NCBI RefSeq assembly: GCF_008831285.2
Contig: NC_045145.1
Coordinates: 2,458,723-2,522,722 of the forward strand
DNA length: 64,000 bases
Reading direction: 5' to 3'
Source of the DNA: Nymphaea colorata
Taxonomy: Eukaryota; Streptophyta; Magnoliopsida; Nymphaeales; Nymphaeaceae
In this document: positions 1 to 64,000 of the stretch, in pieces
Layout: the number at the start of each line of letters is the position of its first letter
Position numbering within the stretch: position 1 is the stretch's first letter
Translations under genes and position numbers: made by a program
The notes under the pieces: generated by a model
Seen by the model: only the letters and a program-made list of their open reading frames with translations
What the model was told of the DNA's origin: nothing
Database searches by the model: none

Positions 1-1640
1 AAATACTAATGACTCTCTTAGCTCATAAGGAAAAATCAAAGCACCCAAAAGAACAAGATTTCATATCCCTTTTGATAAACAAAAAAAAAAAAAAAGTAGC
101 ATGGTCGCCTTACTTCTAATGAAAACATGAAAAAGAGAAGTTGCAACATCATTTCAGATTTGTTGCAGTGGCGAATTAGGTGTAACAGGGCCATATAACG
201 GTTCCTGACTTGAAAGAAAAAGAGTTTTGAGTTGGTTCTCATCAGATGGCATGAGATTCGGCCGGAAGCAAGCTCATTTAAAAGAAATAATAACTCCCTA
301 CAGATCTATCGGCTGCTCAACATGCCACCTCCTCAATCAAGAGGTCACATCTCTTTAATGTTTGGTTACAAGTGGTGGATTCTTTTAAAAGATTGGTCAT
401 CTCATAACTACCTACCTTTTCATTAGCTTTGTTGAGTAGAAGATGGACATGGCTCCTACTCCACATCCATAGTTTACCATTCTCTTCTACGACTCATCCT
501 TGGCCTGTCTCCCACTTAAGCTCTTGTGTGCAATGGTCCTCACATTCCGAACCGAGACGGAATGGATGAACAGAGGAGAGCCTCTCGCTTCCTCTCTTTT
601 CTCTCCACCACTTGTAAATGAAAGCTGCTAGACGTGGTCCACTTGGTGGGGTTGGGCGGAGGGAGGCTTCCCCACTTACTTCCTTTACCAACACAGAGTT
701 TTTGACTTGGCATCAACCTTTCACACGCCATGGAGACTGTAACCGGCGAAGATGTGGACACCCGAGATTCATTCGATTGGACAGCTAGGAAAGATGAACA
801 CGTAATGCACCTGCGCGGAATTCTGCGTCATAAAATAAAAACTGTTCGCCGTGACTCTTGACGCCCATTTCCTGCCTGTGGACCATGCACTAGTTGTCCC
901 AACCCTTTGCTTCTATCATCTCTCATTCATTCGACGGCCTTGGATGAGAATATTCCTGTTTGATCCCCTAATTTTTTCCTTTAATTCCTTCGTGTAGTTC
1001 TTTGTTTTTACATGCAAAGTGCCAACTTTTTCCAACCAATATGAAAATGATATGCCTGCTGCTGCAGAGTCAGAGTCACAGATATCAGATATCGTCCCTT
1101 CCATGGTAAGATCTTAAAAGGGAAAATGAAAGATGGAGAAGAAACATGTAGTGTAACGATACCCATATGTTCTTTTACGTTCTCTTTTCATTTTTGTGAT
1201 GATTATTTGCATATATTTTGTATATTGTCATAGTAGTTCGCTAGATTTTATTGAGAAAAACAAGAGAAAACTCGAATACTGTTAGATTTTCTCAATAATA
1301 ACATCATGACCATGTGATAAACACAGAATAGTCTTCACGAGAAGATAAGAACAAAGATTTAGGTTTGTCAATCATCTAATCAAATTTGTTCAATCATACC
1401 AGTATTAACGTGATGGATCCCATCAAAACTCTAAAGTCAAACGTGATTGGGCAAGAGTAGTACTGAGATGGATGTCCAGCACCTTGCATGTTAAACTTGG
1501 AAGTATTAGATTAAAATCCAACTGGTCATTTGTGTTCACGTAGGCTTGAGGATTAGATACAACCTTCCTTAATTTAGATCTTTATTTATAAAAAATGTAT
1601 GCAAGTGTTTGCTCTTTATTTTACTTTTAATCTCATCTTA
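1..1640. other. Gene-poor stretch, no supported gene
   Basis: I see no recognisable gene or transposon domain here. Short open frames on both strands have no motif and are interrupted by poly-A/T tracts. The part from about 490 to 900 is richer in G and C than its surroundings and contains a small open frame listed separately. It could be the 5' region of a gene, but no splice-joined coding sequence could be built. Confidence 0.5.
730..861 (+). CDS. Possible small open frame (43 codons), unidentified
   Basis: An ATG in a strong context (G at -3, G at +4) opens a 43-codon frame ending in TGA. The predicted peptide starts METVTGEDVD and is rich in charged residues, with no signal peptide, membrane segment or motif I recognise. 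It lies in a locally GC-richer stretch, which is the only reason to list it. It could equally be chance, or a first exon, since no partner exon was found. Confidence 0.12.
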   Translation: METVTGEDVDTRDSFDWTARKDEHVMHLRGILRHKIKTVRRDS

Positions 1641-1887
1641 AGTGGCATTGCATTAACACCATATTTGGTTGGATGGAAATGGGTGGAAAAAGGAATGGAG
1701 GGAAGAGTGGACGGAAAAGACAGTTTCAAATTTATGCATGCTCGTTGGATGGAAGGGGATAGAAAGGAAAAGGAAAATTAGCCCCTTTTCAATCCCTTCA
1801 AACTATAAGGAAATGGATGGAAAGGAGAGGAAAGGAGGATAAATTACTTATATGCTGTCTCCACCCCACCCCACCACATACATATGT

Positions 1888-2010
1888 CTCCCTCTCTCCC
1901 TCTCCTCTTCATGTACGCCTCTCTCCCCGTCCCTCCCTCTCTCCCTCTCCTCTTCATGTACGCCTCTCTCCCCGTCCCTCCCTCTCTCCCTCTCCCTCTC
2001 CTCTTCATGA
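1888..2010. repeat. 45-bp tandem repeat, pyrimidine-rich
   Basis: A unit of about 45 bp is repeated roughly 2.7 times. It carries runs of CCCTCTCT followed by CTCTTCATGTACGCC and CTCCCCGTC. The first two units are almost identical. It lies just before a (TA)n tract. A 15-residue repeating open frame here is a by-product of the unit length being divisible by three. Confidence 0.8.
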
Positions 2011-2018
2011 AAGGAAAC

Positions 2019-2021
<3 letters not shown>

Positions 2022-2059
<38 letters not shown>
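2022..2059. repeat. (TA)n microsatellite
   Basis: About 38 bp of uninterrupted TA dinucleotides directly follow the pyrimidine-rich tandem repeat. Confidence 0.9.
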
Positions 2060-2060
<1 letters not shown>

Positions 2061-2215
2061 CCTTGACTCTGCTGACTCACTGGATCGGTGACTCGGATCG
2101 GAATCGTCTGAGTTTGGTTCTAGCTGTTTGAAACTGCAAAAGATGATTCTGATTCTTAAAATTGTTAACTATTTTTTTTTCCTTTCATGAAAGTTTTTAT
2201 CAAAGACATGAAAGG

Positions 2216-2292
<77 letters not shown>
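2216..2292. repeat. (TA)n microsatellite, long
   Basis: A nearly perfect TA run of about 77 bp, the longest pure dinucleotide tract in the first 10 kb. Confidence 0.9.
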
Positions 2293-2295
<3 letters not shown>

Positions 2296-2509
2296 GTTCT
2301 CACCATCAATTTCTAAACATTCAAAGGACCATGGAGAATCAGGTACCTCATATAGAAAGAGAGATAAATACAAGCTAAGCAAGTGTTCTTAGATTGACGA
2401 CCTCCTTCATGGTTAGAATGGCTGAAAATCATAACCAAAATCATGTTGTTACATGCTGTAGATTACATTACAAAATTACAATAAAGATACACTAAAAAAT
2501 TTTATGACT

Positions 2510-2760
2510 TGACTTGGCCGAGTCATCGAGTCATGCCCTATTTCTGTTAGTGACATTTTCAGCAGTATAAGTGCAGAAGTAGCTCCTACAATAACTTTAT
2601 GTTCAGCTTCTGTTGAAGACTGAGCTATAGTTTGTTGTTTGGATGAAGACCAAGAGATATTATTGCTGCCCAAAAGTGTGACATAACCACTGGTCGACCG
2701 CCGTTCATCTAGGCATCCAGCCCAATCTGCATATGAGTAGACAGATTAATTAAGGTTCAA
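2510..2760 (-). pseudogene. copia RNase H remnant
   Basis: The minus strand encodes ADWAGCLDERRSTSGY, then NISWSSSKQQTIAQSSTEAE, the usual RNase H block at the end of copia pol (ADWAGC..RRSTSGY, WSSKKQ, RSSTEAE). The frame loses similarity about 25 residues later and never reaches the usual C-terminal part with the TK(A/G)L motif, so the end is lost. Confidence 0.8.
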
Positions 2761-2989
2761 CGATTTAGAGAAATGAAGTCCCAAATTCAAAGCCTCTTTT
2801 TATATATTGGAATTCTCTTGACATAGCTCCAATGCTCTTGAGATGGTTCATAAATAAACTGACATGCATTATTAACAACACACCTGATGTCAGGGCAAGT
2901 GAGTGTTGCATATTGAAGACCTACTATACTTCAATAAAGAGCTCCATTATGAAATTTATCTCTAACATATTTAGAAATAGTTACGTTGG

Positions 2990-3856
2990 CATCTGCTGGA
3001 GTGTCTACAGCCCTAAAATTTCTCATACGTGCCTTAGACAAGAGATCCAATATTGTCTTTAGCATAAATAAAGAACATCTGCCCTCCATGTAGCTTCAAT
3101 TCCAAGAAACAGACACAGTTTTCCCAAATCTTTAATAGAAAATTATGTGTCGAAATGAGAAACCGGCATCTGAATTTCTAATGGTGTATTACCCTAATAA
3201 TAATATCATCCACATATATAAGAATATAAATTACTTTACCTTCCCTTTGCTTAATGAAGAGAGAAGAATCTAACAATGACTCATGAAATCCCTGACTTGT
3301 TAAGTAGAGCTGGAGCCATTCGAACCATGCCCTTGGAGCCTACTTTAACCCATATATAGTTTTTTGCAATTTGCTAACATGATGATGAAATTTCTTTGAT
3401 TCAAAACAAGGAGGTTGAGTTATGTATACACTTTCTTTGAGCATCCCATGGAGAAAGGCATTATTAAAATATAATTGCCTAACAATCCATCCTTTCGACA
3501 ACAATAGCTAAAACCATTCTCACTGTTGTGGGTTTGACTACAGGACTGAAAGTCTCCTCATAGTCCACTCCTTGTTGACTGTACCCCTTGGATAGGAGGC
3601 GAGCTTTATATCGCACTATCGAGCCATCTGGAATACATTTTATTTTGAAAACCCATTTTCTCCCAACAAGATTATGTTCATTCTTTGTAGGCACTAGAGA
3701 CCATGTTTTATTTTTATGAAGGGCATTGAATTCTTCAGTCATGGCCCAGAACCATTTTGAGTGATCAAGAGCTTCGAGATAATTTCTAGGCTCATGTTCA
3801 TCTAATTCTTTCTTGGCATGATGTACTTTTGGGATTTTAGCATGGCCTAGAACCAT
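2990..3856 (-). pseudogene. copia reverse transcriptase remnant
   Basis: From 3856 leftward the minus strand encodes HSKWFWAMTEEFNALHKN, then LVGRKWVFKIK and ARLLSKGYSQQGVDYEETFS, the usual N-terminal copia RT blocks. After a frameshift come NNAFLHGMLKESVY and IYGLK followed by a stop where the family has Q in YGLKQ. The catalytic YVDDIII is present at about 3200-3226. The frameshift near 3480 and the stop make it non-functional. Confidence 0.85.
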
Positions 3857-3944
3857 TTTGAGTGATCAAGAGCTTCGAGATGATTTCTAGCTCATGTTCG
3901 TCTAATTCTTTCTTGGCATAGTATACTTTTGGGATTTGAGTGCC
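3740..3944. repeat. Tandem duplication of about 101 bp inside copia pol
   Basis: Both 3740-3840 and 3841-3944 begin CATGGCC(C/T)AGAACCATTTTG and run in parallel through the segment TCTAATTCTTTCTTGGCAT. The two units differ at about eight positions. The duplication lies between the integrase C-terminal part and the start of RT on the minus strand and adds to the decay of this element. Confidence 0.85.
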
Positions 3945-4475
3945 ATCCATTGATCTCGTCATCATAGTGTGAGCATGCTGCCCTTGATCTCTAGCCTAAG
4001 GGATGATGTCAATGACCAGTTGTTGACCAGTAGCATCTGGTTGAGCATATTCATGCACAGGAGATGGCTCAAGGTTAGATGGAGAAATGTAAGGACTATT
4101 TTAATTTTCTTCCCCATGGTTATCTTTCTGGTCTATGGTGAGCCGACTGCAGCATGTTTCACAATTTGAAACAATACTAGGCAAGACTTGAAATAAAGGA
4201 GGTGATACCTTTTGAGGTTGATTGTCTCTTATTTTAGAATCCATCGATGTCTCTTTTTGAATCTGGACTGATATTTCTTGCTCAGTGAGAGGAGCTCTCG
4301 ATCCTTGAAAGAGAAAATTGTTCTTATGGAAGTAACATGTCTAGAAATGTATGTTCTTTTGTTAACAAGGTCAAATCAAAAGAATCATTTATGTTGATGC
4401 CTGTCTTTGATTGCATTTTATTTTTCTTGTAGGAAACAGGCAAGGGGTAGCAACTACATCCAAACACTAATATGG

Positions 4476-5464
4476 TTATAACATGGATGAATTTTGCTTG
4501 GCATCCTGTTTATAATATGCACTGCTGATTGAAAAGGATTGACCCAAAAAATTGGAGGCATTGAAGCTTAAACCAGCATGCTCATCTGAGTTTCCACAAG
4601 GTGTTGATTTTTTCACTCCATGACACCATTTTATTGTGCTGTGTGAGGACATGAAAGCCACCCTTGTATTCCATTTGCAACAAGAAAAATTAGAAAAACT
4701 CATGCTAATAAACTCATGTTCGGCATCTGAGTGGAAGATTTTGATTTTAGAGTCAAACTGGTTTTCAACATACAACTTTAATTTCTCTAAGTATCTATGA
4801 GCTTCAAGTTTGGATTTTAATGCAAACATCCAACAGTAGCAAGAATAATTGTCAACCCGTAGTAAATAGTATCAGTACCCATCTTTCAACTCATATGGAG
4901 ATGGTATCCATAGGTCAGCATGGATGATTTCCAAAGGACTGCTGGCATGGTATTTGGCATTAGGAATGGGAGTTGATGCATCTTGCATATAGAGCAAACT
5001 GAACAAAACATATTCTGAGAGAAATCATAGTGAATCAAACCATGTTTTTTCATTCTTTCTAAGACATGAAATTTAAATGTCCTAAATGCTGAAGCCAATG
5101 ATCAACATTTTATTATTTGCATTAAGGGAAGCACCACTTGCATGCTGATCAACATTTTGACCACCATTTTTATTTGTTGAAGTATGACCCGCTAGTTTCT
5201 GACTGACGCAGTTGTTTTTTATCTAATTTGCATGCCACCATAGCTTTTGGTATAATTGAACCAGTGTTACTGCTCTGGCTTGTCTGATTTATTCCCATCC
5301 AGTGGTAAAAGGCCACGTTTATTCACCCCTTGAAATAAAACCTTCCCTACCTGCATATGCTTGACGATAAATTTGTGTGGATAAAATTCAGAGAAGCAAC
5401 CATTGTCAACAGTAAACTTAGCAATGGATAGAAGATTTTTCTTAATTGAGGGCATGAAGGACAT
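4476..5464 (-). pseudogene. copia integrase and gag-pre-integrase remnant
   Basis: The minus strand carries pieces of the integrase module. 5464-5267 gives MPSIKKNLLSIAKFTVDNGC, matching the block between protease and integrase. 5098-4886 covers the gag-pre-integrase region with a Cys-containing CSVCSICKMHQLP stretch. 4829-4476 gives the core with FHSDAEHEF, including a catalytic-type Asp, and the C-terminal core. The pieces are in different frames, so no full-length integrase can be read. Confidence 0.75.
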
Positions 5465-5589
5465 TTTTCAACTGAAACTGATGCTGATTTGTATGTAAAA
5501 CGATATTACCTATTCTATGAATGGGAAGGGAGGATTGGTTGCCAAGCACCACAGCTTTAAGGCCCTAAAAGATGGATTGAGAAGATGAT

Positions 5590-5720
5590 TAATCTATTGT
5601 TATATGATGTGAAGCACTAGTGTCAAGACTACATGAGTCTATCTTGTTGTTGGAATCCCATGCTACAAACACTTTGGGAATATCCCAGCAATTCCGAGCA
5701 GTGTGGTTTTTTCTACCATA
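5590..5720 (-). pseudogene. copia aspartic protease remnant
   Basis: On the minus strand the sequence reads through KIDSCSLDTSASHHIT, where the family active site is D(T/S)GASHH. The glycine of the D-T-G triad is replaced by serine here. It sits between the gag remnant and the gag-pre-integrase block, as expected for copia. Confidence 0.6.
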
Positions 5721-5842
5721 AATTTGACATGTTACTTGGAGTTTTGATGTAGCCGATTGAGATGCTTGAAACTGAGATTCACCTTGCTGATTTTGAGTAT
5801 GTTATCATGTGATCTGCCTCTGCCCCTTCCTCAGTTAAAGTT

Positions 5843-6208
5843 TTAATGCCCATGCCAATGTTGGGCTATGAAGGCATTGACATTAGTTTTGACCGAGGAG
5901 GCAGTTTCTACCACAAGATGAAGTAGTTCAATCCGTTTCTCTTGATTCAACAAAAGGTCATATATTTCGGAGAAACTTGGAAGAGATTTGAAAGCAGTAA
6001 CAGTAGTGACAAAGCTTTTATAGGCAGCAAACAATCCATTTAGAGTAAACAGCACTAAGTCTTGATCAGAAACTTCTTCATTTACCGCACTGAGAGAGTT
6101 TGCAAGTAACTTTACCTCAGTTAAGTAGTCAAACATAGATTTCCTCACCTTTTTGATATTTTGAAGGTTGCTTTTGAGTTGCAGAATCCGCATATTAGAA
6201 GAAGACAC
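5843..6208 (-). pseudogene. copia gag remnant (UBN2-like)
   Basis: A 121-codon minus-strand frame contains LKSNLQNIKKVRKSMFDYL, then LVLFTLNGLFAAYKSFVTTV and LLNQEKRIELLH, the usual helical core of copia gag. The normal N-terminal start and the Zn-knuckle are not in this frame. It lies between the primer-binding site and the protease remnant. Confidence 0.8.
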
Positions 6209-6597
6209 AAGACTATTCTAAGGTGACCGAAGCATCATGAGTAGATTTTATATGCACAAGATGGTTTAGTACAACAGTACTCACGGTAGCTTTCACATGG
6301 CTGAGAGCAAGTGATTGGCTCTCTTCCAAATAATGAATTCCGGATTGATAGATTCCTTGCCATCGTTAGTAACAAATTTAACAGGAGGTTTGGATGATCC
6401 ATCTACATATTTTAACAAGTCTTGAGAAAACATCACCAACTCAAGTTGGGAATGCCATAGCAGATAGTTTGTGGCATCTAACTTGACTTAAACAAAACCA
6501 GCAATGGCATTCCATTGTACACCAGGAACAAAATTTTGTGAATCCATGAAAGCAGCGACAAGGAAAGCTTAGAATCGATCAGAGCTTTGATACCATA

Positions 6598-7314
6598 TTG
6601 AACTTCGAGAAAAGAAAACAAGAGGAAGAACGCTCAAGATTATAGTGGTTCGGCCTGACAGACCTATGTCCACTTCCTCTCTATCTCTCATTCTACTTTC
6701 TAACGACAGAAGAGGTTCCACTATGTATAGGAAAGATTACAAGGATCACTTGATTGAGGGATAGGTTTTGGTATGCAAATCTTCTTAATTTAATGGTCAA
6801 TAATTTCGTTATTTTGTGGATTTACAACCGTAGCATTGTAGATTTCGTGCAGCTGGCTGGTGGCGTTATCTTTATCCTCAACACCAATTAGCTAGCATGC
6901 ACACTCTTTGCACATGCTTAGTATGCACCTATGCACACAGACCACATTCCTGCCACCCTACCAGTTATGTGCCTCCTTCCACTTGGTGAGACACCACAGC
7001 ATGTGCTATCTGCTAGTTATGCACCGTGCACATATGTGGTTATGACCTTCCAACCGGCCCTTGTGTGTATGTCACTGCATACCAAAATTTGATTGTGGTG
7101 AATAAACATGGCCTTTTAGTTTTCACATATGTGTGTGAAAGGATACAAACTGATGTTAATCCCTAAGCCACATAATCTGAACTTTTCTAGGAACATGAGC
7201 ATAAGTTCCGCTGTGGATGTCTTTGATGGACAGCTGGCAGCTTTGATTTCAACTATGGTTGAGCATGTTATGGCAACAAAATTTGGTAATCTTTCCCTTT
7301 GTTGTGTACTGATG
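6598..7314. other. Presumed 5' LTR of the minus-strand copia element, plus unassigned DNA
   Basis: The stretch begins TGAACTTCGAG next to the primer-binding site at 6583-6594, so its left part should be the LTR (its minus-strand end would read ...CTCGAAGTTCA). Because no second LTR copy survives, the outer edge cannot be placed. The right part, up to where similarity with the inverted segment starts, holds nothing I recognise. Confidence 0.4.
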
Positions 7315-8992
7315 CTTTGATATTTTTTCAGATGGCTTACATTTCACCTAATTTGGAGTTGGATGCTAGATAGAGTCTCATAGGAGTCAAAATAATTCAG
7401 GTGACAGACATCAGAGCCATTTAATTTTGATTCTTAGTTTCTTGATCCTGTTTCTGAAGTATTGTTGTTAACTCTTTTCCTCATTATTTTGCTTTATTAA
7501 AATCTGTTGGCTTCATATGGTGTAATTTTTTAGGAACTAACTTGACTGTCCAAAACCATAACAGAAGCACAATAGCAGAAACAACAACCTATTCTAGAGG
7601 GCAATGGTTTTACCTTTCCAGCTCTTTCTCTAGCATTTGACCACATGACTTGCTATGTTGTCCTGCCCCCGGTATGGTCCTAACTCTTTTTTTTTTCTCA
7701 CTGGGTTATGTCTTATGACATAAGCAAAACATTAAAAAAAGTATTTTTCTTATTAAATCATAGTTCCTCAGTAGAATAGCTATTATTATGTAATATCTCC
7801 TATTTTTCTAAGAGCTCTTAATTTTGCCCAAGAATAACATGATAGTTTCAAAATAAAAAAAAAAAAACTAAAAAAGATAAAAACTATGATAGTAAGAACA
7901 TAAAATTAAAAAGATCAAAAGTGACTTCTTTAAACAAAAATCTGTGGCCATATTGTGATGTCATCACAACACTTCGCTGAAATAGTTACACTGCTATAAA
8001 TGAAAATTCCCCAGAACATGAAAATCTAGAAGTAATAGTAATATCTCTTGCATAACATCTTTGTAAATTGAAACTATTAAACAGATCAGAACTAGCATAG
8101 ACCAGTCATGAGCTTATTCTTCTCCATCTCAACTACTTGCAACTTCAATGCAAATACCTTTGAATTAAAGGTCAAGAGTTGATCCGCATATTTTATGCTT
8201 GATGAGAGCAACATTCCACCAGCAGAATGAGTGCAAGTTGTTGCTTTATAATTCATTAAAGGATTATGCAATGTCATGTAGCTCAGAAGTAGGACAGAGT
8301 GGCTAACCGTGATGCATCTTGACATCACATTACATTTACTATTCCTCCTGTTATAATGTTTGTACTTACTGCAAGGTAGACTGGATGGTTTTAGGTGCAC
8401 CTACACAAAAGTAATTTGTGATCAAGTTTGGAGAAGATATGTCAATGGCAGATGTTTGCTACTAACCTAGGTCACACGGACTCTTCTATTTTACTGCCCC
8501 ACCCGAGTTGCATTGAGTCAGGTGCGCACCAGACATGGGTGTGGCTTCGACTCACACCCGAGCCCAGTCAACGTGAGACTTGTGTGGTCAGCCACACCAG
8601 ACTATATTTGTCTATTTCCGACATGCACCCGACTCGCTTCAAACTTGAGTGGGGTGCGGTCAACCCATGTCCGGTCTAAATATGTCCCATTTTTTGGTAT
8701 TATTGTTGTATACATTTTAGCATTTAGATGCTTGTTCAGTTGTTTGCATCATGTTGCATATGAGCAATGCTGCTCTTTCAGTGTTGTCTTGGACCTTATG
8801 TTCATTTTTTTTTACCATTTATTGTTGACTGTAGGTAGGTGATGGAACAACTACACTACATTTAGATCTAGTCTTCTTTTTGGAAGGAGAATTTATAAAA
8901 AAGGCACAGCTGCGTAGTGACAAAACAACATGTACTTTGGTAAAGATGTCACTCTACTTTAAAATGACCTCTATTATTTGTGTTTGTGTGTA

Positions 8993-9027
<35 letters not shown>

Positions 9028-9140
9028 TCAAATTATAACTACGAGTGGTTCTTTAAATGCGCCTTCATTTGCATAGATGGATGCTGAAGTCTTGTCGTGA
9101 ATAGAGCTTTGTTTTTAGCCTTTTGTTAGAAGCAGCTTGA
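7315..9140. other. Non-coding DNA shared only with the inverted segment
   Basis: This part pairs with 42845-44670 (inverted) and is absent from block 2. Near 7331 it holds a decayed copy of an exon-like stretch that is better preserved at 44530-44665. A short locally GC-richer stretch at 8446-8740 has no counterpart in the inverted copy. A (GA)n microsatellite lies at 8994-9028. Confidence 0.5.
8994..9028. repeat. (GA)n microsatellite
   Basis: About 35 bp of GA repeats with one AAA interruption. The matching site in the inverted copy is a CT tract near 42938-42964. Confidence 0.85.
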
Positions 9141-9986
9141 AGGTTTCATTGGGCATACGGTTATGGTGATTGAATTCGAGATTCTTCAAGAATGGATAAG
9201 GGTTACACTTGATCATTTGTATTTAATTAATGGCGACCTGATTATCATGGGGATACATAAGAAAGTTTGATTACTTAGTAAAGAACTTATATTATCAACC
9301 TTTCATGGGGACTGAAATCCCACAGTTAATGCACAAGATCACACAATCTTTTACCTCCTAGCTGGACCTTCGTTGCAGATTGTATATTCCTTTATAATTC
9401 CAGTTAGCTATCCTGATTCTGTTTTTCAATTTGTCTTCATAAATAAATTTGATCACCACATTTTCCTTTTTACTTTGTTGTCGTTACAACCAAAATCTTT
9501 GTTGGTATATTGTAGTTGTGCATGTCATTTTGTGATAAGGACTATGATTTTGCATTTAAATTGTTGACAAATGTCATTGCCATCATTTGTTCATATATTT
9601 GCCTATACACATGTTGCATTGGATCTTGCACTTGGGTGTAAAACCTTCTTCATCTTAAGCAGTTTCTTGGTCTTTAAACCTTTTTGATATCAAAATAGTT
9701 TCTTGGTGTCTAATCTTTTGCTGTTTAAATGTTTTTTATGGCATAGTTTGTTCTTCTAGCATAACCTTTTTTTAGGGACACTGAAAATGTTTCATGTGTT
9801 AAGACTCTCATAAGCAGGGCAGTGTGGGCAGCAAAACCCATAGAAGAGGAAAAGATGTAGATGGAGCTAGCGATAAAGCTAACTTTTCTTGATTCTTTTT
9901 GTTTATCTTTATTAATTGTAATCTATTTCTTAATCATATAAAGATTATATATGAGATCAATTAATTTAAATATTTTTGTTTAATGA

Positions 9987-10006
9987 CTCTCTCTCTCTCT
10001 CTCCCT

Positions 10007-10038
<32 letters not shown>

Positions 10039-10039
10039 G
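9987..10039. repeat. Compound (CT)n-(AC)n-(AT)n microsatellite
   Basis: CT, then AC, then AT dinucleotide runs lie back to back just before the CACTA-like fragment. The same compound microsatellite is found next to that fragment in the two other copies (near 41856-41984 and 45409-45465), so it is part of the duplicated sequence. Confidence 0.85.
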
Positions 10040-10045
10040 AAAGGC

Positions 10046-10275
10046 TGGTGTTACCATTTCTAAAAGTGGTGTATGAGCTATTAGGAACGCCATTAGTGAC
10101 TGTAACTATATGTACATATGGAAAACTGGTCCTAATGAGCCTTCATTAAGAATGGTCGATGAATGTTTTAGGAACAACTGCTTGACCATTGCTAATTACT
10201 TTTAGGAACTGCTACATGTGCTTTTAGGAATAGCTTTCGGCCATTTGTAAAAAGGATATTTGTTGTTGTGAAGTG
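10046..10275. mobile_element. CACTA-like (En/Spm) terminal fragment, copy 1
   Basis: The right end, read on the minus strand, starts CACTTCACAACAACAAATAT, which resembles the CACTACAACAAA terminus of CACTA transposons. Inside are several copies of TTAGGAAC and its complement, like the subterminal repeats of that group. The left terminus is not recognisable, so this is a fragment. Homologous fragments are at 41578-41845 (inverted) and 45472-45745. Confidence 0.4.
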
Positions 10276-11196
10276 ATGGTGATGAGGTTGCTGCATTGTG
10301 AGATCTGATGCTGCCCAGCCGGTCCATTTTATGATTTATATTTTGTGATTTAAAATTTTCAAATGACATTGGAGATCCTCTACATTTATGAAACATTTGA
10401 TTTGATGGTATAATTTAAATTTATTATTAATGTTCACAACTTAAAGCTAGTTGGTAACGACGCCTAATGATTTTATAAGTTGGTTGTGAAAGGTAGTTCC
10501 CACGTGCTTTGATTTTGAAGTTAAATTGACTTTTGAATTTTTTTTAAAGGGCCTCAAATTAGGGCCATTCCATAAGATGGATGATTTTAGAAGTTCTCTG
10601 TTACCATTGGATCCTTTAGAGGCAAAGTATGGGCCAGTCATGTCTGCATACATCATAGAACAATAAATTCAAAAAACATCACTATCACCCTTCACGTGAA
10701 ACTAATTATTGATTGTACCAAAATACTTGAAATTGAGTACTGATTGTACCAAAAAACTAAACAAAGATGTACCTGTGCTTTTTTTTTTCTTTTATATGCA
10801 AAATAGTTCCACATGCCTGCAGACAAAGCTTTGTCTTTTTATATGAGCTATGAATCAGTAACATAGCTTATTTTTACTTTTTACTAAGAGCGTTTGTTGG
10901 TTTCTATAAGAAAGAATTACTAAATATATACTCAAAATTTCATCACCGAAAAATATGCATACGATTTTATCTCTAACTAGAAAATAATGAGAGCAAGGCC
11001 CCTCCATGTGCTAATGCCTTACATGGGACCACATTTCAGCATCAAATCTACATATATTTGTAATAGACTACGGGTGGGATGACACCTGAATCTCAAGTTT
11101 ATTGCAAGTTTCGCTTATGCTTAATATTGTTCAAATGTTCAAATAAGTAAGATGTAATTTTCCTTTTTTCTGTTCTTAATTTTCTTCAGGAAAACT

Positions 11197-11210
<14 letters not shown>

Positions 11211-11235
<25 letters not shown>

Positions 11236-11250
11236 GGGTAAAATGTATTG

Positions 11251-11285
<35 letters not shown>

Positions 11286-11300
11286 TATATATGTATATAT
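11211..11300. repeat. (TG)n/(TA)n microsatellites
   Basis: A short GTGTGT run passes into TA repeats (to about 11232), then a second TA run follows a 16-base gap and reaches about 11300. Confidence 0.85.
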
Positions 11301-13690
11301 CTGAGAAAAAATGTATTTATTTGTCAAAGTAAGCATCTTCAAGTATATATATCTATTTTTCTACATGTTTGAGATTGCCTACTGTCCTATGGAGATCTGT
11401 GTGGTATAATAAACTATGAATCTTAGATCCACGAATATGGGAAGAGGTGGAAACAGCGGTTCAGAGATCTGATCCCCTCACCAGGAAGGAGGAGATCTAT
11501 GAAGCCGTGGCAGCCCCTTCTACCCTACCATCTGAGTGTTCACGAGCCAAGTTAGTCTAGCTCGAACTATAAGACCCAGCTTGAGAGAGTCGTACTCCAA
11601 CCCAGTAGCTCCAACTCGGCTTGGTTGAATTTATCTGAGTTCCAACTGGATTCGCTCAAGGCCTGAAATGATAATTGAAAGGAGATGAATAAAATAATTT
11701 GTCCTAAAGTCGACAGCCAAACTCCTTTTTATAATCGTTCTTAAGCTGCTTTCCTTGCAAGTTTTTCATACAGTACTAAAGTGGAAAACTGATAGTCCTT
11801 GTACCAACAAGTTGTCAAGAAAAAGCTAGTTACCCAAAAAACCTTACAAAAGGAGTAAAACCTCATTAGATTCAACAAGCATTGAAAAAAGAAGAATCAG
11901 GAAAAGCAAAGAGGGTCAGGCGTTCCCAATATTGTGATAGATGTGCACTTTTAATGAGCCAACTTTTAATTAGCTAAAACCCAATCGAGCCTAGACGGGA
12001 CTAGCTGAGTTGAGCTTACCTTGCTCGAGATCAGCTTATTTATTTAAACAAGCTTACTTTTTAACTCTTTTATTAAACGAGTCAAGCTTGAGCTGAGTGG
12101 ATACAAATCGAGCTTGAGCTACTCCACTCAAACAACTTAACACAATAGGGATGAGGTAGCTCTATGGGCTTCAAAGACCTTAAATTTACCTATCTGTGTC
12201 TGTGAATTTCATTTTATTGATTTCTGGGATTATGTTATAGATAAGGGATATGAGTCAAAAAGGATGTAGGCGTTTGGGTAAGAATTTCCAGCTCTCACGA
12301 CCTGAAAAGATATTCAAGTGAAGACACGTGAGTAGTTGGGTGGGGTTTGTTAACATTGGTTTTTGGAGTTATCTCAAGATTTTTGTATGTGGCATTTAAT
12401 TTTAATGCACAATCTTTTGTAGACAATAATCTTGTTGGTAAGTTTAAACATAGAATACTGCTTAAAGATTTGTGTATTTATTGGACCGTTTTGGTATAAA
12501 TTTGAAGAACTAGGAACTAGGAGTTGCAGTAGTGGATAGGGAGGGACCTTTTCCGACATTTATGAAAGACCGGTCTCCGTGATAATTTCCAAAGGGAAAA
12601 GCTATAAATGGTGTACCTTGAAGTTGACACGAGTCAATAGTGCCTTGAAGTTGACATATTCTAAACATGATTAGCAGAACCAGCTAACGTATCTTGCCAA
12701 TTAAACTGATACTGCCTTCCACCAATTAAAGTATTATTCCTTCTTCTTGCATTTGTTTTCTTAGTTGGACTAGTTTCTTTAAATGCATTTTACATGTGAT
12801 ATTCCGGTTACATTCGATATTCCTGTTACATGATTTCTTCCTAGAGTCAACCATCATCCACTTAAATGTGAGGTCACTTGCACGGTAATCTCAACACCTA
12901 ACCTGAGAATGAGGCTGTTAACTCATTTGGACTTGGCTTAACAAATAATTATAAGTTGTATCTGTAGGATTAATTGAATAGTTAATAGTATGAAATGAGT
13001 TTAGACTACTGTAGTTCAACAAGCGTCTCAGTTGGAAACTGATTTGATCTTAACGATCTTATTTATTTTTGCTGGCAGTACGTTTTCTTTCCTTCCCCCT
13101 CTCTTCCCTTTTCCTTTTTCCTCTTCACTTATGCCCAGTTTGGATGGAGGGAAATGAAGGAAATTCTTCCTCTTCACTTATGCCCTGTTTGGATGGAGGG
13201 AAAGGAAAGGAAAGGGTAGTCATTCATGCGTTCGGTTGGTTAATTAAAGAAAATAAAGATTTGTGTATTTCTGTTAGAAGAATTGGACCGTTTTGGTATA
13301 AATTCGAAGAACTAGGAACTAGGAGTTGCAGTAGTGGATTGGAAGGGACTTTTTCAGACTTTTATGAAAGGCCGGTGTCCGTGATCACCTCTGCAATAGT
13401 GCAACCCAACCTGATGAGATGCGTTTTAGTATAAATTTCAGTTTGGCTTCAATGACTTTGAATCATTTGCCTAAAATGTTCCGCTTAAACATCGTAGGTC
13501 CTAATCCAGGCAGGTATTGGGTCCAGTGGGTTACTTCTCTAGGATATAAACAGTGGCAAGTTTAATATCTGAGTTGAACGTTGTACCAACACGGTTTGCC
13601 CTAAATGAATATTATATCTAAAATAATGTTAAGGGGATCAATAAATCAATTTCATACCAACACACGACCAAATGAGCTACAGTTAACCGT
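11300..13690. other. GH3 copy 1 upstream region
   Basis: This region has no coding domain. It matches 46670-48430 upstream of GH3 copy 2. Copy 1 alone has a local duplication: 12464-12585 and 13255-13386 are near-identical segments containing TTGGACCGTTTTGGTATAAA. The DNA between them includes, at about 13140-13250, a piece of the same MITE family as 51227-51646 (TTTGGATGGAGGGAAA, twice in tandem). I did not see a clear TGTCTC auxin-response core on a manual read. Confidence 0.6.
13182..13255 (+). mobile_element. 5' fragment of a Harbinger-like MITE
   Basis: The sequence starts GCCCTGTTTGGATGGAGGG and continues through a purine-rich run to a GTTCGGTTGGTTAATTAA stretch. The MITE at 51227-51646 shows the same order (CCCTGTTTGGATGGAGGG, then GTTTGGTTGATTAATTAG). 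No right terminus is present. A 42-bp piece including the end is duplicated in tandem at 13140-13181. Confidence 0.55.
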
Positions 13691-13838
13691 GCTGCTTCTC
13701 TCTTGAATGGCTCAATTCTGGGGAAAATTTTGACTGGAAAAGTTGGCGTATTACCATACATCCTTCCTTTTAACTCTTTTGATGTTGTGGTACTGATTTC
13801 TTGTCATGGCCAAGCGTGGCAGCGTGTGCTCATCTTCT

Positions 13839-13848
13839 TATATATTTG
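13839..13848 (+). promoter_or_regulatory. Candidate TATA box of GH3 copy 1
   Basis: TATATATTTG lies 68 bp before the chosen start codon, inside the last conserved upstream stretch. The same element sits 68 bp before the start of copy 2 (48581). The position would give a short 5' UTR of about 35-40 nt. It is inferred from position and conservation only. Confidence 0.35.
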
Positions 13849-13906
13849 GAATGTTCTGTTCTCTATATCAACAACCATTTTCATCAAATTTCAGGGGGAG
13901 AGAGTG

Positions 13907-14224
13907 ATGGAGAAAGAAGGGAGCTTGAGGTTGAGGCGAATTGCGATGAAGGAGGAGGAGGTGGAGCCATTGGAGTTCATAGAAGAGATGACGAGTCATG
14001 TAGATGAGGTGCAGAAGATGGTGCTGGATGACATCCTCTCCACCAATGCCAACGTTGAGTACCTACAGAGGCATGGGATATTCGGTAGAAGTATAGACAG
14101 GAAAACCTTCAAGTCCAAGCTGCCAATCATCGAATACGAAGACATCCTGCCCGGCATACAGAGGATAGCAAACGGTGATCCTTCACCCATTTTCTCTGCC
14201 CAACCCATCTCCGAGCTACTAACT

Positions 14225-14226
<2 letters not shown>
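13907..14226 (+). CDS. GH3 copy 1, exon 1
   Basis: 320 nt, from MEKEGSLRLRR to ISELLT plus two bases of a split Ser codon. The donor is AG|GTCTCT, where GT is immediately followed by a (CT)n microsatellite, so positions +3 to +6 do not match the usual GTAAGT. Only this GT joins correctly to exon 2 to give SSGTSGGE. Confidence 0.85.
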
Positions 14227-14263
<37 letters not shown>

Positions 14264-14673
14264 AATTGCACTTGGTTCACTTTTTGGAGGATGCTCTCCT
14301 CATAGTTATTAAGGAACATTGATTTAGGTTGAGGGCCTCATAGTTATTAAGGAACATTGGAGGGTTGCGATTCTTGAGCCTAATTGATTGGGTATTCCTC
14401 CCCACCCTCTTTTTCTCCATCACTCAAAATGTGTTTGTTTTACCACGTATCTTAGATCTGCGATAATATGAGATCACTAGGATATCAGATGTGTGGATTT
14501 AGAGTCGACCTCCCTCTAATGCTCCACATCCGACTTTAAATCTATGTTTTTTTACTTGTGCACGCCATAAAAACAAAAAAAGGAAAAGGTTTTCCTAAGA
14601 ATGCATTTTCAGTGCTTTGATATCGTTTGCGCTATAAATTGAGTTGGAACAAATGCTTGTGATTTAATCAAGG

Positions 14674-14712
<39 letters not shown>

Positions 14713-17700
14713 GGTTGTATCAAACAACTATGAACATTTTTCAAAATTTTTTTTTTAATATCTTAAGCGCAAATTTGCTTTTCCCGAATGTCACTATAGA
14801 CAAGGGATTAAAATTCAAATATCCTAATGTCATTTGGGTTCCATCAAAGTAAGGACCAAATTTTTGCCCATTACTAGAGATTACATAATCAAGTTTATGG
14901 AACTATCATTCCACCCTGAGGGGTCGGGGTCGGATGAGAACTTGGGAACCAATTTTTCTACTGTAGGTTCACTTCCAAGCTTCCACTCTCTGTCCATCTT
15001 TCCTACTGTTACCCTCTACCTCGATGCTTTGAAATCAAGCCTCCGCGTCGAGGCTTTGAAACGTGGTCAGCGCAGACGGCAGCCCTCGACATGGAGGGTT
15101 CCCTCGAGACAGAGGGTTTTTGCTCGAAGCAAGGGTTTTGAAATGCCTCTAAATTTTCTTTGAGACTTGGCAAAGGGTTTAAAATTTGTCTTACAAAAGC
15201 CAGAGTATCACTATATATGATAACTATATATGATGTAATGGAATCTTTTCTACACTTCAAAATAAATTAAATAAAGATCAATTAAAATTTAAAACAGAGG
15301 CTTTCTCTCATATCGTAGCGCAAATATTCATTAAAAAAAAGATCTGTTCCCTCCTCTGGAGTACATATTATTAATATTAATTTTTATTGAAACGTGAAGG
15401 GAAAAGGACAAAATAGAGAGAGCAAGAACGCGCGCGAGAGAGAGAATCACCGGCCGACGCGAACGACTTCTGGCAACACTGTTGTTTCCGTGTCACAAAA
15501 AACATAAACACAAAAAGTACAAAATTATTTATAAATCCACAGCAAAAGCTTTTGGGTTTCCTCCTTACAATACAAGCATCATGTTCGTCATAGGTTGACA
15601 GCAGCAACTCAGTTTCATGGTGAAGAAGAGAAGTGTGGAGAGAAGAAGCTGGTGAAAATGAATCCACCGCTTCTGAACCTCTTTTTCACACTTTTATTGG
15701 CAAATTGCATTTCGGCCTCAACAATTTGCACTCATTTTTCAAAATGACTATGAATCTTTTAACAAGATTACCTAGTTACCACATGTTTTTTTAGAAAATT
15801 CCAAATATCTGATTAACCTTTAACCGTTCCGATTTGGAGTTCTGGAAATGTGGACTTTATTTCCATTCCAACAATTTTTGGAATGAAGTTCTTTAATATT
15901 GTTCCAAATCCACAATTTCAAGGGATGAAACTATCCCTAAAAGATAGGGTCTAATGAAACCTAATCTCCATAAACCTGCAAAAAAATATATAGAACGCAG
16001 CATCACCATAATGTGTGTAATTAACATCAATTAAATATAATCAACAGCAATGTTGGGCATAACTGACAGTAAAACAACTTGTTCCTTTATAAACTAGAGA
16101 GTGAGTATAGTATGAAAAATTGAATATCGCTTCATTTTTTGGTATTTCCCAAGCCCATTCTTTCCTTTCTTTGAAGTATCATCAGAGAAATTAGACGCTT
16201 AATTTCTGTAGGTTTGATCACAAACCCTAGGGTGAAAGGAAATGGAAACCGAAACCCCTGTCTCACCTCTTTCTTCTTCTTCCTTCCCCAAACTATGTGC
16301 GCATTAGTGCATCATTGTAAATTCTCAGTTCAGTTGAATGTCGCATCTTTTGGCAGCTCTGGAACTTCAGGCGGTGAGCAGAAAATGATCCCGGTGACTG
16401 CCAACCATCATGAAGGGATTTATACAAACTTCGGATGGCTCATTCCCGCTGTCATGAACAAGTAACATATTAAGTTGGTACTTTTATTTTTTTCACTATG
16501 AAGTACATATCATCTATTTGGTGAAACGGGTCATCAAATTGACAAGTCTACAAGTCGACAAGCATAATTGTACTCTCACTACATTTATTCTTCGTTTTAA
16601 ATATTCATTTGAGTGAATTTCGAATTGATATGCAATATGGTGTTGGATTAAGCAATTTTATTCTGATCAAAAAACAAATTTTGGTTACTAAAGCAAGATA
16701 CATTAAGGTATTTGAATATTTGAACTTAAATTAAACAATGACGTCCTAATTATACGAGATCTTGTATGAAAACAAAACTTTAGTAATATTTGAAGCTCTT
16801 GCATAAATCAGATATGCATGTGTTATTCTATTTCAAGTAGACATTTTGAACCAATTTTAAACTATGAGAAACATCATGGTAGTACTTCATGTAATATATA
16901 ATGATCTCAAATTAAATGAAATTCATCAATGAATCAAACAACACCAGCAATGAATCTAAGGATGAACAATAATGAAAAGATAAAGAACTTTAATCATTAT
17001 ATTTTCACTTCAATAAGTACTGTTTTTACCTACAGTATTCTGCTAAATATGAGAATGATTACAAACAAGGGAATTAAATGTGAAAAAATCTGCGTTGAAC
17101 TAGAACTGCTGACAATGAAGCACCATATTCTGCTCATTTGTTGGTTATTGACCCTTGGGTTAAAAAGAACCTACTGCAGGTGCAAAGTAGTTTTGCGTGA
17201 CTCTGGAACAATGAGTCAGAGAGGAAAGGAAAAGCAAAAGATGGATAACATATCCAGTGTTTGCTGCAAAATTGATAACTGGAGCGTCAAAAGATTTGTT
17301 ATGTTCTTCAACTAAGATAAACAAGCGCACTTGTGCAATAACAAAATTAATGGTTTTTTTAGTAAAGTACACTTACACAAAGAATGTATAAACCATGCTG
17401 AAGTTTTACAAATATGTGGAAAAAAGTTCCTATAGCATGCAATATTGTAGAAAGGTTTATGTATCAACATTAATAAAAAAAGATGATGCATATGGACAAA
17501 AAACAAAAGAAGATCAAGGAAACATAATTGCACTGGTGGAGCTTCTTGGAAGGCTCCTTAACAACAAATATCACTTAAAAAACAGAACTTCTGTAAGAAC
17601 GAGACTAATAAAGAGAATAAATATGGAGTCAGTTATTGTTTTTATCCAGATTTTTTTTTCATGTGTTTTTGGGCTTACACAGGACAAAAGTTCATTGCAG

Positions 17701-19279
17701 CTTAAACCTTAACAGCATATTGATGATGGCTGGGTTCTTCTATGACAAACAGAAATATCTCAGGATTAGATAAAGGAAAGGTCCTATTCTTCTTCTTGAC
17801 TAGAAGAGAGACCAAGAGTCCAGCTGGAATTATCATGCGGACTGTACTTACAAGCTACTTTAAAAGTCCTCAATTTCTTTGCAAACACTATGCTAACATC
17901 AACTACACAAGCTCCATTCCCTCCATCCATTGCACAGATGTCTTCCAAAGCTTGTATGCTCAAATGCTTGCCGGCCTAGCTGACCGGCTTGCCATCTTTC
18001 AGATAGGTTCAACTTTTGCACCAATCTTTCGCCAGGCTATCCACTTCCTCAAGCGTCATTATCAGGAACTTGCAGCAGATATTGAGCATGGGACAGTGAA
18101 TCCACAAGTCACTGACACAGCAGTTAGAGCAGCATTAGGAAACGCTCTGACCCCTGACCCAGAAAATGCAGAACACGTAAGGAAGGAATGTTCAAGTGGG
18201 GTTTTTCAGGGTATCATAAGGAGGATTTGGCCAAATACAAAATTCTTGGATCTTATAGTGACAGGACCAATGGCACAATATATTCCAAGCTTGAATTTCT
18301 ACAGTGGGGACTTGCCTTTGACCAGCACTCCCTATGGATCATCAGAGTGCTTCTTTGGGTTAACCTTATGCCCTTTTACTAAGCCTGATGACATTGCCTA
18401 CACCATTATGCTAACATGGCCTACTTTGAGTTTTTGCCTGTCAAGCCTGCATATGATATTGGCTCACGTGGAGGATGGAAAAGAGTATGAGCTCATGGTG
18501 ACCACTTACTTTGGTAAAAGTTTATATAGCTTTATTCAGTCACATGGCTGTGTGTGTTTCTGCATTTTCCTCTACGTATTTATGTGCAAGATTGCCATCT
18601 AGTCTTGGGAACAACAATATTGAGAATTGATGGCTTTGATAAAACATGAATCATATGAGGGAGTGTCCTTTAGTTTCATCAAGATTTGACCTAACACACA
18701 TCCACACAAGAATACATGCATACGCACACACACATATATAATAACTCTGTCATTTCCTCCCTAATGTAACTACTAGCTGAGGCTTTTGGCTATCTTATTT
18801 TTAAAATGATAAATGTACATGCCCAGGTCCTTGTTCTTCTACCAGATACAGACGATTCAACTATGTTTCCTTTCCCGAAAATAGGATCTAGTGAGTATAG
18901 AGTATTTATAACAATTTTAGGTTGTTTATTATGAAATTTTACAAGAACTTGTATGCGATTCATAGTCAAGCAATCTAACATTTCTGTCGAAGACATTTAA
19001 TAGTGTAAGTGATAGAGAACCCTCATTGATTTACAGTCTTCTGTAAGCAAGTTAACAATATGGATATGATGCTTTAATTGTTCTGTCGTACAAAATATGT
19101 TAGGGCCAAGAGTTTGATTCCTAAAGCTAAGGATTTCATTAAATTGTAAAAATACCAAAGCAAGAGATTCACCATATGTAACATAAGTTATCCTATAGAT
19201 GGATCGAATGAAAATCATGCTAAAGCATGTCTGGATTTGCCTCGAACATAAATTATGAGACTGATCTCACTTTCTCTCT

Positions 19280-19321
<42 letters not shown>

Positions 19322-20538
19322 TTCAAAGGCAAAATACTGAGTAGCTGTTCCTATACATGACAGCCTATGAACCCCAACAGTGTTGACCAACCGTCTCTAA
19401 GTAGGATCACCATGTCATTGGAAAAAAGTGACTGCCGTCCATTGGTGGGTTTTTTTATGTTCTGTTTTATAAGAAGCACAAACTTAGATTAGTTAAGTTT
19501 GATATGTATGTATGTTTATGAAGAAGTGAAAGCATTATAGTTGTTCATTTTGCAAAAATGGTGAAGGAAGCAAGTGTTTTGGCTGAGCTAATTTGATCTA
19601 TGTTTTACCTTTATGAAAATACGCATTGATGAATCAATTAGAAGCTTAGATTTGAGAAAAAGTTTAATTGTGCTCACCTAGAAATGGCCCAACTTAAATG
19701 CGTTAGGCCAAGGATAGCCAGTTAAACTCAATTAGTGGTCTTCGTGCTGTAGTTTGACCACCAGCTTGGCAACCATGCCTTTCCCCATGACCAATGACAA
19801 ATTTGACAATTTGCATCTATTGGAACAACCACATGCCCTTTCTCAAAACATTCTCCATTGTTTTTTTACGATCCACTTTATAGATGTAGTTATTAATCAT
19901 ATCCAAGAGATGAACATATATAGATAGATGAAGCCATGCAAACAAGTGATTAATGTTTTTTCCTCATTGCTCACGAGATAATTTCTTTTCCTCATGCCAC
20001 ACTAGGTCTTTACCGATATAAGATTGGGGACGTACTAAGAGTTGCCAACTTCTACAACAAAGCTCCCCAATTCCACATTGTTGGTCGGAAAAATGTTTGC
20101 CTTAGCATTGATGTGGACAAAACGGAAGAGACAGAGTTACAGAAGGCCATAGCGGCATCTGAACTTGCTCACCTTAGGCCACATAATGCAAGAGTTCTTG
20201 ACTACAGTTGTTATACTGATGTTAAGACAATTCCAGGGCATTATGTTATTTACTGTGAACTTTCTCCAATCAATCATAGTGAGAACTCTTCATTCTCACG
20301 GGTAATCGACCAATGCTGTCTCACTATCGAACAGTCACTAAATTCTGTTTACAGAACCCTGAATGCCTATTACAAAACAATAGGACCATTGGAAATCAAG
20401 CTTGTGAAAGATGGTGCATTCCATGAAGTAATGGACCATGCTACAGCTAGAAGTGCTTCTGCTGCACATTTTATATTGGAGATATTGGAGGCGAGGGTTG
20501 TGTCAACTCATTTTAGTCCAGGTGTTCCAAGTTGGTAG
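13907..20538 (+). CDS. GH3-family acyl-acid amido synthetase, copy 1 (probably impaired)
   Basis: GH3 enzymes adenylate an acyl acid such as auxin or jasmonate and conjugate it to an amino acid in the cytosol. Four exons, 13907-14226, 16357-16461, 17753-18513 and 20006-20538, join in frame to 572 codons, against 598 for copy 2 and about 575-610 for the family. The ATP motif SSGTSGGE (107-114), YGSSECFFGL (336-345) and LYRYKIGDV are present. A 1-nt deletion after 18410 and a 41-nt deletion at 18459-18463 restore the frame but replace the conserved block that reads MPSVAYFEFLP in copy 2. A 30-nt deletion near 20468 removes the usual C-terminal segment with QYKPP and CVKS. The start was chosen at the ATG where similarity to copy 2 continues behind a TATA box. 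It is open but probably non-functional. The substrate cannot be told. Confidence 0.85.
14227..14262. repeat. (CT)n microsatellite at the intron 1 donor
   Basis: About 17 CT units start at the splice donor itself. Copy 2 has a shorter, interrupted version (48969-48996). Confidence 0.9.
14677..14710. repeat. (TA)n microsatellite in intron 1
   Basis: About 34 bp of TA repeats. In copy 2 the matching place has only a short TATATATAT run after the hAT-like insertion (50221-50229). Confidence 0.85.
16357..16461 (+). CDS. GH3 copy 1, exon 2
   Basis: 105 nt after acceptor TTTTGGCAG, encoding SGTSGGEQKMIPVTANHHEG and on to AVMN plus two bases of Lys. It carries the phosphate-binding motif of the adenylation site. 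The donor is AA|GTAACA. Length and phases are the same as in copy 2. Confidence 0.85.
17753..18513 (+). CDS. GH3 copy 1, exon 3 (with two deletions)
   Basis: 761 nt against 803 in copy 2. It encodes SGLDKGKVLFFF, the helical core with IIRRIWPNTK and YIPSLNFYSGDLPL, and YGSSECFFGL. From 18411 to 18463 the reading frame is shifted by the -1/-41 deletion pair, then returns at AHVEDGKEYE. It also differs from copy 2 at TGPMAQY (TGSMAQY in copy 2). The donor is TTG|GTAAAA. Confidence 0.85.
19284..19319. repeat. (TA)n microsatellite in intron 3 of copy 1
   Basis: About 36 bp of TA repeats preceded by CTCTCT. Copy 2 has a longer AC/TA compound tract at the matching place (54878-54945). Confidence 0.85.
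20006..20538 (+). CDS. GH3 copy 1, exon 4
   Basis: 533 nt after acceptor CACACTAG, from LYRYKIGDVLRVANFYNK through PGHYVIYCELSP to VPSW and TAG. It forms the smaller C-terminal domain. Ten codons are missing after ASAAH compared with copy 2, which reads QYKPPKCVKS there. Confidence 0.85.
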
Positions 20539-21178
20539 CCATGACCGCAGCAGAAGATGGCTTCAATCGGATAAGCTCAAGCTTCTGGGAGGAGATCTAC
20601 TTGCATTATATTTTGTCTGCACGTCTGTATGTGTTGTACACAACTGTCTGGTGCTTCTATCTATAAATGAACATGGACATCTTCCCTTCTTAGCCGCGCA
20701 CATATATGCACATATAAGAAAATATTCAAAATACTGCCCACCAAATTGGTAGCCACGTCCGTTCAGTGATAGAGCATGCGCAGCTTCATATTTAAAGCTA
20801 GAATGAGAAAATGAACGAAAAACGTTCAATCTCGTAGGGGACTGCCTCAATGATGGTTAGGCAGAACCCTTTAACTTTTTTTTATTTTTTATTTTGTCTA
20901 TTTTAAAATTTTTATTTCATTTCACAGAAATATACATAAATATAAAAATCATTCAATTTCAATGAAAAGTAGCAGCATTTCTTTGGTGACACATTTTCTG
21001 GATTTTAAATTCAATTCGACCTTTTAGCAAAATCCACTTGAATACCTTACTATTTTGCCAATTTGCTACGATTATAATTTTTTAATATTATCAATATTAA
21101 AAAATTATAGTTAATATTTTCTTAAATTTACATAAAGCCATTAGTTTATTGTTTTGATTTAAAGAAGTATAGTTAATA

Positions 21179-21183
21179 TTTAT
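21179..21183 (+). repeat. Target-site duplication TTTAT (left)
   Basis: TTTAT flanks the copia element on the left and is repeated at 25891-25895. Block 2 has a single uninterrupted ATATTTATAATAG at the matching place (about 62668). Confidence 0.75.
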
Positions 21184-21425
21184 TTTTAAATTCTTTTAGA
21201 AGTTGATTAGAGGTTTTCTGAAATTTTAGAAAGTTGAAAGGGTCCACTTTATTGTTATTTTATTTCTAGTGGACTAATTTTGTAAAGTTGTCAACACACC
21301 CTAATCACTTTTAATATGAGATTAGGGTTACGTGAATGAGAATCTGAATGTTTCCTCTCTTTCTCTCTCCCTCCCTCTTTCTCTCTCTCTCTCTCTCTTG
21401 TTCCTCTCTTCCTCCCTATTGAACA
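21184..21425 (+). repeat. Left LTR of the 21.2-kb copia element
   Basis: It aligns with 25670-25890. The first bases are TTTTAAATTC where the right LTR has TGTTAAATAC, so the usual TG start is mutated. It ends TTGAACA. A CT-rich tract near 21350-21402 accounts for its extra length. Confidence 0.88.
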
Positions 21426-21437
21426 TGGTATCAGAGC
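21426..21437 (+). other. Primer-binding site (initiator Met tRNA type)
   Basis: TGGTATCAGAGC follows the LTR without a gap. It is the standard first-strand primer site of plant copia elements. Confidence 0.88.
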
Positions 21438-21788
21438 AACGGGCCTAGGGCTGTAAGATCAAGGGTTCCACGCTCCTTCCTTCCTATCCTCCTTTCTCAT
21501 CTCTCCTGTCAAGCTAGGGTTTCACATCTGAAATTCCTCTTGATTACAAAAGAAGCAATCAGACTGGTTAGTGGAAAGGGGCTAATCACGTTTAACATGT
21601 AGAGACGTGATTAGCACCCTAGTGCGGCTGTTGAAGACGTTAAGCTGCAGAAAAAAAAAAATCTGATGTCGTTGTGTATGTTGTTGCCATGGAAGAAGAT
21701 CAGACCATCGACAACGGTATGCTGATCAAATCTGATGTCGTGTATGTTGCTGCCGTGGAAGAAGGTCCATTGACAAGGGTGTGCTGAT

Positions 21789-22547
21789 TTGCTCGGTTGG
21801 GTGCTGCCTCATGGATCTTCGCATTTAGAGTTGGAAGAAGAGCTTTGTAATATACGGCAACGTCATCAATATCTATCACAATATTTTGCTACGTTGACTG
21901 TTGCATATGAGAGGTTAAAAGCTCTTCGCCCATCATGCAAGCACTGCTATGCATCTCATTTTGAAACTGGTATGGTGGCAAAGTTTCTATCTGGGTTATC
22001 TTCAGAGTACTCTGTGGCAAAGTCTCAAATCCTCACAGGCAGTGATCTTCCAGACTTAGCAGACACATATAATAGGCTGAGTCGCCTTGCTGTCACTCTT
22101 TCTCAGTCTACACATAATACACGAGTCTTTGCACTTGTGACATCAGGAGGACGGGGCCATAGTTCTTTTACTAGCACGAGAGGACGTGGCACAGGCCATG
22201 GTGCAGGACGTGGCAGAATTTAGTTCTCTTATTGTGCCAAGCTAGGTCATTTGGAGGACCGATGTTGGGATAAGCATCCTCATCTTCGTTCTGGTGGGTC
22301 ATTAGGCCGTGGTGGAGGGAGAACCATTATAGGAAAGGGGCCTTCTTCGTCCAATGCAACTTCCTCACAGGCTACAGCTTCTATGGTTGAGTCCCCTACC
22401 TCTGCTCCATCATACTTACTCAACTTAAGTAAGAAGGAATATGATCTAGTTCTTGCTCAGAGGTCCTCCCCTGCATCTACTAGCACTGTTGCAGTAGAGT
22501 CGGCTTTCACTGTTGGTGCCCCTACAACTGACCCAGGTATGATATAG
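21789..22547 (+). pseudogene. copia gag remnant
   Basis: A truncated gag begins inside the family's middle part and runs through FLSGLSSEYSVAKSQIL and a Gly/Arg-rich stretch (GRGHSSFTSTRGRG). A stop (TAG at 22221) lies at the Zn-knuckle, and the first Cys of the CX2CX4HX4C knuckle is Phe (FSYCAKLGHLEDRC). The gag N-terminus is missing, so about the first half of gag is deleted. Confidence 0.82.
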
Positions 22548-23021
22548 ATGATCGACTCAGGAGCTTCTAGGCATTGTTGTAATCAGCCGCATATGTTTTT
22601 ATCATTAACCAGGTTCACTACACCACAACACGTCAGATTGGCTGATGGCAAATTATCACCTATTATGGGGTGCGGGATATCTACCTTACATTTTTGGGCA
22701 CCATTACACATGTGCTATATGCTCCTAAATTTCCTATTAATCTGTTATTTGTTAAGCAATTGGCTAGAGACTTACAACATAGAGTCATTTTTTTATCCTG
22801 GTTCATGTTCTTTTCAGGACTTACAAACTGGGAAGACGATTGGTAGCGGCCATGAATGGGAGGGACTCTACTTTCTGTCTATTCCAGTCAATGTTGCTGT
22901 ATCATCATTCACATCGAAGCCGACTCCTCTGCAGTGGCATCTCAGACTGGGTCATCCCTCTGTGTCCAAACTTCGTCGCATTCTTTCCAGATATTCCTGC
23001 ATCAGAGTCTTTCCTACGTGA
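22548..23021 (+). pseudogene. copia protease and gag-pre-integrase remnant
   Basis: It opens MIDSGASRHCC, the intact D-S-G protease active site, and continues to the gag-pre-integrase block with WHLRLGHPSVSKLRRI before a frameshift. The stop at the junction with gag (TAG at 22545) separates it from the preceding frame. Confidence 0.82.
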
Positions 23022-23800
23022 AGCATGCCAATTAGGCAAGCATACACGTAGTAGTTTTCCCTCGAGTTAGAGTCTTTTTAATCTATTTCATGTTGATGTT
23101 TGGGGTCCAAGTCGGGTTTCTTTTCGTTCGCGTTTTTGGTATTACCTTGTTTTGGTTGATGATTTTACCAGAGTCAGTTGAGTATTTTTGTTACGAGAAA
23201 GGTTTGAAGTCATTTGTATTCTTTAGAGATTTATCAAGGAAATAAAAACTCAGTTTGGTTCCATTGTAAAAAATATTCGCACTAATAATGCTCTTGAATT
23301 TAAATATTCTGTTATACTTCAATTTTATGCCAATCATGGGATGACCACAATATACATGTCCCCACACGTCCCAACAAAATGGTGTTGCAGAACGTAAACA
23401 TTGTCAGCTTATAAATGTGGCTCATACCCTCATGTTGCACACTCATATGCCCGCCTACTTTTGGGGTGATGCTATTCTTACAGCTTGCTATCTTACTAAC
23501 TGATTGCCCTCATCTGCCATTCAGGAATGCATCCCCATCCAATTACTATACCCAGATCGACCATTATTTCATATACCTCCCAAAGTATTTGGATGCACCT
23601 GCTTTGTACACATCTTAGGCCCAAATAGAAACAAACTTGCTGGCTAGACTATTAAATGTGTGTTCATTGGTTATTCTGCCAATCAAAAAGGGCATTGGTG
23701 CTTTGATCCCCATACCAAGAAAGAGATTGTCAGTGTGGATGTTACATTCTTTGAGTCTCGTCCATACGTTTCCACTTTGTGTTCTACCATGTTTGAGCAT
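22980..23800 (+). pseudogene. copia integrase remnant
   Basis: After frameshifts the pieces read HVDVWGPS and YLVLVDDFTRV, carrying the first core Asp, then FGSIVKNIRTNNALEF, where the second catalytic Asp is replaced by Asn (family RTDNA/GEF). Several stops follow, so it cannot encode an active integrase. Confidence 0.75.
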
Positions 23801-24129
23801 CCAGTTTCTATTCCTCTTCCTATTCCCCCAATTTCACTTGAGTCTTTGCCTTCTTCTCCACTGTCATCTTGTGATAGTTTCTGTGATCCTCCCCTTGTCT
23901 ATACTCGTCGTCAAAGTCCCTCTCCCAACCATCCACCAGCATCTTCTCATGAGGTAAGTTCCACTGATAAGATTGACCCAGGTAAAAATGATGAGTTCTC
24001 AGGAGATGATCTACGAATCGCCATTCGCAAGGGCCGACGACAGTGCACCATGCACCCGATCTCTAACTCTATTTCTATAAATCATTTGAGTACAAGTTTG
24101 GTGCAATTTGATCGAGCTATGTCTAGTCA

Positions 24130-25199
24130 CACTATCCCATCATCTCACCAGCAAGCCTTGTTAGATTCTCAATGGAAGCAAGCTATGCAGGAGGAAATGG
24201 ATCTTCTCTCTCGGGAGACTTGGGACTTGGTGGATCCCCCATTAGATTGTGATGTTGTTGGCTCGAAATGGATATTCACTATCAAATATTATTCTGATGG
24301 TTCCGTCGAGCGATTCAAAGTCCACCTTCTTGCAAAAGGTTATACATAGACTTAAGGGGTTGACTTCTTTGAGACGTTTTAACCAGTGGTAAGGTTAGGT
24401 ACTATTTGCCTAATTTATCTCTCTCACAGTTCAGCAGGATTGGCCTCTTTTCCAACTTGATGTGAAAAATGCATTTCTGTATGGTGATCTTTCTGAAACG
24501 GTTTATATACAACAACCACCTGGTTTTGAAAGTTAGGGGGAGTGTTCCAATGTATGCAAACTCAAAAAGGCTATCTATGGACTTAAACAAAGTCCTTGCG
24601 CATGGTTTCATAAACTTAGTGAGATTCTATCTAAGTGTGGTTTTCAAAGATCTCAACTTGATCATTCATTGTTTATCAAGTGCAGCACAGATGGTATAGT
24701 GATATTGATTGTATATATTGATGACATTGTTATCACAAGGGAAAGTAATCAAAAGATGGCTAAGACAAAGAAGTTTCTACAGAAACACTTTGTCACAAAA
24801 GACCTTGGTCAACTCCATTATTTTCTTGGTATTGAAGTGGCTCGTAGTAGTAAAGGGGTTGTGATGTCTCAGAGGAAATATGTTCTTGATCTTCTGCAGT
24901 AAAAAAGATTATTGAGGGCCAAACCTACCACACTTCGTATGAATCCCCGAATTCATATTTATGATGATGAATCAGAGACTTTTGACTCTCGATCTTACAG
25001 ATCTCTGATCGGAAAACTATTATATTTGACAATCGCTCATCCAGACATTAGCTTTGCTGTGAATAAGCTAAGTCAATTCATGCAATCCTCAGAAAGTTCA
25101 TTCGGAGACTACCTTAATGGTGGTAAAATACTTGAAATCAGCCCCGGGAAAGGGGTTATGATTCAAAAGGGGAGAAAGTGTGGGCATAGTAGCATATAG
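24130..25199 (+). pseudogene. copia reverse transcriptase remnant
   Basis: The blocks [65 protein letters not shown] and the catalytic YIDDIVIT at about 24714 are present in order. They are broken by stops, for instance at 24347, 24380 and 24535. The downstream part keeps FVTKDLGQLHYFLGIEVA and LIGKLLYLTIAHPDISFAV. Confidence 0.85.
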
Positions 25200-25660
25200 T
25201 GATGCTGGTTATGCATGGTCAGTAGATGACAGAAGATCTACTACAGGTTTTTACATCTTTGTTGGAGGGAATCTTATTTCTTGGAGAAAGAAGAAACAAA
25301 ATGTGGTTGCTAGATCTAGTGCTAAGTTTGAGTATAGAGCTATGGCCCAAACTTCAGCTGAAATGTCTTGGATCAAATCGGTGCTTATAGAATTGGGGAT
25401 TTTAGTGAACCTTTCAATGAAGATGTATTGCGATAAAAGAGCAACAACCTATATTGCAAATAACCGTGTTTTTCATGAGAGGACAAAACACATTGAAGTA
25501 GCTTGTCATTATGTTCGGGACTTGGTATAAGGAGTCATTAGCACTGTTCATGTCTCTTCTGAAGATCAAGCAGCTGACATGTTTACTAAGGCGCTTCCCA
25601 TCAACGATTTCTTGAGAGGATGTAACAAGCTGAGCATGATTGATAGCTATGCTCCAGCTT
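25195..25660 (+). pseudogene. copia RNase H remnant
   Basis: It encodes AYSDAGYAWSVDDRRSTTGF, then NLISWRKKKQNVVARSSA and RTKHIEVACHYVRD, the full set of copia RNase H blocks. After a stop at 25528 it continues as SSEDQAADMFTKALP, the usual C-terminus just before the purine tract. Confidence 0.85.
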
Positions 25661-25669
25661 GAGGGGGGT
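25658..25669 (+). other. Polypurine tract
   Basis: GCTTGAGGGGGGT lies directly before the right LTR, at the place of the second-strand primer. Confidence 0.75.
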
Positions 25670-25890
25670 TGTTAAATACTTTTAGAAGTTGATTAGAGGT
25701 TTTCTAAAATTTTAGAAAGTTGGAAGGGTCCACTTTATTGTTATCTTATTTCTTGTGGACTAATTTTGTAAAGTTGTCAACACAACCTAATCTCTTTTAA
25801 TATGAGATTTGGGTTACGTGAATGAGAATCTGAATGTTTTCTCTCTCTCTCTCTCTCTTTCTTGTTCCTCTCTTCCTCCCATATTGAACA
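25670..25890 (+). repeat. Right LTR of the 21.2-kb copia element
   Basis: It begins TGTTAAATACTTTTAGAAG and ends TTGAACA, followed by the TTTAT target duplication at 25891-25895. Confidence 0.9.
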
Positions 25891-25895
25891 TTTAT

Positions 25896-27064
25896 AATAA
25901 TTATTTTTTCCAAAATTCATTTTAATAAAACCTCAACATGCTAAAATTCATTGTCACATTAATTTTCTTTTCAGAAATAAACATAAAGAAACATATCTGC
26001 ATATAAAAAGAATAAAAAGTACAATCATCTTTGTTATGACAGTACTAATTTGTTTGAACTATATGCCTGTGTTCCTTAAAATAAAATTTATGTTCCATCA
26101 CTGCTGCCCATTGCTGCCACAGCGATCACCCATCTTTCTTTGGCAAAGATGAGTCCCACCTATAGCCCTCTGGTGAGGATGACAAATAAGAAAAATGCAC
26201 ACACGTATATGGGTTTAACCAGATTTTCACATACTTTTCTGATATTCCTTCCATTTTTCTTTTACAGAACTATTGCAGTCCATCCTAAGATTATTGGATC
26301 CAAAGGGGGACTAAAAGAGAGTTGATCTCACTGTAACAGAGGAGACTTACAACAGTACTGTCTAAATCATCCTCATATACCTTATCATTGAAATGATTAC
26401 AGCTACTAACCTTGGAAGTGAGGATGAGACTGAGAAGCTATAGTGGGGAGAACGTTTCCCGGAATAGATACTGCCGTCAAGCAAAAAAATGAATATTCAT
26501 TTAAAAAAATGCTAGAAATCTTCTCTCTAGGACACCTAACATATTTTTTCTTGTTTTGCCAAAAGCCCAGTATAAAGAATCTCTCGCTTTGGGTAAAGTT
26601 TTGACCGGAATTATCCCAGTGTGATGTTCTGGAAACTTCAAAATAAACCTATGTAATATAAGATCTTAGTTTGAGAAACAAATCAAACCAGACCTGCATT
26701 TGCAAGAAGCCCTTGTAGGAATTAATCCCTCTTGAGCTCCAGTCCCCTAGCTCTAATCTGAAGTGGACCTAGCCTGTGTACTGAAGAATCAGGAATGTCC
26801 ATCCTGCAAAAACATTAAGAAGCTTTAGGCAAACAAAGAATGCAAAGTGTATTCCTCAGAAATTCGTAGGATGGAAAACTAACCAACTCAATGAAAGATC
26901 ATAAATGGCTGCAATCTCACATACAGTCATCTAGTCACTACAGGGACACAGGAAAAACAGGCAGCTTTCTAAACCCTTTTTTCTTCGGTCAACTGGTTGA
27001 GAGAGAAAGAGGGAGGTCTCATACATTATTCCGGGTGGTCCTCGTCCATCGTCAGCCATTGTCA
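25896..27064. other. Downstream end of duplication block 1
   Basis: It is similar to about 62674-63655. Most of it has no open frame. The best conserved patches are 26710-26810 and 27010-27060. Read on the minus strand these could be exons of a neighbouring gene, listed separately. Confidence 0.5.
26735..26809 (-). CDS. Possible minus-strand terminal exon, unidentified (block 1)
   Basis: On the minus strand an acceptor-like TTTTTGCAG is followed by an open stretch encoding IPDSSVHRLGPLQIRARG and LELKRD, then TAA. The same structure in block 2 at 63395-63471 keeps the acceptor, the frame and the stop, with mostly single-base differences. No domain is recognised. It may be the last exon of a gene convergent with GH3, or just conserved repeat sequence. 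Confidence 0.25.
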
Positions 27065-27603
27065 ATAGAGAGAGAGAAAGAGAAAGAGTGCCCTGACATT
27101 GCAGCTCATTTAGGAGGATGGAACAAAACTGAAAACCAACGTAAATATTAGGACTTATAGAGCAAACCAACTGATTTTGGGAACAACACAGCTTGAAATT
27201 TTGATATGTGGACTGTTGGAGATAAATCAAGTTCCTCTCAAATGGATTGGCTGTGATCAAATTATAACAGGATCATCCCAAAGAGCTGTTAAACTCTGTC
27301 CCCAACCCAATTACATATCTCATGCTGGTTTTTTATATATGCAGCTTCAATTCACTCTATATGGCCACACAGATTCCTGATCAATGATTTCACCAATTGC
27401 CATATTCAACGTTTGCATCTAACTACAAAGGTGTTTCAGCATCTTACTTCTGCCCGCATGCTAATATATGAGGAACAATTCACCTAATAACATGGTCTCC
27501 TCAGTGTGAAATGTTCATATTACTTAGTGTATGACACAGATGGAGCATGGTATGATGATGTCAATAAGCATGGCAAGTCAATGCGTTTTCAAGAACTGCA
27601 TGC

Positions 27604-27900
27604 ACAACAACAAAAAAGGGTATTGGCTAGGGCTCTTTCCATGGCCGATAAATTAGTTTTCCATTGCCAAAAATATTTTTTTGGCAATGACCTATACCAC
27701 AGCGATTGCTAAGGGTCACCCCTGGCATAGGTCTTTCTTCCAAAAGCCATTGGGAAAAAGTTGTTGGGCATGACTACATATTTTGTTGGCAACAAGAGTG
27801 GCCGTTGCACAAAAACTTTTTGGGCATGGTTCCATTTTTAATTGGCAACAAAAGTAGCCATTGCAAAAAATGGCTACATCTGAAACTAACCAATAATATG
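27604..27900. mobile_element. Possible CACTA-like fragment
   Basis: It begins CACAACAACAAAAAAGGG, close to the CACTACAACAAA terminus of CACTA elements. It is followed by many alternating TTGGCAA and GCCATTG motifs in both orientations, like subterminal repeats. The right end is lost in the (TA)n tract. Confidence 0.35.
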
Positions 27901-27941
27901 GCTCTATGCATTACTACTTGCATAAACTTTCCAGTAGCAGC

Positions 27942-27943
<2 letters not shown>

Positions 27944-27992
<49 letters not shown>
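27944..27992. repeat. (TA)n microsatellite
   Basis: A pure TA run of about 49 bp at the edge of the possible CACTA-like fragment. Confidence 0.9.
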
Positions 27993-27995
<3 letters not shown>

Positions 27996-30900
27996 TGATA
28001 GCTTCATAAATTGAAATTTAGTGAATTAAAACTATCTCATATAATTATACAACATGTATATAAAACCAAAAGTTTTATAAAATATCCAGCTTTCACAAAC
28101 TCAAATTTTTATCTTATTGACCAAAATTAACAGTTGGTGAATTGCAATCAAGCTCTATTTATCAGCCTTCAAACTGGTACCCTTTACCTTCACTGCAACA
28201 CTTTTATTATCTACATGAATGAAACTGGATGAGGTTAATCAATAAACACGAGAAAAGGTGAATAGGATGTGGATTGCCTCACCAGCATCTAGATGACCAA
28301 AAACCCCAAGAAAGTCTGGAAGCAGGTTATATCTTCGGCCCTAGCGCTACAGCACGTTCAAATAAAAATATCAAAATATGCTCATGTTTTAAATATTTTA
28401 AGTGATTCATGTTGTCACACTTCACAGAAGAAACCTGTTACCCTTTAGACACACATCACATAATTTTTGTCTCTTCTCTGCATGATTTTTCTTCAACTTC
28501 TTAGGACCACCATCTCCTTCTGAGCATCACCATCTATATATCTCATACAAATTTCCTCCTCGTTTTTTTATTATAGAGAGAGAGAGATTAGTACAAACAA
28601 GACACTTAAGTCAGGGACAAAAACCAGACCCTTTAGATTTTGTATAACCAACTATAAATTTTGGACCTTTACATTGATTGGTTTGTTATGTACATATTTT
28701 GCAGAAAAGGCCATTGTGTGCAGACGTTGTCATTGGGAAAGGGAATACAGCGTTATGGAAAATGTGTGGTCTTCATAAAAAGACTTGTTTGACTGTCTTC
28801 TTTGATGTTTCGCCAAGTGAATGGTCAAGCCCCGCAGAACCAGGTGCAAGCCAGCAAGTGTATATTCAGTTTTAGACAACATATGCCATTTTTATCCTTT
28901 CTTTTCCTTTCCAATGTTGCTATATGTAATACCTTGGTTTAGATTGTGCAGTCTTAATTCATTTACCAGAACCCTGAAGGACAAATGAGACTCCGTGTGA
29001 CGACTTTCACAAGAAAGTGGGTGGATGGTTCTGCTAGTACAATGATTGGTCATCAAATTTCTCAGTTTACATGCTTAATTTGATGCTTTTTCTGACACAT
29101 ATCTAGGGCAAAAAATAAATGAGATTCAGCTGCCTAATTGTTTTTCCGGAGAAGATCTGTATGTGATCCATGCAATAGATTATCTTTTGTTCTTTTGTTT
29201 TTTACTTGAAAAGAAAAGAACTCCATCAATCAAGGGTGAGTGTTAAATTCTGGCCTCATTTTGCTGTCATTACTGATCATCTAACAAGGCCTCTTATCTT
29301 ATCAATATAGAAGGATATGTAGTTAGTGATGGTCCTCTTCCTAAAACTAGATCTTATTAATTTAGCTGCTGATAGCTTGGATATGATTTTTTTCATCCTA
29401 GCTGCATGTGTGGCTCAGATGGAGACCCTATTTGTCATAGCTAGTCTTCCTTGGCTGAGTTAGTGATTTGAATTCTCCTGCATGCATTATCTCCATGAAG
29501 CATGACCACCAAATTTCACTCTATTATCAACTTTTTTTTGTTTTTCTTCTCTCTTTTTTTCCTTTCAGTTCACATCTTAAAAGATCTGCTAATAACCCTT
29601 TTGTGTCCATGAAACCATAATTTCTGACGTTTTCAATCGTTAACCTGCTTTCCTTGACAAGAATTCTTACTTTGCTAGGTTGTCAACTGGGCTTGCAATG
29701 GTAGTGAACTTTGGCATCACATGGACAGGAATTTCAATAAGTTCAGATATTTATTAATCCAGCTTTTCTTTCTTCTTATGATCAGAATTTTTTTATCCAG
29801 CTCTTTTGATGAGCTGCTTTCTTATTCTTGCCATTCTCATTAACTGAAATTCTTACGTGTAACACATAACCCTTGTATAGTAATTTACCTTATTTAGAGA
29901 TGCAATTCAATTTTTGGCAGGGAAGAAAAGTAACTCCTCTTCTTTACAATCCTGAAGCAAGTAACTCCTAGTCCTGAGTTTGGGGCCGCATTGAAGGGTA
30001 AATTATTCCCTGTTATTATTCTCTAATTAATTTATTTTGCTTTTAATTTTATGCTTAATGAGTTTTCCTAATAGGGGGCTTCAATCAACCTTTCGTGTGT
30101 GGTGGTCAGCCAAGATCAATGACAAGGAAAGATCGACAAAAATCTGATCAAGATATGCAGCACCAAGCATGGTAGGAAGCAGAAAATTTGATTGTTTCTA
30201 TTTAGTGTCTATGCTTGTGATGTCCTAACCAGCTGTTTATTGCCATCTTAGTTATCAAGGTAAGCTTCCTCTCCTGCCTCTTGCCCCTGCTGTAATGAAG
30301 TTAAAGAAGTGAGAAGCAGAAGACGCATGACCAATGATACTTCCATAAAATTTGATGTCTTAGACACTGTAGTTTTTAATTCATTTAAATTTAAATTTTT
30401 AAAATTTTCTTGTGGACCCTTCACTAGCAAGAACTTTTACAGAATTTGTTGCAATTTTTCATTTTTTATAGACTCCGCTATTGATCTCTTATCTCTTATT
30501 ATCTTGTGTTGGCTACCATTATTTGGTTTTCAGTTTTTTTTTTTTTACTTCTCATTCCGCAGTCAAAATAATGGCAATAATGTCAAGCATTTATAAACTA
30601 ATGAAATGGGTTTGCTATTTTCAAAGGAAAATGTAGCTTACATGTTGTTGCCTTTTCTTGAGCTTTTTTTTTTTAATGAGTTATAGGTCTCCATCTCTGT
30701 ATTCAATATACATACTGATCATAAAGATCAAAATTGTGCTCCAGCTGCTCATATCCTCGTGGACTTGTGAAGTTCTCATACAAAAAAGTTTACTGCATAG
30801 ATTGGATTGTTCCAAGCTTGTCAAGGATGGACTTTATCAAAAGATAATAGTTTGGTTAATTGTTATGTGTAAAGTCCAATTGCAATGTGTATATGTTATA

Positions 30901-31590
30901 TATATGTATGTCGTGTTCAAAACCCATTACTCGATTGGACGTGACATTTGATACTTGTTCTTTTTGAAACCTATTGAACCCTTCCACAACCTGCAGAGAA
31001 AAGCTGGTTGTCTTGGACTGGCTAAGGTCAACAGTAGAGAGTACTGCAGATATCAATTGCCTTCATGGTGTTCTTTTGAATTTTTTTGTACTGAAAATTG
31101 TGTTTATTTCCTGCTCATTAGCATCTAGTCTACCACTATATATCTTGTTTTTGAAGTCCAAATTGATCTGCTTCACCAGTATGTCACTTCCAACAAATGA
31201 ATTAGGCCCTTTGACCCAAAAGTAGGGGGGAAAGAAAGCAGAGATAGTCCGATAGCTTAGACATAAAAGCTTTAGAATGCTTTGCTTGTAAGAGATATCT
31301 AGAATAACTTAATTCAAGTTCAAGTATGAAGAAAGCACTTCAGATTATAAAATTTCTCAATCTCAATCAGTTGAAGGATATTTGATTGGAACCAAAAGTT
31401 CAAGCTTGTCATTCTCAATACTATCTAGTTAGAGCCTATGTCATATAGGTATGGGTACAATTGTGATACACGTATGGTGTTTTCGCCAATCTTGGTATGG
31501 CGGGACGACAATAATAATATATTTTTAATTCCAAAAAGTAAAATGAAAAAAATGAAAAAACAAAATTGATATCATCACATCATTAAGACA

Positions 31591-31684
31591 ATGTTCCTTT
31601 CATAGTTCCTACATGTAGTCTCATAAAAAAAAAAAAACATAAAACGTTCCTTTCACAGTTTCTACATATAATCTCATAAAAAAA
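31591..31684. repeat. Short tandem duplication (about 55 bp)
   Basis: GTTCCTTTCATAGTTCCTAC followed by ATGTAGTCTCATAAAAA is repeated with a few changes at 31646-31684. It lies just 3' of the hAT pseudogene. Confidence 0.7.
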
Positions 31685-31700
31685 CACAAATAAACTGAGA

Positions 31701-33860
31701 TCATTCTTTCGATTCTTCTTCCTCTTCCATGTTTACCTCCGCAACCTCCTATTCATCCTCCTCTACCTCTTGCAGTGTACATGGTTCATTTAACCCCGAA
31801 TTAAGATGGTTTACATCATCCTCTCCTTTGAAGTTAAAGTTCTCACTATTTACATCCCAACTTGTATTGCTTTCTTCCCTATAAAAGGATAAGAATTAAG
31901 AATATAATTACCAAGTTTTCAAATATATAGATACAAAAAAATTACAAGACAATAAGTGTTGATTTACCTATATTCATATTGTTTCATGAAAGTAACTGAA
32001 GGTTAGAATGCACATAAACTAAATCTTCTGCACGTTTGCTTGTAAGTTTATTTCTCTTAATGTTGTGAATAGGTGTTCCAATTCATTTTGGATCATGAAG
32101 ATGTAGCAAGCTAAACTAACAACCTCAAAGCAAGGTATTGAATAGTGGGAAAAGCATGTCCATGTTTGACCTACCAAGGAATAGGTAGATATATGTCCCT
32201 GTCTACCATTGCAGCCATATTTTCATCTTCTAAACTCATTGTGAGCTCATTCATTTTGATATGGATCTCTAAAAATTTTATTAAAACTTGTGAACTTATG
32301 TCTTGATAATTCAGGATCAATATGTGGTGGGGTTCTTCCAACACCTTCAGAGGGCCAATTTAATACATAATACTTAGGGTTCAATGAGTGTGTCATGCAT
32401 TGCAAAGGAGTGTCGCTCTTATCCCAGCTTGTTACTAATATATTGTGCACTTGATAAAAAAAAATGAACCTTCAAGTACAAAGTCATTCTTCTCATGATT
32501 CAAAATGACATCCCATAATTTTTCAATCATATTGTCCTACATCTAATAAACACAATTAAGCATTGGCTTATCACAATCAAGAGGCCTCAACATCTCACAC
32601 ATAGGCTTTGTGAATGCAAGAAAATAAGAGATTTTATCTCAAAAAATGTCATCAACAAGCAATCGCTTGATGGTTTGAGCCTTGTCATCATCATCAGCAT
32701 GGTAGAAATTCCAATCATCATCTGTCACCATATTGATTAGTGCAATTTTAACCTTCTTGATTCTCTTCATCATAACAATGATAGAAGGATAACATGTGTC
32801 TGCCATTCTTAACAACTTCAAATTTGTATATTTATTATAAATGGAAAGCGCATGCTGATGATTTAACTATGAAGTTTCTAATGTTTTTAACATCTTTCTA
32901 CAAGTCTTCAATCTACAAACACAATTCATAAGCATGAAGATCTTTTTCTTTGCTTGGTGGATTTCATATACTTTTCAATGTCAAATTTAAACTATGGACT
33001 GCACAAGGTGTCCAAAAAATGTGTGAATATTCATGTTCTACTAGAAGACTTGCAACTCTACATAGAAGTGCATTATATGTAATTATCTGGACAGCCTTAT
33101 CATTTCCAACTTCTTCAATCAACTATACAAATTACAAATACTCGACATTTTTAAATTCACCAAATGCATCTATTGCTTTTAAAAAGATTGGTCAATTAGC
33201 TGAAGTTGCAATAAAGTTAATAAGTGGGTGTCTTTGAATATCTGTCCAGCCATCAGATACAATTTAAACTCCATGTTGCTCCCATGTCAACTTTTGTAGC
33301 AATTTATCTGTTTAATTCTTCTTTTGTTGTAGGATGATGGTTCAAAGCTTTTCAGAGCTTGGTGTAACATATCCAGACATGTTATTTGCCAAATATATAA
33401 CTAGATCCTTTCAATATGGATTTATAGCTGCATTAAATAGTATATAGCTAAAAAATAAGAATGTTCCAACTTTTCTCTTTAATTAGCTAAAAAATAAGAA
33501 TGTTCCAACTTTTCTATTTAATTCTTGTCTTTTTTATAAAACCAACATTTGCTTAATTGATTTTTGGGAAATGCCCACTTTTCTTTTTTTCTGGCCTTCG
33601 TACGCATCACTGTATAAGAGTACTAAAGGAGCGTCAATAAAACCAAATAATTTCCCACTTTTCTTCATATCATATTGTTCTTTCCCCTTCTTCAATTCAT
33701 TCACACTATCAGTTTTGATCTTTTTACATTTTTTAATACCATAAATTTTTATTTGCAGTAGATGTGCTTTAACTCTTGTATATGTCCCACTGAGCTCCTT
33801 TCTACAAACAGAACATTCACATATTACATTTCCACCACCAAAACCACAAACATGAACTTT
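31701..33860 (-). pseudogene. hAT-superfamily transposase pseudogene (BED finger + DUF659 type)
   Basis: Read on the minus strand it has the full order of a plant hAT transposase. A BED-type zinc finger comes first (33852-33740: GGGNVICECSVCRKELSGT, then RVKAHLLQI and GIKKC), then a DUF659-like region (33440-33000: YILFNAAINPY, IVSDGWTDIQRHPLINF, SHIFWTPCAVHSLNLTLK). Next is a region with LVTSWDKSDTPLQCMTHSLN at about 32400, and last an acidic C-terminus (SWDVNSENFNF) ending at a TGA at 31703. Many in-frame stops and frameshifts break it. In the RNase H-like fold the family motif VITDNA reads IITYNA, so a catalytic-type Asp is lost. Terminal inverted repeats were not located. It is an old autonomous-type relic. 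Confidence 0.82.
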
Positions 33861-34388
33861 TTCCCATATGTTTTTCCCTATCCTAAGGGAAAATCTGCAT
33901 TTCTGGAATGTCACTGTAGATACAGATTAAAATTCAAATATCCAAGTTTCATTTGGGTTCCATCAAACTAAGGACAAAATTTTGCTCATTACGAGAGATT
34001 AATAAAGTTTATGGAATTCTTGTTCCACCCTAAGCAGTCGAACAGATATTTGGGAACCAATTTTGTACTGTTGGCTCACTTCGAGGCTTCCACTCTCACT
34101 TCATCTCTCCTACTATTACCCTCTACCATGATGCAGAGGATTTCAGATGAAATCCAGCCTCGGCATCGAGGCTTTGAAACATGGTTGACACAAAGGGCAG
34201 CCCTTGACAAGGAGTTTGAGAAATGTGGAATTTATTTCCATTACAACAATTTTTTGAAATGAAGTTCCTAAAAATCATTCCAATTGCACAATTTCAAGGG
34301 ATCAAACTATTACCTAAAAGATAGGTTCTAATCAAAACCTACTCAACATAAACCTGTAAAAAATATATGTAGAATGTGCGTAATTAAT
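33853..34388 (+). other. GH3 intron 1 relic (third partial copy, no exons)
   Basis: The stretch matches intron 1 of both GH3 genes. Shared pieces include GAACTTTTTCCCATAT, GGAATGTCACTGTAGA, AAAATTCAAATATCC and CATTTGGGTTCCATCAAA, ending near ATAAACCTGTAAAAAATATA. It follows copy 1 14740-15060 and 15830-15990 with the middle missing, so it has an internal deletion. No GH3 exon lies on either side. It abuts the start of the hAT pseudogene on the left and the Ty3/gypsy element on the right. Confidence 0.75.
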
Positions 34389-34839
34389 TTCATGAGTGGT
34401 AACTTGTGGTATATGACGAGTGTCCAAGAAGAAGTAGATAAACCTTACCCTTAGTTGCCTAAGGAAAAATCTATGCTAGTACTAAGCCATTTCACTAAAG
34501 CATATAAGTATAACTTGGCATTGGATTATTGTGATGCAAAATTATCTCAATTCGGTCCCTATACCCCCTTTTCTCCAAATTATTTCACATATAGAGAATG
34601 TAGGATGCGCATAAACTTTATGTGATGATTTACAAGCTCATTATATACCTTTACCTCATATTGTCATTGTCAACCTTGTCAATCTTTTCCACTAATTTAA
34701 TCTATGCCCTTCAGATTTTTTACTCAAGATGTATTCTTTCCAACATAGTGTCACCTTCCTTTATGATACATCCTCTTTGCGGAAGGATCCGAACGATCTA
34801 TTTATATTTATCTTAGGTCTAAACCTTTGGCTCCTGAAT

Positions 34840-35921
34840 GGTATCGATCTTGGCATCCCACCTTCTATTGGATGTTTCCTTCCTACTTTAAAGAATGTGG
34901 GCTAGAGATAGTGGCAGCCGGAGGAATGCAATAAGTGGATAAGAATTTGGTGCATGCAATTGCCAAGCATTGGAAACCAAGGACTTCATCTTTTTGGTTT
35001 TCGTGGGGAGAAATGAGAGTATTATGCTTTGTGATCACTTGTGATCCAAATAACCAATTGGAGAAACAATTCCTCAAAAACCCAACTAAGGTTAATGCAA
35101 ATAACCTTATAGCTCACTTTACTGGGCGAAAAACGTGGCCCCTAGTGGAAAATCATGAAAGTCAAAGCATCAACCTAAAAAATCTATATGAAGAATTTGG
35201 AGCCTATGTTGAACCTTCCACTTTATCTTGAAAAAACATATGAAGAGTTAAACACTACATGATGCTTTGCATAGACAGAATGACATTTTTCACCAAAGAA
35301 ACTGACATCCTAGGTGTTCATATCGCCAAACTTTTTCAGATATGGGGACATAGCAGGACCCGACACTTGCTAGTAGCAATGACAGCGTTTGCTTTGCTTT
35401 ACTGAGGACTCACCCACTTCACCATTGGAGACTTTGACTTTGTAGAAGGATGCACATATACTTTACAATTGTGGTTCCTCAAGCACACGGGACCCCAAGT
35501 CAGTTTATTTAGAAACACTGATGGAGCATTGACAGTCTTAGAACCATACCGCTATTTGATCCAGATGTTAGACGAAAAGGAAATCATTTGAGACTTTTGT
35601 GATCGCTGCTAGAATTCACCTAGATATACTCACCATTACTATGGTCATACCACACTCTTGGACCCTTATTTGATAGTTGATTATTGTGTTGATAGATGCA
35701 TGAAACAATTATCTCAGAGACTGAAGATGGTTTCTGAGCATACCCCAATTGGAGCTATTCCCAAAGCTGACCTCAGCTCTCCTCAATGGGCAACATTAAT
35801 AATAGTAGCTCGACAAGAACGGAAGACACAGATACCCTACACTTGGTTCACAGGCCTAAGGGTAAATAAGGAGTATGCTGAGTGGTGGTATGCCAACCGA
35901 CCACCGTCCATCATTCCCTAA
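34840..35921 (+). pseudogene. Plant mobile domain (PMD)-like region of the gypsy element
   Basis: Broken frames read HAIAKHWKPRTSSFWFSWGE then MRV, resembling the PMD N-terminal block (W.P.T.TFH...GEM.V). Later LLVAMTAFALLY, DFDFVEGCTYTLQLWFLKHT and YAEWWYANRPPSIIP follow, like the middle and end of PMD. Stops interrupt it at 34932, 35229 and near 35403. PMD proteins are known both as host genes (MAIN/MAIL family) and inside retroelements, and the position directly before gag points to the latter. Confidence 0.55.
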
Positions 35922-36084
35922 AAGTTTTTGTGATCAACTTTGTACTCCTTATTTTGTCTTTAGTCATTGTCATCTTTGTTAATGTTTTCTTTCGATGTAA
36001 CATTTGAAATTCTTAAAGAAATATGAACCTTCATTTTCTTATCATTTTCTTTCAATACCTCTTCATTTTTCTGTCTCATAAGGT

Positions 36085-37362
36085 GAATACTTGAAAGCAA
36101 ACAGGATGTTTGAAAGCAAAACACAAGCTAAGCAGATTTCTTAGAAGAAGGCTTCATCTTCTCATCTCATGCCAGAAACACATGGCTTCCTAGCAATCGA
36201 GCCAGAAGGCTATCATATGTTTCGGTTGTTTATGGAGCGATTCATGAGGAAGAAAGAAAAACAAAAGGCCTTGATGGTTACTCCAAAACCAGCAACTGAA
36301 AAGCCGGCCAAATAAAAAAGAAACAATAAAAACAACCAATCTTTTCCTACGCATTGAGATGAAGACCATCTACATTCAGACTCAACAACTAGTAAGGAGA
36401 AAAAATCTGAATTGGTTCCGCTCAAAAAGAAAATGACAACAAAGAAAAGCAAGAAAGGAAAAAAATCGTAGAGAAAAGTAGTTCACCTAGCCCTATCACC
36501 AGCGAAAGTCTGGAGGAGAAGCAAAAAAAGAAAAAGAAAGCATGCCAATAAGGGCAGAAAGACAAAGAAGTACATCCCAAGCAATAGCTTGAATAGCGAA
36601 AGTTCTAAATAGAAAGTAAATGAGATCAATGGCAAGAAGAAAACGACAAAGCCAGAATTAGTAAAATCAAGTGATGACAAAAGTCCAACTAAGCACAAAT
36701 TTTATAAAATAGAGAAAAGGATTGAACTTAGAGAAAAAGGAAAATGTTCATACTTATGCGAGGATTACTACTTGGGCATTGAACGAGATGAAGACATGAA
36801 GGGCTTGCCCAAGGAGGTCATCAAATATGATGGAACCACCTGCCCATATGCTCACCTTTCAACCTTCATCAATAATTGCTACAAGATCTAGGCGAATAAC
36901 AAGGCATTGTTTCGCTACTTTCTACGAAGACTTGAAGGCATTGCAGCGCAATGGTATAAGGAAAATGTTAACCTAGTTAAACTGAAGGAATTTGATAGGT
37001 TGGTTAACATGTTTGTTGAGAAATTTGAGCAAAATGTTCTCATGCCTCCAACCATCAGTACCCTTTGTAGTTTCTGTCAGAAATAAAGAGAAAAGACTTG
37101 AGAATTCATTCAAAAATAAAGAATTCAATGCAACAAGATGAAGGATCCCATTTCTAAAACACAAGCTCTATCAGTCAAAAGGAAAAATCTTGCCCAACCC
37201 TTGAAAAGTCTCATCCACAGTGCTCCAATCAAGACATTTGTAAAGTTGATTGAACAAGCAAATTCAATAGAGAAAGGAATTGAAGAAGACGATTTTGATG
37301 GAATCATTGCAACCAAGTATAAAGAAGAGGGTAAGAAAGGAAGAAGGACACAATTGCCATAA
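36085..37362 (+). pseudogene. Ty3/gypsy gag remnant with Lys-rich leader
   Basis: A Lys/Ser-rich leader (KKKMTTKKSKKGKKS and similar) runs to about 36710. The gag core follows: GLPKEVIKYDGTTCPYAHLS, FLRRLEGIAAQWYKEN and FDRLVNMFVEKFEQN, matching the retrotransposon gag domain (YDG..DP..HL, W). Stops at 36891, 37084 and elsewhere break it. Confidence 0.75.
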
Positions 37363-37495
37363 CACTTCATAAAAAATGTCAGCACTCGAAAGGACAATGG
37401 CAACAGTTAAAAACATGACGAAGAAGCAAATCACAAAAAAAACACACAGCTGCCCAAAGGAAATAAATAAGGAATGAACAAACACCCAAGCTAGA

Positions 37496-38415
37496 GTCAT
37501 AATCGAAAGTTCACTCATTACAGACAAGCTCATGAAAAGATCCTAGAGTACTTCCTCGCCAAAGGAACTGTCACCTTGCCTAAAATTTTAAAACCTCCAA
37601 AAATGATGGGAGGTGATAAAGAAAAACTATGTAACTTTCATCAAGCCCCTAGTCATGACACCGAGGATTGTTTTGTCCTCAAAAACATTATCCAAGATTT
37701 CATCCATAAGGATCTCAAGATTGATGATGACAACATCCCTGAGATATTAAATCCATTTCTTAATCACGGGAAGGAAGCAACAGCCACGATCACCACAGGC
37801 ACTCCACTTGCGTATTATTTGCATGAGCACATCCAACCTTGTGATGGAAGCAATTTACACCAAGTCATGATGAATAAATCGAGGTAAGAAACCTCTAGAT
37901 TTTATTGGTATGATGAACAGCGAGGCAGAAAGTTCATCAAAAAAATCTGCCATAATTCCAACGACTTTTCTTTTATGAGGCGGCGATGATGAGTCGTCAA
38001 ATGACTCCTTACCTCTAAGGACTAGTCTACCACTCTTACAGAAAAGGATATCTCAAAATGGGCATGTTATGATGAAGATGCTCCTTACATCTTCATTCAA
38101 GATAATTAAGTGGCTACGCCACGTGTATTGATCGATAAAGGAAGTGGTTTAAATATTTGTTTTGATCTCACAGCCAAAGTTTTGGGATTTTGCAAAGACA
38201 AATATCGCCTTGATGATACCAAGATCTATAGAGATGACGGCCGAAGCATGAATAGCAAATGTACCCTCATCATGGATGCGATCATTGAATGCACCAGTCA
38301 TTGCATTCGATTCTACGTGGTGGATGTACCACTATCATATAACTTGCTCTTAGGACCACCTTGGATTCATGATGTACGAGGTATCCCATTCACTCTTCAT
38401 CAATGTCTCAAATGA
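37496..38415 (+). pseudogene. Ty3/gypsy nucleocapsid and protease remnant
   Basis: First comes a post-gag stretch with KLCNFHQAPSHDTEDCFVLK, a Cys/His block typical of this lineage. Then comes a frame starting at 38110 with PRVLIDKGSGLNI, where the family has D-G-G-S, and YNLLLGPPWIHD, the usual C-terminal protease block (LLGRPW). The catalytic Asp is kept, but the flanking stops make it non-functional. Confidence 0.75.
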
Positions 38416-39189
38416 AATTTTGGCTCATCGGTCATCACCTTACTCAATGAGGATCCGGTCGAGAGGTTGGTACAACCAATGCTACTTGGGCCAATTGATT
38501 CGGTGGACGTCCCAACATAAGAGCAGTGAAGGAAGGACGTTTGGAGTAATAGATGCAGAACATCCCTTGTATGCTCATTTTGTGAGAAAACCTAAAGGAT
38601 TTTAGTTACTTTTCAAAGGTGGTTGTCGTCCATTCACTGGCCTCGGAAAGATTGAAGATGGTGGCATCTTGCATCCAATCAGTATCCCCTTTTAGATGAA
38701 CATCAGAGGATTGGGATACCTTAAAGAAGTCTGAAAATGACCTTTTTAGCTAATGGTATTTGCCTTTGTTTTCAAACACTCTCATGAATTTTGTAATCTT
38801 AACTTGTACTTGTCTGGTCACATGAAGCCCCCCTATGAACTAAAAACTTTTGATATGCAATGCAAGTAATCTTTTGTTATCAATTTTAATTTTGTTCAAT
38901 TTTCCTTTATCCTCATCTTTACAGAATGTCAGAGCTCAACATGTTTCAGTTTTTTCTTTTTCTTCGAAAGTTCCCCCAAAAAGCATTTATCAAACAAGTA
39001 GTTAGTAAAATTAAACCTATGACAATACTTGAGTCAAAATTACCGGAATTTGCTCAGATTCAAAAACAAGAATATCCCTCGTTCTTAATTAATGATCCAA
39101 CTATAGAAATTAACATTGGAACCAATGAGAATCCTAAGATTCTTCAAATTGACACCAGTTTGTTAGTAGCTCAGGTTCTTATAAGCCAC

Positions 39190-39770
39190 CAAAAGTTTTT
39201 GCATAGACCTATGAAGATATGCCCAGGTTTAGACCCCTAGTTGGTTGAACATTGTTTGCCCCTTAAGTACCAATTGCAAGCCACTTAAAAAAATTGTCCA
39301 AGTTTGATGCTCAACTATAAGGGCCCGTAAAAGATGGATTACAGAACCCACTAAAGGCAAATTTATTTGTGCCATCGATTACCTCGAATGGTTGGTTAAT
39401 ATTATGGTGGTTCTCAAGAAAAATGGCAAATCTAGGTTGTGTATTGACTTTCAAAACCTGAATAAAGCCACACCAAAAGATGATTACCCACTTCCAAACA
39501 TTGATTTATTGGTAGATTGTACCATGGGCCATGCCATGTTCTCTTTTATGGATAGATATTCGAGTTACAACCAAATCAAATTAAAAGTCAATGATCAACC
39601 TAAGACTGCTTTTACCACCCGTGGGGCACTTTCTATTACATGGTAAAGCCATTTGGGTTAAAGAATGCTAAAACAACTTATCAAAGAGTTATGACCGCTA
39701 TCTTCTGCAACCAAATGCACAAAATCATGGATGCATATATCGATGACATATTAATTGAATCTAAGGAAAA
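39190..39770 (+). pseudogene. Ty3/gypsy reverse transcriptase, truncated
   Basis: It starts with CPGLDP and VEHCLPLK, then FICAIDYLEWLVNIMVVLKK, then SRLCIDFQNLNKATPKDDYP, FSFMDRYSSYNQIK and the catalytic YIDDILIESKE at about 39735-39768. Frame changes occur at 39240, near 39390 and at 39645. Homology ends abruptly at the fusion with the copia fragment. Confidence 0.8.
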
Positions 39771-40497
39771 ACCTTGAAGGACATGACCCCTTATGAACTA
39801 CTTCATAAAATTCCTTCGAGTTATAACCATATTAGAGTGTTCGGGTGTACTTGCTGCCCCTTGCTCGTTTCCAACAGGAAAAATAAAATGCAAACAAAGT
39901 GGAGGCCATGTGTATTTATTGACTACGGTCATCAACATAAAATTATACATTTGTTTTGACTCTATTGACAAAAGAACTTACATTTCTAGACATGTTACTT
40001 TCCATGATAACAGTTTTCTCTTTCAAGGATCGAGAGCTCCTCACAGTGAGCAAGAAATATCTACATGGATTCAAAAACAAACATCAATGGATTCTAAAAT
40101 AAGAGACAATCAGCCTCAAAAGGTATCACCTCCTTTATTTCAAGTATTGCCTAGTATTGTTTCAAATTGTGAAACAAGCCGCAGTCGGCCTCCATAGGCC
40201 AGCAAGATAACCACAGGGAAGAAAAATCAAAATAGTCCTTACATTTCTCCATCTGGACTTGAACCATCTTCAGTGCATGAATATTCTCAACCAGATGCTA
40301 CTAGTCAACAACTGGTCATTGACATTATCCTTCACGCTAGAGATCAAAAGCAATGTACTCACATTATGGTGACGAGATCAATGGATGGCACTAAAATCCC
40401 AAAAGTATATTATGCCAAGAAAGAATTAGACAAACATGAGCCTAGAAATCATCTTGAAGTTCTTGATCACCCAAAATGGTTCTACGCCATGACTGAG
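39771..40497 (+). mobile_element. copia fragment (integrase C-terminus to RT start)
   Basis: It encodes DMTPYELLHKIPSSYNHIRV and FGCTCCPLLVS of the integrase C-terminal region, then YISRHVTFHDNSFLF. After a Pro/Ser/Gln-rich linker it reads KVYYAKKELDKHEPRNHLEV and PKWFYAMTE, the start of RT. It corresponds to about 3730-4470 on the minus strand and is clearly the same family. Both ends are abrupt, so it is a rearranged piece and not an insertion with termini. Confidence 0.82.
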
Positions 40498-41577
40498 TTC
40501 GAACTACGGTGTTGGTGCGACTCTCTCGAGCAGGGTCTTATAGTTCGAGCTAGACTAACTTGGCTCATGAACACACCTATGGCGGGGTAGTGGGGACCTA
40601 CTGCCACAGTTTCCTAGATCTCCTCCCTCATGGTGGGGAGATCAGATCTCCAAACTGCTGACTCCACCTCTTCCCATATTCGTGGATCTAAGATTCACAG
40701 TTTATTATTCCACACAGATCTCCATAGGACAGTGAGGCAATCTCAAACATGATGATATATATATATATGCGCACACATACATACATACTTGAAGTTGCTT
40801 ATTTTTCAAATAAATACATTTTACTCAGATTTATATATATACGTTTTCTTGAAGAAAATTAAGAAGAGAAAAAAGGAAAATTACGTCTTAATGGTGAAAT
40901 GCGGTCCCGTGTAAGACATTAGCACATGGAGGGGCCTTGCTCTCATGATTTTGTAGTTAGAGATAAAATTGTATGCATATTTGTCAGTGATAAAATTTTC
41001 AGCATATATTTAGCAATTCTTTATTATAGAAACAAACAAAAGCTATTAGTAAAAGTAAAAATAAGCAATCTTACCGATTCGTACCATATACAAAAGACAA
41101 AGCTTTATGTACATACATGGGGAATTATTTTGCATTCAAAAGAAAAAAAAAGCACAGGTACATCTTTGTTCAGCATTTTGGTACAATCAGAAATTAGTTT
41201 CACGTGAAGGTTGATTGTGACGTTTTTTGAATTAATTGTCCATATCTTGTATGATGTACACAGGCATTGTCATTGATAAAGTTGCAGACATGACTGGCCC
41301 ATATTTGCCTCGAAGGGATCCAATGGTAACAGTGAACTTCTAAAATCATCCATCCTATGTGGGAAATACTTTTCAAAACTAACTTATAATCATTGGGCGT
41401 TGTTACCAACTAGCTTTAAGCTGTAATAAATTCAAATTATACCATCAAATCAATGTTTCATAAATGTAGAAGATCTCCAATGTGATTTGAAATTTTTAAA
41501 TCACAAAATCTAAATCATAAAATAGACCAGCCGGACAGCATCAGATCATCTCACAATGCAACAACTTTATCACCAAT

Positions 41578-41845
41578 ACTTCACAACAACAAATATCCCT
41601 TTTAGGAGTGGCTGAAAGCTGTTCCTAAAAGCACATGTAGTAGTTCCTAAAAGTAATTAGCAACGGTCAAATGGTTGTTCCTAAACCATTCCTCGACGGT
41701 TCCTAATTACTTTTAGGATTGGTTGTGACTTTTCCTTTTCAAGACTCAGTAGGACCAGTTTTCCATGTGTATCCCCAAAAGTTCAAAACTAGTTATATAT
41801 TAAGGTCCATAAAGGAACAGTCACGCAGGCCGTTCCTAATAGTTG
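41578..41845. mobile_element. CACTA-like terminal fragment, inverted copy
   Basis: Here the TTCACAACAACAAATATCCC terminus lies on the left, followed by GTTCCTAA motifs. It is the inverted counterpart of 10046-10275. Confidence 0.4.
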
Positions 41846-41852
41846 ATACACC

Positions 41853-41855
<3 letters not shown>

Positions 41856-41916
<61 letters not shown>

Positions 41917-41984
41917 ATATGTATACATATATATATATATTGTGTATGTGTGTGTATGTGTGTGTGTGGAGAGAGATAGAGTCA
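41856..41984. repeat. Compound (TA)n-(TG)n-(GA)n microsatellite
   Basis: TA repeats with CATATA interruptions pass into GTGTGT and then GAGAGA. This is the longest version of the compound microsatellite in the three duplicated copies. Confidence 0.88.
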
Positions 41985-42845
41985 TTAAACAAGAATATTT
42001 AAATTTATTGATCTCATATATAATCTTTATATGATTAAGAAATAGATTACAATTAATAAAGGTATGCAAAAAGAATAAAGAAAAATTAGCTTTATCACTA
42101 GCTCCATCTACATCATTTCCTCTTTTTTTCTGCCCACACTGCCCTACTTATGAGAGCCTCAACACATGAAACATTTTCATTGTCAGTGTCCCTAAAAAAA
42201 AAAGGTTCTGATAGAAGAAAAAACTATGCGACCAAAAACATTCAAACACCAAAAAATTAGACACCAAGAAATTACTTTGATAACAAAAAGGTTTAAAGAC
42301 CAAGAAGCTGCTTAAGATGAAGAAGGTTTTACACCCAAGTGCCAGATCCAATGCAACGTGTGTATATGCAAATATATGAATAAATGATGCTGATGTCATT
42401 TGTCAACAATTTAAAGACAAAATCATAGTCCTTATCACAAAATGACAAGCACAACTTCAATAAACCAACAAAGACTTTGGTAGTAACCACAACACAATAA
42501 AAAGGAAAATGCAGTGATAAAATTTGTCTACGAAGACAAATTGAAAAACAGAATTCGGATAGCTAACTAAAATTATAAAGGAATATACAATCTTGCAATG
42601 AAGGTTCAGCTTGGAGGTAAAAGATTGTGCAATCTTGTGCGTTAACTCTGTGGTTTCAGTCCCCATGAAAGATTGATAATATAATTTCTTTACTAACTAA
42701 TCAAACTTTCTTATATATCCCCATGGAAATCAGGTTGTCAATAATTAAATGCAAATGAACAAGTGTAACCCTTATCTATTCCTGAACGAATCTTGAATTC
42801 GGTCACCTTAACCATATGCCCAACAAAACCATCAAGCTGATCTAA

Positions 42846-44683
42846 CGAAAGGCAAAAAACAAAGCTCTATTCATGACAAGACTTCACCATCCATCTATGC
42901 AAATGAAGTGAAATTTAAAGAACCACTCATAGTATAAAATTTTCTCTCTCTCTCCCTCTCTCTCTTACACACAAATTACATGTTGTTTCATATCTACGTG
43001 GCTTCACCTTTTTTAGAAATTTTCCTTCCAAAAAAAAGTCTAGATCTCTAAGGAAAACTAAATATGGAAAGTAAATGTACTGTAGTTGTCCCATCACCTA
43101 CCTAAAATTGACAGTAAACGGTAAAATAAAATGAACATAAGGTCAAGGAAAACATTTAAAGAGCAGCATTGCTAATGTGTTGTAGAAAAATGCAACATGA
43201 TGCAAAAATTCAACTACAATCAAAGGCTTCCAGTCTGGTTTCAAGAGAAATCTAACTTTAGTGAAGGAAAAAATGAGAAAATACAATAAAGGAGAACAAT
43301 TAAAAGTTAAAAGAAAATGCTCAAACTCTCCACTACCTTGGAATTAGCAAAATAGGAAACCTCAAAGTAGAGTGACATCCATACCAAATTACACCTGACT
43401 TGAGAAGTGAATGGGAGCATTAAAAAAAATCGTAAAATCACATACAATGAGAAGAGCTTCAGCCAATGCAACACGACATACTTATGTAAAAACCACATAA
43501 AGATAAGTGTTAATTGTTGTGGGAAATGCCATTCACGTATCTTCTCCAAACTTGGTCACAAATTACTTTGCTGTAGGTGCACCTAAAACCATCCAGTCTA
43601 CATTGCAGTAAGTACAAACATTACAACAGGAATGGAACAGTAAATGTAAAGTGATGTCAAGATGCATCCCAATTGGCCACTCTGTCCTAATTCTGAGGTA
43701 CATGACATTGTATAATCCTTCACTGAATTATAAAGCTACAACATGCATTCATTCTACTGGTGGAATGCTGCTCTCATCAAGCATAAATCTGTGGATCAAC
43801 TTTTGACCTTTAATTCAAAGATATTTGCATTGAAGTTGCAAGTAGTTGAGATGGAGATGATTTAGCTCATGACTGGTCTATGCTAGTTCTGATCAGTCTA
43901 ATAGTTTCAATTTACAAAGATATTATGCAGGAGATTTTACTAGTTGTTTTATATTTTCATGTTCTAGGGAATTTTCATTTATAGCAATGTGACTACTTCA
44001 GTCAAGTGTTGTGATGACATCATAATATGGCCACACATTTTTGCTTAAAGTTGTCACTTTTGATCTTTTCAATTTTATGTTCTTATTATCGCAGTATTAT
44101 CCTCATGATTTTTATCTTTTTTAGTTTTTTTGCTTGAGAAACTATCATCTTTTTCTTAGGCAAAATTAAGAGCACTTAGAAAAATAGGAGATATTAGATA
44201 TTAAAAGCTATTCTACCAAGGAATTATGATTTAATATGAAAAATACTTTTGTTAATGTTTTGCTTATATCATAAGACATAACCCAGTCAGGGAAAAAAAT
44301 GAGCAAGGAGAATACTGACGGCAGTTCAACATAGCAAGTGATGCGGTCAAATGCTAGAGAAAAAGCTGGAAAGGTGAAACCATTCCTCCCTAGAACAGTT
44401 TGTTGTTTGTGTTATTGTGCTTCTGTTATGGTTTTGGAGAATCATGTTACTTCCTAAAAAATTACAACATATCAAGCCAACAGCTTTTAATCAAGCAAAA
44501 TAATGAGAAAAGAGAGTTAACAACAATACCTTGAGAAACAGGATCATGAAACTGAGAATCAAAACTAAATGGCTTTGATGTCTGTTTCCTTTTGACTTCT
44601 ATGAGACTCTGTCTAGCATCCAACTCCAAATCAAGTGAGATATAAGCCATTTGAAAAATTATCAAATCACTCTATGGTTTCAT
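42846..44683. other. Spacer between palindrome arms
   Basis: The spacer separates the inverted arm (40498-42845) from the direct arm (44684-46930). It corresponds to 7315-9140 inverted. It holds the exon-like stretch at 44530-44665. The part at about 43215-43500 differs from the matching place in block 1. Confidence 0.6.
44530..44665 (-). CDS. Exon-like open stretch, unidentified gene
   Basis: The minus strand reads AYISLDLELDARQSLIEVKR, then SFDSQFHDPVSQG, up to a good donor CAAG|GTATTG. A poly-pyrimidine/TTTTTCAAATG acceptor-like sequence precedes it. In block 1 the matching stretch (from 7331) has a stop after LELDAR and several changes. The amino-acid composition looks like real coding sequence, but I do not recognise the family and no neighbouring exon was found. 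Confidence 0.3.
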
Positions 44684-45408
44684 TGGGTATATGGTTAAGG
44701 TGATCGGATTCGAGATTCGTTCAAGAATGGATAAGGGTTACACTTGATCATTTGTATTTCATTATTGACAACCTGAGTACCATGGGGATACATAAGAAAG
44801 TTTGATTAGTTAGTAAAGAAATTCTATTATCAACCTTTCATGAGGACTGAAACCACATAGTTAATGCACAAGATCACACAATCTTTTACCTCCAAGCTGA
44901 ATCTTCGTTGCACGATTGTATATTCCTTTATAATTTCAGTTAGCTAACTGAATTTTTTTTTTCAATTTGTCTTCATAGATAAATTTTATCACTGCATTTT
45001 CCTTTTTTTTTATGTTGTGGTTACTACCAAAGACTTTGTTGGTTTATTGTAGTTGTTCATGTCATTTTGTGATAAGGACTATGATTTTGTATTTAAATTG
45101 TTGACAAATGACATTGCCATCATTTATTCATATATTTGCATATACACATGTTGCATTGTAGTTTTTTCTTCTATCAGAACCTCTTTTTTTAGGGACATTG
45201 ACAATGAAAATGTTTCATGTGTTGAGACTCTCATAAGTAGGGAAGTGTGGGCAGAAGAAAAGAGTAAATGATGTAGATGGAGCTAGTGATAAAGCTAATT
45301 TTTCTTTATTCTTTTTGTATACCTTTATTAATTGTAATCTATTTCTTAATCATATAAAGTTTATATATGAGATCAATAAATTTAAATATTCCTGTTTAAT
45401 GACTCTGT

Positions 45409-45465
45409 CTCTCTCCACGCACACACATACACATACAATATATATATACATATATATATGTGTAT
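45409..45465. repeat. Compound microsatellite, block 2 copy
   Basis: CTCTCTCC, then ACACAC, then TATATA runs in the same order as at 9987-10039. Confidence 0.8.
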
Positions 45466-45471
45466 ATACAA

Positions 45472-45745
45472 ATGGTGTATCAACTATTAGGAACAGCCTG
45501 GGTGACTGTTCCAATATGGACCTTAATATATAACCAGTTTTGAACTTTTGGGAATACATATGGAAAATTGGTGCTACTAAATCTTAAGGAACAATCGCAA
45601 CCGATCCTAAAAGTAATTAGGAGCAGTAGAAAAATGTTTTAGGAACAACCATTTGACCATTGCTAATTACTTTTAGGAACCACAACATGTGCTTTTAGGA
45701 ACAGCTTTCAGCCATTCCTAAAAGGGATATTGTTGTTGTGAAGTG
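45472..45745. mobile_element. CACTA-like terminal fragment, block 2 copy
   Basis: Right end TTGTTGTTGTGAAGTG, with four TTAGGAAC-type motifs. It has the same structure as 10046-10275. Confidence 0.4.
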
Positions 45746-46029
45746 ATGGTGATGAAGTTGCTGCATTGTGAGATGATCTAATGCTGCCCGGCTGGTCTTT
45801 TTTATGATTTAGATTTTGTGATTTAAAAATTTCAAATGACATTGGAGATATTCTACATTTATGAAACATTGATTTGATGGTATAATTTAAATTTATGATT
45901 AACATTCACAGCATAAAGCTAGTTGGTAACGACTCCTAATGATTATAAGTTAGTTTTGAAAAGTAGTTCCCACATTGGATGGATGATTTTAGAAGTTCTC
46001 TGTTACCATTGGATCCCTTCGAGGCAAAG

Positions 46030-46210
46030 TATGGGCCAGTCATGTCTGCACATTTATTAATGACAATGACTATGTACATCATACATGATATGGACAATTC
46101 ATTCAAAAAACAACACTATCAAGAGCCAGTCATTTCTGCACCTTTATTAATGACAATGACTACGTACATCATACATGATATGGACAATTCATTCAAAAAA
46201 CAGCACTATC
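46030..46210. repeat. 90-bp tandem duplication specific to block 2
   Basis: Two units, each containing GCCAGTCAT(G/T)TCTGCAC and TGATATGGACAATTCATTC, follow each other with four or five differences. Block 1 has a single, shortened version near 10630-10670. Confidence 0.85.
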
Positions 46211-46929
46211 AACCTTCACATGAAACTAAGTACTGATTGTACCAAAATACTGAACAAAGATGTACTTGTGCGTTTTTTTTTTCTTTTGAATGCAAAATAA
46301 TTCCCCATGTCTATAAACAAAGCTTTGTCTTTTGTATGTGCTATGAATCAGCAAGATAGCTTATTTTTACTTTTATTAATAGCTTTAGTTGGTTCTATAA
46401 AAAAGAATTGCTAAATATACGCTGAAAAATTCATCACCGATAAATATGCATATGATTTTATCTCTAACTAGAAAATGATGAGAGCAAGGCCCCTTCCATG
46501 TGCTAATGTCTTACACAGGACGACATTTCACCATCAATCTACATATATTTGAAATAGACTATGGGTGAGATGACACATGATTTTGATTGTGCTTAATATT
46601 GTTCAAATAAGTAACGTAATTTTCCTTTTATCTCTTCTTAATTTTCTTCATGAAAACATATATATACATATCTATTTGGGTACATGTTTGAGATTGCCTC
46701 ACTGTCCTATGGAGATCTGTATGGTATAATATGTTGTGAATCTTAGATCCACAAATATGAGAAGAGATGGAGTCAGCAGTTCGGAGATCTAGGAAGCTAT
46801 GGCAGTAGGTCCTCCACTACCCCACCATAGGAGTGTTCAAGAGCCAAGTTAGTCTATCTTGAACTATAAGACCCAGCTCGAGAGTGTCATGCTCCAAATG
46901 CAGTAGCTCGAACTCAGCTCGGTTGAAGT

Positions 46930-48440
46930 TATGGAGTTCGAACTCGATTCGCTCAAGTCCTGAAATGGCAATTGAAAGGGGTTGAATAAAATAATTTGAC
47001 CTAAAGTCGACAACCGAACTCCTTTTTATAATCATTGTTAAGCTGCTTTCATAATAAATTTTTCATACAGTACTAAAGTGGAAGGTTGATAGTCCTTGTA
47101 CCGAAAAGTTTGCAAGAAAAAAAGTTCCCAAAAAACCTTATAAAAGGAGTAAAACCCATTAGATTCAACAAGCTTTGAAAAAGGAGGGATCAGGAAAAGC
47201 AAAAGGGTACGCGTTCCCAATATTGTGATAGATGTGCACTTTTAATGAGCCAACTTATAATTAGCTAAAACCCATTAGATTCAACAAGCTTTGAAAAAGG
47301 AGGGATCAGGAAAAGCAAAAAGGGTCACGCGTTCCCAATATTGTGATAGATCTGCACTTTTAATGAGCCAACTTATAATTAGCTAAAAACCATTTGAGCC
47401 TAATCGAGACTAACTGAGTCGAGCTTACCTTGCTCGAGCTCAGCTTATTTATTTAAACCAGCTTATTTTTTAACACATCTATTAAACTAGTAGAGGTTGA
47501 GCTGAGTGTATACAAATCGAGGTTGAGCTACTCCACTCAAACAACTTAATGCAATAGCTCTATGGGCTTCAGAGTCCTTAAATTAAACTATCTGTGTCTG
47601 CGAATTTCATTTTATTGTTGCTGGAATTATGTTATAGATAAAGGATATAAGGCAAAAAGGATGTAGGCATTGGGGTAAGAATTTCCAATTCTCGTGACCT
47701 GAGGAGATATTCAAGTGGAAGGCACGTGAGTAGTTGGGTGTGGTTTGTAAAAATAGGTTTTTGGAGTTATCTCAGGATTTTTTGATGTGGCATTTAATTT
47801 TAATGCACAAGCTTTTGAAGAGAACAATCTTGTTGTAAGTTTAAACATGGAAGACTACTTAAAGATTTCTGCATTTATTGGACAGTTTAAGTATAAATTT
47901 GAAGAATTAGTACCTACAGAGTTGTAGTAGTGGGTTGGGGTGACTTTTTCCAACATTTGTGAAAGGCTGGTCTCCTTGATCACCTCTGCCACACTTCCAA
48001 ACGCCAGGAAAGGTTACAAATGGTGTACCCAGCCTGATGAGAGGCCTGTAACCTGCCGGACCCGACCCCAGCCCCACTCCTGCCCCCCAAATTTCAGTTT
48101 GGCTTCACTGACTTTGAATCATTTACCAAAAATGTTTTGCTTAAACTTCGTAGGTTCGAATCCAGGCAGCTATTATTGTCAAGTGCGTTATTTCTCTAGG
48201 ATATAAACAGTGGCAAGTTTAACATCTGAGTTGAAAGTTGTACCATAGGTCTACCCACCCATGTTCCAAAACAATTAAAATCACAAGGATACAGCATCGC
48301 ATCGGGGGTTTCATAACAAGCACGGTTTACCCTAAATGAATATTAAAAATATCTACATTTATAAAATAAAGTTGAGGGGATCAATAAATCAATTCATACC
48401 AAGACATGACCAAGTGAGCTACAGAAAACCATGCTGTTTC
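46930..48440. other. GH3 copy 2 upstream region
   Basis: Non-coding DNA similar to 11640-13700. Two copy-2-specific changes are visible. One is the 116-bp tandem duplication at 47151-47382. The other is an extra stretch of about 70 bp at 48248-48317 (after GTTGTACCA) without counterpart in block 1. It lacks the local duplication and the MITE piece seen before copy 1. Confidence 0.55.
47151..47382. repeat. 116-bp tandem duplication specific to block 2
   Basis: The units starting AAAACCCATTAGATTCAAC at 47151 and 47267 are nearly identical through ATTAGCTAAAA. Block 1 has one unit (about 11863-11980). Confidence 0.9.
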
Positions 48441-48580
48441 TCTCTTGAACGGCTCTTTTCTGGGGAAAATTTTGAGTGAAATAGTTGGCATATTACCATA
48501 CGTCCTTCCTTTTAACTCTTTTGATGTTGTGGTACTCATTTATTGTCATGGCCAAGCATGGCGGCATGTGCACATCTTCT

Positions 48581-48590
48581 TATATATTTG
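48581..48590 (+). promoter_or_regulatory. Candidate TATA box of GH3 copy 2
   Basis: TATATATTTG, 68 bp before the start codon, as in copy 1. It is conserved in position and sequence. Confidence 0.35.
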
Positions 48591-48648
48591 GAATGTTCTT
48601 TTCCCTATATCAGCCACGCTTTTCATCAAATTTCAGAGGGAGAGAGAG

Positions 48649-48968
48649 ATGGAAAAAGAAGGGAGATTGAGGTTGAGGCGAATTGCAATGAAGGAGGAGG
48701 AGGTGGGGCCATTGGAGTTCATAGAAGAGATGACGAGTCATGTAGATGAGGTGCAGCAGATGGTGCTGGACGACATCCTTTCCACCAACGCCAATGCTGA
48801 GTACCTACAGAGGCATGGGATATTCGGTGGAAGTATAGACAGGAAAACCTTCAAGTCCAAGCTGCCAATCATCGAATACGAAGACATCCTGCCCGACATA
48901 CAGAGGATTGCAAACGGTGATCATTCACCCATTTTTTCTGCCCAACCCATCTCCGAGTTACTAATCAG
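48649..48968 (+). CDS. GH3 copy 2, exon 1
   Basis: 320 nt, MEKEGRLRLRRIAMKEEE to ISELLI plus two bases of Ser. The donor is AG|GTCTCT into a CT microsatellite, the same unusual donor as in copy 1. Confidence 0.88.
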
Positions 48969-51900
48969 GTCTCTCTCTCTCTCTCTCTTTCTCTTTAAAT
49001 TGCACTTGGTTCACTTTTTGGAGGATGCTCTCCTCATAGTTATTAACGAACGTTGATTTGGGTAGAGGGTTGGGATTCTTGAGCCTAATTGATTGGGTAT
49101 TCCTCCCCACCCTCTTTCTCTCTCTCTCACTCAGAATGTGTTTGTTTCACCACAGACCTTAGACCCGTGATAATATGAGATCACTAGGATATCAGACCTG
49201 TGGATTTAGAGTCGACCTCCCTGTAATGCTCCGCATCGAACTTTAAATCTATGTTTTTGTTTTTACATGTAAGGTGGATTTAAGATCCACATTACTAAGA
49301 CCAAGATCTGAGGTCCAAAGCTATCTACCATTACCTTAATTTTTTCTACCACTAACCTTGGTTCCATTCTTAGACGGCTCACTCCTCAAGGGAAAATAAT
49401 TTGAGTTGAGGGTCGTTCTGATTGGGTTTTAGTTCTCTCTTTCTCTCTCTTGATTTCTTGTACATGCAGTCAAGTTTGAACTAATTGGCCTGATCAAAAC
49501 CCAATAAATCTAACTTACCTGTGCACGCTTTAAAAACAAAAAATGGAAAAGGTTTTCCTAAGAATGCGTTTTCGGTGCTTGCACGTTTTTCGCTATAAAA
49601 TGAGTTGGAACAAATGCTTGTGATTTAATCTAGGGGTGGGCATCGGGCCGGGCCAGGGCCCGGCCCCATAATATTGCCGGGCTGGGTACCGGGCCAGGCC
49701 ACCAAAAGTCAGGCCCCGCCCGGCCCGCCGCGAAGAGGGAGACGAGACGGGAAGGGAGAGCCGGAGAGGGGGAGCGAGCAGGGGACGGAGGCGGAGAGGG
49801 AGAGGGAAAAGGGACAGGGAGCAGAGAGGGAGAGGGAGACGGGAAGGGAGAGGGAGAGGGGGAGCAGAGAGGGTGGGGAGTGAGCGGGGGACGGAGGTGG
49901 AGAGGGAGCGGGAAAAGGGAGAGGGAGCAGAGAGGGAGAGGGAGCAGAGGGAGAGGGAGATGGGAAGGGAGAGAGAGCAGGAAGGGAGAGGGAGAGGGAG
50001 AGGGAGACGGGAAGAGGGAGAGGGAGAGGGAGCAAAGAGGGAGACGGGAAGAGGGAGAGGGAGACGGGAAGGGAGAGGGAGCAGAGAGGGAGAGGGAGAC
50101 GGGAAGAGAGAGGGAGGGGAGCGAGCGCCGGAGGCCACCCGAGGGTGGGAGTCGGGCCGCGCCGGGCCGGCGGCAGCCCGGCCCGATGCCCAGGCCTAAT
50201 TTAATCAAGGAATAATAACATATATATATTTAATGGTTGTATCAAACAACTATGAACTTTTTCCCATATTATTTTTTAATATCCTAAGGGCAAGTTTGCT
50301 TTCCAGGAATGTCACTGTAGACAAGAGATTAAAATTCAAATATCCGAATTTCATTTGGGTTGCATCAAACTAGGAACCAAATTTTTGCCCATTACGAGCT
50401 ATTCCAGAATCAAGTTTATGGAACTCTTGTTCCACCCTGAGGGGTCGGACGAGAATTTTGGAACCAATTTTTCTACTTCGAGGCTTCCACTCTCACTCCA
50501 CCTCTCCTATTGTTATCCTCTACCTCGATTCCGAGGAATTCAGATGAAATCCAGCCTCGGCGTCGAGGCTTTTAAACCTGGCCGACGCAGAGGGCAACCA
50601 ACCACATAGAGGATTATAAAAGGACAAAATAGAGAGAGAGAGAATCACAGGCCGACGCAAACGACTTCTGGCCAACACTGTTGTTTCCGGTGTCACAAAA
50701 AACTAAAAACTAAAAATATTTATATATCCACCACAAATGCTTTTGGGTTTCCTCCTTACAATACAAGTATCACTGCTGGGCAGTTGCTGGTTGACAGCGG
50801 CAACTCAGTTTCACGGTGAAGAAGAGAAGTGTGGAGAGAAGAAGCAGGTGAAAATGAATCCGCCGCGTCTGAACCTCTTTTCCACACTTGTATTGGCAAA
50901 TTGCATTTCAGCCCCAACAATTTGCACTCATTTGTCAAAATGATGACGTGTTGTCTTTTAACAAAATTACCTAGCTGCCCTATGATTTTTGAAAAAATTC
51001 CTAATTAATCTTCAACCGTTGTGATTTAGAGTTTTGGAAATGTGGATTTCATTTCCATTCCTACAATTTTTGGAATGAAGTTCCTAAAAAACGTTCCAAT
51101 TCCATAATTTGAAGGGATCAAACTATACCTAAAAGATAGGGTGTAATGAAAACCTACTTACCATAAACCTGTAAAAAAATATATAGAACCCACATGACCA
51201 TAATGTGCATAATTAACATAAATTAAAGCCCTGTTTGGATGGAGGGTAAGGGAGGGGTTCAACAATCAATCATTTGTTTGGTTGATTAATTAGAAAGGAG
51301 AGAAATGAAAGAAAATTAAAAGTTTGTTTGGTTGCAAAGAGAGATAAAGGAAACGGAGGGAAAGGAAAAGAAAATGTTATGTAAGTTCAATCCCTCCAAA
51401 ATTGGATGGATTGGCAAGGAAAGGAAACCTCTACCTCTTTCTACCATCTATACCCCTCTCAATTTTTTTAAACATTTTGAATGTTAGGGATATTATTGTA
51501 AAATTTTATAAATTCTATCATTTTGTTTCCTTTCTATCAAAACAAGCTTTATAATCACCTCTTTCCTTTCATTTTCTTTCCATTATCTTCCTTTTCCATT
51601 CCCTTTCCCTCCCTTTCCTTCCCTTTCCCTCCATCCAAACAAAGCGTAAATACAATCATTAATAGTTTCGTGCTAATTATTTATAATGAGCTGTTCTCGT
51701 ATTTACTGTGATGTTCAGGATAACTAACAGTAAAACAACAATTTTGTTCCTTTACAAATTAGAGAGAGTATAGTTTGAAAAATTGAATATCGCTTCACTT
51801 TTGGTATTTCCCAAACCCATTCTGTAGGTTTGCTCTCAAACCCTAGGGCGAAAGGAAATGGAAACCAAAACCCCTGTCTCACCTCTTTCTTCTTCTTCCT

Positions 51901-54898
51901 TCCCCAAACTATGTGCGCATTAGTGCATCATTGTAAATTCTCAGTTCAGTTGATTGTCCCTTCTTTTGGCAGCTCCGGAACTTCAGGCGGTGAGCAGAAA
52001 ATGATCCCGGTGATTGCCAACCATCATGAAGGGATTTATACAATCTTCGGATGGCTCATTCCCACAGTCATGAACAAGTAACAGATTAAGTTGGCATTTT
52101 TATTCTCCCTTTGAAGTACATATCATTTATTTGGTGAATGAAATGGGTCATCAACCTCTTAGTCTACAAGCAAAATTGTAGCCTCACTACTTTTTTCTAC
52201 GTTTTAAAAATTCATTTGAGTGAATTTCAAATTGATAAGCAATATGCTGTTGGATTAACCAATTTCATTCTGATCAAAAAACAACTTTTGATGACTAAAG
52301 TAAGATACATTAAGGTATTTGAATATTTGGACCTAAATTAAACAATGTCGTCCTAACTATACGAGATCTTGTATGAAAACAAAAGTTTAGTAACATTTGA
52401 CGTTCTTGCATAAATTAAATATGCATGGATTATTCTATTTCAGGTAGACATTTTGAATCAATTTTAAACTATGTGAAACATCATGGTACTAATTCATGTA
52501 TTATATAATGATCTCAAATTAAATGAAATTCATCATTGAATCAAACAACACCAACAATGAATCTAAGGATGATCATAAATAAAAAGAGAAAGAACTTTAG
52601 TCACTATATTTTCACTTCAATAAGTATTGTTATTCCCGACAGTATTCTGCTAAATATGAGAATGATCACAAACCAGGGAATTGAATGAGAAAAATTCTGT
52701 TTTGAACTAGAACTGCTGACAATGAAGCACATTATTCTGCTCATTTCTTGGTTATTGACCCTTGGGTTAGAAGGAACCTACTGCAAGTGCAAGGAGGAAA
52801 ACAACCGAAAAATAAATGAATGCTAATGAGGAGACAATACCTCTCATTATGCACCTTGCCTCCAAAGGCCACAAAGTAGTTTTGCCTGACTCTGGAACAA
52901 TGAGCCAGAGAGGAAAGGAAAAGCAAATGGTGGATTTGCTGCAAAATTAATAACTGGAGTGTCAAAAGATTTGTTATGTTCTTCAAATAAGATAAACAAA
53001 TTAATGTTGTTTTTTAGTCACTTATACAAAGAATGTATAAAGTAGTTGAAAAAAAACATGTTTTTTTTTAAAAAAAATGAAATAAATTGAATTGCCGTAT
53101 AAAACGAAAAAAATGCATTTAAAAAAAACATTAAGAAAACACGTTTTTAACGCTTTTTTTGCATTTCTTTTTCACTTTTTCCATTGTTGGTACTGTTTTT
53201 ATCCACATTTTTTCTTCATGTATTTTTGGGTTTACACAGGACAAAAGTTCATTACAGCTTAAACCTTTACAGCATATTGATAATGGCCAGGTTCTTCTAT
53301 GACCAACAGGAATATGTCAGGATTAGATAAAGGAAAAGTCCTATTCTTCTTCTCTACTAGAACAGAGACCAAGAGTCCCGCTGGAATTATCATGCGGCCT
53401 GCACTTACAAGCTACTATAAAAGTCCTCAATTTCTTTGCAAACACTATGCTAACATCAACTACACCAGCTCCATCCCCTCCATCCATTGCACAGATGTCT
53501 TCCAAAGCTTGTATGCTCAAATGCTTGCTGGCCTGGCTGACCGGCTTGCTATCTTTCAGATAGGTTCAACTTTTGCACCAAGCTTTCTCCAGGCTATCCG
53601 CTTCCTCAAGCATCACTATCAAGAACTTGCCGTAGATATTGAGCATGGGACAGTGAATCCACAAGTGACTGACACAGCAGTTAGAGCAGCATTAGGAAAC
53701 GCTCTAACCCCTGACCCAGAAAATGCGGAACACATAAGGAAGGAATGTTCAAGTGGGGATTTTCAGGGTATCATAAGGAGGATTTGGCCAAATACAAAAT
53801 TCCTGAATCTTGTAGTGACAGGATCAATGGCACAGTATATTCCAAGCTTGAACTTCTACAGTGGAGACTTGCCTTTGGTCAGCACTGCCTATGGATCATC
53901 AGAGTGCTTCTTTGGGCTAAACTTATACCCTTTTACTAAGCCTGAGGACATTGCCTACACCATTATGCCTAGCGTGGCCTACTTTGAGTTTTTGCCTATC
54001 AAGCCTGCAGATGATATTGGCCAGATAAGTGCAATGCAAGTGCTGGACCCTGTGGATTTGGCTCACGTGGAGGACGGTAAAGAGTATGAGATCATTGTGA
54101 CCACTTACTCTGGTAAAATTTTATATAGCTTTCTTCAGTCACATGGCTGTGTGTCATGCATTTTCCTCTATGTATTTATGTGCAAAGTGCATTGCCATCT
54201 AGTCTTGGGGCCAACAATATCGAGAATTGGTGGTTTTCATAAAACATGAATCATATGAGAGAGTGTCCTTTAGTCTCAGCAAGATTTGACCAGACAAACA
54301 TCCACACAGAAACACAAGCACAAAGACACATATAATAACTCTATCATGACCTCCCTAATGTACCCACTAGCTGAGGCTTTTGGCTGTTTTGCTTTTAAAA
54401 TTTTAAATGTACATGCCCAGGCCATTGTTCTTCTGCCAGGTGCAGACAATTTGACTATGTTTTCTTTCCGGAAAACAGGATTTGTTGAGTATAAAGTATT
54501 TATAACAATTTTTGGCTGTTTATTATGAAATTTTACAAGATCTTTTATGCGCTTCATGGTCAAGCAATCTAACTTTTCTCTCGGAAACATTTAATGGTGA
54601 AAGTGATAGAGAACCCTCATTGATTTACAATCTTCTTTAAGCAAGTTAACAGTATGGATATAATGCTTTAATTGTTCTGTCGTATAAAATATGTTAGGGC
54701 CAAGAGTTTGATTCCTAAAGCCAAGGTTTTCATTAAATTATAAAAATACCAAAGCAAGAGGTCCACCATATCTAACATAAGTTATGCTATAGATGGATCA
54801 GATGAAAATCATGTTAAAGCATGTCTGGATTTGCCTCGAACATAAATTATGAGACTGATCTCTCCTTCTCTCTCTTCACACACACACACAACTGTGTA

Positions 54899-54947
<49 letters not shown>

Positions 54948-57900
54948 CCATTTCAAAGTCAAAATACTGAGTAGCTGTTCCTATACATGACAGCTTCTGA
55001 ACTGCTAATAGTGTTGATATATGTATGTTTCTGAAGAAGTGAAAGCATTATGGTTGTTCATTTTGCAAAAAAGGTGAAGAAAGCAAGTGTTTTGGCTGAG
55101 CTAATTCGGTCTATGTTTTACCTTTAGGAAAATAAACATTGATGAATCAAATACAGGCTTAAATTTGAGAAAAAGTTTAATTGCGCTCACCTGGAAATGG
55201 CCCAACTAAAATGCGTTAGGCGAAGAATAGCCAGTTAAACTCAATTAGTGATCTTTGTGTTGCAGTTTGATTACCAGCTTGGTAACCATGCCTTTCCCCA
55301 TACCGATGGCAAATTTGACAGTTTGCGTCTATTGGGATGTGTAAATGAAATAGTCTTCAACTATGGAAAGTAACTTTTGGAACAACCACACGCCCTTTTT
55401 TCGAAACATTCTCCATTTTTTTTTATGATCTACTTTATAGATGTATTGTTTAATCATATTCAGGAGATTAACTTATATAGACAGATAGATGAAGCCATGC
55501 AAAGAAGGGATTAATTGTAAGATCATGTGGTGGGCCGGCATATGTCTATGAGGAATTTCAGACATTATGGCTGTCTTAACGTAAATATCCGCTTAAGTGA
55601 TTGCATTTTGGGATATTACCTCATTTTAGATGGTATGAGGTAATTTTGAAATGTATAGATACCAGTACGCAATTACGGACTCTTTGATGGGTTGAATCTG
55701 TAATTGTCCTTATTATAAAATGGTAGTGGTCCCTGGGGTCGTGCAAGGGTTGCCTAAAACATTGGTTTCTAGGGTTTTCCTCTTCTCCATCTGAGAGAGG
55801 CCTCAAGCGCGCCGCACGTACCCTGGAAGACCCTGCTGCGATCTTCCCGTGCACCAGATCAGATGGATTCAGGTACGCTTCCGCTTCAATTTAAGGTTTC
55901 GTTTATTTCAATGATTTAGCATGAGCATGATCCTGTTTTAGGGTATATACGTTTGGTTTTGTATATGCGTTATGGGGAGAAATCCCAACATTTGGTATCA
56001 GAGCCTATGTTCTTCGTTAAATCGTTGAATTTTTGGATGATTTTGTGCGTTCTTCCCTCGGATGTTCCCCATTTGGTTCTTCGGCTGCAAGTTTTTCAAA
56101 AAAAAAAAAAAAAAATTTGGTTGAGGGCGTGCGACGGAAGCCGTCGGGCTTCCGTTGCAGCCGTCTGTGGACTCTAGAGGATCGGAGAACGAGACGCTGG
56201 ATCGGTAGTCGTCGGTTGCCGTTGCGCAACGGCGAGCCTCCGGCGCGTTCCTACCGGCGGCACTCACGCCGTTGGGTGCCCTCCGCGCCTCCGTCGCGGA
56301 CATGAAAGAGGAAGAAGAACGAAAAGGGGACGGCTGGGAAGGCGACGGCATCGAGGGGTGGCAGATTTCAGGCCGCCCAGGCAGGCGACGGCTGACCTCC
56401 GTGTCCTGGCGCGACCGGCCGGCAGCCACCCACGCCGTTGCATGGCCAGCCGGTGGCCTCCCTACGGCTGTTACAGCCGCCCGACCATCCAGAAAAAAGG
56501 GCATAAAGTCGATGGGGGGAAACCGGCCAGAATCGGCCGGTTTACGGCGGGCGTCGGCCGGCCACCGTGGCGGCCGACGTCCGCCGACGCTGGCGGCACC
56601 CGCCGGTGGCCACCCACGGTGTTGGGTGGCCCGCCGGTGGCCACCCACGGTGTTGGGTGGCCCGCCGGTGGAGCTTCACCGCCCGCCTGCCGTTCGGCAG
56701 GCGAGCGGTGGAGACGACGCCCACGACCGCTCGCGCGGTCGAGCGGGCGGGTCGGCCCGGGTCGGGTCTTGAGAAACCCGATTCGGATCCATCAGTTTAA
56801 AAAAAAAAAAAAAAAAAAAAAATTGCCGCACGCCCGCGCCTCGTAGTTAAAAGATTTTGGACCGGGTCGGGGCCGGTAGGACCCGACCCGTATCCATACG
56901 GCCTGGTTTTAAAAACTCGAACCGGTTCATTCATTTCAGAACCGATTCGAACCATTTTCGAACCGATGCGGGCATTTTCAGACCGGTTCACTTTATATTT
57001 AGACCGATTCAGGGCTTTTCAGATCGGTTCATTGAGTTCTGGAACCGTTTTTAGCCAATTTTAACCGGTTCAGTGGGTTTTAGAACCGATACGGTCTATT
57101 TTTTGACCGGTTTGTCCAATTTTTAGACCAGTTCAACCCTATTTAAGGGCATGTGGGTGTTCTAGTTGCGGTTTAAGAACGATAAGGGCCACTTTAAGGC
57201 CGACTCAGTGGTTCTTGACCCACTTAAGCACAATTATGGTATCGGTTTATAAATTTTGGACTCTTTTGGGCCCATATCATTGAATCATTTGGTTTTGGAT
57301 TTAATGTAGGGCATACATGTATGTAATTTGGTTTATGCATCAGGTTTTGGATTCAATAAATGACAAATTTTGTATGTAAATTTTAATTCATGTATCATGT
57401 TTTGCATGTTATTAAAATTATGGGTGTACTTTAGATGAATGTTTGGATTATGAATTTTGATCTTTGGCCATGTCTGTTGTTGGAAATGAGTACGTTTGTA
57501 CTTTATGTCGCCAAAGTGACCTCTGTTGTACGAATTTGCTTGTTTTAAACATTAGATGATAGTATACTTGATCCATGCGGACAATGATCAGCCCAAAGGA
57601 GGATTGTTGTTTGGTCAGGTTTAAGTATACAGGGCAACGAATATATGATAATTTTTCAGGTTTCCATGTGAATAGCGAGTCAATCCAAAGATAGGCTCGT
57701 TGTTTGACAGGGTTAATTATTTATATTCATTGTTGACCAAGAATACCACTTGCAGTTAGTATTTCAATCCAAAGATTGGATATTAACGTTGCACCGGTAC
57801 CTTGTCATGAGATTCAGGCCATTGTATTTAAATTCATTTATATTTGTTATTTCATCTTTGTACATGTATTGATTGTGAGCATGTTTGGTATTTTTGTTGT

Positions 57901-60900
57901 TCTTTGTACAGTGAGTTGTGCTTCTATGATATCTGCAAATTTGAGTACTGTTCCTGAGTTAAATGGTTCGAATTTTAAGGACTGGAAAGAAACTGTTATG
58001 ACTGTTCTGGGTTGTATGGATCTTGACCTTGCATTTAGGGAGTTGTGTCCACCTCATCCAACAGATCAAAGTTCCCATCAGGATAAGCGGTACTTTGAAT
58101 GGTGGGAACTCTCAAACCGCATGTGTCTAATGATCATGAAGAGATCAATCCCAGAAAATTTTCGGGGATCTATTACTGAAAAGGCTAGTGCCAAGGCGTT
58201 CCTTGAAGAGATTGAAAAACGTTTTGCTTAAAATGAAAAGGCTGAAACAAGCACTCTTTTGAGTAAACTTGTGACGCTGAAGTATAAAAATAAGGGGAAC
58301 ATACAGGAGCACATTATGGAAATGTCTCATCTTGCTTCAAAATTACAGGCGCTAGGTCTGAGGTTACCCGAAGACTTCATAGTGCATATGGTTCTTCTTT
58401 CTCTTCCACCACAGTTTGGAAAGTTTAAAGTTAGTTATAACTGTCAGAAGGAGAAATGGACTCTTAATGAGCTCATTTCGCACTGTGTGGAAGAAGAGGA
58501 GAGATTGAAGCATGATAAGATAGAAAGTGCTCACTTGGCTACTACGCCTAAAAGTAAGAAAAGGAAGGCTATTAAGGAAATTGCAGTTGATCACGCATCC
58601 ATTAAGAAACAGAAAAAGCATAAGGAAGGCAAATCAAGCTGCTTCTTTTGCAAGGATGAAGGTCATATGAAGAAGGATTGTACTAAGTATCATGCATGGC
58701 ATGAAAAGAAAGGTACGATTCTTACTTTGGTTTGTTCTGAGGTTAATTTAATTTTAGTACCAAGGCACTTGTGGGTAGATTCGGTTGCTACTACTCACAT
58801 AAGTGTTTCTGTGCAGGGCTGCCTAAATTGTAAGACGCCAATTGATGCTGAAAGATTCATCTATGAGGGCGATAACATGAAGGCGAAGATTGAAGCCATA
58901 GCAGATTTTCGGTTATTGTTAAAGACTGGTTGTTATTTGAATTTGACAGAAACTTATGTGGTGCCGTCTTTTAGACTGAATCTAGTTTCTATTTCCTCAT
59001 TGGACAAATTTGGTTACTATTGTTCATTTGGAGGAAATAAATTCAAGTTGTTTCTGCATTCAAATTTGATTTCCACTGGTTCTTTGTCTAGTAGTGATAA
59101 CCTTTATTTGCTTGATATGGTTGCTTCATATAATGAAACCTTGCATGTTACGTTTAGTGGTACTAAAAAAAAATTAGCCAAAGAGAATTCTGCTATGTTA
59201 TGACATTGGCGCTTAGGACATATCTCTGAAAAGAGAATATAAAGGCTTATGTCAAAAGGAATTCTTGAGTCCCTTGATTTTGCAAACTTTAATGTCTGCA
59301 CTGAATGTATAAAGGGAAAATGAACAAACATTAAGGGGTTATAAGTTTTTTTTTAATCCATTCAGTAAGTCTTTCTTTGAAAAGAAAACGCCCATTTCTT
59401 TGATGATATTGAGTTTGGGAGGTGATCAGGTTATGAACATTGCTTTTGAAGAGGGACCTGAGTCCACTCAATTCAGAAGAAGACAATGATGTCGATCTCC
59501 ATACTGAAGAACAAACTCAACAACCTCAAGAAAATTAAGTAGAGGTGTCACTAAGGAAATCCATATATGGACTAAAGCAAGTTTTCCAGTCAATGGTATT
59601 ACAAACTTCATCAAGTTATAGTTTCATTTGGTTTCAAAATTAATATGGTTGATGAATGTGTATACTAAAAGTTCAGTGGGGGCAAATTTATCTTTCTGGT
59701 TTTATATGTCGATGATATATTGTTGGCAAGTAATGATGTTGGCATATTGCATGAAACTAAGATTTTTAGTCAACAAAGTTTGACATGAAGGATCTTGGTT
59801 GTGCATCTTTTGTATTGGGGATCCAAATATTTCGAGATCGTTCTCGGGGTATTCTTGGATCATCACAAAAGGCCTACATTGATAAGGTGCTTCAGCGATA
59901 TGACATGAATGATTGTAAACCATGAAAGACTCCAGTTGCTAAAGGAGACAAGTTTAGTCTCAAACAGTGCCCTAAAAGTAAAATCGAATCTAAAGAAATG
60001 GAAAGGATTCCCTATTTGTCTGTTGTGGGAAGCCTTATGTATGTTCAGGTTTGTACTCGTTTGGATATTGCATTTATCATTGGAATGTTAGGCAGATACT
60101 TAAGTGATCCTGGTATGGGTCATTGGAAAACAGCCAAAAGAGTTTTGAGGTACTTAAAAAGAACATAAGATTTTATGCTCACATACAGGAAGTCAGACCA
60201 GTGGGAGATCATTAGGTATTCAGATTCTGACTTTGCTGGGTGCCAAGATAATGGCATTCAATCAGGTTTTGTGATTGCAGAATTTTGTCACGAGGCTGCG
60301 CATTATGTATGGTGTAGAAAGACCACAAAGGTTGTTGTGTGACAATAATTCAGCAGTCATGTACTCTTATAACAGCCACAATTTGTCAAAGTTGAAGCAC
60401 ATCGACATTAAGTTTTTGGGCTGTTAAAGAGGAGATACAGAATGGTCAGGTGTCTTTAGAACATATTAGGACAAACTCTATGATTGCGGATCCGCTTACC
60501 AAGGGTTTAACACATAAGGTCTTTCATGAACATGTTGTTCATATGGGGGTGTTATCCTTGGATGATGTGCTGGTTTAGTGGGAGTTTGTATTTTGTTTGC
60601 TCTTATATATGGACACATATTCAGTTTTCTGCAGAATAAAGTTTAAAGTTCTTTGGTTCCATTTTGTGTTTATGTTTTGATCTCCGTAAGGTTTTAAAGT
60701 TGGACCAGTTGAGAATAGACATGTTGTAATCACATTACATGTAATTCTCATGCTATACATCCATATCAGATCTATGTCATTGATTATGTTAACATTTGTG
60801 ATCATTGAAGGTTTAGCTAATTTTTATTATAGCGAAAGCCGCTTTGGTTCTGTGTTGATATGGTCATGGACGAAATTGGTGAAAATGACGTTTATAAGAT

Positions 60901-62071
60901 AGCAATTATGAGCTCCTAAGGTTTTATGTAATGTCTGAATGTATAAAGACATATTTGGCCCAAGTGGGAGATTGTAAGATCATGTGGTGGGCCGGCATAT
61001 GTCTATGAGGAATTTCAGACATTATGACTGTCTTAACGTAAATATCCGCTTAAGTGATTGCATTTTGGGATATTACGTCATTTTAGATGGTATGGGGTAA
61101 TTTTGAAATGTATAGATACCAGTACGTAATTACGGACTCTTTGATGGGTTGAATCCGTAATTGTCCTTATTATAAAATGGTAGTGGTCCCTGGGGTCGTG
61201 CAAGGGTTGCCTGAAACATTGGTTTCTAGGGTTTTCCTCTTCCCCATCTGAGAGAGGCCTCAAGCGAGCCGCACGTACCCTGGAAGACCCTGCTGCGATC
61301 TTCCCGTGCACCAGATCAGATGGATTCAGGTACGCTTCCGCTTCAGTTTAAGGTTTCGTTTATTTCAATGATTTAGCATGAGCATGATGCTGTTTTAGGG
61401 TATATACGTTTGGTTTTGTATATGCGTTATGGGGAGAAATCCCAACATTAATGTCTTTTCCTCATTGCTCACGAGATGAATTTCTTTTCCTCATCACACT
61501 AGGTCTTTACCGATATAAGATTGGGGACGTACTAAGAGTTGCCAAATTCTACAACAAAGCTCCCCAATTCCACATTGTTGGTCGAAAAAATGTTTGCCTT
61601 AGCATTGATATAGACAAAACAGAAGAGACAAAGTTACAGAAGGCCATAACGGCAGCTGAACTGGCTCACCTTAGGCCACATAATGCAAGAGTTCTTGACT
61701 ACAGTTGCTATACTGATGTTAAGACAATTCCAGGGCATTATGTTATTTACTGTGAACTTTCTCCAATCAATCACAGTGAGAACTCTTCATTCCCACGGGT
61801 AATCGACCAATGCTGTCTCACTATCGAACGGTCACTAAATTCTGTTTACAGGTCTCTGCGTGCCTACGACAAAACAATAGGACCATTGGAGATCAAGCTT
61901 GTGAAAGGTGGCACATTCCATGAAGTAATGGACCATGCTATAGCTAGAGGTGCTTCTGCTACACAATACAAGCCTCCTAAGTGTGTCAAATCTACTTGGA
62001 TGCTGGAGATATTGGAGGCGAGGGTTGTGTCAACTCATTTTAGTCCAGGTGTTCCAACTTGGTCGCCTTGA
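48649..62071 (+). CDS. GH3-family acyl-acid amido synthetase, copy 2 (complete)
   Basis: This is an acyl-acid amido synthetase of the ANL adenylate-forming superfamily, known to conjugate hormones such as auxin or jasmonate to amino acids. Four exons, 48649-48968, 51973-52077, 53310-54112 and 61503-62071, join in frame to 598 residues, a normal family length. SSGTSGGE (107-114) is the ATP phosphate-binding motif. YGSSECFFGLN (336-346), MPSVAYFEFLP (361-371) and LYRYKIGDV (411-419) are the other conserved blocks. PGHYVIYCEL and QYKPPKCVKS lie in the C-terminal domain. YGSSE recalls the JAR1-like group, while the rest also fits auxin-type enzymes, so the subfamily and substrate are left open. 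Intron 1 (3.0 kb) holds an hAT-like element and a MITE. Intron 3 (7.4 kb) holds a copia element. All splice sites are intact, so a functional gene is likely if the long intron is spliced. Confidence 0.9.
48969..48996. repeat. (CT)n microsatellite at the intron 1 donor, copy 2
   Basis: About 14 CT units with TTT interruptions. It is shorter than in copy 1. Confidence 0.9.
49623..49630 (+). repeat. 8-bp target-site duplication ATTTAATC (left)
   Basis: ATTTAATC precedes the hAT-like element and is repeated at 50199-50206. Intron 1 of copy 1 has one GATTTAATCAAGG at the matching place (about 14662). Confidence 0.88.
49631..50198. mobile_element. hAT-like non-autonomous element in GH3 copy 2 intron 1
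   Basis: A 568-bp insertion starts TAGGGGTGGGCATCGGGC and ends with its near-complement (..GCCCGATGCCCAGGCCTA). The terminal inverted repeats share TGGGCATCGGGCCGGGC. With 8-bp target duplications, this is the structure of a hAT element. The inside has no transposase and is filled by a GGGAGA-type minisatellite with GC-rich shoulders. The empty site in copy 1 proves it is an insertion. Confidence 0.88.
49736..50125. repeat. Purine (GGGAGA) minisatellite inside the hAT-like element
   Basis: About 390 bp are almost only G and A on the plus strand, built from GGGAGAGGGAGA units with ACGGGAA and AGCAGAGA variants, in an irregular higher-order pattern. Long open frames on both strands here result from low complexity. 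Confidence 0.9.
51224..51649. mobile_element. Harbinger-like MITE in GH3 copy 2 intron 1
   Basis: The element proper is 51227-51646 (420 bp), flanked by TAA on both sides (51224-51226 and 51647-51649). The left end reads GCCCTGTTTGGATGGAGGG. The right end is its near-complement CCCTCCATCCAAACAAAGC, and both pass into purine/pyrimidine-rich arms. A 3-bp TAA duplication and this GTTTGGATGG end are usual for PIF/Harbinger-type MITEs. Copy 1 has the unoccupied AATTAAATATAATC at about 16032. Confidence 0.82.
51973..52077 (+). CDS. GH3 copy 2, exon 2
   Basis: 105 nt after TTTTGGCAG, encoding SGTSGGEQKMIPVIANHHEG to TVMN plus two bases of Lys. The donor is AA|GTAACA. Confidence 0.88.
53310..54112 (+). 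CDS. GH3 copy 2, exon 3
   Basis: 803 nt, from MSGLDKGKVLFFF through HCTDVFQSLYAQML, TGSMAQYIPSLNFYSGDLPL, YGSSECFFGLN, MPSVAYFEFLP and HVEDGKEYEI to the split Gly before LYRYK. The acceptor is ACCAACAG and the donor TCTG|GTAAAA. The TTGGC repeats at 54017-54021 and 54058-54062 are the sites between which copy 1 lost 41 nt. Confidence 0.9.
54878..54945. repeat. (AC)n/(TA)n microsatellite in intron 3, copy 2
   Basis: A CACACA run, a short unique piece, and about 44 bp of TA repeats. Confidence 0.85.
55511..55515 (+). repeat. Target-site duplication TTAAT (left)
   Basis: TTAAT precedes the copia left LTR and is repeated at 61448-61452. Copy 1 has the single uninterrupted GATTAATG near 19949. 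Confidence 0.92.
55516..55990 (+). repeat. Left LTR (475 bp)
   Basis: It begins TGTAAGATCATGTGG and ends CCCAACA. A possible TATA-like TTATTATAAAATGG lies at about 55710. It is the same length as the right LTR, with ten substitutions and no indels between them. Confidence 0.95.
55993..56004 (+). other. Primer-binding site (initiator Met tRNA type)
   Basis: TGGTATCAGAGC two bases after the left LTR. Confidence 0.9.
56098..57130. other. GC-rich leader of the copia element
   Basis: Between the primer-binding site and gag lies a leader of about 1.9 kb. Its first part, from an A-tract at about 56098-56116 to another at about 56799-56822, is strongly GC-rich, unlike the rest of the element. It includes a perfect 31-bp unit repeated at 56601-56631 and 56632-56662. 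From about 56915 to 57130 it carries an array of spaced AACCGGTTC/AACCGATTC-like motifs. No gag-like coding is present here. Confidence 0.8.
57926..59203 (+). pseudogene. copia gag with Zn-knuckle and start of pol
   Basis: It starts MISANLSTVPELNGSNFKDW, the usual gag N-terminus, and reads through NKGNIQEHIMEMSHLASKL and SLPPQFGKFKVSYN to a Zn-knuckle CFFCKDEGHMKKDC (CX2CX4HX4C). The protease follows with LWVDSVATTHIS, where the family active site is D-S-G. A stop at 58229-58231 (after EKRFA) splits gag, and a TGA at 59201 ends the frame before the gag-pre-integrase block HWRLGHISEKRI. It is inactive as it stands. Confidence 0.85.
59204..60580 (+). pseudogene. copia pol remnant (integrase lost; RT and RNase H decayed)
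   Basis: The gag-pre-integrase block (HWRLGHISEKRI, then FNVCTECIKGK) ends at about 59325. Integrase and the first RT blocks are absent, so a large internal deletion lies near 59330-59560. RT resumes with KSIYGLKQV, LYVDDILLASND and KDLGCASFVLGIQIFRDRS, then VVGSLMYVQVCTRLDIAF. RNase H pieces include YSDSDFAGCQDN, and the C-terminus ADPLTKGLTHKVFHEHV lies just before the right LTR. Many stops and frameshifts are present. Confidence 0.82.
60961..60972 (+). other. Polypurine tract
   Basis: CAAGTGGGAGAT directly before the right LTR. Confidence 0.8.
60973..61447 (+). repeat. Right LTR (475 bp)
   Basis: Same ends as the left LTR (TGTAAG..CCCAACA), followed by the TTAAT target duplication at 61448-61452. 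Only 55 bp separate its end from the acceptor of GH3 exon 4. Confidence 0.95.
61503..62071 (+). CDS. GH3 copy 2, exon 4
   Basis: 569 nt after acceptor ATCACACTAG, from LYRYKIGDVLRVAKFYNK through VLDYSCYTDVKTIPGHYVIY, then ATQYKPPKCVKSTWML and VVSTHFSPGVPTWSP with TGA. It keeps the C-terminal segment that copy 1 lost. The retrotransposon ends 55 bp upstream, leaving the pyrimidine tract (TCTTTTCCTC) intact. Confidence 0.9.
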
Positions 62072-64000
62072 CCACAGCAGAAGATGGCATTATATTTCGT
62101 CTGCTTGTCTGTATGTGTTGTACTTGGACACAATTTCGTCTGCTTCTATCTATGAATGAACATGGACATCTTCCCTTCTTACCCGCGCACACATATGCAC
62201 ATATAATGCACATATAAGAAAACATTCAAACTACTGCCCACCAAAATGGTAGCCACGTCCGTTCTGTGACACAGCATGCGCAGCTTCATATTTAAAGCTA
62301 GAACGAGAAAATGAACGAAAAACGTTCAATCTTGTAGGGGACTGCCTTAATGATGGTGAGGCAGAACCCTTTAACTCTTTTTATTTTTTATTTTGTCTAT
62401 TTTAATTTTGATTTCATTTCATAGAAATGTATATAAATATAAATATCATTTGATTTCAATGAAAAGTAGAAGCATTAAATGCTTTGGTCACACATTTTCT
62501 GGATTTTAAATTCAGTTCTACCTTTTACCAAAATCCACTTGAATACCTTACTATTTTGCCAATTTGTTAAGATTATAATTTTTTAATATTATCAATTTTA
62601 AAAATTTATGGTTAACATTTTCTTAATATTTACATAAAGCCATTAGTCTATTTTTTAATTTAAAGAAAATATTTATAATAGTTATTTTTCCAAAATTCAA
62701 TTTCATAAAACCTCAAGGTGCTAAATTTCATTGTCACTTTAAGTTTTTTTTCAGAACATTGATTGTATAAACTTAAAAAGACATATCTGCAAATAAAAAG
62801 AATAAAAAGTACAAGCATCTTTCTTATGACAGTACTCATTTGTGTGAAATATATGCATGTGCTCTTTAAAACAAAATTCCTGTTCCATCACTGCTGCCAC
62901 GGCGATCACCCATCTTTCTTTGGCAACGATGACCAGAGGATGCTAAATAATAAATACACACACACGTACATTGGTTTAACCAGATTTTCACATACTGCAG
63001 TCCATCCTAAGATTAATGATCTAAGGTTGGACTATAAAAGACTTGATCTCACTGTCAGAGAGGAGACTTACAACTGTACTGTCTAAATCATCGACATATA
63101 TTGAAAATGATTACCGCCACATCCCTTGGAAGTAGATACCGCCGTGAAGCAAAAAAATGAATATTCATTTCAAAAAATGCTAGAAATCTTCTCCCTAGGA
63201 CACCTAACATATTTTTTCTTGTTTTACCAAAAACCCAGCATTCAGAATCTCTTTCTCTGGGTAAAGTTTGACCGGAATTATCCCACTGTGATGTTCTGGA
63301 AACTTCAAAATAAACCTGTCCAATATAACAACATAGTTTGAGAAACAAATCCAACCAGATCTACATTTGCATGAAGCCCTTGCAGGAATTAATCCCTCTT
63401 GAGCTCCAGTCCCCTAGCTCTAATCTGAGGTGGAACTAGCCTGTGTACTAAAGAATCAGGAATGCCCAACCTGCAAAAACATGAAGCTTTCGCAAACAAA
63501 GAATGCAAAGTGCATTCCTCAGAAATTTGTAGGATGCAAAATCAACCAACTCAATGAAAGATGATAAAAGGCTGCAAACTCACATACAGTCAACTGGTTG
63601 AGATATGAAGAGAGAGGCCTCATATTCCTGGCGGCCGTCGCCCATCGTCAGCTATTTTCAAATTCTTGTTAGAAATTAATCAAAGTTTCAAAAATCTCCA
63701 CATCTAAGATACCTGCGTTAGCTGAAATGCCAAAGAGAAACTGAATCTAAAGCCAAAAAAGAGTTAAACCCCAAGACATCCAGCCCATTCCCGACCTTAA
63801 TTGTAAGGAAGGATTATGGGAAACGGATGGCGGGGCCCGTGTGTTACTTACTCTTTACCTCCAGCATGTTGAGGACAGAGGTAGCTTTTCTTCTTCTTTT
63901 TCAGTCTTCTTTTTATTATTGTAGCGTTGGAGATGAGGTCAGAGTGGGGTCGGGGTGAGGAGCCCTAGTACAGTGGTAGCATCTAACAGCCTGGACTGGA
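62072..64000. other. Downstream of GH3 copy 2, no supported gene
   Basis: To about 63655 it matches the DNA downstream of copy 1, without the copia insertion. Beyond that the last 345 bp are unrelated to anything else in the window and hold no clear frame. A possible minus-strand exon is listed separately. Confidence 0.5.
63395..63471 (-). CDS. Possible minus-strand terminal exon, unidentified (block 2)
   Basis: It is the counterpart of 26735-26809. On the minus strand an acceptor-like TTTTTGCAG is followed by IPDSLVHRLVPPQIRARG and LELKRD, then TAA. The frame and stop are kept despite several substitutions. The family is not recognised. Confidence 0.25.

Follow-up and report, generated by a model that had tools for sequence, protein, structure and literature searches.

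Among the closest described systems to the locus reported here are lost gene duplicates in maize and compensated frameshifts in transcripts. In the parts of the maize study drawn on here (PMC2893956), one duplicate had short exonic deletions whose limits are marked by a direct repeat in the undeleted sequence, and such repeats, 3-24 bp long, were present on the flanks of 10 of the 16 exonic gaps in lost duplicates. The portions of a transcript survey that we used (PMC1449882) describe 159 compensated-frameshift cases among pseudo-mRNA predictions, in which a change of frame was followed by a stop-free recovery. We observed both of these patterns in one copy of a duplicated plant GH3 gene, hereafter copy 1. 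Within what these sources describe, the maize case stems from tetraploidy, whereas the GH3 copies stem from a local duplication, and in copy 1 a 1-nt loss masks what the 41-nt loss does to the frame; similarly, the cases of PMC1449882 are transcripts, whereas copy 1 is known from DNA alone and carries a third lesion. With a probability of about 0.88, we consider copy 1, a tandem (segmental) duplicate of a gene for a diverged plant GH3 acyl acid amido synthetase, to have become a pseudogene recently. It shares with duplicated pseudogenes a less damaged paralogue (copy 2), a retained intron-exon structure and probably disabling lesions that lie in the derived copy.

Judged by its genes and retroelements, the window, i.e. 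the whole stretch of 64,000 nucleotides that was analysed, appears to be plant nuclear DNA. It contains a segmental duplication with an offset of ~35.5 kb and one four-exon GH3 gene per copy. The genes were rebuilt by splice sites as 13907-20538 for copy 1 (572 aa) and 48649-62071 for copy 2 (598 aa), with GT-AG boundaries at all six introns and spliced frames that remain open to the terminal stop in both copies. The exons are as follows:

13907..14226, + strand: GH3 copy 1 exon 1, with the ATG start and a GT donor, open in the spliced coding sequence
16357..16461, + strand: GH3 copy 1 exon 2, with an AG acceptor and a GT donor; the SSGTSGGE motif straddles exons 1 and 2
17753..18513, + strand: GH3 copy 1 exon 3, carrying the 1-nt and 41-nt losses
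20006..20538, + strand: GH3 copy 1 exon 4, carrying a 30-nt loss; its stop lies two codons before the copy 2 stop
48649..48968, + strand: GH3 copy 2 exon 1, from splice-site reconstruction
51973..52077, + strand: GH3 copy 2 exon 2, from splice-site reconstruction
53310..54112, + strand: GH3 copy 2 exon 3, including MPSVAYFEFLP (residues 361-371)
61503..62071, + strand: GH3 copy 2 exon 4, including QYKPPKCV (Y is residue 565)

The duplicated region also includes an inverted partial third copy of the gene-upstream segment at 39930-47000, a reverse match to 7.3-11.6 kb of copy 1, which adjoins the direct copy at ~44670 in an inverted-repeat junction. Intron 1 of copy 2 contains a purine/pyrimidine low-complexity tract (49593-50229) that was not found in the aligned part of copy 1, and the open reading frames of 106-200 aa that this tract yields on both strands are probably spurious.

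A sequence-only reading had described the absence from copy 1 of 1 nt just after 18410 and of 41 nt at 18459-18463, the latter between two TTGGC repeats present in copy 2. Global pairwise alignment of the exon 3 regions agreed with this in each sequence detail, with these two losses as the only internal gaps, while no gap between the copies was observed in the alignments of exons 1 and 2. The features of exon 3 are given below:

18410..18411, + strand: site of the 1-nt loss in copy 1, a single C at 18411 against CC at 53968-53969 in copy 2
18411..18458, + strand: out-of-frame block of copy 1, 48 nt with 4 substitutions relative to the copy 2 DNA, read in the other frame
18459..18463, + strand: junction of the 41-nt loss in copy 1, with one TTGGC kept
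54017..54062, + strand: TTGGC direct repeat of copy 2 (54017-54021 and 54058-54062, 41 nt apart), bounding the stretch absent from copy 1

The two losses sum to 42 nt and the frame of copy 1 is kept, as the sequence-only reading had also claimed. Copy 2 reads M-PSVAYFEFLPIKPADDIGQISAMQVLDPVD-LAHVED across this region while copy 1 reads M-LTWPTLSFCLSSLHMI-LAHVED, so that residues 362-391 of copy 2 (30 residues, with PSVAYFEFLP) are replaced in copy 1 by 16 residues (362-377) which, as stated before, are unrelated to MPSVAYFEFLP. Because only 4 substitutions separate the copies in the 48 nt between the gaps, the DNA itself is homologous and the frame alone differs. When put singly into the frame of copy 2, the losses brought stops at codon 381 (1 nt) and codon 385 (41 nt), in either case within 20 codons. 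In copy 2 no stop occurs in the shifted frame over codons 362-380, a range that covers all 16 codons read out of frame in copy 1, and two losses would sum to a multiple of three by chance about one time in three; selection is therefore not needed to explain the reopening of the frame. The proposal that the 41-nt junction fits microhomology-mediated deletion or slippage gained weight from a count of all distinct possible deletions of 20-80 nt in copy 2 exon 3, where a junction homology of at least 5 nt was found for 47 of 34,180 (0.14%), and the TTGGC repeat is therefore unlikely to be accidental. Such a repeat would fit end joining or short-repeat slippage better than a blunt random loss.

The global alignment of exon 4 revealed a third lesion, absent from the sequence-only reading, an in-frame loss of 30 nt from copy 1. 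Copy 2 reads ...ASATQYKPPKCVKSTWMLEIL... at this site and copy 1 reads ...ASAAHFILEIL..., with the following positions:

20468..20469, + strand: junction of the 30-nt loss in copy 1, which removes the QYKPPKCV motif in frame
61966..61995, + strand: the 30 nt present in copy 2 and absent from copy 1

Four of the nine bases just past the junction differ between the copies, and possibly this was a 30-nt deletion accompanied by a few filler bases.

The proteins of both copies were aligned with four GH3 sequences from the PDB, namely GH3-1 (4b2g), GH3.8 (7dk8), GH3.6 (7vka) and GH3.5 (5kod), which we take to come from grape, rice and Arabidopsis (VvGH3-1, OsGH3.8 and AtGH3.5/3.6). These four were chosen from ten PDB sequences found, leaving out 9fwd (GH3.6 again), GH3.15, GH3.12 and JAR1; all ten, found with E values of at most 0.001, have names that mark them as amido synthetases, ligases or conjugating enzymes of the GH3 or JAR1 type. 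The best PDB match scored 683.5 bits for copy 2 and 588.8 bits for copy 1. Each of the four aligned sequences contains YFEFLP and QYK[VT]PRCV, and copy 2 is like them (its second motif being QYKPPKCV), while copy 1 is not. Because the four solved GH3s agree with copy 2, the changes arose in copy 1, and the earlier assignment of the deletions to copy 1 thus held against the PDB sequences. The description of the MPSVAYFEFLP region as a conserved GH3 block was likewise borne out, both by the presence of YFEFLP in all four and by the Pfam GH3_M domain, which matches profile positions 1-75 in copy 2 (91.3 bits) and only positions 30-75 of 75 in copy 1 (65.8 bits).

Against the Pfam curated cut-off of 23.6 bits for each of GH3, GH3_M and GH3_C, copy 2 passes for all three with its domains in order (312.1, 91.3 and 108.4 bits). 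Copy 1 passes all three as well, with an N-terminal GH3 domain at 306.1 bits and a GH3_C match over positions 2-107 at 75.5 bits (2-117 in copy 2), while neither a complete GH3_M with YFEFLP nor the QYKxPRCV of the C-terminal domain was found in it. The three nucleotide-binding motifs named for JAR1 in the part of PMC12493201 that we used (SSGTSxG, YGSSE, GLYRYRxGD) are all present in copy 2, and copy 1 keeps them as SSGTSGGE at residue 107, YGSSE at 336 and GLYRYKIGD at 396. Of the 68 aligned differences between the copies, 24 are sites where only copy 2 matches a PDB sequence and 12 are sites where only copy 1 does; without those that fall in the damaged stretches (9 and 3, respectively), 15 against 9 remain, a weak excess. 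Columns invariant in the four PDB GH3s number 349, of which 236 are retained in copy 2 and 218 in copy 1, with 106 lost in both. Adenylating enzymes typically have a catalytic lysine in the C-terminal domain, and the lysine of QYKxPRCV is presumably this residue. The portions of PMC11253546 and PMC8539013 drawn on here do not name residue roles for YFEFLP or QYKxPRCV. An AlphaFold model of copy 2 exon 3 alone had a mean pLDDT of 32.8 and was put aside. From the conservation of YFEFLP and QYKxPRCV, we infer that the lesions of copy 1 are disabling, and a protein that has lost a stretch of the central domain together with the C-terminal motif should be impaired in both folding and catalysis. The suggestion that copy 1 is probably not a working enzyme is in line with these comparisons, and the loss of QYKxPxCV with the accompanying drop of GH3_C from 108.4 to 75.5 bits makes it stronger.

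Both copies resemble the auxin-group GH3s (VvGH3-1, OsGH3.8, AtGH3.5/3.6) in aligning over nearly their full length, in having GH3, GH3_M and GH3_C, and in the three motifs, while copy 1 is unlike them in being without YFEFLP and QYKxPxCV. Identity to the four is 47-53% for both copies, compared with 76.8% between 4b2g and 7dk8. In the part of PMC10747189 that we used, Arg130 of OsGH3.8 is described as crucial for substrate preference, and its change to Leu shifts the preference from IAA to benzoate. The corresponding position is Ile128 in both copies (in exon 2, 16357-16461 and 51973-52077), with the OsGH3.8 numbering checked through Ser341 and Glu342, which were located in YASSE of the 7dk8 sequence. 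Ile128 in place of Arg130 suggests another acyl substrate. By its domains and motifs copy 2 would be classed as a GH3 acyl acid amido synthetase, yet not as a classical auxin GH3, and because both copies have diverged from the auxin group to this extent, we treat copy 2 as only a putative working enzyme. The conserved block would have been lost from a gene that was already unusual before the loss.

Over comparable codons the two copies gave a Ks of 0.135, a Ka of 0.042 and a Ka/Ks of 0.314 (bootstrap 0.207-0.473), the ratio being an average over both lineages. Noncoding divergence within the gene was 9.6%, with 74 indels per 4,378 aligned bases (a count that leaves out gaps between BLAST pieces), while coding divergence was 6.0% in 1,711 aligned bases with three indels counted on the global exon alignments, all of them on copy 1. 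About 15 coding indels would be expected in one lineage that had been neutral since the duplication, and the probability of three or fewer is then 0.0002; leaving single-base noncoding indels out of the rate lowers the expectation to 6.6 (P = 0.11), although one of the three observed events is itself single-base. The fraction of time spent neutral was estimated as 0.20 from the three indels (95% 0.04-0.58) and as 0.17-0.48 from a Ka/Ks mixture with assumed constrained values of 0.25-0.10, both being rough estimates given repeat slippage among the noncoding indels and the absence of outgroup DNA. With a Ka/Ks of 0.31 and so few coding indels, copy 1 probably evolved under constraint initially and escaped from it late, within the last 17-48% of the time since duplication by the point estimates. 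In simulations (400 each), the probability of no new stop was 0.65 and 0.50 at neutral fractions of 0.2 and 0.3, respectively, and 0.12 under neutrality throughout. The missing stops are therefore no argument against a recent death, nor do they alone exclude an early one.

Some observations speak against reading copy 1 as a pseudogene. Its frame is open over 572 codons and its splice sites are intact, as they would also be under selection, the Ka/Ks of the pair is clearly below 1, and at sites outside the damage where the four PDB sequences decide, copy 1 falls only slightly behind copy 2. The open frame, the intact splice sites and the Ka/Ks of the pair, combined with an N-terminal Pfam GH3 score near that of copy 2 and the retention of SSGTSGGE, YGSSE and GLYRYKIGD, would also suit a retained pseudoenzyme that has lost conjugation and kept its acyl-binding N-terminal domain with SSGTS, YGSSE and YRxGD, and that would sequester ligand, serve as a decoy or work as a partner of copy 2. 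Yet a recent loss predicts identical values, the altered block arose by accident from the other reading frame, and among the invariant columns outside the damage 10 are kept by copy 2 alone and 6 by copy 1 alone, so that copy 1 has changed slightly more. Titles on a GH3 pseudoenzyme, or on a dead GH3 duplicate with an open frame, were absent from the matches listed in a limited look at the literature, and overall we regard a retained pseudoenzyme as very unlikely. An expressed one, produced by the compensated frameshift, which binds acyl acid and nucleotide through its N-terminal domain, leaves the reaction unfinished and buffers hormone or regulates the neighbouring copy, is likewise very unlikely.

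It is also highly improbable that copy 1 is a working gene in which sequencing or assembly errors account for at least one of the losses. Reads commonly drop one base from a pair such as CC, but the repeat-bounded junction of the 41-nt gap and the 30-nt gap followed by 4 substitutions in 9 bases are poorly explained by read errors. Putting one error right would leave copy 1 damaged, since each exon 3 loss by itself disrupts the copy 2 frame, and even if both exon 3 losses were unreal the QYKxPxCV of exon 4 would still be gone; all three losses would have to be errors for copy 1 to work. The reverse polarity, with copy 1 ancestral and sequence gained by copy 2, is scarcely conceivable and was rejected, with YFEFLP and QYKxP[RK]CV common to copy 2 and all four aligned solved GH3s and nothing found in its favour.

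For copy 1 as a recently pseudogenised duplicate, a possible course of events can be outlined. Copy 1 would have remained under selection for much of the time after duplication, with constraint lost late. The 41-nt loss may have occurred through end joining or slippage between the two TTGGC repeats, and the 1-nt loss through slippage in CC. Provided that copy 1 was still like copy 2 in this region, whichever exon 3 loss came first would have cut the protein short, and the second would have reopened the frame by chance without bringing back the conserved block. The start, the splice sites and the remaining frame were kept, and the protein of copy 1, if made, would probably not fold or catalyse properly.

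As a pseudogenised duplicate, copy 1 provides a worked case of a dead duplicate with an open frame, an ordinary step in duplicate loss. Annotation based on open reading frames or on family membership would score two GH3 genes at this locus. Dead duplicates of this kind are ordinary, yet easily missed by gene finders, and family counts and dosage arguments for plant GH3 genes hinge on spotting them.

Several retroelements were observed in the window. Intron 3 of copy 2 contains a Ty1/copia-type LTR retrotransposon at 55516-61447, with LTRs 97.9% identical over 475 nt, a 5-bp target duplication (TTAAT) and a copia gag domain in an open reading frame at 58232-59203, while copy 1 has the matching empty site near 19950. 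This insertion adds 5.9 kb to the intron, with a possible effect on how the better copy is expressed. A degenerate copia-type element (21183-25873) with an RVT_2 match at 24537-24899 and flanking repeats of ~92% identity lies directly downstream of copy 1, and is missing at the corresponding place of copy 2. An RVT_1 fragment at 39308-39643 scored 29.1 bits, just under the cut-off of 29.6, and is probably a decayed retroelement.
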